A stretch of DNA of 39,855 bases from Thermoplasmata archaeon. Lineage in GTDB: Archaea; Thermoplasmatota; Thermoplasmata; Lutacidiplasmatales; UBA184. Of the stretch, positions 1 through 39,855 are shown piece by piece. The stretch covers positions 1 to 39,855 of the forward strand of contig JAJZYH010000016.1 of NCBI GenBank assembly GCA_021798195.1, read 5' to 3'. The first letter of the stretch is position 1. Each line of letters opens with the position of its first letter. The notes beneath the pieces are model-generated. The model worked only from the letters and a program-made list of their open reading frames with translations. It did not search any database and had not been told where the DNA came from. Both the position numbers and the translations under genes were made by a program.

Positions 1-228
1 TCCGGCCCGTTCCGCGCCCGGGTGGAGGCCACGGAGCGCGTGGGGGAGCTCACCTACGCGCTGGCCACGTCCCCCGAGGGGCGGCACCTGGTGCTCCGGA
101 GCCTCAGTCCCCGGACCGAGGGGGAAGAGGTCCGCTTCACCCTGACCCACCAGCAGCTCTACGGACCGGGCGGGGTCCGCTGGGAAGGGAAAGGGCAGGG
201 ACCCGGTGAGGAGGGGGGGATCACATAA
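1..228 (+). CDS. Sugar ABC transporter ATP-binding protein, C-terminal TOBE-like end (5' truncated)
   Basis: The frame is open from base 1 to a TAA at 226-228, so only the last 75 residues are present. They have the alternating short beta-strand pattern of the TOBE_2 domain that ends MalK/UgpC-type ATPases: an FRARVEATERVG-like opening strand, then EEVRFTLTHQQLYG before a short disordered tail. No nucleotide-binding motif is in the window, so the assignment depends on this tail and on context. The next gene on the same strand is a GH15 hydrolase, which fits uptake and breakdown of maltodextrin or trehalose. The stop codon lies inside the TATA-like box of that next gene. The true start is upstream of the window. 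Confidence 0.5.
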   Translation, partial: SGPFRARVEATERVGELTYALATSPEGRHLVLRSLSPRTEGEEVRFTLTHQQLYGPGGVRWEGKGQGPGEEGGIT

Positions 229-229
229 G
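224..229 (+). promoter_or_regulatory. TATA-like box for the GH15 gene
   Basis: CATAAG is an AT-rich interruption in GC-rich DNA. Its centre is about 29 bases before the ATG at 256, the spacing expected for a leaderless or near-leaderless archaeal transcript. It overlaps the stop codon of the preceding ABC-transporter gene. Confidence 0.4.
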
Positions 230-248
230 AGGCCCCGGGGACTGGGTC

Positions 249-268
249 CCTCCCGATGGTTCGGGAGG
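249..268 (+). promoter_or_regulatory. Perfect 8-bp hairpin over the GH15 start codon
   Basis: CCTCCCGA (249-256) and TCGGGAGG (261-268) pair perfectly around a TGGT loop. The proposed ATG (256-258) has its A in the stem and TG in the loop. If the transcript begins a few bases upstream, the hairpin would hide the start. As DNA, the same sequence could be an operator at the transcription start. Function is inferred. Confidence 0.35.
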
Positions 269-2172
269 CGAAGTCTCCGGACGGGGAGGGGACCGCGGGC
301 GAGGGGCCCTCCTCCTACCTCCCGCTCCGGGACTACGGGGCCATCGGGAACAACCGCACGGCCTGCCTGGTGAGCCGGAGCGGCTCCGTGGATTGGGCGG
401 CCTTCCCCCGGTTCGACTCGGAGCCGGTCTTCCTGTCCCTCCTGGATCAGGGGAAGGGGGGCTTCTTCTCCCTCGCCCCCGTGGACCCCTTCCAGGCCGA
501 GTTCCACTACGAGCCGGGGACCAACGTCCTCCAGCACGTCTTCCGCACCGCCGACGGATCGGAGGCAACGCTCACCGATCTCTGCCCCGAGGTGGATTCG
601 GACCACGTCCTCATGTCCGAGATCCACCGCCGGCTGGCGGTGACCCGGGGGCGGATGCGGTTCCAGGCGCGGTTCGCCCCCCGGGATGGCTTTGCGGCGG
701 GCGTGCCCACCTTCGAGGTCACCCCGGCGGGCGTGCTCGCCACGGGGGAGCACGGATCCTGCTCCCTCTCCACCCACCGCCCGGTCCTCCACGAGACGGG
801 GTGGTCGGAGGCGCGGGTCCCCTTCACCCTGGAGAGCGGAGAGGAGGAGTGGTTCGTCTTCGCGCACGGAACGGAGGTCGTGACCCCCCTCGAGGCCTTC
901 CAGCCGGCCCAGCGCCTGGAGCAGACGCTGCGCTATTGGCGCACCTGGTCCCGGGGGTCCCAGTACCATGGCCGCTGGCACGGGGCGGTGGAGCGGTCGG
1001 CGCTCGCCCTGAAGCTCCTATTCTACCGGCCCACGGGCGCCATGGTGGCGGCGCCCACCACCTCCCTGCCGGAGGAGGTGGGCGGCCTCCGGAACTGGGA
1101 TTACCGGTTCACCTGGGTCCGGGACACGGCCCTCGCAGTGCGTTCTCTCTTCCGGCTGGGCTATGTCCAGGAGGCGGTGAACTTCGTCTACTGGCTCCTC
1201 TCGGTGCTGGAGCGGGACCGGGACCGGATCCGGATCCTCTACTCCGTGGACGGGTCCTCGCCCCCCCGCGAGACGGAGCACGGCTCCCTCGACGGCTACC
1301 GGGGAAGCCGGCCGGTGCGCGTGGGGAATGCCGCCCACGAGCAGGTCCAGCACGACATCTTCGGGAACGTCCTCGACGTGGCGAACCTCCTGGACCTCCA
1401 CGGCGGGGTCGTGTCGGTGGGGCTGTGGCGGGAGCTCCGGCACCTGGTGAATCGGGTGGTGGAGGTCTGGAGGGAGCCCGACCAGGGGATCTGGGAGGTG
1501 CGGGGCCCTCCGCAGCACTTCGTGTACTCCAAGGTGATGTGCTGGGTGGCGCTGGACCGGGGCATCGCCCTCGGGGAACGGCTGGGGATGGTGGCCGACT
1601 ACCCCACCTGGGAGAAGACCCGGAACGAGATCCGAGAGGACGTGCTCTCCCGCGGTCTGGCGCCGGACGGCAGGGCCTTCGCCTGGTACTACGGGGCCCC
1701 TTCGGTGGATGCCTCGCTCCTGCGTCTCCCCGTCCTGGGGTTCGTCCCCGCGGACGATCCCCGGATGGTGGCCACCGCGGAGCGCGTGGAGACCGAGCTC
1801 CGCTCGGGCCCCTTCCTCTACCGGTACCGGATCCCCGACGGTTTGCCCGGGAAGGAGGGGTTCTTCCTCCCCTGCTCCTTCTGGCTGGTGGAGTACTACA
1901 CGCTCCGCGGGGAACTTTCCCGGGCACGGTCCCTCCTGGAGCGCCTCCTGGAGCAGACGGGTCCCCTGGGGCTCCTGCCCGAGGAGATGGCCCCCGACGG
2001 GACCTTCCTGGGGAACTTCCCCCAGGCGTTCAGCCACCTGGCGCTCCTCCTGGCCGCGACCCGCCTCCACGACTCCCTGGACCGCCCCCGGACCCTCCGT
2101 CGACGTCCCAAGCCCGCTCTGGAGCGGGCCAGCGTGCTCCCTCCCCGCGAGAACACGGTGATGAACTGGTGA
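256..2172 (+). CDS. Glycoside hydrolase family 15 (glucoamylase / trehalase type)
   Basis: This is a 638-residue protein with the two-part layout of archaeal and bacterial GH15 enzymes. The N-terminal beta-sandwich begins with the family signature LPLRDYGAIGNN (about residues 22-33) followed by SVDW. The (alpha/alpha)6 barrel carries NWDYRFTWVRD (about 279-290), GIWEVRG with the probable general acid Glu near 414, and PEEMAPDG near 575-582 with the probable general base. These are followed by GNFPQAFSH. There is no signal peptide, so it acts in the cytosol on imported sugar. Thermoplasma GH15 proteins of this type have been shown to be trehalases, while relatives are glucoamylases or dextran glucosidases, so the substrate cannot be read from sequence. 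The ATG at 256 is chosen because a TATA-like box sits about 29 bases upstream. It lies in a hairpin. Confidence 0.93.
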   Translation: MVREAKSPDGEGTAGEGPSSYLPLRDYGAIGNNRTACLVSRSGSVDWAAFPRFDSEPVFLSLLDQGKGGFFSLAPVDPFQAEFHYEPGTNVLQHVFRTADGSEATLTDLCPEVDSDHVLMSEIHRRLAVTRGRMRFQARFAPRDGFAAGVPTFEVTPAGVLATGEHGSCSLSTHRPVLHETGWSEARVPFTLESGEEEWFVFAHGTEVVTPLEAFQPAQRLEQTLRYWRTWSRGSQYHGRWHGAVERSALALKLLFYRPTGAMVAAPTTSLPEEVGGLRNWDYRFTWVRDTALAVRSLFRLGYVQEAVNFVYWLLSVLERDRDRIRILYSVDGSSPPRETEHGSLDGYRGSRPVRVGNAAHEQVQHDIFGNVLDVANLLDLHGGVVSVGLWRELRHLVNRVVEVWREPDQGIWEVRGPPQHFVYSKVMCWVALDRGIALGERLGMVADYPTWEKTRNEIREDVLSRGLAPDGRAFAWYYGAPSVDASLLRLPVLGFVPADDPRMVATAERVETELRSGPFLYRYRIPDGLPGKEGFFLPCSFWLVEYYTLRGELSRARSLLERLLEQTGPLGLLPEEMAPDGTFLGNFPQAFSHLALLLAATRLHDSLDRPRTLRRRPKPALERASVLPPRENTVMNW

Positions 2173-2260
2173 GGGCCATCCCCCCGGGCGGGAGCGGGTG
2201 CCCCACGTGTCCTTCCCTTGGACCGGTGAGTTCATCTGCCTTGGGCTCCCGGGGGCGTCC

Positions 2261-3133
2261 ATGGCGTCCCCCCTTGTGGCCCCTCTGTCCGCTCCGTCGG
2301 TGCCTTCCCCTCTCCCTCCGGGGAACAACCATCTGTCGCCCCACGACATCGTCACCTACTTCCGCTGTCCCCAGGAGATGGAGATCCACCGGCGGCAGCG
2401 GGAGTCGTGGCGCTCCGGTCGACCCCTGGGCGGGATCCTGGGCGCTCCGGGCCCCGGGCTCCTTCGGTCCCCGCTGCCTCCCCCTCCCCTGGACCATCTG
2501 GTGGTCTTCCAGGGGCGGCTCGACGTGTTCTCCGGCGACACGCTGATCTACGAGGACCCGGATGAGCGGAACCTGCCCATCCTCTTCCCCCCCGCCCAGA
2601 ACCACGCCCACGCCTTCCTGCACGACCACGCGCCGCTCCTCCACGATCCCGCCTGGGACCTCGCGGGGCGTCCAGACCTCGTGATCCGGCGCCGGGACGG
2701 GAGCCTCGTCCCCGTGGAATACAAGGAGACCCATCTCTGGGAGCGCTACCACGAGGTGCACGGAAGGGTCTTCGACGTCATCCAGGCCCTCGCCGAGTGC
2801 CGGCTGGTGGAGGCGACCTGGCAGGTGCGCCCCCGGATGGGCATCGTCTACTACGGGGACACCCAGGGGGACGGGACGCGCGAAGGGTGGATGGAGATCC
2901 CCTACGGGGACCGGGAACGCGGATGGCTGGAACACGCCCTCACCCAGATCCGGAAGGACCCCGAACGCCGTCCCGTGCCGTCGGACCACACATGCCCCAC
3001 CTGCGAGGTGAACCGGGATGGGCTCTGCCCGTCGGCCAAGTTCCGCTACGAGGGTCTGAGAGGGGCCGGTCCGCGCCCCGGGGCCTACGGGATCCCGCCG
3101 TGGCGGGGGCCGGGCCGGTTCCCGTCCTCCTGA
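2261..3133 (+). CDS. Stand-alone Cas4/RecB-like nuclease with Fe-S cysteines
   Basis: This is a PD-(D/E)XK nuclease of the Cas4/Dna2 type, about 290 residues. The motifs are in the right order: an LSPHDIVTYFRCP opening with the first cluster Cys, GRPDLV with the metal-binding Asp, VPVEYK (motif E-x-K), DVIQALAE matching RecB motif III, and a C-terminal CPTC...LC triplet. One N-terminal and three C-terminal cysteines are the ligand set of the Cas4 [4Fe-4S] cluster. No CRISPR array or other cas gene is visible, so this is a solo Cas4-like protein, probably for DNA end resection or repair. An in-frame GTG at 2198 with GGGAG just upstream would add 21 residues. I prefer the ATG, but the start is uncertain. 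The C-terminal 25 residues are Pro/Gly-rich and probably disordered. Confidence 0.8.
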   Translation: MASPLVAPLSAPSVPSPLPPGNNHLSPHDIVTYFRCPQEMEIHRRQRESWRSGRPLGGILGAPGPGLLRSPLPPPPLDHLVVFQGRLDVFSGDTLIYEDPDERNLPILFPPAQNHAHAFLHDHAPLLHDPAWDLAGRPDLVIRRRDGSLVPVEYKETHLWERYHEVHGRVFDVIQALAECRLVEATWQVRPRMGIVYYGDTQGDGTREGWMEIPYGDRERGWLEHALTQIRKDPERRPVPSDHTCPTCEVNRDGLCPSAKFRYEGLRGAGPRPGAYGIPPWRGPGRFPSS

Positions 3134-3187
3134 GGGATTCGAACGCAGAGAAGGGGGCGTTCCCATTAGGTTCCGGAGGGAGAGGGG

Positions 3188-3700
3188 GTGCCCGCGTCGG
3201 AAGAAGGACCGTTCGAGGAGGTTCGGGAGCGGTTCCGGGGAGCCCTCTCGCGCGCCGTAAGGGGGTCCCTCCAGCCGGGTCTCTACACGGGGCCCCTCTG
3301 GGACCTCCCGGAGGACGCGCTCCCCGAGGGATGGCGGGGGTGGAAGCTCTCGGTGCTGCGCCGGATCCCGGGACGGGGGGCCGAACCATGGGGGCACCTC
3401 TATCTCCTGGCGGGGGAATCCCCGGCCCATGTGGCCCTCACGTCGGTCCCGGCGCTGGGGGCCGTGGGGACAGGTTCCGCGGCCGGGGAGGAATGGACCC
3501 TCGCGCCGGGGCCTCTCCACGTCCGCCTCCTGGCCCGTCCCCGGAACGCCGGGACGGCGGAAGAGCTGCGCCAATTCAGCGAGAGGGTGGCGCGGGAGTA
3601 CCCAGCTCCGCCCGGGGCCGGGACCGGAGGAACTCCTCCAGCCGGACGAAGGAACGGCCCGGATGCGGAGGCTCGGGGAGGCCCAGGAGATCCGACATGA
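3188..3700 (+). CDS. Hypothetical protein, overlaps the opposite gene at its 3' end
   Basis: This is a 170-residue soluble protein with no family I recognise. It starts at GTG with a GGAGGG ribosome binding site at 3176-3181. Residues 1-125 look like a folded mixed alpha/beta domain: an amphipathic start with FEEVRERFRGAL, a WRGWKLSVLRR strand, HLYLLAG, and a final helix AEELRQFSERVAREY. The last 35 residues are Pro/Gly/Arg-rich, low in complexity, and lie antisense to the 3' end of the SDR gene at 3576-4487. The 125-base tail-to-tail overlap means the conserved part probably ends near 3600. It follows the Cas4-like gene by 54 bases on the same strand and may be co-transcribed with it. Confidence 0.55.
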   Translation: MPASEEGPFEEVRERFRGALSRAVRGSLQPGLYTGPLWDLPEDALPEGWRGWKLSVLRRIPGRGAEPWGHLYLLAGESPAHVALTSVPALGAVGTGSAAGEEWTLAPGPLHVRLLARPRNAGTAEELRQFSERVAREYPAPPGAGTGGTPPAGRRNGPDAEARGGPGDPT

Positions 3701-4487
3701 GCCAGTCGAGCTCGTAGGTGTAGAGGGCGTGGTATCCCACGGCGTTCAAGGCCTGCACCAGCCGCCGGGCCAGGCCCGGGGAGAGACGGACCCAGCGCGG
3801 GGGAAGGCCGGCCACCGCGAACAGCATCTCCACCAGCTGCCGGTAGGTATAGCGGTCCGGACCGCCCGCGAGGGTGAGGGGAGGGAGGCGTCCTGCGAGG
3901 GCTTCGCCCACGAGCCACGCCACGTCCCGGGTATGGATGGGGGAGACATGGTACTCCCCGTCGCCCCAGAGCGGGAAGCGGTGATGGCGTTCCATGAGCT
4001 GCAGCATCACCTGGACCAGCCGGTCCCGGGGGGCGAACACCGCCGACGGCTGGATCCGCACCACGTCCATGGGCTCGGTGAGGAGCGCCGCCTCCAGCTC
4101 CCGGCGCCGGAACAGATAGGGGACGCTCCGCTCCAGCCGGGGCGGCGCGGGGGGGAGGGAGATCTGGACCCAGCGGCGGATCCCCTGCCGGGCCGCCTGC
4201 CGCGCCAGCTCCCGGAGGCCTTCCACCGTCCTGCGGAACAGCGAATCGGGGCCCGGGGCTCGGTACCAGACCAGGTTCACCACGGCGTCGATGTCTCGGA
4301 GCGCCGTGGGGAAGGTGGAAGGATCCGTCACGTCGCCCGGCGCGAACTCGATCCCGGGGGATTCCCCTGGGTCGGGGTGGCGGTGGAACGAGACCAGCTG
4401 GTGGCGGGACGCGAGCTCGGCCCGGATCCCCCCGCCCAGCACGCCGGAGGTGCCCCCCACCAGAAGGACGCGGAGCCTCTCCGCCAC
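3576..4487 (-). CDS. NAD(P)-binding atypical SDR (NmrA / NDUFA9-like)
   Basis: This is a 303-residue Rossmann protein. The N-terminal strand is followed by GGTSGVLG (GxxGxxG at about residues 12-18), and an acidic strand end GDVTD marks the second nucleotide contact. There is no YxxxK pair at the usual place (LFRRRELEAAL follows the SLP strand). This is typical of the atypical SDR branch containing NmrA-like regulators and complex-I NDUFA9-like proteins, which bind NAD(P)H without classical dehydrogenase chemistry. The later SPIHTRDVAWLVGEAL stretch is the family's conserved C-terminal element. It starts at GTG with a strong upstream GGAGGGGG tract. Substrate and role are unknown. It is divergent from the 40-residue membrane peptide, with a shared TATA-like element near 4524-4530. 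Confidence 0.8.
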   Translation of the reverse strand: MAERLRVLLVGGTSGVLGGGIRAELASRHQLVSFHRHPDPGESPGIEFAPGDVTDPSTFPTALRDIDAVVNLVWYRAPGPDSLFRRTVEGLRELARQAARQGIRRWVQISLPPAPPRLERSVPYLFRRRELEAALLTEPMDVVRIQPSAVFAPRDRLVQVMLQLMERHHRFPLWGDGEYHVSPIHTRDVAWLVGEALAGRLPPLTLAGGPDRYTYRQLVEMLFAVAGLPPRWVRLSPGLARRLVQALNAVGYHALYTYELDWLMSDLLGLPEPPHPGRSFVRLEEFLRSRPRAELGTPAPPSR

Positions 4488-4523
4488 ACCCCTCCCCCTC
4501 CGCCGATGGTTCGTACCAAGGAC

Positions 4524-4530
4524 CTATAAC
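4524..4530 (+). promoter_or_regulatory. Shared TATA-like element between divergent genes
   Basis: CTATAAC sits about 30 bases before the ATG at 4557 on the plus strand. Its complement GTTATAG lies about 40 bases before the GTG at 4487 on the minus strand. It is one of the few AT-rich patches in this GC-rich region and could serve both genes. Confidence 0.45.
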
Positions 4531-4556
4531 CCTATGCCCATCTCGCGGGGAGAGAC

Positions 4557-4679
4557 ATGGGTCCGTACCCCTCCACGCTGGTCAAGGTCGCCTGGGCGGT
4601 GAGCGGCCTCGTGCTCCTGGGGTTCCTCACCCTGTGGATCCTGGTGCTCTGGGTCCAGTCCTCTTCCTCCATCCCGTGA
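4557..4679 (+). CDS. 40-residue single-pass membrane peptide
   Basis: The ATG at 4557 opens a 40-codon frame ending in TGA at 4677-4679. It encodes a short N-terminus with one Lys (STLVKVAW), a hydrophobic helix of about 22 residues rich in Leu, Val and Trp (about residues 11-33), and a short serine tail. A GGGGAGAG tract ends a few bases before the start and a CTATAAC box is about 30 bases upstream, so both transcription and translation signals are present. I recognise no family. A single hydrophobic helix of this kind suggests a small subunit or regulator of a membrane complex. After it, 4680-4805 holds no gene I can support. Confidence 0.55.
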   Translation: MGPYPSTLVKVAWAVSGLVLLGFLTLWILVLWVQSSSSIP

Positions 4680-4805
4680 GCCGGCGGCCATGCCCGACCC
4701 CGAGGGGGCCGCGGCCGCCGTCCCAATGGAAAGGACCGCAGGGAAGTGGTTTCCCGGGAACGCCCCACGAAGGGCGTCCCGGGTGCGATCTATCCCCGTG
4801 GGGGA

Positions 4806-6251
4806 TCACCAGAGGTTTCCCAGGGGGTCCTCCGAGGTGGAGCCGGGGCTTCCCGCGGGCGGAGGGGTCGATGGGGTGCGTCCCGTCCCCGGTGGGATCA
4901 CGGGAGAGGGCGCGACGGCCACGGGGGGGGACCCTCCGCGTCGCCGGCGCTCCACCATGGCCACCGCGAGGACGGCCGCCAGGACGCCCACGATCCCCAC
5001 CGCGAGGAGGAGGACGAGGGTCCCTCCGAGACCGTGGGTTCCGCTTCCCACCGACCCGAAGAGGCTCGTGTAGTCCGACTCCGCCTGGGATGTGGGCATG
5101 GGCTGCCCCTGGACGTTGGTGGAGTTCCCGGAGGTGGCGGCGGGGCTCGCGCCTCCCACGGCCGTGGTGAGGCCGTCGGTGGAGGAGGTGCTGTAGCGGC
5201 TCTGCGCCGCCACGATCCCCACGTGCCCCAGTCCCCGGCCGCTCGAGATGTCCAGGTACTGCGTGCCCGCGGTCTCCAGGCCGAAGAAGATGCCGCCCCG
5301 GATGAGGCTCCCCACGTGGGAGAAGACCCCGGAGCCATCGGGGGCCAGGAAGAACCCGTCATCGAAGTGGAACCCCACCATCCCGGTGACGAAGAGCTGG
5401 GTGGAGATCTCATCCGCCGTGTAGTGGAGACCATCCCCGGAGAGTCGCGTGCTTCCCACGTCCGTGCCGTAGAGGAACGCGGTCCCCTGGCTTGCGAAGG
5501 ACGCGTTGATGGGTCCCTGGCCCGACGCGGTGGCCTGCGGGGAATGGATGTTGTAGTCGTAGCGACCCGTGACCTCGCCCGTGAGCTGGTAGGCCGCCGA
5601 GGAGTTCCAGGATTCCCCGCTGGAGACGTTCCGGGGGACGAGCCCCAGGGAAGGCGTGAACGTCACCGCGGCGTCGGCCGCCACATTGGTGGTGATGTAG
5701 GCGGAGCCCCGGTGGACCCCGTGGAGGGTCCACGACGCGGTCTCCGTGAGGTTGCCCTGCCGGTACACCTGGGCGTTCTGGATCGCGAGGGCCGCCTGCG
5801 TCCCCGCCTCCGCGGGGGGCGCGAGCACGTTCACCGTCCCGTTCTCGGTGAAATTGGCGAAGGCGGTGTCCCTCTGCCACGCCACCACCGTGAGGTTCAC
5901 GAGGGCGTCGGTGGGGTTGGAACAGGTGGGGGAGCAGTAATCCACGAAGAGCTTCGCCACCACGGCCCGCTGCCCCTCCAGGGTGAAATTGCTCGTGGAG
6001 GTGTTGGTCTGCGTGAGGATCACCACCCAACCATAGAACGCGTGGACCAGGATCTCCCCGCTCCCGTACATGTTCACCCAGTTGGTGGTCTGGTTCAGGG
6101 AGACGGTATTCCCATAGGCCCACACCTCGGGGGGGTTCCCCGGCACGGGGCTCGCCGCCGAGGCGGGGGCCCATGCCGGAAGGGCGAGTGCCAGGGCCAG
6201 CACGATCAGCACGGCAAAGGTCGCTCCACGGTTTCTCTGGGTCCGGTTCAT
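4806..6251 (-). CDS. Secreted, sequon-rich surface glycoprotein with C-terminal anchor
   Basis: This is a protein of about 481 residues. The N-terminus MNRTQRNRG followed by an Ala/Leu-rich core and ending ASA is a classical signal peptide. The ectodomain is rich in Thr, Ser and Gly, carries roughly a dozen N-x-S/T sequons, and has a close Cys pair (DYCSPTC) that may form a disulfide. A single helix near residues 420-445 (GGTLVLLLAVGIVGVL) followed by RRRRG anchors it. The short cytoplasmic tail is Pro/Ser-rich. I recognise no enzyme domain. The sequons fit the glycosylation locus that begins 1.6 kb downstream. I chose the ATG at 6251 because AAGGAG precedes it closely and the signal peptide starts there. 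A longer frame from 6275 would spoil the signal peptide. It is divergent from an HTH regulator. Confidence 0.8.
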   Translation of the reverse strand: MNRTQRNRGATFAVLIVLALALALPAWAPASAASPVPGNPPEVWAYGNTVSLNQTTNWVNMYGSGEILVHAFYGWVVILTQTNTSTSNFTLEGQRAVVAKLFVDYCSPTCSNPTDALVNLTVVAWQRDTAFANFTENGTVNVLAPPAEAGTQAALAIQNAQVYRQGNLTETASWTLHGVHRGSAYITTNVAADAAVTFTPSLGLVPRNVSSGESWNSSAAYQLTGEVTGRYDYNIHSPQATASGQGPINASFASQGTAFLYGTDVGSTRLSGDGLHYTADEISTQLFVTGMVGFHFDDGFFLAPDGSGVFSHVGSLIRGGIFFGLETAGTQYLDISSGRGLGHVGIVAAQSRYSTSSTDGLTTAVGGASPAATSGNSTNVQGQPMPTSQAESDYTSLFGSVGSGTHGLGGTLVLLLAVGIVGVLAAVLAVAMVERRRRGGSPPVAVAPSPVIPPGTGRTPSTPPPAGSPGSTSEDPLGNLW

Positions 6252-6271
6252 GTTCCGCTCCTTGGGTCGGA

Positions 6272-6288
6272 CCACGCCCGGGGCGTGG
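6272..6288. promoter_or_regulatory. 17-bp palindrome in the divergent intergenic region
   Basis: CCACGCCC and GGGCGTGG are perfect 8-base arms around one central G, 21 bases upstream of the surface-protein ATG at 6251. The position, between a regulator gene and its divergent neighbour, is typical of an operator. It could also act as an mRNA hairpin in the surface-protein leader. Confidence 0.4.
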
Positions 6289-6302
6289 CCTTGGGGGATC
6301 CA

Positions 6303-6343
6303 GGGGCCCCATCGTTACTTGAACCCCTGCCCCATGGGGCCCC
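6303..6343. repeat. 10-bp inverted repeat flanking 21 bp, candidate regulator site
   Basis: GGGGCCCCAT (6303-6312) and ATGGGGCCCC (6334-6343) form a perfect inverted repeat. Because GGGGCCCC is itself palindromic, the 8-base cores also read as direct repeats 32 bases apart, about three helical turns. The space between them contains the most AT-rich bases of the region (GTTACTT). This suggests paired binding of a dimeric regulator around a promoter. Confidence 0.4.
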
Positions 6344-6394
6344 GAAAGCGCTGGACAGCATGCGAATACGTCTCAAGGAGGTCCGAGAATCCCC

Positions 6395-7429
6395 GTGCGC
6401 GAACTCACCGATGCCGAGGCCCGGGTGCTGGGCATCCTGTTGGGGAGCCGGGGGGAACCCGAACGGGAACGGCTCCGAGACAGCGGCCTCGCGCGCTCCA
6501 CCTACCACTCCATCCGCCAGCGGGCCTACCGCGAACGGTGGGTCGTGGACCGGTACTTCCCCCACCCGGGGCTCCTGGGGACCCCCTGGGTCCAGTTCGC
6601 CCTGGGCAACCCGTTCGCCGAACGGCTCCCGGAGGTGGTGGCCCGCTGGGGAGGCGAGGGGGGGCTCTCGGTGCTCTGGCAGGGAGGGGCGACGGTCTTC
6701 GCGGTCCTCTTCCACTCTTCCCCGGGAGCGGCGGAGAGCGCGGCCCGGAGGATGGGGAGCCCCGACCTCATGGCCTCGGCCCGCTTCCTTTCCCTGCCCG
6801 CCACCGCGGACTCCGTCCCCATCTACTTCGATTTCGAGGGGCTCTGGGGGCACCTCGCCCACCTTCCGGGGTCGAACCATTACCCTCGCTCCATCACCCC
6901 CCCGGGGGAAGAGCGGCGGCCCAGAGAGCTTTCCCCCTCCCAGATCCGGAGCGCCGCGGAGATCCTCGCCCGGCCCTTCCGGGCCGAGTCGGAAGGGCGG
7001 CCGGCCCACCGGGTGGGCCCCCTGGGGCTTCCCCGGTCCCAGCGGAGGCTCATGGCCCAGGGGGCAGTGGGGCTCCGGACCATCCTGGGACCGGGTCCGC
7101 TCCCTCCCTACCAGGGGCGCCGTGCCGACCTGTTGGTCTTCGTCCGGGGCGAGGTGAAGAGCGAGGGTTCCGCCTCCGCCCTGCTCCCCACGCTCCTCGA
7201 TCAGTGCCGGGTCTATCCGTTCCTGTGGGCCGTGGGTCCCACCGAGGTCTGGATGGGAGCCCTGGGCCACTCCCAAGGGGCTCCCGGTCCCCCTGAGCCG
7301 GCCCGCCGGCCGGTCCTCGCCACCCTGGGGGAGGCGCTCCAGGGGATCGAGGTGACCCGGGAACCCCTGTCGGGGCTCCGGCGCCTGGTGGACCACCGGT
7401 ACGACCGATTGGTCCCTCGCCTTCCCTGA
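6395..7429 (+). CDS. Winged-helix / Lrp-like transcriptional regulator
   Basis: This is a 344-residue protein. Residues 1-45 form a helix-turn-helix (LTDAEARVLGILLGSRG, then LRDSGLARSTYHSIRQRAYRERW), in which the STYHSIRQR helix would be the recognition helix. Residues about 50-110 have a beta-rich segment like the ligand-binding RAM fold that follows HTH domains in Lrp-type archaeal regulators. The remaining 230 residues match nothing I know and may be a second sensor domain. It starts at GTG with AAGGAGG at 6375-6381, a 13-base spacer. Two strong palindromes lie between it and the divergent surface-glycoprotein gene, so autoregulation and control of that neighbour are likely. The HTH is well supported, the rest of the protein is not. 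Confidence 0.65.
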   Translation: MRELTDAEARVLGILLGSRGEPERERLRDSGLARSTYHSIRQRAYRERWVVDRYFPHPGLLGTPWVQFALGNPFAERLPEVVARWGGEGGLSVLWQGGATVFAVLFHSSPGAAESAARRMGSPDLMASARFLSLPATADSVPIYFDFEGLWGHLAHLPGSNHYPRSITPPGEERRPRELSPSQIRSAAEILARPFRAESEGRPAHRVGPLGLPRSQRRLMAQGAVGLRTILGPGPLPPYQGRRADLLVFVRGEVKSEGSASALLPTLLDQCRVYPFLWAVGPTEVWMGALGHSQGAPGPPEPARRPVLATLGEALQGIEVTREPLSGLRRLVDHRYDRLVPRLP

Positions 7430-7452
7430 AGCCCTCCCGGGGCCACGCCGCG

Positions 7453-7779
7453 TCAGCCGTACCGGGGGATGGTGGGATCCACCTTCCGGGACCAGTGGTC
7501 GATGCCTCCCTCCAGGTTCGCCACCCGGGAGAACCCCATGGCCTCCAGAAAGCCTGCCACCATGGCGGAGCGGCTCCCATGGTGGCAATAGACCACCACG
7601 GTCTTGTCCCGGGGGATCTCGGCGAGACGCCGCGGGATCTCCGCGAGGGGGATGTGGAGCGAAGGGTGGATGCAGGCAAACTCGCGCTCCTCGGGCTCCC
7701 GCACGTCCAGGAGGACATGATGGTCGGGACGCTCCCGGAGACGGATCGCCACTTCGTGGGGATGAACCGATTCCACCAT
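7453..7779 (-). CDS. Single-domain rhodanese (sulfurtransferase)
   Basis: This is a 108-residue rhodanese-homology protein. It has the N-terminal VLLDVREPEEREFACIHPSLHIPL motif that opens the fold (split here as VLLDVREP and HIPL), and the active-site loop YCHHGSRS with the catalytic Cys that carries the persulfide. NLEGGIDHW near the C-terminus is the usual closing motif. It is a cytosolic sulfur carrier for thiosulfate, or a sulfur-trafficking protein. A TTG at 7809 would extend the protein by 10 residues, but ATG at 7779 has GGAG about 10 bases upstream and gives the usual family length. It lies 38 bases downstream of the gene start side of nothing else on this strand except the flippase gene, whose stop at 7818 precedes it, so the two may share a transcript. 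Confidence 0.9.
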   Translation of the reverse strand: MVESVHPHEVAIRLRERPDHHVLLDVREPEEREFACIHPSLHIPLAEIPRRLAEIPRDKTVVVYCHHGSRSAMVAGFLEAMGFSRVANLEGGIDHWSRKVDPTIPRYG

Positions 7780-7817
7780 AGGGGGGGCTCTCCAATCCCC
7801 CCGGTTCAAGACGCTTT

Positions 7818-9569
7818 CTAGGGGGGTGGCACCGGCGGGTCCCCGGGGACCTCCCCGGGGGAAGGGTCTTTGACAAAGGGAGCCAGCACGGAGCGGATGA
7901 GGGTGAGGCGCCGGCCCAGGTAGGTCTCGGCGACGCGCAGGAGGTGGCTATCCTCCCCTTCGAGGCTCCGGGTCCCCGGGACGGCGAGGAAGTAGGCCAC
8001 GGCGAAGAGGAAGAAGAGCGCCACGAGGGTGTACCACTGGGGGGTCCAGTGGAGCCCCCAGACCAGGACCCCCAGGGCGACGCCCACCGGAAGGGTCACC
8101 GCGAGGAGGGGTCGCAGCACGGGGGGAGTGAAGGGGTGGACGTCGGCGAGGAGATAGGTCTCGAGCACGCTCAGCACGGGGAGGAGGGCGAGGGAGATCG
8201 CGAACGCCACCGCGGCGCCGGTGACGCCCCAGAGGGGGACCAGGGCGAGGGACCCCACCACGTCCACCAGCGCGGCGAGGACCGTGTTCATCACCAGCCA
8301 GCGGAGCTTCCCCAGGCCCACCAGCACCGAGGGGGAGGGGCCCACCACGGTGGAAAGGAATGCGCCCAGCACGGTGATCCGCAGCACGGTGGCGGCGGAG
8401 GCGTACGGGGGGGAGGCGATCTTGGCCGTCCCGTAGACGAGGTCCAAGGACGGGATGGGGAGGAAGAAGAACAGGAGGAAGAACGGGACGGATCCCAGGA
8501 GGATCCACTTGGTGATGGTGGCATAGCTCCGGCGGAGCTCCTCCATGTCGCCCCAGCGGTGGAGGCGGGCCGCCACGGGGAGCATGATGTAGGAGAGGGA
8601 CCCCACGGCGAGGGTCACCAGCTTCGCCAGGGGGAGGATGGCGCTGTAGGCCGACACTTCCGTGGGGGAGAAGAACCCCACGGCCAGGGTGTCCACGTTG
8701 CCCGTCACGGTGGTGGCGAGCCCCACCAGGGAGAGGGGGAGGGAGAACCACAGGAGCGCTCCGAGGGAACCGGGCGCTCCATGCGCGGAGGGTGCCACCT
8801 CCTCCCGCCCCTTGGGGAGCGGACGGCTCAAGTCCCCCCGGCGCCGGAGAGTGTACAGGGAGAGGCCCACGAGGGTCGCCGCGGTGGCCGCCACGTAGGA
8901 GAGGAGCGCTCCCACGAGGCCCAGCCCACCGGCCAGGGTTCCCACCAGGAAGACCAGGGTGAGGAGCGGGTTCAGGATCGTGACGAAGAGGGTGTTGGGG
9001 TAGACGTTCTCCACCCCCTGGAAATAGGAGGCGAGGAGGCCCGAGACCAGCCCCAGGGCGAGGTTGGCGGCGAGGAAGTCGGCCACCAGGGTGAGGGACG
9101 GCATGGAGAGGGCGGAGGCGAGAGAGGGGCCCGCGAGCCACAGGAGGGTCCCGGTGGCCGCTGCCGCCAGGAGGACCACGTAGAAGCTGGTCCGGACGAT
9201 CCGTTTCCGCTCCCCGGGATCGCCGGTGTGCGCCAGTTGCCGGGCCACCGCGGTGGGGACCCCCAGGTTGGCCACGGTCCCCACGAGGGCCGTGATGGCG
9301 AGCCCCACGGTGAAGACGCCGAACTCCTCGTTGGAGAGGGAACGGACCAGGAGGACCCGGGTCCCGAAGACCGCGGCGATGGTGAAGAGCTGGCCGATGA
9401 GGGTGATGAAGGAGCCCTCCCCCAGGGATTCCAGGGCGTGCTTCTCCGGGGCACGGAGAGGTTCCGGCGGCTCGGGACCCGGGCCGCGCGGGCCGCCCGC
9501 GGTGCCACCGGGCACAGACGCCATCGGCCGGGGCGAGGAGGTATCTCCCATATAGACGCACGGGACCAC
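7818..9569 (-). CDS. Polysaccharide/lipid-linked oligosaccharide flippase (Wzx / MATE-MVF family)
   Basis: This is a 583-residue polytopic protein with about 12 to 14 membrane helices, starting after a Pro/Gly-rich N-terminal tail of about 45 residues. The opening of the first helix (SFITLIGQLFTIAAVFGTRVLLVRSLSNEEFGVF, in short segments) is the polysaccharide-biosynthesis flippase signature, and EEFGVF is the classical LS-x-EEYG-like motif. It would move lipid-linked glycans across the membrane for N-glycosylation or exopolysaccharide export, as AglR-like proteins do in haloarchaea. The GTG at 9569 is chosen because GGGAGG lies 7 bases upstream. An ATG at 9551 is the alternative. It heads the glycan locus and is divergent from the SDR gene at 9626, separated by 56 bases. 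Confidence 0.88.
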   Translation of the reverse strand: MVPCVYMGDTSSPRPMASVPGGTAGGPRGPGPEPPEPLRAPEKHALESLGEGSFITLIGQLFTIAAVFGTRVLLVRSLSNEEFGVFTVGLAITALVGTVANLGVPTAVARQLAHTGDPGERKRIVRTSFYVVLLAAAATGTLLWLAGPSLASALSMPSLTLVADFLAANLALGLVSGLLASYFQGVENVYPNTLFVTILNPLLTLVFLVGTLAGGLGLVGALLSYVAATAATLVGLSLYTLRRRGDLSRPLPKGREEVAPSAHGAPGSLGALLWFSLPLSLVGLATTVTGNVDTLAVGFFSPTEVSAYSAILPLAKLVTLAVGSLSYIMLPVAARLHRWGDMEELRRSYATITKWILLGSVPFFLLFFFLPIPSLDLVYGTAKIASPPYASAATVLRITVLGAFLSTVVGPSPSVLVGLGKLRWLVMNTVLAALVDVVGSLALVPLWGVTGAAVAFAISLALLPVLSVLETYLLADVHPFTPPVLRPLLAVTLPVGVALGVLVWGLHWTPQWYTLVALFFLFAVAYFLAVPGTRSLEGEDSHLLRVAETYLGRRLTLIRSVLAPFVKDPSPGEVPGDPPVPPP

Positions 9570-9625
9570 GGGAATCCCTCCCGGAAGGAGGAAGGGACAA
9601 GGGGAGGGGATGGCTCGGCCTCCCC

Positions 9626-10561
9626 ATGCCCCCCGTACGTTCCGTCCTGGTGACCGGCGCTCTGGGGTTCCTGGGACGGCACGTGGTGTCCGACCTCGGA
9701 TCCCGCGGGATCGAGGTGCGCCTCCTCGACGACCTCTCCGCCGACCCCCATGGGACGTGGCCCGCGTCGGCAGCTCCCTCGGCGAGGTTCCCGCGCGACG
9801 TGCGCCAGTGGGACCAACCGGATGCGGCCCTCACCGGGGTCGAGGGCGTGGTCCACCTCGCCGATCGATATGTGGAGGGACCCCGCGCCGCCGAAGCGCT
9901 CGACGTGAATGTCCGGGGGACGCATGCCATCCTCGAGGCCGCGGCCCGGGCCGGGGTCGCCCGCGTGGTCCTCGCCTCCACGGGGGAGGTGTACGGATCG
10001 GCGGGCGCTCCCCCGTTCCCCGAGACGCGGAACCCGGCGCCCCGCTCCCTCCACGGGGCCTCCAAGGGCGCCCAGGAGCTCCTGGCGCGTGCCTACGCCG
10101 AGCGGGGGGCGTTCCAGGTGGTGGTGCTCCGCCTCTCCGACCTCTACGGCCCGGGGATGGACCGGAGCGGACATCCGAGCCCGCTCTTGGAGTTCGCCCG
10201 GAGCGTCCTCGCGGGAAAGCCTCCCGAGGTACCCGGGACGGGGGAGCAGATCCGGGATCTCCTGCACGTGGGGGACGCCGTGGAGGCGATCCACCAGGCC
10301 CTGGACCGGAGGGTGGGGGGCTGGACGGTGGTGAACGTGGGCTCGGGGGTCCCCACGACCCTCCGGGCCCTGGCCGACCAGGTGACGGAGGTCCTGGGCC
10401 GGCCGGACCTGGAGCCCATCTCCGTGGAGGAACCCCCCGGGTTCGATCCCGCGAGGTTTCCCGAGGTGCGCCTGAGCCGTTCCCTCCTGGGGTTCCAGCC
10501 ACGCATCACCCTCCGGGAGGGGCTGGGACGGAAGGACTGGGTCCCCGGGAACCCGGCGTAG
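9626..10561 (+). CDS. Extended SDR, nucleotide-sugar epimerase/dehydratase-like, catalytic Tyr replaced by His
   Basis: This 311-residue protein has the extended-SDR layout of GalE/RmlB enzymes: GALGFLG (G11-G17), DD at the end of the second strand, HLAD near 77-80, ASTGEVYG near 117-124, and RDLLHVGDAVEAI in the substrate domain. The YxxxK catalytic pair reads HGASK at residues 143-147, so Lys147 is kept but the usual Tyr is His143 (codon CAC). The protein therefore looks like a bona fide sugar-nucleotide binder with altered or lost proton transfer. It sits between the flippase and a GT4 gene, so a role in making or binding the activated sugar for this locus is likely. No tight ribosome binding site is seen. 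GGAGGG lies about 16 bases upstream. Confidence 0.85.
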   Translation: MPPVRSVLVTGALGFLGRHVVSDLGSRGIEVRLLDDLSADPHGTWPASAAPSARFPRDVRQWDQPDAALTGVEGVVHLADRYVEGPRAAEALDVNVRGTHAILEAAARAGVARVVLASTGEVYGSAGAPPFPETRNPAPRSLHGASKGAQELLARAYAERGAFQVVVLRLSDLYGPGMDRSGHPSPLLEFARSVLAGKPPEVPGTGEQIRDLLHVGDAVEAIHQALDRRVGGWTVVNVGSGVPTTLRALADQVTEVLGRPDLEPISVEEPPGFDPARFPEVRLSRSLLGFQPRITLREGLGRKDWVPGNPA

Positions 10562-10562
10562 G

Positions 10563-11666
10563 TCACCCGCGCCGGGGGCCGGCGCTCCGGAAGACCTCGT
10601 AGGCGTTGCGGAGCGCCTCCGAGGTCCGCTCCCTGGGGAAGTCCCCGGCCCGGTCCCGGGAGCGTCGGGAGGCATCCACGTACCGCCCCGGCTCCTCCAG
10701 CCGGCGGAGCGCCTCGAGCCACGGGGAGGGGTCGCCGGGGTCCAGGAGGGCGCCGCCGGGTCCCACCACCTCGGGAACGGAGGTCCGGTCCGAGGCGAGG
10801 ATCGGGAGGGCGTGGCTCATCGCCTCGAGGAGGGGAAGCCCGAACCCCTCGTAGAAGGAGGGAAGGATGAGGACCTGGGCCGCCGCATAGAGCCTCCGGA
10901 GGTCGTCGGTCCTCCGGAGGATCTCCAGCCGATCCTTGAGCCCCAGCTCCCGCACCCGACGGAGCGTGGCCTCGGAGACGTCGGAGAGGAGGATCCCCCG
11001 GTACGAAGGTCCGGCTCGGCGGAGGAGCTCCAGGAAGAGGCCCAGGTTCTTGTGGGGCCGGTCGGTGGCCACGCAGAGGAGCCTCCACGGGGACTCCGCC
11101 GAGGGTGCGGGAGGGGCAGCGCGGACCGGGAGGACCGGAGGTTCGGCGAAGGGAGGGACCCGGAGGACCCGGTCCTCCGGGAGGCCGAAGCGTTCCCGGA
11201 CCGAGTCCCGCGCGAACTCGCTGAGGCAGACAATGCCCCGGGCCCGGGGAAGATAGCGGGCGTTCAGGTTGTGGACCAACGAGGAGGCCCGCGGGTACCA
11301 GCGGGTGACGAGCTTCCCCAGGTCCGCCACCGTGACCACCACGTCGGGCCGATATGCGGCTGCCCGGGCCAGGAACACGTCGTTCACGTGCAGGAGGTCC
11401 GCGGGGAGGGCCCTGAGGCGCCTTGCGTAGACCGGCAGGAGGCGGTTGAGACCCGCCTCGGCGAGGGGTCCTCCGGGCCACCGGCCGCCCCACACCAGAG
11501 ATCCATCCGACGCGAACCGGGACGCGGAGGAAGGATCCACGCAGGTGTAGACCTGGGGAACGATCCCCGATGCCTCGAGGGCCTCCCGGAACATGTGGAA
11601 GACCCGGGTGTGGCCGTCCCAACGGTGGGATCCATTCACCAGGGCGATCCTCAAGCTACCCTCCAT
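10563..11666 (-). CDS. GT4-family glycosyltransferase
   Basis: This 367-residue protein has the GT-B fold. The N-terminal domain opens with LRIALVNGSHRWDGHTR, and the C-terminal domain carries LLCVATDRPHKNL and the E-x7-E region EGFGLPLLEAMSH, which binds the nucleotide of the donor sugar. It is a retaining cytosolic or membrane-associated enzyme that adds a sugar to a lipid-linked glycan. ATG at 11666 fits a leaderless transcript because CATATG at 11691-11696 is centred 27 bases upstream. A second ATG at 11693 would overlap that box and is less likely. Its stop is two bases from the stop of the convergent SDR. Acceptor and donor cannot be told from sequence. Confidence 0.88.
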   Translation of the reverse strand: MEGSLRIALVNGSHRWDGHTRVFHMFREALEASGIVPQVYTCVDPSSASRFASDGSLVWGGRWPGGPLAEAGLNRLLPVYARRLRALPADLLHVNDVFLARAAAYRPDVVVTVADLGKLVTRWYPRASSLVHNLNARYLPRARGIVCLSEFARDSVRERFGLPEDRVLRVPPFAEPPVLPVRAAPPAPSAESPWRLLCVATDRPHKNLGLFLELLRRAGPSYRGILLSDVSEATLRRVRELGLKDRLEILRRTDDLRRLYAAAQVLILPSFYEGFGLPLLEAMSHALPILASDRTSVPEVVGPGGALLDPGDPSPWLEALRRLEEPGRYVDASRRSRDRAGDFPRERTSEALRNAYEVFRSAGPRRG

Positions 11667-11690
11667 CCCCCCGGCCCCAGGCCCCGCTCC

Positions 11691-11696
11691 CATATG
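11691..11696 (-). promoter_or_regulatory. TATA-like box for the GT4 gene
   Basis: CATATG is centred about 27 bases upstream of the ATG at 11666 on the minus strand. This is the usual archaeal spacing for a leaderless mRNA. Confidence 0.35.
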
Positions 11697-11758
11697 GGCA
11701 TGGGCCCCCCACTCTCCGCTCCCTTCCGGGAGGGGGGGGATGGTCCATGGGCCCGGGA

Positions 11759-11766
11759 GTTTATGG
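11759..11766 (+). promoter_or_regulatory. TATA-like box for the DUF2079 gene
   Basis: GTTTATGG is centred about 33 bases upstream of the ATG at 11796. It would give a leader of only several bases. Confidence 0.4.
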
Positions 11767-11795
11767 GGAGTGGCCCGTCCTATGCCCGGCGAGGT

Positions 11796-13589
11796 ATGGA
11801 GCCCACCGAGCCGTTCACCGGTCGGACCCGGGAGATGTCCCCGCTGGAACCCACGGCCCGGGGTCCCCTCCTCCTGGGGGTGGGCCTCCTCGCCCTCGTG
11901 TATTTCGTCGTCTCCTTCTCCCTCTCCATCCTGCGGCTGGAGGAGTTCACCACGTCCACGTGGGACCTGGGGATCTTCCAGCAGGCCCTGTGGTCCGCGG
12001 GGCACGGGAGGCTCCTCTGGGAGGCGCCGGATTACGAGTTCTATGGCGTGCATTCCTTCCTCGAGGTGCACCCGGCCCCTCTCCTCCTTGCGCTGGCCCC
12101 TCTCTACGCTCTGGCCCCGCAAGCCGGGACGCTCTTCGTGATCCAATCCCTCGTGGTGGCCCTGGCCGCCTTCCCCCTCGCCCTCCTGGGAACGCACCTC
12201 TCGGGTTCCTGGCGGAAGGGCCTCCTGGGGGCCGGGATCTACCTCGCCCAGGCGGGCCTCCTCGGGGCGAACCTCTATGACTTCCACCTGGAGTCGTTCC
12301 TTCCCCTGGAGATCTTCTCGTTCGTGCTCCTCTGGGAGCGGCGTGCGTACCTGGCGGCCGGCGGCGTGGCCCTCCTCACCATGCTCACCCTCGAGGTGGG
12401 CCCCGTCCTCCTGTTCTTCTTCGGGATCTTCTTCGCGGTCCCGGTCCTCGAGGATCTCCGCACGTCGTGGACGGAAGCGGGCCGAGGAGGGAGGGGCTTC
12501 CTCGGCTCCCTTCGCCGAATGGGAGCCTCCCTGTTCCGGGAGCCCAAGGGGCGTGCCGCGATCCTACTCTCCACCGCGTGCGTGGTGGGATACCTCCTCC
12601 TCCGCGTCCTCCAGTCCGATCTGGTCCCGGGGCTCCTGGGCTCCGGGAGCGTCCGCCCCCTGGTGGGTGTCGGGGCGGCGGGCCTCGGGCTCTCCTGGGC
12701 CAACCTGGCCATCGGGTTCCCGCAACGGGTGACGTACTGGGTGCTCGCCCTCTCCATGGTGGGGTTCCTCCCCCTCCGGGTTCCCCGGACGTGGATCCTC
12801 TCCGCCCCGTGGATCGCATTCACCGCCCTGAGCTCCAACGTGGCGTTCGCGTCCCTGGGGTTCCAGTACGACTTCCTCACCGTCACCCTGCTCATGGTGG
12901 GGACGGTCTACGGCCTCGCGAGGCTCCCCCTCTCTCCCCTCCCTTCCATCAGGAACGTTTGGATGAGGCTCCGCGGGGGCCGGGGGGAACGGCAGAAAGC
13001 GTCTTCCGCCGGGGCGCGGGCCCCATCGCAAACGGGAAGGCCCTGGATGTGGGTCCTCCTGGGGGTGATCCTCCTGAACCTCCTCCTGAGCCCTGTGAAC
13101 CCCCTCATGCAGGAGAACCCGCCCGGAACGGGATATCAGGTCTCGTACACCGTGGGCCCGGGGTATGACCGGGTCCTTGCCCTCGTGGCCCAGATCCCCC
13201 GGGGAGCGGTGGTCCTCGCCACCACCGACCTGTTCCCGCTGGTGGCGAACGACGTGAACGCCTACAGCTTCCTCTGGTATCCCTCGCCGCCCCCTCACCT
13301 CCCGTTCTCCCCCGGAAACCTCCCCACGTACGTCCTGGCATCCAGCTCCCACTTCCCCACCGTGATGCCGTGGCTGGCCGGGCTCCTCGAGAACGGCACG
13401 ACGTACGTCGTGGTGGGCGCGGTGGCGCCCACTCCCACCGGCACGGTGACCCTCTGGATCCTCGCGCAGGGGGCGGGACCCGCCGGCACCGCCGTCGGGG
13501 CCCCGGGAGAGCCGGCCCCGCAGAGCCCCCTTCCCCACATCCTGGTGAGCGCCGCCCCGGAGGAAACATGGACCGGATCATCTTCGTGA
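11796..13589 (+). CDS. DUF2079-family polytopic membrane protein (probable GT-C-like)
   Basis: This 597-residue protein has about 10 to 12 membrane helices. After a short cytosolic start and the first helix comes an extracytoplasmic loop with TTSTWDLGIFQQALW, DYEFYGVHSFLEVHPAP and later NLYDFHLESFLPLE. The DLG, HS.LEVHP and DFH.E motifs are the hallmark of the DUF2079 family, whose acidic and His residues in outer loops resemble GT-C glycosyltransferases that use lipid-linked sugars. The C-terminal 170 residues form a soluble outer domain (AQIPRGAVVLATTDLFPLVAND). Its 3' end overlaps the next glycosyltransferase gene by 22 bases, so the two are probably co-translated. Catalytic function is inferred from the family and the locus. 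Confidence 0.8.
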   Translation: MEPTEPFTGRTREMSPLEPTARGPLLLGVGLLALVYFVVSFSLSILRLEEFTTSTWDLGIFQQALWSAGHGRLLWEAPDYEFYGVHSFLEVHPAPLLLALAPLYALAPQAGTLFVIQSLVVALAAFPLALLGTHLSGSWRKGLLGAGIYLAQAGLLGANLYDFHLESFLPLEIFSFVLLWERRAYLAAGGVALLTMLTLEVGPVLLFFFGIFFAVPVLEDLRTSWTEAGRGGRGFLGSLRRMGASLFREPKGRAAILLSTACVVGYLLLRVLQSDLVPGLLGSGSVRPLVGVGAAGLGLSWANLAIGFPQRVTYWVLALSMVGFLPLRVPRTWILSAPWIAFTALSSNVAFASLGFQYDFLTVTLLMVGTVYGLARLPLSPLPSIRNVWMRLRGGRGERQKASSAGARAPSQTGRPWMWVLLGVILLNLLLSPVNPLMQENPPGTGYQVSYTVGPGYDRVLALVAQIPRGAVVLATTDLFPLVANDVNAYSFLWYPSPPPHLPFSPGNLPTYVLASSSHFPTVMPWLAGLLENGTTYVVVGAVAPTPTGTVTLWILAQGAGPAGTAVGAPGEPAPQSPLPHILVSAAPEETWTGSSS

Positions 13590-14788
13590 CCGAACCACTC
13601 CTCTCCAGCGCGTTCGTCCAGATGCGCTTCGTCCTCCCCCTGGCCCACGAACTCCGGCAGGAGTTCCAGATCGCTGTGGCGGCTCCGCGCCTCTCCCCCG
13701 AGGTTCAGGGACTCCTAAGGGGATCTCAGATCCTCCCCCTCGACGGAGGGGCCTTCTTCCCGTCCCCGCGGCACCCCGAGGACGAGGCCCCCTCCTACGT
13801 CCTCTCCTGGCTCCGCGATTCGCTCCTGGGCCTCAACGCGCGCGCCCTCGCCCGGCGGCGGGAGTTCCGGGGCGCGCTCACCGTGAACCTCTCCATGACC
13901 ACGTCCCTCCCCTCCGACGTCTGGTACGTGCAGGGTCGCCCGTTGGGCCCCACCCTCAAGGCCATCGGCCCCTCCATGGCGAACCCCCTCCGGAGCCTGG
14001 TCCGGATCACTGGGCCCGCCCTGGGGCTCGTGGACAACCGGTATTTCGCGCAGAGGTTCCAGAGGTCGCGGCACATCGTGACCCACGGGTACCACCTCGC
14101 CCGGTGGTTCCAGGAGCGGGGGGTCCCCGTGGAAGCCGTCCTCCATTCCTACCTCCACCCCTTCACCTTCGAGCCCACCACGGCGAACCCCTCCCGGGAT
14201 TACGCCCTGGTCTACCTGGGAAAGGAGACGGACATGGAGGCGGTGCGGCAGTTGGCCGCCTCCGGGATCCCTCTCAAGGCCTTCGGGGCCAAGAGCTCGG
14301 GATGGGTCACCGGACCCGTGGGTCTTTCCCGCTCCTCCCGCGTGGAGGTGCTGGGACGGGTGAGCCACGAGGAGCTCCGGGAACTCTACACCCACGCGCG
14401 GGTCACCGCCTTCCCCTTCACCGAGGAGCCGTTCGGCCTCGTCCCCGTGGAGTCCATGGCCTGCGGCACGCCGGTGGTCACCTACGGGAGGCAGGGACCC
14501 TCGGAGACCGTGGAGGACGGGCGGACCGGCTGGCTCGTGGAGGACGCGAGGGCCCTCGTGGCCACGGTCCAGAGGATCTTCCGGGAAGGATACCCCGCCG
14601 ACGTGCCGCGCTGGTGCCGGGAACGGGCCCGGGAATTCCGCCTGGAATCCGCCGCCCAGCGCTGGCGGGGCTTCCTCCGGTCCTGCCTCGACGGGACCCC
14701 GCTCCCCCAAGAGGTGGCATACCCCTATCGGAGTTCTCTCCTCCACGGGATCACGCCCCGCTGGGAGGCCCCGGCCCCCATGCGTTAG
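13568..14788 (+). CDS. GT4-family glycosyltransferase, overlaps the DUF2079 gene
   Basis: This 406-residue GT-B enzyme starts at ATG 13568, with GGAGGA at 13559-13564 inside the end of the upstream gene. The N-terminal Rossmann domain (MDRIIFVTEPLLSSAFVQMR) is followed by a linker near residue 215, and the C-terminal domain contains ALVYLGKETD and the donor-binding segment EEPFGLVPVESMACGTPVV. The E-x7-E pair is intact. The overlap with the membrane protein suggests a paired function, for example extending a lipid-linked glycan that the DUF2079 protein then uses. Its stop overlaps the stop of the next, convergent GT4 gene by three bases. Confidence 0.88.
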   Translation: MDRIIFVTEPLLSSAFVQMRFVLPLAHELRQEFQIAVAAPRLSPEVQGLLRGSQILPLDGGAFFPSPRHPEDEAPSYVLSWLRDSLLGLNARALARRREFRGALTVNLSMTTSLPSDVWYVQGRPLGPTLKAIGPSMANPLRSLVRITGPALGLVDNRYFAQRFQRSRHIVTHGYHLARWFQERGVPVEAVLHSYLHPFTFEPTTANPSRDYALVYLGKETDMEAVRQLAASGIPLKAFGAKSSGWVTGPVGLSRSSRVEVLGRVSHEELRELYTHARVTAFPFTEEPFGLVPVESMACGTPVVTYGRQGPSETVEDGRTGWLVEDARALVATVQRIFREGYPADVPRWCRERAREFRLESAAQRWRGFLRSCLDGTPLPQEVAYPYRSSLLHGITPRWEAPAPMR

Positions 14789-15996
14789 GGATCGTCCGGC
14801 TTCCCGGGGAAGAGCTCCCGGAGGACGGGCTGGATCGTCCGTTCCCAGGAGAACTGGGAAGAGACCTCCCCGCATCGTTCCGCGAGACGGGACCGGAGCG
14901 AGGGGTCCTGCCAGAGACGTCCCAGGGCCGTGGGGAGGCCCCGGGGATCCTTCGCCGGGAACGTTAGGCCGCATCCCAAGCGGGCGAGTTCCCGGCCCGC
15001 GGCGACGGCGTCGGAGGCCACCACGGGACACCGGAACTGGACGGAGTCCAGCGCGGCGAGCCCGAACCCCTCCCGGTCGGAGATGGCCGGCAGCACGGTG
15101 GCCCAGGCCCGGGCATATCTCTCCGCAAGGTCGCGATCCGGAAGCCGCCCCAGGAATTCCACGTGGGACGAGAGTCCCCGGGATCGGGTCCATGCCTCCC
15201 AGTGGGGGCGGCGTGGCCCCTCTCCCACCACCCAGAGATGGATCTCCTTGCCTTCTCGGAGCAACCGGTCGAGGGCCCCCAGGAGGAGGTCGAGCCGCTT
15301 GTACGCGTGGGCCCCATCCAGCGCTCCCACGAAGAGGAAGGGTTGGCTCTTCCCCGGTGCGTCCCGGGGAGATGTGGGGAGGACCCGGGAGGAAATCCCG
15401 TCTCCTCCCAGGGTGGGGCCGGGGGGATCCACCTCGATGCGCCCGGCCGGAACACCTCTTTGCACCAGCTTCTCCCGGTAGTGCTCGCTGGTGACGAGGA
15501 TCCGGTGGGCCCGGCGCAGGAGGCGGACTTCCCAGGCCGAGTAGGCCCAGACCGCGGGGTTCCGCGACGTGGGATCGGCATGATAGGTCGTGATCCACGG
15601 GACGCCCTTCCCCAGGGCCCACCGCGCGGCCGCGTCCGCGGAGGGAGAGGGCTGGTTCGTCCAGAGGAGGTCCGGCTGGAACCGCTCGAGGGCGGAGCGC
15701 AAGGCGGACCCGTCGATCCAGTGCTCACCGACCACGCGTCGGGAGGGAAGATAGACCACCGGGAAGCCCGGGGGACGGTCCCCCGGGAGCGCCGGGGAGT
15801 GCCGCTGGTTTCCCACCGCGGTGAAGACACAGACCTGGGCGACCCGCGAGAGCCGGTCGGCGGTGATGAGATGGTAGCGCTCCGCGCCCCCCACCGAGGG
15901 ATAGAAGGCGTGGGTGACCACCGCGAGGCGGGGACGGGCCGACCCCTCCGGATGGACGGGCGGGTCCATCCCTCCCTTTCCCTCGTCGGGACGCAT
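14785..15996 (-). CDS. GT4-family glycosyltransferase with E-to-D change in the donor motif
   Basis: This 403-residue GT-B protein opens with RLAVVTHAFYPSVGGAERY, the common N-terminal glycine-rich acceptor/donor loop of GT4 enzymes. The C-terminal domain has FLFVGALDGAHAYKRLD and EGFGLAALDSVQFRCPVV. Where most relatives have a second Glu in the E-x7-E motif, this one has Asp (ALDS), a conservative change that may alter but need not abolish activity. ATG at 15996 is preceded by GAGGAG. An internal ATG at 15969 also has a GGGAGGG tract. It is divergent from the DPM1-like gene and converges on the GT4 at 13568. Confidence 0.87.
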   Translation of the reverse strand: MRPDEGKGGMDPPVHPEGSARPRLAVVTHAFYPSVGGAERYHLITADRLSRVAQVCVFTAVGNQRHSPALPGDRPPGFPVVYLPSRRVVGEHWIDGSALRSALERFQPDLLWTNQPSPSADAAARWALGKGVPWITTYHADPTSRNPAVWAYSAWEVRLLRRAHRILVTSEHYREKLVQRGVPAGRIEVDPPGPTLGGDGISSRVLPTSPRDAPGKSQPFLFVGALDGAHAYKRLDLLLGALDRLLREGKEIHLWVVGEGPRRPHWEAWTRSRGLSSHVEFLGRLPDRDLAERYARAWATVLPAISDREGFGLAALDSVQFRCPVVASDAVAAGRELARLGCGLTFPAKDPRGLPTALGRLWQDPSLRSRLAERCGEVSSQFSWERTIQPVLRELFPGKPDDP

Positions 15997-16085
15997 GATC
16001 TCCTCGGTCCGGGCGGGGTCCTCCGGAGAGTGCGGTGGCATGCACCCGGGGGGTCGGCGCCCGTTTCCCCCAGCACCGAGAGCAT

Positions 16086-16092
16086 CAAATAC
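16086..16092. promoter_or_regulatory. TATA-like element between divergent glycosyltransferases
   Basis: CAAATAC (plus) is centred about 46 bases before the ATG at 16135. Its complement GTATTTG lies about 93 bases before the ATG at 15996. It is the only AT-rich patch of this intergenic region. Confidence 0.3.
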
Positions 16093-16134
16093 CAGCGGGG
16101 GGCGTGATTGTGCGGAGCGGGGACGTTCCGGACC

Positions 16135-17016
16135 ATGACCATGAGCAGCACGGCCACGATGGGATGGCCCTCTCCGCATCCATGGGGGGCATCCCAGGAA
16201 GAGACCTCCCTCGCCTCTTCCACGGAACGGGGCTCGGACCTTCCGCCGGGGCCCCACTCCTCGCTCTACGCCGATGCGGCGGTGATCCTGCCCACGTTCA
16301 ACGAGAGGGAGAACATCCAGCGGGCGCTGCAGGAACTGGATACCCATCTCGTGGGCCTCCCCTACCGGGTGGAGATCGTGGTGGTGGACGACAACTCCCC
16401 GGACGGCACGGCCGAGATGGCCCGGGCCACCTACACCCAGGTCCGGACGAGGGTCCTGGTGCGGCGGAAGGAACGAGGGCTTGCCTCCGCCATCCTGTGG
16501 GGGATCCGCCTGTCCCACGCCCGGGCCGCCCTCATCATGGATGCCGACGGGAGCCATCCCGCCGACATGGTGCAGAACCTCCTGAGACTGGTCATGGAGG
16601 GACGCGCCCAGATGGCCATCGCGAGCCGCTACATCCACCAGGGAGAGGCCCGGGGATGGCCGTGGCGGCGGCGTCTCATGAGCCGGTTCGGGACATGGTT
16701 CGCGCGTCCTCTCACCCGGATCCGGGACCCCATGAGCGGGTTCTTCGCGGTGGACACCTCCCTCCTGGAGCGGAGCCCCCTCGACCCCATCGGCTACAAG
16801 ATGGGGCTCGAGATCCTGGTCCGGTGCGCACCGACCCGGGTGGTGGAGGTCCCCTTCGTCTTCACCGACCGGCGGGCGGGGGCCAGCAAGATGAACCATC
16901 GGGAAGTGCTGGCATACATCCGTCACCTGGCCCGCCTCTACCGCTGGAAGTATTTCCGCTGGTCCCTGGGAGGCCGTTCGCCCCCCTCGGGACGGAGCCA
17001 TCCCCAGATGGGATGA
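16135..17016 (+). CDS. GT2 glycosyltransferase, dolichyl-phosphate mannose synthase-like (DPM1 type)
   Basis: This protein of about 293 residues starts with a poorly conserved tail of about 45 residues followed by the GT-A fold: AAVILPTFNERENI, VVVDDNSPDGTAE, and MDADGSHP with the metal-binding DxD motif. RDPMSGFFAVD and TDRRAGASKM are the dolichol-phosphate mannose/glucose synthase signatures. It would transfer a hexose from a nucleotide sugar to polyprenyl phosphate at the cytosolic face and supply lipid-linked donors to the DUF2079/GT-C-type protein. There is no C-terminal membrane domain, so it resembles eukaryotic DPM1 rather than the two-domain archaeal forms. The ATG at 16135 is preferred to a TTG at 16108, and another ATG follows at 16141. 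Confidence 0.9.
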   Translation: MTMSSTATMGWPSPHPWGASQEETSLASSTERGSDLPPGPHSSLYADAAVILPTFNERENIQRALQELDTHLVGLPYRVEIVVVDDNSPDGTAEMARATYTQVRTRVLVRRKERGLASAILWGIRLSHARAALIMDADGSHPADMVQNLLRLVMEGRAQMAIASRYIHQGEARGWPWRRRLMSRFGTWFARPLTRIRDPMSGFFAVDTSLLERSPLDPIGYKMGLEILVRCAPTRVVEVPFVFTDRRAGASKMNHREVLAYIRHLARLYRWKYFRWSLGGRSPPSGRSHPQMG

Positions 17017-17042
17017 GCCCTCCGCCGATTCGAACCGCGCCG

Positions 17043-17048
17043 TTAAAA
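17043..17048 (+). promoter_or_regulatory. TATA-like box for the small membrane protein
   Basis: TTAAAA in GC-rich surroundings predicts a transcript start near 17071. That would favour translation from the second ATG at 17083 unless initiation occurs a few bases earlier. Confidence 0.4.
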
Positions 17049-17067
17049 GAGGGAGGGCCCTCGGGGG

Positions 17068-17319
17068 ATGCGAGAACTCCCCATGGCAACGCCCTCCCAC
17101 GAATCTCGGGACGACCGCCCTCTCTGGCGCCGCGCCTTCGACCCCTATTCGGATAGCCCCCTCTCGTTCGGCGTCCTCTTCCTCATCCTGATGCTCCTCA
17201 TGGTGCTGGGCATGCTCCTCTACCGGTTCCTCGCGATCCCGGCGGGAGCGGGGGCCCATCCCACGGTCCCTCCGACGAACCCCTTCCCCGGGCTCACCAC
17301 TCTCTTCCGGCTCCGGTAG
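17068..17319 (+). CDS. Small single-pass membrane protein
   Basis: This is an 83-residue protein with a charged N-terminus (SRDDRPLWRRAFDPYSD), one strong Leu/Met-rich helix (SFGVLFLILMLLMVLGMLLYRFL, about residues 33-55, quoted here only as its position matters), and a Pro-rich outer tail. No family is recognised. TTAAAA at 17043-17048 is centred 22 bases before the ATG at 17068 and 37 before a second ATG at 17083, so either start is possible. It stands alone between the glycan locus and the convergent end of the secretion-like operon. Confidence 0.6.
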   Translation: MRELPMATPSHESRDDRPLWRRAFDPYSDSPLSFGVLFLILMLLMVLGMLLYRFLAIPAGAGAHPTVPPTNPFPGLTTLFRLR

Positions 17320-17334
17320 GCCGGGTGCCCGGGG

Positions 17335-17348
17335 GAGGGCGAGCCCTC
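17335..17348. terminator. Hairpin between convergent genes, possible bidirectional terminator
   Basis: GAGGGC (17335-17340) and GCCCTC (17343-17348) form a compact stem in the 40-base gap between two converging genes, followed by a pyrimidine-rich tract TCTCCTCTCCC. There is no long T run, so this is only a weak candidate. Confidence 0.25.
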
Positions 17349-17359
17349 TCCTCTCCCGC

Positions 17360-17905
17360 CTACGGCTCCACGCCCCGGTGGCGGCACTCCTCTTCCACGG
17401 CGTGCCGGAGGTACCGCAGTGCCGGCTCGGCGATCTGGTCCAGATGGAGCAGGAGGTACGAAAGGTAGACACGCTCCTCGCGGGCCCGGCGGTGCCGGGA
17501 AGAAGGGGTATGGGGACGGGGCCCGTCGTCGGGGAAGGATGTGGGAGCGCCCTCTCCGCTCCGGCCGGTGGGAGAGCTCCCCGGTGGGGATGACCCGTGA
17601 TCATCGGAAGGGGACGCGTGCGCCGCCAGGAAATCCTCGAGGGGGATCGAGGGAAGGCCCACCTCCGGCTCCGGCGGGGGCGAGCTTCCGGAGAGTGGGG
17701 AGGGAGGTGGTGCGGCGCCCGGGCGGGGACCCCATACATCCCGAAGGTCCAGCCGGTGCTGGGCGGCCACCTCCTCGGCGATCTTCCGGACCGACCACGG
17801 GTTCCTCCTCCGGGGGGCGGCTTCGGAGCCCCCCATGGCCATATCCCCTTCCGGTGCCATCCCCTGCCTCCTGGTCCCGGCATGTCTTCGGGGAAGGTCG
17901 TACAT
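17360..17905 (-). CDS. Uncharacterised last gene of the secretion-like operon
   Basis: This 181-residue soluble protein is of no family I recognise. A basic N-terminal region is followed by a helix (NPWSVRKIAEEVAAQHRLDLRDVWG, residues about 35-60, shaped like a helical DNA- or protein-binding segment). Then comes a low-complexity linker of about 80 residues rich in Pro, Ser and Gly, and a C-terminal helical segment (VYLSYLLLHLDQIAEPALRYLRHAVEEE). The two ordered ends with a long disordered bridge suggest a tether or adaptor. ATG at 17905 lies 49 bases after the preceding gene. Another ATG at 17860 is possible. Its place suggests an accessory role, but it could be an independent gene. Confidence 0.55.
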   Translation of the reverse strand: MYDLPRRHAGTRRQGMAPEGDMAMGGSEAAPRRRNPWSVRKIAEEVAAQHRLDLRDVWGPRPGAAPPPSPLSGSSPPPEPEVGLPSIPLEDFLAAHASPSDDHGSSPPGSSPTGRSGEGAPTSFPDDGPRPHTPSSRHRRAREERVYLSYLLLHLDQIAEPALRYLRHAVEEECRHRGVEP

Positions 17906-17954
17906 AAACCGGGGGTTCCAGAGGAATCCCGGACCTTTCCCCCGCGGTTCCCGG

Positions 17955-18491
17955 TCACCCCGGGGCCGGAGGAGGTCCCCGCCCCGCTTCCTCCTCCCCG
18001 GGAGAGGAGGTCTCCAGGCGGGTACCCACGGAGACCAGGGGGAGCCCCAGCGGGTCCTCGAGGTCCCCCAGCCGGATCACCTCGTCGATGAGGATCCGGG
18101 TCCTCAGGGTCACCGGATCCCCGCCGGGGGAGTGCAGGCGGTACTCGTTGAAATCGTCGCGGACCAGGGAGAAGGGGAGGGGATGCCGGACGGCGGTGTC
18201 CAGCGCGTGGGACTCCGGCGGGACGTAGTCGGACCGGGGCAGGCGCACGCGGCGCGGGCCCGAGCGGGCCGGGTGGATGGCCACCACGGTCTGGGCCACG
18301 GGGACCACGGTCTCCACGTCGGGCGATCCATCCCCCTCCCCGGGAGGGGTGGGGACCTTCAAGAGATAGAGAAGGATGGAACGGACGCGCATCTCCAGGG
18401 AGAGGTCCGTTCCCAGCGCGTACAGGCTCCAGCTCTCCCGGACGATCTCGAAGGGAAGGTCTTCACCGTGGCTGGGAACGCTGGTCGCCAT
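17955..18491 (-). CDS. Uncharacterised protein coupled to the VirB4-like ATPase gene
   Basis: This 178-residue protein lacks a signal peptide or membrane helix. It has several predicted strands (RSILLYLLKV, TVVPVAQTVVAIHP, RTRILIDEVIRLG) and a C-terminal acidic, Pro-rich tail. I do not recognise the family. ATG at 18491 is preceded by GGGAG and lies 29 bases inside the end of the ATPase gene, so translation is likely coupled. This argues that it works with the ATPase. It could be a cytosolic adaptor or the functional counterpart of an accessory component not found by similarity. Confidence 0.65.
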   Translation of the reverse strand: MATSVPSHGEDLPFEIVRESWSLYALGTDLSLEMRVRSILLYLLKVPTPPGEGDGSPDVETVVPVAQTVVAIHPARSGPRRVRLPRSDYVPPESHALDTAVRHPLPFSLVRDDFNEYRLHSPGGDPVTLRTRILIDEVIRLGDLEDPLGLPLVSVGTRLETSSPGEEEAGRGPPPAPG

Positions 18492-20229
18492 GGGGCTCCC
18501 GGACCCGTGCCTCCCTCTTGAGTTCTCGGTGCGTCGTCCCGGGGGGCCCCGTCTCGCTCCGGAATGCCTCGGAAAGGAGCTCGTGCTCCGCATCGGAGCT
18601 CACCACGGCGAGGGGGAAGTGCCGATCCCCCGCGCGGAGGATCCCGCCCGCGTAGCCGGCTTCCGCCGGGAGGGGGGCCTTCCGCAGGAAGTCCCTCTCC
18701 CCGGGGGAGAGCCCCAGGAGGGGGGCGAGGCGCTCCCCTCCATCCCGCAGCCGCAGGAGGAGGCAGGATTCGAGGTTGAGGAGGACGGAGCGCCCCCAGT
18801 GGGACCCGAGGAAGTCCTCCGGGTTCTGGGTGAGGAGCTCCAGGCCCGCCCGGTGGTGTCGTACGTGGCGGACCAGGTGATCCAGGAAGGCGGCGGTGGA
18901 GGGGTCCCGGGCCAGGTAATGGGCCTCGTCGAGGACCACCAGCTTGGGCCCTTCCCGGCGGCGCAGTTCGCCGGCCACGAGGTCCAGGAGGAAGACCATG
19001 TGGAAGGGAAGGAGCTCCGCGGGGACGCCCCGGAGATCGAACCCCACCATCCGGGCCTCGAGGTCCAGGGTGGTGTCCGTGTCCAGGTGGGCGAGGGAGC
19101 CGCGCACCAGGGGCTCCAGGAGGGTGGGGAGCCGGGGCGGGGTCCGGGGATCGGCGCCGAGGGCAGCGAGGAGCTCGCCGAGCCGGGGGGCCCGGTCCTT
19201 CTCCCGTGCGTAGAGCGAACTCACCACCACGTCGAGGATCGCCCGCTCCTCATCGTGGAGCGACGGGAACAGGGCCCGGAGCATGACGCCCACCCGGGAG
19301 GCCTTGGCCGAGCGGTCTCCCCCGCAGGTCCGGGGGTCCAGCGGGTTCACTGCGAGGCCCCGTCGGGCCAGGGGGACCACCTCTCCCCCCAGCCGGCGCA
19401 CCACTTCCGAGAGGCCCCCCAGCGGATCCAGGATGAACAAGCTCAGGTCCGGAACAAAGAGGGACGACCGGAGCCACCCCAGGGCGCTGGCATAGGACTT
19501 TCCGCTGCCGGTCATCCCGAAGATCGCCGAAGAATGGCTGGGTCTCGCGAACCGGTCCCACACGAGGGGGGTTCCCTGGATCGCGTGCACCCCCACGAGG
19601 AGGCCCCCGGGGTCCTGGAGGTGATCCTCCCAGAGAGGGAGGAAGGGGGCCGCGCTGGAATCGGTGAGGAGGTGCCAGGGCAGGTCCATGGTGGGGGTCC
19701 CCGGACGCCACGCGCGCAGCAGGGGAAGGGCCCGGTACGCCACGGAGAGGGGCCGATACCCTGCGGGAGTTCGTCTCTCCGCCTGCTCCCGGGCCCTCTC
19801 TTCCGTCACCGTGGGGGACCCGCCGGTGGTGGAGATCCCGGGAAGGACCTCCCAGAGGCCGGTGTTCCGTCCCACGAGTTCCTCTTCGAGCCGTCGGAGA
19901 CCCTCGGCCTCCTGGCCCAGCTGGGCTCCCCGGGGATCCGCGGGGGACCCGAGAGCCCCCCGCTCCGCCTCCACGTGGGCCCGCTCCTCCCGGACCCGGC
20001 GCAGGGACTCCGGGCCGGAGAGGGGACGGAGGCGGACCAGAGGATAGACCCCCGGCTCCGCCGGTCCGGGGGGCGGCCACGCCGGCACATCCGCTTCCCG
20101 CGGGAGGTGCCGGAAGGGGAGCGGGGTCCACCAGCGCCCGGCGATCCACACGCACCGGGGCCGTTCCCGGGAAGCGATCCCGGGACACGAGGTCTCCCCC
20201 AACGGTCTCCTTGGGCGCATCGAAGGCAT
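18463..20229 (-). CDS. VirB4/TraC-type conjugation-like ATPase (CedB/HerA-like alternative)
   Basis: This is a 588-residue ATPase. The N-terminal 170 residues resemble the VirB4 N-domain (long amphipathic helix ESLRRVREERAHVEAERG, then GLWEV strand). The C-terminal motor has Walker A GMTGSGKS (238-245), a LFILDPLG strand, AVNPLDP (a VirB4-like NPFD motif, 293-299), Walker B KLVVLDEAH (429-437) and TQNPEDF (467-473), the sensor-type TQ motif. It is the cytosolic motor that would drive pilus assembly or DNA transfer. VirB4 is favoured over HerA because of the N-domain, the NP motif and the neighbours. In archaeal DNA-import systems the equivalent ATPase is CedB. Its ATG overlaps the upstream stop as TGATG, and its end overlaps the next gene by 29 bases. 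Confidence 0.88.
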   Translation of the reverse strand: MPSMRPRRPLGETSCPGIASRERPRCVWIAGRWWTPLPFRHLPREADVPAWPPPGPAEPGVYPLVRLRPLSGPESLRRVREERAHVEAERGALGSPADPRGAQLGQEAEGLRRLEEELVGRNTGLWEVLPGISTTGGSPTVTEERAREQAERRTPAGYRPLSVAYRALPLLRAWRPGTPTMDLPWHLLTDSSAAPFLPLWEDHLQDPGGLLVGVHAIQGTPLVWDRFARPSHSSAIFGMTGSGKSYASALGWLRSSLFVPDLSLFILDPLGGLSEVVRRLGGEVVPLARRGLAVNPLDPRTCGGDRSAKASRVGVMLRALFPSLHDEERAILDVVVSSLYAREKDRAPRLGELLAALGADPRTPPRLPTLLEPLVRGSLAHLDTDTTLDLEARMVGFDLRGVPAELLPFHMVFLLDLVAGELRRREGPKLVVLDEAHYLARDPSTAAFLDHLVRHVRHHRAGLELLTQNPEDFLGSHWGRSVLLNLESCLLLRLRDGGERLAPLLGLSPGERDFLRKAPLPAEAGYAGGILRAGDRHFPLAVVSSDAEHELLSEAFRSETGPPGTTHRELKREARVREPHGDQRSQPR

Positions 20230-20597
20230 CACCCGCCGCGGGAGAGGTCCTTCCGGAGCATCCCGTAGGGGACGATCCCGCCCAGCCCCACGAGGAAGGA
20301 GGTCCGGATCACGGGGCTCCAGGAGACGAGGACAAGGTCCAGGAGGACCCCGGCCCCGAGGGAGACCAGAGAAAGGGTGAGGGAAGTTCTCGCCCATCCC
20401 CCTGCCTTGACGATGGAATGGTCCTCCGGGCGCGCGAGGGCGAGGGCCCACCACAGCAAGGCGAGGCCCAGGGGATAGGGAAGGAGGGAGGGAACCCCTA
20501 CCCAGTCCTCCAAGAGGCCGATTCCCAGGAGGGCCACGAGATATTCCGGCCAAGGGCCCCTGGAAAGCGGCCCCGACCCCCGTCCCTCTCCCCGCAC
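20229..20597 (-). CDS. Small polytopic membrane protein in the secretion-like operon
   Basis: This 122-residue protein has about four hydrophobic segments (EYLVALLGIGLLEDWVG; YPLGLALLWWALALA; TLSLVSLGAGVLLDLVLV; SFLVGLGGIVPYGML) and a basic C-terminus. It starts at GTG 20597. No family is recognised. It sits directly before the ATPase gene with a one-base TGATG overlap, a sign of coupled translation and joint function. Small membrane subunits of this kind, such as CedA2, occur in archaeal DNA-import systems, but I see no diagnostic motif linking it to any of them. Confidence 0.7.
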   Translation of the reverse strand: MRGEGRGSGPLSRGPWPEYLVALLGIGLLEDWVGVPSLLPYPLGLALLWWALALARPEDHSIVKAGGWARTSLTLSLVSLGAGVLLDLVLVSWSPVIRTSFLVGLGGIVPYGMLRKDLSRGG

Positions 20598-20636
20598 GGT
20601 ATCCCCTCCCCCAATCCTTGCCGGCGTCGTCCCCGG

Positions 20637-21347
20637 TCAGGGCGGGAGCCAGGGGAGGAGAGGCACGGAGGCCCCTCGTTCTGCCGGCCACCAACCCCGG
20701 GCGGAGAGCGCCGACCCCGATCCTTGTTCGCCGCGGGAGGGAGGTTCCCGGGGCACCCAGGCGAGGAGGATCCGTCCACCGCGGGACTGGAGCGCCACCT
20801 CCTGGAGAAGCCCACCATACCCGGCGCAGAGGGCGGGATGAGGGCAGGCATGCCTCCCCCGATGCCCGGCGGGCATCCCCGCGAGCTCCTTCCACGGACG
20901 CGGGACACGAAGGAGGAGGATGTCGGACGCCACCGGGCGCAGGGCGCAGAGGAGTGCTTCCCCCTCGGCCAACCGCTCCTCCGGAAGACGCCCGTAGAGG
21001 GGGAAGGGGTCCTTCATCCAGATCTCCAGGGTGGAGGCGGAGTCTACGGAGCTCCCTCCGGGGGCATGGAGGTGGGATCGATCCCACCGGCTCCGGAGCC
21101 CGCGTCGGGCATAGCCCAGGCGGAATGCGAGGTGGGTCCAGAGGCTCTCCCCTTCGACGCGGCAGAGTACCATCGACGTGCCGGCGCCCACCCAAAGAAG
21201 GGTCGGAAGCACGCCCAGGAAGGCTGCGAGGAGCGTCCCCGTGGAGACCACGAGGAGGAACCGGAGGATGTCCCGGGGATGCTCGAAGGGGCCCAGCGAC
21301 ACGCGTCGACCGGGCGGTTCGGGGATCGGGACCCGGAAGGATGCCAT
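20637..21347 (-). CDS. PrgI/VirB3-like membrane protein with extra C-terminal domain
   Basis: This is a 236-residue protein. Residues 1-80 follow the PrgI-family pattern: an N-terminal VP-containing strand (FRVPIPEPP), a LGPF segment, two close hydrophobic helices (about 28-58) and then an F..GY..RG turn leading to the cytosol. PrgI-like and VirB3-like proteins partner with VirB4 in type IV secretion systems, and here the VirB4 gene is two genes away. The remaining 150 residues are a soluble domain with several strands, two Cys-His rich stretches (GRHACPHPALCAG) and a Trp-rich end. This domain is not part of standard PrgI. ATG at 21347 has GGAG 7 bases upstream. The start is 13 bases from the VirB6-like stop. 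Confidence 0.6.
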   Translation of the reverse strand: MASFRVPIPEPPGRRVSLGPFEHPRDILRFLLVVSTGTLLAAFLGVLPTLLWVGAGTSMVLCRVEGESLWTHLAFRLGYARRGLRSRWDRSHLHAPGGSSVDSASTLEIWMKDPFPLYGRLPEERLAEGEALLCALRPVASDILLLRVPRPWKELAGMPAGHRGRHACPHPALCAGYGGLLQEVALQSRGGRILLAWVPREPPSRGEQGSGSALSARGWWPAERGASVPLLPWLPP

Positions 21348-21359
21348 GGAGGTGCTCCA

Positions 21360-22526
21360 TCAACCCGACGGTGTGGAGGGTCTTTCCCCGCCGATCCGGA
21401 GGCTCCGGGGGAGCGGGCGGGGGAGGCGGGTTCCCTCCCCCGCACCGGGACCGAAGCCGGTGGTGGGAGAGCGGGCCCGGGCCGCGAGGTGGGAGGCAAG
21501 ACGGCCCAGCCCCTCCCCCATCTTTCCGGCCAGATACCCTCCGGGTCCTGCGGCGTGGAGAGGAGTGCCCACCGCACCGCCGCGGGGGCGGGGGGATGTA
21601 ACCCCCTCACGGATCCCCCGGCTGGCCGACCGTCCCCATTCCCCCACGGACCGCCGTACCCCCCGGCTCCCCGTGGAGAGATCCCCGGACACCACGCCGC
21701 CCACGTGGGGGAACCCCAGGCCCCCGAAGGACGCCCCCGCCTGGGAGAGGAGCTGGGGCATCCCTGCGGCGAGGCCCAGGAGCGCGAGGACCAGGAGCAC
21801 GTTCCCGGCGCCCACGGCCAGGGCGAGGGGGACCACCATGAGGCAGGGGAGGAAGATCATCTCGCCGAAGAGCTTCCAGGCCTTCCGGGCGAACCCCGCG
21901 AGGGAGGGGATGGGCCAGAGGAGCGTGAGGGGCGGAAGGAGCACGAGGAGCGTGGCCACGAGGGCGTCCCGCAGCTCCACCACGAGGGCGAGGAGGAAGA
22001 TCACCATGAACATGGCCAGGGCCACGAGGAAGGTGAGGACGCCGTTGTCCCAGGAGAACGCGAGACCCCCCGCCGGAACAAGGTTCCCGTAGGCGCGCCA
22101 GGCGCCGCCCCCGTAGTCGTAGAAGAGGGGGTAGACGGCGGAAGCGAGGTCCCAGAGGAACGTGGCCAGGGGCACCACGGCGTTGGCCACGAGGATCCCC
22201 AGGACGAACCGGGGAGCGAGCTCCTTCCAGGCCGCGAACCGGGCGGGGAGGCTCGCCCGGAGCAGGTAGAGGATCCCCAGGACCAGGATCACCAGGACCG
22301 CGAGGGGGTCCACCACGTTGGCCACGAGGTACACGCTGAAGGCGGCGGCCCGGGCCATGAGATCCCCCGAGGTGGAGGAGATCGTGAGAGGGGGGAAGAG
22401 GGCGGAGGGAGCCATCTCGGGGACGAAGAGGTTGTCGTAGGTGGGCGCGATCACCCACGTGAGGGCGCCGGTCAAGGCGGCGAAGATCGCGAAGAGGACC
22501 GCCTGGACCAGTTGGGAGGTGTTCAT
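21360..22526 (-). CDS. VirB6/TrbL/CedA-like polytopic channel protein
   Basis: This is a 388-residue protein with about seven membrane helices: residues about 7-27, 62-90, 107-125, 163-183, 185-205, 220-240 and 243-258. The central block ELRDALVATLLVLLPPLTLLWPIP followed by an amphipathic linker is the conserved VirB6/TrbL core with a basic residue before a double-Pro turn, as also seen in CedA. The last 120 residues form a Gly/Arg/Ser-rich cytoplasmic tail. VirB6 homologues form the inner-membrane conduit for DNA or pilins. In Ced and Ted systems the equivalent is CedA/TedA. ATG at 22526 has AAGGAGG 11 bases upstream, and the gene is 41 bases after the pilin stop. Confidence 0.75.
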   Translation of the reverse strand: MNTSQLVQAVLFAIFAALTGALTWVIAPTYDNLFVPEMAPSALFPPLTISSTSGDLMARAAAFSVYLVANVVDPLAVLVILVLGILYLLRASLPARFAAWKELAPRFVLGILVANAVVPLATFLWDLASAVYPLFYDYGGGAWRAYGNLVPAGGLAFSWDNGVLTFLVALAMFMVIFLLALVVELRDALVATLLVLLPPLTLLWPIPSLAGFARKAWKLFGEMIFLPCLMVVPLALAVGAGNVLLVLALLGLAAGMPQLLSQAGASFGGLGFPHVGGVVSGDLSTGSRGVRRSVGEWGRSASRGIREGVTSPRPRGGAVGTPLHAAGPGGYLAGKMGEGLGRLASHLAARARSPTTGFGPGAGEGTRLPRPLPRSLRIGGERPSTPSG

Positions 22527-22567
22527 GCGACCACGGCCTCCTTGGGAGGTGTCCTTCGGCCGGGGCG

Positions 22568-23017
22568 CTAGAGCCCGGTCACCACCCAATGGGCGAGGCC
22601 CCAGGCAAGGCCGCTCACGGCCAGCACCAGGATGAGGGATCCCACGGCGGCGTCCCGGGCGCGTTCCTTGGCGGCGAGCTTCTTGGTGGCGTCATGGGAG
22701 AACCAGCTCAGGGCCACCCGGGCCCACGCGAGGGTCACCATGGCGCCGGCTCCCAGGGAGACGAGAAGGACCAACCGTCCCAGGGCCGCCGAGAGGTTCC
22801 CGGTGACGTTGGCGTCGGCCCGGAGGAGGTAGGTCGTCCCCGGGGTAGCCGCAAGGGGTCCCCTCCACGAAGAGGAGACCCGGGGAGGGCGTTCCGGGGG
22901 CGGTACCACGGCCACCGACGTACCCAGGAGGAGGAGGGCCACACCGACCCCGAGGCAGACCCATATCCAGGGAGGGGGGTGGAGGGGGCCCGACCCGGGT
23001 CCGTGGACGAGGGTCAT
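22568..23017 (-). CDS. VirB2/TrbC-like two-helix pilin (CedA1/TedC-like)
   Basis: This 149-residue protein starts with a hydrophobic segment (about 17-38) that may be a signal peptide or anchor, followed by a linker to about residue 72. The C-terminal half is the pilin core: a helix from LSAALGRLVLLVSLGAGAMV (about 76-103), a short positively charged loop (TKKLAAKERARDA, about 109-123) and a second helix VGSLILVLAVSGLAWGLAHWVV. Two hydrophobic helices joined by a basic loop with an ARDAAVGSL segment are the arrangement of VirB2/TrbC pilins and of the archaeal CedA1/TedC filament proteins. Its ATG overlaps the TGA of the PKD protein gene as ATGA, so the two are co-translated. Whether the N-terminus is cleaved is unknown. 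Confidence 0.7.
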   Translation of the reverse strand: MTLVHGPGSGPLHPPPWIWVCLGVGVALLLLGTSVAVVPPPERPPRVSSSWRGPLAATPGTTYLLRADANVTGNLSAALGRLVLLVSLGAGAMVTLAWARVALSWFSHDATKKLAAKERARDAAVGSLILVLAVSGLAWGLAHWVVTGL

Positions 23018-26000
23018 GCTTGGACCTCCCCGGTGGGGTCCCCCGCGGGCCGGGTCCCCGTGGGCGCCCAGCGGGGAACGCCCTCGGGATCGATCTCGCG
23101 GTGCACCAGCCCCTCCCGGGCCAGCGCATCCAGGGCGGTCCGAGCCCGCGACGGTTCGAGGCCATCGGCCTCGGCGCGCTGGAGGATCTCCTCCTCGGAC
23201 GACGAGGGGTCGTGGGCGACGAGGTCGAGGAGAAGCTCCCGGTCCCCCGGGGTGGCGAGAGGTTCGGGCGACGCTTCCGGGGGGAGGACCTTCCTCCGTC
23301 TTCGACGGAAGACGAAGAAGAGCCCCAGCGCGCCCACCGCCGCGGCTCCCAGGAGAGCGATCACCGGGTCGGAAGCACCGGTGCCGCCACCCTGGGGGAG
23401 GTCGGCCGAGGTCGTGGCTCCTCCGGGGCCATGGAGCGTTACCGAGGTCGCGTTGGCCCCTCCCGGGATCGAGAGGATGAGGCGGCCGTCCACCACCGAG
23501 CCCGTCGCCTCTGCCCCGGTGTTGGTGATCCCCTCCACGGTGACGTTGTCCAGTGGGTTGCCGTAGACGTCGGTGGCCTGGATGGCGAGCACGAGCTGGG
23601 TCCCCTCCCGCTGGAAACCCGTGAGGCGAAGGACGGTCCGGTCCACATCGGGCTGCCAGAGGATCCGCACGGGATCCGGCGCCGACCAGGGGCCCTGGAT
23701 GGAGTAGTTGGCCCATCCGACATGCAAGGAGGTCACGGGGAACCGGGCGACGCCACCCTGGAGGGTGGACTCCAGGGGGGAGAGTGCGGCGATGGTGCTC
23801 CCCGGGAGAGGATCGAGGGTTACGTTCCCCACCGCCGATGTGTTGAGGTTGCCATAGGCATCCACGACGTCCACGGCCAGGGAGACGTTCTCTCCGGCCG
23901 AGGCAAGCTCCACGGGAACGTCCGGGACCAGTGCGAAGGGGGGACCCGGGAGCACCTCCACGGGGACCGGGAGGGTGAGGTTCTGCACCGGGCTTCCGGA
24001 AAGGGTGAGGACCTCCACGCTCACTTCGTCCATGATCAGGCCACTCGAGTTCTCCTCGAAGATCGCCGTGGCGCCGGCTCGTTCCTTGAGGCCGGGTCCC
24101 CACCACGTGACGAGGAGCCGTTCCCACGGAGAGCTCTCGTTGGCGGGGAGGGAAGCCGTGAGGCTGAGGGAGGCCCCCGCGTGGGCGACGGCGGGGTCGG
24201 GCTGGATCACGGGGGATGGGAGGGCGGAGAGGGCGACCACCGAGAGGGAGACCTGGGCGGATCGTCCCAGCGCGTCGACGGCCTCGACGCGGATGTCGTG
24301 GAGGCCAGCTCCCAGGGGCGGGAGGACCATCTCCGTGGAGCGGTTCGGCGGGACCCCCTGTGCCACTTCGGCGACCTCGCCGTCCACGATCACCTGGAGT
24401 GTGAAGGGACCCTGGTTCCCGCGGACCGTGGCCACCACCGTGGGGTCCAGGGGCGCGGGGCCCAGGTCCTGGGTGAGGTTCGCCGCCAGCGAGAGGGGGT
24501 CGGCAAGGGCCTGGACCTCGAGGGTCCGGCTCTCCTCCGCCCCGGCCCCGTCCCGGGCCGAGAGGTTCACCGTGTAATTTCCGGGCTCCGGGAACGAAAG
24601 GAGCACCGAGGCACCGGACGCGGCCACGAGCCCTCCCGACGCCCAGGAGAACGTGGCGGGCGGGCTCCCACCCACCAGGGCGGCGGAGAACGGGGTGGGG
24701 GTGTCCACGGCCACGAGGGGAGGGCCCTGGACCACCACGAGGAGGGGTGCGGGGGAGACGGAGAGCGTCCCGTTCCAGGAGGCATAGGCCCCATCGGCAT
24801 CCGTGACCTGGACGAGGATTGGCATCTCCCCCGCGGTGGGGAGCCGGAGCGGAGCGGAGAGGTTCACCACTCCCATGCCGGGGAGGCGGGCCGTGACCTG
24901 GTAGGGAGCCACTCCGCCCCCCACCTGGATGGGGGGGGTCCAGGGAACCCCCTCGTCCGCCGCGAGGACTGGAGGAGGTGGATCGATGGTGAGGGGCGGA
25001 GCCACCTCCAGGGTGAGGGAGGCGGTCCGCTGGGATCCCCGGGCGTCCTCGAGGGAGAGCTGGACCACCAGGGGACCCGCCGGTCCCGGGGAGAGGAGGA
25101 GAGACCCATTCACCGTGGACAGGGAGACCCCCGTGGAAGTGCTCCACTGGAACTGGAATGGGGAGACCCCTCCGGTGATCGCGGCCTGGATGAGGAGGGG
25201 GACCCCCGATTCCGGCTGGGAGGGGATGGCCCGGAGCGCCAGGGTCGGGGCGGGAGCCACCGGCAGGTCGAACGAGACGGTGGCGTTCGCGCCCGTGGCA
25301 TCGGATACCGTGACGGTCCCGTTGAGGACTCCCGCCGCCGCGGGGAGGAGCGATATGCTGGTCTCTCCCATCCCCACAGAGCTCTCTCCCGGGACCTGCC
25401 AGATCTCCCGCAGAGGTCCGGTGCCGCCCTCGGGATCCAACGAGAGCTCCAGCGGCACTCCCACCTCCCCCGGTAGGGGGCCGGGGAGCACGGGGGGAAG
25501 AACGAGGTCCGGAGCCACCACGATGGTGAGCGATGCTCCCACAGTGGCGCCTGCTCCGTCCACGAGGGTCGCCTCCACGGTGTACGTCCCCGGGTCCGAG
25601 TACCGGTGGGTCACCTGGGTGCCCCTCTCGGCAGCCCCATCCCCAAGGCTCCACTGGACGGCCTCCGGCGTGGAACCACCCCAGGAGATGGCATCCAGGG
25701 TGACCGGCTGACCCACGTCCACCGCGGTGCGGTCCGCGGACACGGAGAGCGTGGGAGGCTCGGCCACGGAGACGTTGAAGGGCCGGGAGGTCGCGGTGGC
25801 TCCCGCCGCATCCACCACGGAGAGAGAGACCTGGTAGGTCCCCGGCGCCAGGTAGACATGGCTCGGGTCCGCAAGGTCGCTCGAGGCCCCGTCCCCGAAA
25901 TTCCATTGATACTGGTAGGGGGGGTCCCCCAGGGTGACGAGGGAGGCGAACGGCGTCGCTCGGCCCACGTCGGACCCGGGGGCGAGCTCCGTGGCCGCCA

Positions 26001-28377
26001 CCTCCGGGTCCGGCCGCACCGTGACCAGCACGGGGGGAGCCGCCACCGACACCCCGGAGGAATCGGTGAGGTTCCCCGTGATCTCGTACGTCCCCGGGCT
26101 CTCATAGACGTGGTCCACCGTGGAGGCGTTCTCCGCGGTCCCGTCGCCCAGGGAGATCCGGAAGCCGTGGTAGCCCCCCGTCCCTCCGCTCCCCAGGAGG
26201 CTCACCTCCATGGGGACCCCCACGTCGGTGACATTGGACGACGGGAGGATCCGGGCCGAGGGGTCCGGGAGGACGGTGATGAGCGACGACCGTTCCCAGC
26301 GTGCGCCCAGCGAGTCGGTGAGGTTCACCTGGACGACGTAGGACCCCGGGGTCTCGAAGGGAAGGTCCACTTCGGTGGGCCCGCTTCCCACCGGCCACGG
26401 GAACGTCTGTCCATTGGAGATGGAGACCACCAGCTGGTACGGCGGCAGCCCGCCGGACGGGGTGAGGGACCCACGTGCCATTCCCCCCGCATCCAGGGGA
26501 TCCGGGGAGACGGACCACGAGGCACCCAGGGGCGGAAGGACCGTGAGACCGGTCTCCATGGCCCAGGTCCGGCCCTGGGAGTCGGAAAGGGACAGGGAGA
26601 CCGAGAGATTCCCCGCCACGGTGGGCGTCAGGGAAAGGAAGGTGGTCCCGGACCCGGAAAGGCTCACGGGGTCCACCTCCCCGTCCGAGGCGGCGAGAGT
26701 GCCCGCAAAGGGGGGTGTTCCCCCGGTCACCGAGAGCTCCGCGAGGACCGGACGTCCGAGCTCTGTCCGGGAGGGGAGGAAGGAAAGGGACGCACGGAGA
26801 GGCTGGGCGGCGATGAGGGAGACCGAGGATTGCGTCTCCCCGTGGCTGGAATCCTCCACCACCACCGAGACCGAAGACCCGCCGGCGCTCTGCCAGAAGG
26901 CGGTCCCCGTGACCGTCCCGGCGCCTCCCAGGGTGCCGGTGGAAGGGCTCACCGGGGTGGATCCCGCCGGCCAGAGGAACTCGTACGAGTATGGCGGGAC
27001 CCCGCCCGAAAGGCCCGCCATCACCGAAACGTTCTCTCCCACCGTGGGATCGGAGGGCGTCACCGCCAATGTGACGGTGGGGCCCGTCACGATCTGGGCC
27101 ACCGTCTGGGAGAAGGTGTTGCTCACCCCGTCGCCATCGGTCACCTTGAGCCATGCATCCAATGGACCGGGCGTCGCGAAGATGGTGGGATCCGAATACG
27201 GACCATCCTGGGGATAGGAACCGGTCTCGGTGATCCCTTCCCCTTCCGCCACGAAGGTCACGTTGAAGGGCGGAACCCCCCCGGAGAGGTTGAGGACCAG
27301 GGGCGCCGGGGTCCCCACGTCCACCAATGGCGAGAGGGACGCGAGGGACGCCGAGGGAACGGGCCGGACCTCCACCGTGGCACCCGGCGCGGCCACGGAG
27401 TTCCCCTGCGCATCGGTCACGGTGAGGGAGACCCCCAGAGCCCCCACCGTGGCGGGCGTCACGTTCCACTGGAGGCCCCCCACGTACGACGCGCCCTGGG
27501 AGTCCTCCCATCGGCAGGCATAGGGGGGACTCCCCCCGGTGATGGAGGCACGGAGGACCATGGGCGAGTTCACATCGCTCTGGAGGGGGACCTCCAGCGA
27601 GGCGGCCAGGGCTCCGGTGACCAGCACGGATTGCGAGGACGTGGCGGTCCCCGTTTCGCCGATGGAATCCCGGATCTGTACCGAAGGCTCGTAGGTCCCC
27701 TCCGAATAGGAGTGGGTCACCTGAAGAGACCCCGACGCCTGGGAGCGGGTGGTGGCCAGAGAACTTCCGTCCCCGAACTCCCACAAGATCCGGTAGGGGG
27801 GAACGCCGCCGGCGAGATCCGCCACGAGCGTGGTCGTCTGGCCGGGCGCCACCGGATCCGGGGTGACGGAGAGCCCTCCCACGGTGAGGGGAGGATAGAC
27901 CGTCACCGTGGAGGAGGCGGAGACCGTGAAGGGGGTCACCCCCACGGAGACCACCGCCCCCTCCACCGTCACCGAGACGGTGAGGACGGTCGCGTTGGGG
28001 ATGTACCACGTGGAGAGCTGGGTGGTGGCCTGGTCGGTGGGGCTGAGATCCCCCTCCGATGCACTGCCCGAAAGGGACCATTGGTACGTGACCGCTTCCA
28101 GATGGTCGTACGACGCATCCGGGGTCACCGTGACGTGGAGGGACGTGGAGTTCCCGGCCGAAAGATCCAGGACCGATGGCGACACGGAGACGTTGACCAC
28201 ACTGCTCCCGGATGCTTCGGCCCCGGCGCGGACCGACTCGTGGGCGGGAGCCAGGACGGGCACGGCCCCTCCCGTCGCCCCCGCCCCGGGCAGGACCATG
28301 AGAAGGAAGGCAAGGAGGGTCCCGAGGAGCGGAGCGAGGTTGGGCGGTGGGCACCGGAGCGTCTTGCGTTGGGACAT
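23014..28377 (-). CDS. Giant PKD/Ig-repeat surface protein with membrane anchor and cytoplasmic winged helix
   Basis: This is a 1787-residue protein. Residues 1-35 are a signal peptide with the hydrophobic core LAPLLGTLLAFLLMVLPGAG. About 16 PKD/Ig-like repeats of 85-95 residues follow, marked by DVG...GG.PPY...W.FGDG-type motifs, then two Big_1-like repeats containing DAYGN and DVYGN. A helix at about 1671-1691 followed by RRRRRK is the anchor. The cytoplasmic end (about 1712-1771) has the helix pattern of a winged helix: ELLLDLVAHDP, EEEILQRAE, RARTALDALAREGLVHRE. The repeats make a long outer stalk, suited to adhesion, while the winged helix could bind DNA or a protein at the membrane. It is the first gene of the operon, with ATGA coupling to the pilin. 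ATG at 28377 is preceded by GAGGAA. It carries many N-x-S/T sequons, so it is probably glycosylated. Confidence 0.88.
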   Translation of the reverse strand: MSQRKTLRCPPPNLAPLLGTLLAFLLMVLPGAGATGGAVPVLAPAHESVRAGAEASGSSVVNVSVSPSVLDLSAGNSTSLHVTVTPDASYDHLEAVTYQWSLSGSASEGDLSPTDQATTQLSTWYIPNATVLTVSVTVEGAVVSVGVTPFTVSASSTVTVYPPLTVGGLSVTPDPVAPGQTTTLVADLAGGVPPYRILWEFGDGSSLATTRSQASGSLQVTHSYSEGTYEPSVQIRDSIGETGTATSSQSVLVTGALAASLEVPLQSDVNSPMVLRASITGGSPPYACRWEDSQGASYVGGLQWNVTPATVGALGVSLTVTDAQGNSVAAPGATVEVRPVPSASLASLSPLVDVGTPAPLVLNLSGGVPPFNVTFVAEGEGITETGSYPQDGPYSDPTIFATPGPLDAWLKVTDGDGVSNTFSQTVAQIVTGPTVTLAVTPSDPTVGENVSVMAGLSGGVPPYSYEFLWPAGSTPVSPSTGTLGGAGTVTGTAFWQSAGGSSVSVVVEDSSHGETQSSVSLIAAQPLRASLSFLPSRTELGRPVLAELSVTGGTPPFAGTLAASDGEVDPVSLSGSGTTFLSLTPTVAGNLSVSLSLSDSQGRTWAMETGLTVLPPLGASWSVSPDPLDAGGMARGSLTPSGGLPPYQLVVSISNGQTFPWPVGSGPTEVDLPFETPGSYVVQVNLTDSLGARWERSSLITVLPDPSARILPSSNVTDVGVPMEVSLLGSGGTGGYHGFRISLGDGTAENASTVDHVYESPGTYEITGNLTDSSGVSVAAPPVLVTVRPDPEVAATELAPGSDVGRATPFASLVTLGDPPYQYQWNFGDGASSDLADPSHVYLAPGTYQVSLSVVDAAGATATSRPFNVSVAEPPTLSVSADRTAVDVGQPVTLDAISWGGSTPEAVQWSLGDGAAERGTQVTHRYSDPGTYTVEATLVDGAGATVGASLTIVVAPDLVLPPVLPGPLPGEVGVPLELSLDPEGGTGPLREIWQVPGESSVGMGETSISLLPAAAGVLNGTVTVSDATGANATVSFDLPVAPAPTLALRAIPSQPESGVPLLIQAAITGGVSPFQFQWSTSTGVSLSTVNGSLLLSPGPAGPLVVQLSLEDARGSQRTASLTLEVAPPLTIDPPPPVLAADEGVPWTPPIQVGGGVAPYQVTARLPGMGVVNLSAPLRLPTAGEMPILVQVTDADGAYASWNGTLSVSPAPLLVVVQGPPLVAVDTPTPFSAALVGGSPPATFSWASGGLVAASGASVLLSFPEPGNYTVNLSARDGAGAEESRTLEVQALADPLSLAANLTQDLGPAPLDPTVVATVRGNQGPFTLQVIVDGEVAEVAQGVPPNRSTEMVLPPLGAGLHDIRVEAVDALGRSAQVSLSVVALSALPSPVIQPDPAVAHAGASLSLTASLPANESSPWERLLVTWWGPGLKERAGATAIFEENSSGLIMDEVSVEVLTLSGSPVQNLTLPVPVEVLPGPPFALVPDVPVELASAGENVSLAVDVVDAYGNLNTSAVGNVTLDPLPGSTIAALSPLESTLQGGVARFPVTSLHVGWANYSIQGPWSAPDPVRILWQPDVDRTVLRLTGFQREGTQLVLAIQATDVYGNPLDNVTVEGITNTGAEATGSVVDGRLILSIPGGANATSVTLHGPGGATTSADLPQGGGTGASDPVIALLGAAAVGALGLFFVFRRRRRKVLPPEASPEPLATPGDRELLLDLVAHDPSSSEEEILQRAEADGLEPSRARTALDALAREGLVHREIDPEGVPRWAPTGTRPAGDPTGEVQA

Positions 28378-28413
28378 GGGTGTTCCTCGAAGACCAAGGG
28401 AACCCCGGGTTCT

Positions 28414-28427
28414 ATGAGAAATCTCAT
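28414..28427. promoter_or_regulatory. Inverted repeat upstream of the PKD/secretion-like operon
   Basis: ATGAGA and TCTCAT are perfect 6-base arms around AA. They are the most AT-rich bases of the divergent region and lie 37 bases upstream of the first ATG of the operon, where a TATA box or an overlapping operator would be. There is no clearer TATA-like element for the minus strand. Confidence 0.4.
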
Positions 28428-28480
28428 CATGTCGGGAGGTGAAACGTGGTGGGAGAGGCACGGACCCGCGGGGCGGGAAA

Positions 28481-28486
28481 GGTTTA
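28481..28486 (+). promoter_or_regulatory. Weak TATA-like element for trpS
   Basis: The stretch AAAGGTTTAGG gives a modest AT-rich match about 60 bases before the chosen TTG start. This would give a leader of some 35 bases. It contains only a poor TATA consensus. Confidence 0.25.
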
Positions 28487-28546
28487 GGGGAGAGGGCTCC
28501 TTCGCCGCGACAATCGGTAAGGCGGCGCGGAGAGGGGGATAACAGG

Positions 28547-29701
28547 TTGGCCCGGGACGAGTTCAAGGTCACCCCGTGGGAGGTCTCGGGGAAGGTGGAC
28601 TACGACCGCCTCCGGGAGCTCTTCGGCACCAGCGACCTGGATCCCCCGCTCCTGGAACGTCTGGAACGGATCCTGGGGGAACCTCTGCCGCCGCTCCTCT
28701 CCCGGGGGATCTACTACTCGCACCGGGACCTGGGGTGGATCCTGGACGAGTACGAGAAGGGGAACCCCTTCTTCCTCTACACCGGGCGGGGTCCCTCCGG
28801 GGACGTCCACCTGGCCCACCTCATCCCCTTCGAGCTCTCGGCGTACCTCCAGAGGCGTCTCGGAGTGGAGATGTGGGTCCAGGTCACCGACGACGAGAAG
28901 TTCCTGTTCCGGTCGGACCTCTCCCTGGCCGAGACCCGCCGCCTGGGGGAGGAGAACCTCCTGGACCTTTTGGCCCCGGGGTTCGATCCCCGGAAGACCC
29001 ACATCCTCTTCGACACCGTGTCCATCCGGCACCTCTATCCCCTCGCCCTGGAGGTGGCGCGACGCATCACCTTCTCCACGGCGAAGGCGGTCTTCGGGTT
29101 CACCAACCAGAACAACATCGGCTCCATCTTCTTCACGGCGATCCAGTCGGTCCCGTGCTTCCTCCCCTCCCAGATCGCCCACCGGCCCATCCCGTGCCTC
29201 ATCCCGTGCGGGATCGACCAGGATCCCCACTTCCGGCTGACCCGGGACATCGCCGAATCCATGGGCTACCCCAAACCGGCCCTTCTGCACAACCGGTTCC
29301 TGGCGGGCCTGGGGGGCGAAGGGAAGATGAGTTCGTCGGCCAACCGCAAGGACGACGCCATCTACCTCAACGATCCCCCCGGGGAGGTGGAGCGGAAGAT
29401 CGGGAAGGCCTTCACGGGCGGCCGGGCCACTGTGGAGGAGCAACGCCGGCTGGGAGCGAACCCGGAGATCTGCTCGGTGTGGAACCTGTGGCGGAGCCGC
29501 TTCGCGCCGGACGAGGGGGAATTCCAGGAGATCACCCGCACCTGCCGCAGCGGAGAGCTCCTCTGCGGGGACTGCAAGGCGCGCATCATCCCCCGGATCC
29601 AGAGCTTCCTCGCGGAGCACCGGGAGCGGAGGGAGAAGGTCCGCGCCTGGCTCCCCTCGGCCATCGTGGGCGCGGACGAGGATCCGGCAACGCGCCCCTG
29701 A
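28547..29701 (+). CDS. trpS: Tryptophanyl-tRNA synthetase (archaeal/eukaryotic type)
   Basis: This 384-residue class I enzyme charges tRNA-Trp. The N-terminal block RDEFKVTPWEVSGKVDYDRL is the archaeal/eukaryotic TrpRS signature. SGDVHLAH (84-91) is the HIGH-type motif and KMSSS (260-264) the KMSKS loop. FGFTNQNNIG and PCGIDQDPHFRLTRD lie between them, including the residues that contact Trp and ATP. CRSGELLCGDCK near the end carries the usual C-terminal Cys/Asp elements. TTG at 28547 is chosen because AGGGGG lies 9 bases upstream and the conserved N-terminus begins there. An upstream ATG at 28439 in frame would add 36 unconserved residues. The gene is divergent from the PKD operon. Confidence 0.95.
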   Translation: MARDEFKVTPWEVSGKVDYDRLRELFGTSDLDPPLLERLERILGEPLPPLLSRGIYYSHRDLGWILDEYEKGNPFFLYTGRGPSGDVHLAHLIPFELSAYLQRRLGVEMWVQVTDDEKFLFRSDLSLAETRRLGEENLLDLLAPGFDPRKTHILFDTVSIRHLYPLALEVARRITFSTAKAVFGFTNQNNIGSIFFTAIQSVPCFLPSQIAHRPIPCLIPCGIDQDPHFRLTRDIAESMGYPKPALLHNRFLAGLGGEGKMSSSANRKDDAIYLNDPPGEVERKIGKAFTGGRATVEEQRRLGANPEICSVWNLWRSRFAPDEGEFQEITRTCRSGELLCGDCKARIIPRIQSFLAEHRERREKVRAWLPSAIVGADEDPATRP

Positions 29702-29744
29702 GGTGCGAGGGTCCCCGGGGGAAACTCCTCCCGTCCCCAAAGGT

Positions 29745-29758
29745 CCCCGGATCCGGGG
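29745..29758. terminator. Palindromic hairpin downstream of trpS
   Basis: CCCCGGATCCGGGG is a perfect 14-base palindrome 44 bases after the trpS stop. It could form a stem at the 3' end of the mRNA. No T run follows, so terminator function is uncertain. Confidence 0.25.
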
Positions 29759-29907
29759 GGGAACCGGGTCCGCGAGGTGGCTTCTTCGAGGCAACGGGGC
29801 CCGATTCCCCGGGAGGGGTCCCCTCTCCGCGAGGAACCCCGGCCATGTGGGAGGGGGGAGATCCGGGGTTCCCCGGGGTCGGGGCTCATCCCGCGGGAAC
29901 TGCGGGA

Positions 29908-30144
29908 CTATGCAGATGTGGGTCCTCTCCGCAGGGCTCCATTCGCGTCGTACCAACCGGATCCGCCGTAGCATGCCGCCGGAGTGCCTGCGGCGGTTGG
30001 GAACCACGCGACTGGATTGAGGGTCGCGGGCCCCATTCGGGGGAGCCCCGGAAGAACCGCTCCGGCCACCACGAGGGTGAGGCCCGTGAGGGTGATCGCG
30101 GGCCAGACACCGATCCCACGGGGCTCTTCGTTCCCTTGGGCCAT
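29908..30144 (-). CDS. Possible small membrane protein
   Basis: This is a 78-residue frame starting with ATG and MAQGNEEP, followed by one hydrophobic helix (VWPAITLTGLTLVVAGAVLPGL) and a Cys/Gly-rich tail ACYGGSGWYD. Third-position GC is high in the first half and lower in the second. The start has GGGAG about 11 bases upstream. It is the only frame in the 29702-30474 gap that looks like a protein. No family is recognised. Confidence 0.4.
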   Translation of the reverse strand: MAQGNEEPRGIGVWPAITLTGLTLVVAGAVLPGLPRMGPATLNPVAWFPTAAGTPAACYGGSGWYDANGALRRGPTSA

Positions 30145-30474
30145 CTCCCCGTTCGCTCCCGGGCCAGTGATGCCCTTGCCCTGAGAAGCACCCTAGCCTC
30201 GCCGAAGGAAGGTCGGGATGGGTGCTCATGCCCTGGTGGAAGGCCCCAACCCCGCCGGGGAGGCGTTTCCCCAGTGCCTCGATGGATTGAAATAGGCCGG
30301 CACGGTGCCAACCGGCGCAGATCCGAGAAGCGGTCCCCCCGCAGCTTTCTTCCCGCGAGACATCGCCGGCGCCCCCGGTTCGGAGACCCGCTGTTTCTGG
30401 GAACAAGGAGTGAGCTGGGAGACCCCTCCCGGAAACGCCAGCAAATCGGAGAGACCCGAGGAAGGACGAGTGCC
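30145..30474. other. 330-bp gap upstream of ssb without a supported gene
   Basis: No convincing frame, tRNA or CRISPR repeat is seen here. The sequence has several short inverted stretches and a lone GGATTGAAATAG near 30284. It may be a long ssb leader or contain an undetected RNA. AGCAAATC at 30439-30446, about 32 bases before the ssb ATG, could be a weak promoter element. Confidence 0.3.
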
Positions 30475-30921
30475 ATGGTGGACAAGCCGTTGACGAAGGT
30501 GAAGGACCTGACGCCGAACTCCAAGCAAGTGAACATCCTGGCCAAGGTGGTCAGCGTGGGCGAGCCCAAGGAGGTCATGGGGAAGTACGGGGACAGCCGG
30601 AAGGTGGCCGAGGCGGTGGTGGGCGACGACACCGCCGTGGTGACCCTCTCCCTGTGGAACGAACAGATCGGCTCCATCGCCAAGGACGACACGATCTTCG
30701 TGGACAACGGCTACGTGAGCCTCGTGCGGGGCCACATGCGCCTCAACGTGGGGCGGTACGGGACCATGACCAAGAGCACCGAGACGGTGGGCGATGTGAA
30801 CACCGGGCAGGACATGAGCGCCCAGGAGTTCCAGTCGGAGCGCCGGTCCTTCGGAGGCGGAGGCGGGTTCCGGCCCCGGGGGGACCGGGAAGGCGGCGGC
30901 GGCGGGTACCGCCGCTACTGA
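30475..30921 (+). CDS. ssb: Single-stranded DNA-binding protein, OB fold (archaeal RPA/SSB type)
   Basis: This is a 148-residue protein with one OB-fold domain in residues about 5-110. The strand pattern TKVKDLTPNSKQVNILAKVVSVGEP, then AVVGDDTAVVTLSLWNEQ and DNGYVSLVRGHMRLNVGRYG (quoted in parts) is the archaeal SSB signature. The tail (FGGGGGFRPRGDREGGGGGYRRY) is Gly/Arg-rich and disordered, as in crenarchaeal SSB, and likely mediates protein contacts. It binds ssDNA during replication and repair. ATG at 30475 has GAGGAAGGA just upstream. It lies 770 bases after trpS and 82 before the Trx-like/RAM gene, which has its own promoter. Confidence 0.9.
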   Translation: MVDKPLTKVKDLTPNSKQVNILAKVVSVGEPKEVMGKYGDSRKVAEAVVGDDTAVVTLSLWNEQIGSIAKDDTIFVDNGYVSLVRGHMRLNVGRYGTMTKSTETVGDVNTGQDMSAQEFQSERRSFGGGGGFRPRGDREGGGGGYRRY

Positions 30922-30974
30922 GCCGGGGACGGCCGGCCCGTCCCCCGGAACCCCTTCCTCCCTGCGCAAGGAGT

Positions 30975-30980
30975 CTTATA
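30975..30980 (+). promoter_or_regulatory. TATA box for a leaderless gene
   Basis: CTTATA is centred 26 bases before the ATG at 31004, exactly the archaeal TATA-to-start distance. No ribosome binding site is needed or seen, so a leaderless transcript is likely. Confidence 0.55.
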
Positions 30981-31003
30981 GCGGAAGCGCCCGTCCGAGG
31001 GCC

Positions 31004-31690
31004 ATGGCACCCGCCCGGACCAACGAGATCCTGTTGTACGTGAAGAGCCACAAGGCGGTCACTTCGTTCTACCGCCCGCGGAGCACCGCCATGGACGTGG
31101 TGGGGGACCCCCACGCCAAGGCGGCGGATTCCGACGCCACCGACACGTCCGACGAGATGACCGATGCGGAGGGGGCCTACATGCTCTCCGATGAACAGGC
31201 CCGGTGCGTCTCCCTGGCGGAGGAGGTGGCCCTGCGCCGGGGCTACCATCTCAAGATCATCGACGTGGCACGGACCAACCTGGTCACGAAGCTCCTGGAT
31301 TCCCACCTTTCCGGGGCCACGACGTTCCCGGTCCTGGTGGTCCCCTCCTCGGGCCACCGGCTCATCGGGCCCTCCGCCTTCACCGAACTCTCCCTCCTCG
31401 CCTTGCTCCCGGCCGAGATGAAGAACCGCCGCGCATTCACCTACCTCAAGGTCGACGCGGTGGACCTCGACGAGGTCCGCCAGAACCTTCTGAACCTCCC
31501 CGAGGTGAAGGAGGTCCATGTGATCACCGGCGACTGGGACCTCTTCCTGGTGCTGGAGTTCGCCGGGAGCGGCGAGATCACCAAGCGCCAGGTGCTGGAC
31601 TTCATCATCGGGCTCAAGAAGCGCGTCCCCGGGGTGAGCGACACCTCGAGCTTCATCCCCGAACTCTCGGTGACCAAGTTCCCTCTCTGA
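31004..31690 (+). CDS. Thioredoxin-like domain fused to an Lrp/AsnC-type RAM domain
   Basis: This is a 228-residue protein without an HTH. Residues 1-135 have the order of a thioredoxin/glutaredoxin-like fold: NEILLYVKS, helix with CVSLAEEVALRRG, LKIIDVA, and FPVLVV with a cis-Pro at 109. Only one Cys (68) is present and there is no CxxC, so it is probably not a redox enzyme. Residues 143-228 are the RAM ligand-binding domain of Lrp/AsnC regulators: AFTYLKVDAV, EVRQNLLNLPEVKEVHVITGDWDLFLVLEF, GVSDTSSFIPE. It could sense an amino acid or serve as a partner of an Lrp regulator. The ATG fits the TATA box 26 bases upstream. It is followed 41 bases later by truA on the same strand. Confidence 0.75.
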   Translation: MAPARTNEILLYVKSHKAVTSFYRPRSTAMDVVGDPHAKAADSDATDTSDEMTDAEGAYMLSDEQARCVSLAEEVALRRGYHLKIIDVARTNLVTKLLDSHLSGATTFPVLVVPSSGHRLIGPSAFTELSLLALLPAEMKNRRAFTYLKVDAVDLDEVRQNLLNLPEVKEVHVITGDWDLFLVLEFAGSGEITKRQVLDFIIGLKKRVPGVSDTSSFIPELSVTKFPL

Positions 31691-31731
31691 CCCCAGAAGG
31701 CGCTCCGGGGGCCCACCGCGGCGCACGGGTC

Positions 31732-32577
31732 ATGGCGCGGGAAGGGACGGGCCGCCTCGCCCGCTACGCGTTCCGGATCGGGTACCTCGCCGAAGGCTTC
31801 CTGGGGTACGCCCGCCAGCCCGGGGGGGAGACCGTGGAGGGGACCCTGCGGCGGGAGATCCTGAGACGGGGGCTCGCCCCGGACGAGGAGCGGATGCAGC
31901 TCCAGAGCGCGAGCCGGACCGACCGGGGGGTCCACGCGCTGGGGAACGTCATCGCGTTCAACACCCCCTGGTCGGGTCCTTCGGTGGCGCGGGCGCTGGA
32001 TGCCGTGGACCCGCGGATCTTCTGCTTCGGGTACGCCCCGGTCCCTCCCACGTTCCAGCCGCGTCGGGCCCGATCCCGGTGGTACCGCTACCTCCTCCCC
32101 CGGGAAGGGCATGACCCGGCATCCTGGCGCGCCATGGCCACCTGGTTCCTGGGCGAGCACGAGTTCGCGAGCTTCTCCCGGCGGGACCGGGGGGAGGGCC
32201 CCACCCGCCGGACGGTGGAGAGCTTTCGGGTCTCGGGGGAAGGCCCCTGGCTCCTCCTCGACGTGCGGGCCCCTTCCTTCCTCTGGCATCAGGTCCGCAA
32301 GATGGTGGGAGCCATGGAGGAGGTGGCCGCGGGACGGATCCCCGGGGCCAGGGTCCAGGCGGCGCTCCGGGGGGAGACCCGCCTCACGGTGCCCCTCGCG
32401 GACCCGTCCCGCCTCGTCCTCATGGAGGTGCTCTACGATTTCCGCTGGCGCGAAGGTTCGCGCTCCCCCCGCGCCCACCGCCGGTTCCTCGAGGAGGCGC
32501 TGGCCGCGGCGCGGCTCAGGGGGACGCTCCTGGGCTGGTTCCAGGAGAGGGTGCTCGCATCCACGTCGGACCCGTAG
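31732..32577 (+). CDS. truA: tRNA pseudouridine synthase A
   Basis: This is a 281-residue enzyme that modifies uridines 38-40 in the tRNA anticodon arm. SASRTDRGVHALGN holds the catalytic Asp64, the conserved Tyr is at 120, and HQVRKMVG (186-193) is the C-terminal signature. The N-terminal FRIGYLAEGFLGYARQP segment is the first strand and loop. Archaea usually have a TruA with this short size. Its last 145 bases overlap, tail to tail, the end of the longer carB frame. Confidence 0.93.
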   Translation: MAREGTGRLARYAFRIGYLAEGFLGYARQPGGETVEGTLRREILRRGLAPDEERMQLQSASRTDRGVHALGNVIAFNTPWSGPSVARALDAVDPRIFCFGYAPVPPTFQPRRARSRWYRYLLPREGHDPASWRAMATWFLGEHEFASFSRRDRGEGPTRRTVESFRVSGEGPWLLLDVRAPSFLWHQVRKMVGAMEEVAAGRIPGARVQAALRGETRLTVPLADPSRLVLMEVLYDFRWREGSRSPRAHRRFLEEALAAARLRGTLLGWFQERVLASTSDP

Positions 32578-35500
32578 AACGCCTCCACGGTGAGGGGATG
32601 GTCCTGGAGCCAGGAGAGTCCCTCGACGTAGGCGGTGAACGTCTCCATGGAGGTGAACAGCGGGATCCCCAGCTCGATGGAGCGCCGGCGGAGCACGTAG
32701 TCGTCCTCCAGCATCCGCTCGAACTTCTCCTGCGAGAACGACGCCGGGACGTTGAGGATGAGGTCCAGCTCCCCGTTCTCGAGGGCGGTCCTCAGGTTGG
32801 GCTCCCGCTCCGGCTCCATGATCTTGTAGAGGGTGTCCACCCGGGAGAGCCCCCGGGCCCGGAGGAGGTTCGCGGTGTCCTCGGTGGCGTAGAGGTGGAA
32901 GTCCAGGCGGTCCAGGGTCCGCGCCACCGGCACCAGGAGCTCCTTGAGGGCGGGTCCTCCCACGGAGAGGAAGGCCCGGCCTCCCCGGGGCACGAGCTTC
33001 ACGCCGGTGGCCACCAGGGCCTTCACGAGGGCATCGGCGAAGGTGGGCCCGAAGCAGGCCACCTCCCCCGTGGACTGCATCTCCACTCCCAATAGGGGGT
33101 CGGCCCCCTCCACCTGGAAGAACGAGAACTGGGGGACCTTCACGCCCCACCGGCCGAACGGGAGCGGCGCCACGCCGCCACGGGAGACCTGCCGTCCCAG
33201 GACCGCGCGGGCCGCCTCCCGCAGGACCGGGATCCGGCTCGCCTTCCCCACGAAGGGGAGGGAACGGGACGCGCGCAGGTTGAGCTCGATCACCGAGACG
33301 TCCTCCCCCACCGCCAGGTACTGGATGTTGAAGGGCCCCCGGATGGTGAGTGCCTTGGCGAGGGACTCCGCCACCCGGAGCATCTTCTCCTGCACGGCGA
33401 AGGAGGTGCGGCGCGGGGGCAGGACCAGGATGGCGTCCCCGGAATGGACGCCCGCCCGCTCCACGTGCTCCAGGATCCCCGCCACGAGGACGCGTTCCCC
33501 GTCGCTCACGGCGTCGAGGTCGAGTTCCGTGGCCCCCTCGATGAACTTGGTGATGACCACGGGGTACTCGGGGGAGATCCGGACGGCGCCCGAGAGGAAC
33601 TGCTGCATGTCGGCCCGCCCCGGGATCACCCGCATGGCGGCCCCGCTGAGCACGTAGGACGGGCGGACCAGCACGGGATAGCCCACCGAATCGGCGAAGG
33701 CCTCCGCGTCCGCGAGCGTGGTGAACGCCTTCCAGGCGGGCTGCGGGATCCCCAACCGCTCGCAGAGGCGGGAGAACCGGCTCCGGTCCTCCGCCGTGTC
33801 GATGCTGTCGCTGGAGGTCCCCAGGATGGGGATCCCGCAGGCGGCGAGGAGGGGGGTGAGGTTCTGCGCCAGCTGGCTCCCCACGCAGGTCACCACGCCC
33901 CGGAAGAGCTCCTTGTCGAAGAGGTCCCGGACCCGCTCCAGCGTGATCTCGTCGAAGTAGAGGCGGTCCGAGCGGTCGTAATCCGTGCTCACCGTCTCGG
34001 GGTTGGAGTTCAGGACCACCACGGCGGGGACCCCTTCGGCCTTGAGCCCGTCCACCAGGTTCATGGTGGACCAGTCGAACTCCACGGAGCTCCCGATCCG
34101 GTAGGGACCGGCGCCCAGGACGAGGACGCTCCCCTTGGGGACCGGCCCCACGTCGTCCGCGTCGGCCCAGTAGGTGAGGTAGAGGTAGTTGGTCCGGCTG
34201 GGCCATTCGTTGGCGAGGGTGTCGATCATCCGGACGTGGGGCACGATGCCCGACGCCACCCGGAGGCGCCGGATCTCCTCCTCGTCGCGCCCCAGGAGGC
34301 GGGCCACCGCCCGGTCCGAGAGCCCGTGGCGCTTCGCCCGCCGCAGGAGATCCTCTCCCGGAGGACGGCCGGCGCCGGCGCGGAGTTCCCGCGCCGTCCG
34401 TTGCACCTCCTCGAGCCCCCGGACGAACCAGGCATCGATCCAGCTCAAGGAGGCGATCTCCTCCACCGGGATCCCCGCCTCGAGCGCCTCCAGCACATGG
34501 GTGAGGATCTGGGGGGTGGGGGCCGCGAGGTCCGCCTTGATCTCCTCGGGGGGGCGCGGATGCTCCGGAGGGAGGAGGTCCGCGCGCGGGTCGCACATGC
34601 GCACCGCCTTGAGGAGGGCCTCCGGGAACGTGGCGCCGATCCCCATGGTCTCCCCCACGGACTTCATGGACGGCCCCAGTCGCCGCTCCGAGCGGGAGAA
34701 CTTCTCGAGGTCCCATCGGGGGTGCTTCACCACCACGTAGTCCAGCGCGGGCTCGAAGCAGGCCGTGGTCACCCCCGTGACGCGGTTCTTGAGCTCGGGG
34801 AGGGTGTAGCCCAGGGCGAGCTTCGCCGCCACGTAGGCGAGGGGGTAGCCGGTGGCCTTGCTCGCCAGGGCGCTACTGCGGGAGAGCCGGGCGTTGATCT
34901 CGATGGCGTAGTACTCCTCGTTCTCGGGGTCCAGCGCGAACTGGATGTTGCACTCCCCCACGATGCCGGCGGCATCGGCCGCCCGGAGGGCGGCCGCGCG
35001 GAGCAACTGGTACTCGGAGTCGGTGAGCGTCTGGGACGGGGCGATGACGAAGTTGTCCCCGGTGTGGACCCGCATCCCCAGGATGTTCTCCATGTTGCAG
35101 ACCGTGAGGCCGTTCCCGCGGGCATCCCGCACCACCTCGTACTCGATCTGCTTGAAGCGGCCCACGTAGCGCTCCAGGAGGATCTGGTGGGTGGGGCTGG
35201 TCCGGAGCCCCCTCTGGGCCACCCGCACGAGCTCCTCCGGGGTCCGGGCGATGCCGCCCCCCTTTCCCCCCAGGGTGAAGGCCACGCGGCACATCACGGG
35301 GAATCCCAGCTCCTTCGCCGTGGCGAGGGCCTCCTCCGCGGAGTACACCGCCCGGCTCTGCAGGACCGGCACGTGGGCCCGCTGCATCAGGCGGACGAAA
35401 CGGGCCCGGTCCTCGGTCTCCTCGATGCCCCGGATGGGGGTCCCCAGCACCCGGACCCCCAGGCGGCGCAAGGTCCCCTGGCGGGAGAGCGAGACGCCGC

Positions 35501-35789
35501 AGTTGAGCGCGGTCTGCCCTCCGAAGGAGAGAAGGAGCGCGTCGGCGCGCTCGCTCTCCAGAATGGGCTCCACGAACTCCGGGGTCACCGGCTGGAAGTA
35601 CACGCGTCCGTGGCGCGGGGGGTCGGTCTGGAGGGTGGCGATGTTGGGGTTCACCACCACGGTGTAGACGCCCTCCTCCTCCAGCGCCTTGATGCACTGG
35701 GATCCCGAGTAGTCGAACTCGCCGGCCTCCCCGATCTTCAGGGCTCCGCTCCCCAGGAGGACGGCCCGGGAGGGGAGCTGGGGGGGCAT
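32433..35789 (-). CDS. carB: Carbamoyl-phosphate synthase large subunit
   Basis: This 1118-residue subunit makes carbamoyl phosphate from bicarbonate, ammonia and two ATP for arginine and pyrimidine synthesis. The first half opens with GSGALKIGEAGEFDYSGSQ (in short form) and the second with VLVLGAGPYRIGSSVEFDWS, the two matching ATP-grasp synthetase halves. The C-terminus is the allosteric MGS-like domain ending near TVEAFYG. About 40 more basic, low-complexity residues follow before the TAG, and they are antisense to truA, so the end of the conserved protein is near 32575. ATG at 35789 overlaps the carA TGA as TGATG, so the two subunits are co-translated. Confidence 0.95.
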   Translation of the reverse strand: MPPQLPSRAVLLGSGALKIGEAGEFDYSGSQCIKALEEEGVYTVVVNPNIATLQTDPPRHGRVYFQPVTPEFVEPILESERADALLLSFGGQTALNCGVSLSRQGTLRRLGVRVLGTPIRGIEETEDRARFVRLMQRAHVPVLQSRAVYSAEEALATAKELGFPVMCRVAFTLGGKGGGIARTPEELVRVAQRGLRTSPTHQILLERYVGRFKQIEYEVVRDARGNGLTVCNMENILGMRVHTGDNFVIAPSQTLTDSEYQLLRAAALRAADAAGIVGECNIQFALDPENEEYYAIEINARLSRSSALASKATGYPLAYVAAKLALGYTLPELKNRVTGVTTACFEPALDYVVVKHPRWDLEKFSRSERRLGPSMKSVGETMGIGATFPEALLKAVRMCDPRADLLPPEHPRPPEEIKADLAAPTPQILTHVLEALEAGIPVEEIASLSWIDAWFVRGLEEVQRTARELRAGAGRPPGEDLLRRAKRHGLSDRAVARLLGRDEEEIRRLRVASGIVPHVRMIDTLANEWPSRTNYLYLTYWADADDVGPVPKGSVLVLGAGPYRIGSSVEFDWSTMNLVDGLKAEGVPAVVVLNSNPETVSTDYDRSDRLYFDEITLERVRDLFDKELFRGVVTCVGSQLAQNLTPLLAACGIPILGTSSDSIDTAEDRSRFSRLCERLGIPQPAWKAFTTLADAEAFADSVGYPVLVRPSYVLSGAAMRVIPGRADMQQFLSGAVRISPEYPVVITKFIEGATELDLDAVSDGERVLVAGILEHVERAGVHSGDAILVLPPRRTSFAVQEKMLRVAESLAKALTIRGPFNIQYLAVGEDVSVIELNLRASRSLPFVGKASRIPVLREAARAVLGRQVSRGGVAPLPFGRWGVKVPQFSFFQVEGADPLLGVEMQSTGEVACFGPTFADALVKALVATGVKLVPRGGRAFLSVGGPALKELLVPVARTLDRLDFHLYATEDTANLLRARGLSRVDTLYKIMEPEREPNLRTALENGELDLILNVPASFSQEKFERMLEDDYVLRRRSIELGIPLFTSMETFTAYVEGLSWLQDHPLTVEAFYGSDVDASTLSWNQPRSVPLSRAAASASSRNRRWARGEREPSRQRKS

Positions 35790-36895
35790 CAGCGGGACCT
35801 CCGGACCTTCTCCGCGAAGAGGTCGAACACGAAGCTCGCCTCGCGGGGGCCGGGGCCCCCCTCGGGGTGGCCCTGGATGCCGATCACCCGTCCCCGCGCG
35901 TCCCGGAACGCCTCCAGGGTCCCGTCATCGGGGTTCTGGGCCCACGGGGAGAAGCCACTCGCCGAGAGCGTGGCGGGGTCCACGGCATACCCGTGGTTCT
36001 CGGACAGGATGTAGGCCCGCCCGTCGAGGAAGACCACCGGCTTGTTCTGCCCCCGGTGGCCGTACTTGAGCTTGAAGGTGCGCCCCCCCCGGGACAGCGC
36101 GAGGAGCTGGTGGCCCAGGCAGATCCCCAGGGTGGGGAGGTCCCGCGCAGCGGACGCGGAGAGGGTCTCCACCACGGGGGCGAGGGTGGCGGGGTCCCCC
36201 GGGCCGTTCCCCACCACGAGGCCCCGGATCCGGTGCCCGTCGAACTTCTCCGGGAGGGGTTCGCCGGGAGGGAGCCGGAGCACGTCGAGACCTCGGCGCA
36301 GAAGGGACCTCAGGATGCTCGTCTTGCAGCCGCAATCGATCACCGCCACCGTGGGGGCGCGGGGAGCGCGGGAAGCGACCCAGGCGGCCCGCCGGGGGGA
36401 GACCTGGGCGAGGAAATCCTCCTCCTCGTAGCGCGGCGCCTTCCCCAGGCGGGCGAGGAGGCTCTCGGGGGAAGGGATCGTCCGGCCCACGGCCACGATC
36501 CCGCGCATGACCCCGCTGGACCGCAGGTGCTCCGTGAGCCGCCGGGTGTCCAACCCCTGGATCCCGGGGATGCCCGAGCGGCGGAGCCACTCCGGAAGGC
36601 TCAAGCGGGAGTTCCAGTGGTGGGGGTCGGCGAGGGACCGGACCAGCATGGCCCGGACCTGCATCTCACCCGACTCGAACCCCGCCGGGAGACCCCAGGC
36701 GTCCCGGGCCCGGAGGGAGGGCACCCCGTAGTTCCCCAGGATGGGGTACGTGAAGGTGAGGATCTGCCCCCGATAGGACGGATCGGTGAGCGCCTCGGGG
36801 TACCCCACCATGCCGGTGGTGAAGACCACCTCCCCCGTGGTCACGGCGGGGGCGCCGAACCCGGCGCCGTCGAACCGGGTCCCATCCTCGAGCAC
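35789..36895 (-). CDS. carA: Carbamoyl-phosphate synthase small (glutaminase) subunit
   Basis: This is a 368-residue protein that releases ammonia from glutamine for CarB. The N-terminal domain opens LEDGTRFDG with TTGMVGYPEALTDPSY, the CarA signature. The class I glutaminase triad is Cys259 in GICLGHQ, His343 and Glu345 in GHPEG. Family members usually have a few residues before LEDG, and here the first canonical start is a GTG directly before it, so the protein may begin a little upstream at a weaker codon. The probable promoter is TTTTAGA at 36985-36991, giving a leader of about 65 bases. Confidence 0.94.
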   Translation of the reverse strand: MLEDGTRFDGAGFGAPAVTTGEVVFTTGMVGYPEALTDPSYRGQILTFTYPILGNYGVPSLRARDAWGLPAGFESGEMQVRAMLVRSLADPHHWNSRLSLPEWLRRSGIPGIQGLDTRRLTEHLRSSGVMRGIVAVGRTIPSPESLLARLGKAPRYEEEDFLAQVSPRRAAWVASRAPRAPTVAVIDCGCKTSILRSLLRRGLDVLRLPPGEPLPEKFDGHRIRGLVVGNGPGDPATLAPVVETLSASAARDLPTLGICLGHQLLALSRGGRTFKLKYGHRGQNKPVVFLDGRAYILSENHGYAVDPATLSASGFSPWAQNPDDGTLEAFRDARGRVIGIQGHPEGGPGPREASFVFDLFAEKVRRSR

Positions 36896-36984
36896 GAGGC
36901 GCCCCGAGAGCGGCGCCGGCCCCGAACGGTCCCCTCGCTCGGCCCGGATCAGAGGTCACCCGGCGGATTCGCACTGGGGGAGAA

Positions 36985-37024
36985 TCTAAAAGGATTGCGA
37001 CCGCCGGACGGACAATTGGTATAG
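36985..37024. promoter_or_regulatory. Divergent AT-rich promoter pair between carA and the STAND ATPase gene
   Basis: TCTAAAA (36985-36991) reads TTTTAGA on the minus strand and can serve carA. TATAG (37020-37024) within GGTATAGC, plus the same TCTAAAA, can serve the plus-strand gene at 37036. This is the most AT-rich segment of the surrounding DNA. Confidence 0.45.
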
Positions 37025-37035
37025 CAGTTGTCCCC

Positions 37036-39696
37036 TTGGAAGTACCGTTGAGCGACCCCGCACCACGCCGGCCCCACACCGTGGGGCGGGAGAAGGAACT
37101 GGCCCAGATCTGGGAGGCGCTCCGGAGGGCGGAGTCCGGCGTGGGATCCACGCTCATCCTCACGGGCCCCGCGGGGATCGGCAAGACCCACCTGCTCGCC
37201 CGGGCGGTCCGGGAAGCCCGCGAACGGCGCATGCACATCCTGGTGAGCACCGGAAGCTACGGGGATTTCTCGCCGTACCGCATGTGGAACATGGCGTTCC
37301 GGATCCGGGAATCGGCCTACGGAGAGGAGGAGAGCTCCCCCTCGATCCCGCCGGCCGCCCCCTACGCGTTCGTCGGGCCGGAAGAGGCTCCCCCGTCGTC
37401 CGGGACGCCCACCGATCCGAGCGATGCCGGGTGGCAATGGCCCCCGGTCCGCTCGGAACTCCCCGATGAGTGGCTTCCGGTGTCCCACATGACCTACCGG
37501 ATCCGGGAGAGGCTCCGGGCCATGTCCCGGGAGCACCCCGTCCTGGTGGTCCTCGACGATCTGCATTGGGCGGACGTCTCCTCCCTGGAGGTGTTCATGG
37601 CCCTGAGCCAGGACCTCCGGGAATCCCCCGTGCTCTTCCTGGGTGCCTATATCCCGGAGGAGGCCGAGGCCAACTGGAAACGTCGTCTGCGCATCTCCGA
37701 GCGCACCCTCCCGGAAGTGATCCGCTTCATGGATGCCGAGGAGATCCCGGTCCCACCGCTCACCCGTGCGGAGGCCCTGGAATTCCTCAAGGCCCGATCC
37801 GGGTCCACCTTCGGGGAACGTGGGGAGCTCGGGGACCGGATCTGGGAGATCTCCCAGGGGAACCCCTACCACATCGAACTCCTCGCGAGAGATCCCAGGA
37901 GGGTGGATCTGGACGGGGAGCGGAAGAGCGCGGAGGCCCTTCCCCCGGGGGGAAGTCCCTCCCGGGACCCCCCGTTCGAAGCCTACCTGGAGGAGAGCCT
38001 GGCCACCCTCTCCCCGGAGGAGAGGGACATCCTGACCGTCGCGGCCGTCCTGGGGAATCCCTTCGACGGCCGGGTGGTGGGGGAACTCTTTCCCGAGGTC
38101 CCGGACATGGGCGCCGTCCTGAGCTCGCTCCGGGACAAGCATTCCTTGATCCGGTCCATGACCTCCCCGTTCTGGTACTTCGAGCATCCCACCATGCACC
38201 GGGCGATCCTGAAGCTCACTCCGCCCGAGGCGCTGGTCCGTGCCAACCGGAAGGTGGGGGATTGGATGACCGAGCACGTGTCGGACCGGCCGGAGACCAT
38301 CGCCCGCCATTTCCTCAAGGCGGGGGCGCCGGCCGTCTCCTCCCCCTGGCTCTCGGAGGCATGGGAGGCGGCCCGCAACCGCGGGGACGGCGAGGCGATG
38401 GTGCGGATCGCGCGATGGGGGAGGCAGCTTGCGACCCCCGCCTTGGAGGGTTCCGATGGGGCGTACCGGTGGGAGTTCCGGGAGGCGCTGGGCTGGTGGA
38501 GCCTGGGGCAGCCCACCGAGGCCCTCTCCCTCCTCGAGTCCGCCCGCCGGGGGACCCCTCCCGGACTCGCCTCCGTCCAGGTCCTCTGCGCCCTGGCCGA
38601 GATCCGATCCGAATTGGGGGAGTTGGACACGGCCGAGCGGCACCTCGCGGAGGCGCGGCAGGAGCCGGTGGAGGCGGAATCGGCGGACCTCGCGGGGGGG
38701 TTGGTGGGCGCCACCCAGCTCCTCATTTGGGGGAAGTTCCACGATTACCAGCGGATCCGGCAAGAGGGGCCGGACCTCCTGGACCAGCTCAAGAGCTCGG
38801 CGGCGCCCCGGGACGTCCTCCGCATCGCGCACTACCTCACCTATGCCTATCTTTCCGCGGGGGAGTTCGAGATGGCCGAGCGGCAGATCCGGGAGACCGC
38901 GGAGTTCGCGGAACGGTTCCAGCAAGGGACATCCCAACTCCAGATCCAGCAGGACCGCGCCGCTCTGGAACTGCAACGGGGACACCTTCGGGAGGCGGAG
39001 AGGCTCCTGCGGCCCGTGGTGCAAGCCTACCGACGATCCTCGAGCCTTCCGGACCTGGTGGTCGCCCTGGGGAACCTGGGGGAGGTTCTTGCCGATATGG
39101 GCCGCCACGTCGAGGCGAAGGGCATCCTCCAGGAAGGCTGGCAGCTGGGACACATGGTAGGGGGCCTTCGGCTCCAGCATAACACGGCGGCGCTCATCGC
39201 GCTGGAGGAGGTGGAGATGGGGAATGCCCATGCCGGACTCGCCCTCGCCGAGGAGCTTTTGGAGGACCCGCTGGTTGCCAAGAACCGGGAGATCTGGCCC
39301 CTCCTGCAGGGGATCCGAGGGTTGGCCCTGAGCATCCTGGGGCATCTCGAGGAGGTCCGCGCCTCCCTGCCCCGGTTCGGGACGGAGCGGGCGGGTCAGT
39401 ACCGCCTCCCCGTGGCGGTCCTGCGGGGCAGCATGCTCACCGCGGTGGGAGATCTCGCGGAGGCCCAGGCCACCTATCTGGAGGCGCTGGAGACCGCCCG
39501 GTCGTCCGGCCGGCGTCTCTACGAGGGCGTGATCCTGATGAACCTGGGCAATTTCCACGCCCGAAACGGAGAGGTGGAGAGGGCGCGCCAGCTCTACTCC
39601 GAGGCGGAACGGATCCTGCGGGAGTGCGGGGCCATCCCCCGGGCGGACATGGCTGCGGCCCGCCGATCGGCCCTCGACGCCGTGGGGGCGGGGTGA
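37036..39696 (+). CDS. STAND/AAA_16-type ATPase with TPR repeats
   Basis: This is an 886-residue cytosolic signalling protein. Residues 15-330 form the NTPase domain: GREKEL opening, Walker A GPAGIGKT (44-51), Walker B VVLDDLHWAD (about 170-180), and a winged-helix-like region near residues 310-400 (LATLSPEERDILTVAAVL). The rest, from about 440 to 870, is alpha-helical with TPR-like pairs (WWSLGQPTEALSLLE; LSAGEFEMAERQI; GDLAEAQATYLEALE; LGNFHARNGEVERARQLYSEAERIL). It resembles the LuxR/MalT and adenylate-cyclase-associated ATPases but has no C-terminal HTH. Such proteins oligomerise on ligand binding. The first TTG is used; a TTG at 37048 and a GTG at the VGREKEL region are alternatives. Trigger unknown. 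Confidence 0.8.
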   Translation: MEVPLSDPAPRRPHTVGREKELAQIWEALRRAESGVGSTLILTGPAGIGKTHLLARAVREARERRMHILVSTGSYGDFSPYRMWNMAFRIRESAYGEEESSPSIPPAAPYAFVGPEEAPPSSGTPTDPSDAGWQWPPVRSELPDEWLPVSHMTYRIRERLRAMSREHPVLVVLDDLHWADVSSLEVFMALSQDLRESPVLFLGAYIPEEAEANWKRRLRISERTLPEVIRFMDAEEIPVPPLTRAEALEFLKARSGSTFGERGELGDRIWEISQGNPYHIELLARDPRRVDLDGERKSAEALPPGGSPSRDPPFEAYLEESLATLSPEERDILTVAAVLGNPFDGRVVGELFPEVPDMGAVLSSLRDKHSLIRSMTSPFWYFEHPTMHRAILKLTPPEALVRANRKVGDWMTEHVSDRPETIARHFLKAGAPAVSSPWLSEAWEAARNRGDGEAMVRIARWGRQLATPALEGSDGAYRWEFREALGWWSLGQPTEALSLLESARRGTPPGLASVQVLCALAEIRSELGELDTAERHLAEARQEPVEAESADLAGGLVGATQLLIWGKFHDYQRIRQEGPDLLDQLKSSAAPRDVLRIAHYLTYAYLSAGEFEMAERQIRETAEFAERFQQGTSQLQIQQDRAALELQRGHLREAERLLRPVVQAYRRSSSLPDLVVALGNLGEVLADMGRHVEAKGILQEGWQLGHMVGGLRLQHNTAALIALEEVEMGNAHAGLALAEELLEDPLVAKNREIWPLLQGIRGLALSILGHLEEVRASLPRFGTERAGQYRLPVAVLRGSMLTAVGDLAEAQATYLEALETARSSGRRLYEGVILMNLGNFHARNGEVERARQLYSEAERILRECGAIPRADMAAARRSALDAVGAG

Positions 39697-39754
39697 GGGT
39701 GGGCGTCGTTCCCATGCTTGTCCGGTCCCATCCTCCATGGAGGATTGATCCCCC

Positions 39755-39855
39755 GTGACGGGTTTCGCGCGGTTGCGGACGCAGTACGACATCGTGGTGC
39801 TGGGGGGAGGCCACGCGGGTCTCCAGGCGGGCCTCAAGGCCGCGCTCCTCCACCA
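39755..39855 (+). CDS. FAD/NAD(P)-binding oxidoreductase, N-terminal fragment
   Basis: The frame starts at GTG with GGAGG at 39739-39743 and runs off the window. Its 33 complete residues include YDIVVLGGGHAGLQAG, the dinucleotide-binding GxGxxG beta-alpha-beta motif of FAD- or NAD(P)-dependent flavoproteins such as thioredoxin reductase-like or sulfide:quinone-reductase-like enzymes. The subfamily cannot be decided. Confidence 0.7.
   Translation, partial: MTGFARLRTQYDIVVLGGGHAGLQAGLKAALLH

Follow-up and report, generated by a model that had tools for sequence, protein, structure and literature searches.

An apparently domesticated T4SS-type operon of Thermoplasmata with a probable role in DNA exchange between cells

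In crenarchaea, domesticated T4SS machines have been described that exchange chromosomal DNA, namely the DNA-import systems Ced (Sulfolobales) and Ted (Thermoproteales) (PMC9905601, PMC11868833). Ced is an archaeal T4SS derivative of known function, moving DNA, and VirB3 homologues have been stated to be absent from archaea (PMC11868833). For the relaxase-less MPF-FATA systems of Patescibacteria, roles outside conjugation have been proposed (PMC12102498). Chromosomal archaeal VirB4 loci have been noted earlier, and the one archaeal ICE in the same work is that of Aciduliprofundum boonei (PMC3158045). A T4S cluster of Cuniculiplasma comprises VirB4 (arCOG04034), arCOG05340 and arCOG05369, with a separate VirD4 (arCOG04816) (PMC5155288).

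The window, that is the whole stretch of DNA analysed (39,855 nt), comes from a Thermoplasmata family designated f1 (37 genomes, genera g2-g7). Re-reading of the open reading frames recovered, all in place, the five consecutive minus-strand genes that the first-pass annotation had listed (Table 1). The operon is larger than that annotation had it, with an upstream end at 28377 that includes the surface protein and a distal end at 17360, in d2. A base-by-base check shows that the pilin ATG (23015-23017) overlaps the TGA of the surface-protein gene (23014-23016) and that the VirB4 ATG (20227-20229) overlaps the TGA of the 4-TM gene (20229-20231), while the remaining junctions among the five core genes are gaps of 12-41 nt. 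The surface-protein and pilin genes are likely co-transcribed.

Table 1. Features of the operon in the window.
Feature	Positions	Strand	Remarks
Surface protein, 1787 aa, PKD	23014..28377	-	Operon's first gene
Winged-helix core, cytosolic tail of surface protein	23062..23250	-	Predicted by AF2 and Foldseek
VirB2-like pilin	22568..23017	-	N-terminal hydrophobic segment and two TM helices, charged loop
VirB6-like polytopic channel protein, 6-7 TM	21360..22526	-	TM profile, position, distant TrbL/VirB6 matches
PrgI/VirB3-like membrane anchor	20637..21347	-	Weak PF12666 matches, homology to VirB4-fused domain
Small polytopic protein, about 4 TM, fast-evolving	20229..20597	-	Between PrgI and VirB4
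VirB4-family ATPase	18463..20229	-	Walker A and DEAH-type Walker B
d1, soluble protein, no assigned family	17955..18491	-	Seen in this window only
d2, soluble accessory protein	17360..17842	-	N-terminal W-S-x-R motif, C-terminal helical segment

The VirB4 identity is firmly indicated by profile searches. VirB4 models match all 29 VirB4 members, as do the FATA-like VirB4 models; the window protein matches NF045971 (CD1110 VirB4) at 2.6e-37 and TIGR00929 at 2.9e-17, and the VirB4 profile search found the VirB4-like PDB entry 4ag5 (E=3e-38). The best models for the members are CD1110 and Mbov_0397, which we take to be FATA-type, above the F, T and CedB models. To judge from this ranking the operon VirB4 is nearest to FATA-type VirB4. 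The curated CedB model NF041017 matched one of the 29 members, far under the model cut-off. The ATPase had been described as carrying VirB4 motifs, and the searches agree; a HerA/FtsK identity is rejected as VirB4 models score far higher.

The VirB2 identity, also proposed previously, is well supported: PF18895 (T4SS_pilin) is matched by 12 of 27 pilin members, the best at 4.8e-9. The window pilin itself gave no pilin match in Pfam. The VirB3 and VirB6 identities are moderately supported, and the matches that back the first-pass calls are weak. PF04610 (TrbL/VirB6) is weakly matched by two of 21 distant members (6.6e-4); the gene always lies between the pilin and PrgI genes, and a hydropathy scan gives six helices in the window protein and seven in several relatives. 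The single-sequence AF2 model of the window VirB6 (pLDDT 51, pTM 0.26) was unusable for a fold search. PF12666 (PrgI) is weakly matched by two of 29 PrgI members (E=0.01) and by a PrgI::VirB4 fusion homologue (4e-4), and HMM comparison shows that the free PrgI-like domain is homologous to the VirB4-fused domain of second-copy loci. The call of T4SS-type machinery is upheld.

The accessory genes are less uniform. Iterative HMM searches over 6605 ORFs found no sequence homologue of the 4-TM protein in relatives; in nearly all f1 loci, however, the gap between PrgI and VirB4 is filled by an ORF of roughly 113-154 aa with a hydrophobic product, and one lies at the same position in f15 and f27. The d1 protein is without a homologue in the relatives' loci in the HMM searches and without a Pfam family. 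The d2 gene is present in 24 loci and is kept next to VirB4 in most genera of the family, directly after it in g4-g7 and displaced in g2; it was not found in the g3 contigs.

The product of the operon's first gene is a single-pass protein with a signal-like N-terminus, PKD/Ig repeats (Pfam PKD_4, 7.6e-54), a C-terminal TM segment and a cytosolic tail, and is presumed to be an adhesin or mating-contact protein. The first-pass annotation had overlooked this protein and the predicted winged helix in its tail. In f1 genera and in f15 the gene is kept immediately ahead of the pilin gene, and the layout is homologous in the locus of genome G051 (1,486,778 bp), which we take to be Aciduliprofundum boonei. 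The single-sequence AF2 model of the tail has pLDDT blocks of 86-92 and the order H-H-H-E-E, and the best Foldseek matches are winged helices of the Fur/MarR/MecI kind (probability 1.00, best E 2.3e-3). The tail is, by predicted fold, a cytosolic winged helix. It can be aligned across f1 and f15, and strong matches to it are essentially confined to this locus. The predicted winged-helix tail is a new element, common to the A. boonei-like locus and largely locus-specific.

VirB4 was found in 33 of the 37 f1 genomes, and the order pilin-VirB6-PrgI-VirB4 is kept in 25 of 25 intact f1 loci. The core order recurs in other Thermoplasmata families in a class-wide search of 300 genomes, and relatives of the machine are present in at least five other families. 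No dN/dS value reaches 0.6 and most are under 0.4, and the distances track those of the housekeeping DRG GTPase (Spearman coefficients of 0.62-0.74; Mantel test, p 0.001-0.011). In the VirB4 tree the primary f1 copies are monophyletic, as are g2, g3, g6 and g7 each. The locus is syntenic within genera, the VirB4 motifs are intact and the GC content of the operon is 0.711 against 0.704 in the remaining window. The flanking genes, read from the ORFs, encode glycosyltransferases on the one hand and TrpRS, an OB-fold protein, TruA and CarAB on the other; neither an integrase nor a tRNA boundary adjoins the operon, and no tRNA was found in the window. Because of the housekeeping flanks, the purifying selection and the divergence in step with a housekeeping gene, the operon is judged to be domesticated, as had been proposed, vertically inherited and not mobile. 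The family also has second-copy T4SS loci, some with a PrgI::VirB4 fusion, that appear to be mobile. Viral contigs searched with the VirB6 and VirB4 alignments gave no relative. A single scan of genome contigs for related loci gave one relative.

Of the relaxase models used, two were informative: PF03432 had no match in 61 genomes, and TrwC (PF08751) had none in this genome. The Mob_Pre model was uninformative, as no control genome matched it. ComEC (PF03772) was found in none of the 37 genomes, and all control genomes that matched were bacterial. The statement that no relaxase or coupling-protein gene lies beside the operon holds there; for the genome the coupling-protein part appears not to hold, as two VirD4/HerA-type ATPases, VD-A and VD-B, are encoded on other contigs. 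Neither has N-terminal TM helices, which classical coupling proteins possess. By blastp rank VD-A is nearest to the VirD4-type ATPase that directly follows VirB4 in the T4SS operons of the sister family f31; such an ATPase also adjoins the PrgI::VirB4 loci. VD-A is kept in three of the four f1 genomes where VirB4 was not found, and may therefore serve a role other than in this machine.

The operon probably encodes a domesticated, relaxase-less T4SS of the MPF-FATA kind, with which cells of these archaea would exchange DNA on contact. The PKD surface protein would attach to an adjacent cell, and the winged helix on its cytosolic side would report the contact or act at the membrane as a dock for DNA or for another protein. 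On the VirB6 channel, VirB2-like pilins would build a conduit or short pilus. The VirB4 ring, anchored by PrgI together with the 4-TM protein, would power pilus assembly and translocation, with a DNA-handling motor from an unlinked VirD4/HerA-type ATPase (VD-A or VD-B). We infer DNA as the cargo, as well as the parts of the unlinked ATPase and the winged helix. Import is slightly favoured over other directions (export, or both) because import needs no relaxase. More tentatively, the operon may belong to a third line of domesticated machines for DNA exchange in archaea, inherited in several Thermoplasmata families and found also in a genome of the size of Thermoplasma acidophilum, in which the PKD adhesin of f1 and f15 possibly signals contact through the membrane to its own winged helix and so unites partner recognition with DNA handling or gene control.

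Donor-type chromosomal conjugation, an Hfr-like DNA export that would rely on the VirD4-like ATPase encoded elsewhere and on a relaxase of unrecognised type, is a sub-case of DNA exchange, and the confidence placed in the two overlaps; it appears rather doubtful. The VD-A and VD-B genes and the VirD4-type ATPases in f31 and beside the PrgI::VirB4 loci are in its favour, and unknown archaeal relaxases have been suggested (PMC3158045), whereas neither relaxase model found a match in this genome and VD-A persists where VirB4 was not found. Contact-dependent transfer of protein or a signal by a domesticated T4SS, with no DNA cargo, is unlikely. It would fit the lack of a relaxase match and the giant adhesin within the operon, and it has precedent in the relaxase-less FATA systems of Patescibacteria (PMC12102498) and in relaxase-less proteobacterial T4SS, which are often protein exporters (PMC3158045). 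However, the conserved operon holds no effector-like or toxin/immunity gene, a locus of closely related layout appears to be the A. boonei ICE (PMC3158045), and Ced, the archaeal derivative of known function, moves DNA (PMC11868833). An attachment organelle of pilin and surface protein, merely assembled by VirB4, would agree with the overlapping, probably co-transcribed genes of the two, but is very unlikely, since the VirB6-like channel protein and the PrgI-like protein are kept under purifying selection and such an organelle would not need the second translocase-type ATPase of f31. A decaying integrated conjugative element, to which the apparent A. boonei ICE among the relatives and the mobile-looking second copies might point, is extremely improbable and is contradicted by the conservation, selection and synteny described above, together with the intact motifs and housekeeping flanks.

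A minimal T4SS machine of the kind described in crenarchaea is here a stable feature of a Thermoplasmata family, present in nearly all of its genomes. A PrgI/VirB3-like component apparently belongs to the machine, against the stated absence of VirB3 from archaea (PMC11868833), and a presumed surface adhesin that carries a predicted intracellular winged helix is tied to it. Two of the other families with relatives include genomes that appear to be those of cultured species, culturable Thermoplasma-type archaea among them, which makes chromosomal DNA exchange and its direction testable in Thermoplasmata. One relative genome (1,564,906 bp) is presumably Thermoplasma acidophilum.

The operon shares with Ced and Ted a minimal set of pilin, VirB6-like and VirB4-like proteins, without relaxase, chromosomal and domesticated. 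The first-pass description as a Ced/Ted-type importer is only partly upheld: VirB4 matches MPF-FATA/CD1110 VirB4 far better than CedB, whose model it fits poorly, a PrgI/VirB3-like protein is present, the relatives outside f1 include an apparent A. boonei ICE, and of the two VirD4/HerA-type ATPases elsewhere in the genome one is related to the f31 operon ATPase. The pilin profile matched no CedA1 among PDB chains or in NCBIfam. DNA import and induction by DNA damage are further traits of Ced. In gene layout the operon resembles that of Ted (PMC9905601). Cuniculiplasma likewise has a chromosomal VirB4 cluster and a separate VirD4-family ATPase within Thermoplasmata; that cluster is mentioned in passing (PMC5155288), with the pilin-VirB6-PrgI-VirB4 anatomy, the surface protein and the distribution undescribed there. 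The G051 locus has, in the same order, a surface protein with a C-terminal TM segment and a winged-helix-like tail, pilin(s), VirB6, PrgI, a 4-TM protein and VirB4. It differs in having five to six tandem pilin-like genes, an integrase-like gene at a distance of about 7 kb from its VirB4 end with a tRNA-Arg gene close by, and a canonical VirD4 some 39 kb off, and it appears to be the A. boonei ICE. With the relaxase-less (MOBless) MPF-FATA T4SS the operon shares a FATA-like VirB4, a VirB2-like pilin and, as far as the weak matches go, PrgI/VirB3 and VirB6, a chromosomal and lineage-wide occurrence with no relaxase found, and a second VirB4-related ATPase that is not always linked. It differs from them in being archaeal, in the co-operonic giant PKD protein with its predicted cytosolic winged helix, and in the 4-TM protein between PrgI and VirB4 and the d2 protein.

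The operon encodes, almost certainly, a T4SS derivative. All 29 aligned VirB4 members match VirB4 models, the best being NF045971 (CD1110 family) and NF045975, and the VirB4 profile matches the solved VirB4-like structure 4ag5 (3e-38). The pilin model T4SS_pilin (PF18895) is matched by 12 of 27 pilin members, at best with 4.8e-9. The VirB6-like members of f1, the family of the source genome, gave no meaningful family match; distant members joined to them by the same HMM match TrbL/VirB6 at 6.6e-4. Two PrgI-like members match PF12666 weakly (0.01) and a VirB4-fused homologue matches it at 4e-4. Second-copy loci have the PrgI-like domain joined to VirB4 in one protein, and VirB3-VirB4 fusion is a known arrangement (PMC12102498).

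The window is a whole contig (39855 bases) of a MAG of 1.75 Mb in 73 contigs, 95.7% complete and with 70.6% GC. This high GC and the division of one family into many genera suggest a possible tie to Lutacidiplasmatales, for which about 69% GC is given (PMC9287336). One of the relatives bears the name 'Thermoplasmata archaeon JOPF026'. Since many long ORFs are spurious in a GC-rich genome, conservation was taken as the test of gene reality, with iterative HMM searches of the window and 41 loci from relatives. The five consecutive minus-strand genes of the first-pass annotation were correctly placed, but its operon stopped short at the upstream end, where the surface protein overlapping the pilin start was missed. 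Overlapping start and stop codons occur at two junctions only: the TGA of the surface protein overlaps the pilin ATG (23015-23017), and that of the 4-TM protein (20229-20231) overlaps the VirB4 ATG (20227-20229). The other junctions among these genes are gaps of 12-41 nt.

All 25 f1 loci in which the operon lies wholly on a contig share one order of pilin, VirB6-like, PrgI-like and VirB4 genes, and in nearly all of them the PrgI-VirB4 interval is filled by a short hydrophobic protein (about 113-154 aa). A profile search with the 4-TM protein recovered no relatives in the 41 loci, the sequence being too diverged. Downstream of VirB4, d1 was found in the window only, and d2 follows d1 in the window (genus g1) or VirB4 directly (g4-g7), and is set apart by several kb in g2; HMM searches gave no d2 on g3 contigs. 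The methyltransferase adjoining the d2 end in several species could possibly serve in self-marking of DNA.

Features in the window and in related genomes (G, genome; C, contig; L, locus; G000, source genome)
Feature	Location	Strand	Description
Surface protein	window, ATG at 28377, TGA 23014-23016	-	1787 aa, PKD/Ig repeats
TrpRS gene, then OB-fold single-strand-binding-type protein	window, 28439-30921	+	divergent, at upstream end of operon
VD-A	C44:20730-22997		orthologues (E < 1e-150) in 30/37 f1 genomes
VD-A, then three RecA-fold (Rad55/KaiC-like) genes	G000:C44 (L080) 5579-10577		order common to many f1 genomes
VD-B	C52:22502-23767		TraG-D_C/TrwB-type ATPase
Weak second tail match	G000:C6:115-435		in another long ORF (1525 aa)
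Weak second tail match	G020:C55:40694-40975		in 2064-aa ORF, ~13 kb from second-copy T4SS
N4/N6 DNA methyltransferase gene	L051:7545-8381, equivalents in g4/g6	opposite to operon	adjoins d2 end
TrwC-type (MOBF) relaxase (1.9e-67) beside TraG-D_C ATPase	G002:C4 (L134), 40-408 and 695-1522		f1 genome

The surface protein (PKD_4, 7.6e-54) is found upstream of the pilin across the f1 genera and in family f15, and is shorter in g4-g6 (roughly 550-830 aa). Its C-terminal part has one transmembrane segment followed by a cytosolic tail. Modelled alone with AlphaFold2, the tail gave three helices and a beta hairpin (block pLDDT 86-92), and Foldseek matched this model to winged-helix DNA-binding proteins (Fur, MarR/SlyA, MecI) with probability 1.00 and a best E of 2.3e-3; at the level of fold, the tail is thus a predicted winged helix. 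The f15 genome G051 has a surface protein with the same ending, a TM segment and then a winged-helix-like segment. Strong matches to the tail profile (E < 1e-15) were found at the T4SS locus in most f1 genomes searched and only once elsewhere (G019:C72), the remaining matches being much weaker. Given this near confinement, the surface protein seems to belong specifically with the machine rather than to be a generic anchor.

The view of a domesticated chromosomal system was upheld. Distances of VirB4, VirB6, PrgI and pilin track those of the DRG GTPase (Spearman 0.62-0.74; Mantel p 0.001-0.011; eight genomes), dN/dS is below 0.6 in every pair tested, the GC content equals that of the surroundings, and housekeeping genes flank the operon. 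From reading of the ORFs, one flank carries TrpRS, an OB-fold single-strand-binding protein, TruA and CarAB and the other glycosyltransferases; fibrillarin and RidA lie ahead of the operon in g4-g6. No tRNA genes were found within the window. The VirB4 tree recovers the primary f1 copies as monophyletic and likewise each of g2, g3, g6 and g7, with g4 split.

The operon's VirB4 is present in 33 of 37 f1 genomes. A VirB6 homologue was found in 88 of 300 Thermoplasmata genomes, including 51 of 62 from f1, but in none searched from the order-mates f2 and f3. The other carriers belong to f15, f11, f19, f27 and f31, in most of which the pilin-VirB6-PrgI-VirB4 order recurs. They include G112 (f19; a single contig of 1,564,906 bases), whose length fits Thermoplasma acidophilum, and G051 (1,486,778 bases), presumably Aciduliprofundum boonei. 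The G112 VirB4 has two N-terminal TM segments. G051 has a multi-pilin T4SS, with five to six tandem pilin-like genes upstream of VirB6 (L059/L110), several of which carry additional extracellular domains. Near this T4SS are an integrase-like ORF and a tRNA-Arg gene, and a VirD4 is about 39 kb off. The single archaeal ICE in the survey of Guglielmini et al. is that of A. boonei, and the survey notes both chromosomal and plasmid-borne VirB4 homologues in archaea, frequently accompanied by a T4CP, and very few relaxases (PMC3158045). A VirB4 cluster and separate VirD4 are mentioned for Cuniculiplasma (PMC5155288). Chromosomal T4SS genes in Thermoplasmata were therefore already known; as far as the literature searched shows, the anatomy, the breadth and the surface-protein link are new.

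Relaxase PF03432 was not found in 61 genomes (one control genome was positive), nor TrwC in the source genome, in agreement with the first-pass annotation. The absence of a coupling protein does not extend genome-wide, as two TraG-D_C/TrwB-type ATPases, VD-A and VD-B, are encoded on other contigs. VD-A is oriented divergently to the gene of the DRG GTPase and adjoins RecA-fold, Rad55/KaiC-like ATPases (assigned by reading ORFs), with which it may form a cluster for DNA handling or recombination. VD-B-type ATPases lie on the operon's own contig, about 28-52 kb off, in six relatives. Of the four f1 genomes where VirB4 was not found, three retain VD-A, and both VD-A and VD-B lack the N-terminal TM helices typical of classical coupling proteins; these points count against a dedicated T4SS role. 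In f31 the ATPase gene directly after VirB4 has its best blastp matches in VD-A proteins, above every VirB4 in our set; L119, L120, L131 and L133 have this pair of consecutive ATPases, reminiscent of CedB/CedD.

The second T4SS of g2 and g3 (L053-L058, L060-L062) consists of a VirB6-like protein, PrgI::VirB4 and an adjoining ATPase of the VD type (VirD4/TraG-D_C). Its VirB4 is sister to the domesticated copy, and the system is apparently mobile. The relaxase-bearing contig G002:C4 (26 kb; 63% GC in the part read) is either contamination or a conjugative element of bacterial style.

Best supported is the reading that the chromosome captured a relaxase-less T4SS, which serves contact-dependent exchange of DNA. 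The surface protein would make cell contact, pilin and VirB6 would form the conduit, VirB4 would be the motor, anchored by PrgI, and an unlinked VirD4/HerA-type ATPase would handle the DNA. DNA is the likely cargo. The main rival, delivery of protein or another non-conjugative role, has a parallel in the relaxase-less FATA systems of Patescibacteria, for which a non-conjugative role has been argued (PMC12102498). Within DNA exchange, import specifically is a tentative suggestion, slightly favoured by the missing relaxase, the failure to find ComEC in 37 genomes and the analogy with Ced.

The proposed likeness to Ced/Ted stands for the minimal, domesticated, relaxase-less gene set but not for Ced by sequence, as the CedB model is matched by one of 29 VirB4 members. 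Sequence comparison instead appears to place the operon with MPF-FATA T4SS. VirB3 homologues are stated to be absent in archaea in a 2025 paper (PMC11868833), whereas a PrgI/VirB3-like protein is present here. The operon, which offers a clear route to experiment, is a known type of system with one unusual part, a presumed adhesin with a predicted cytosolic winged helix.
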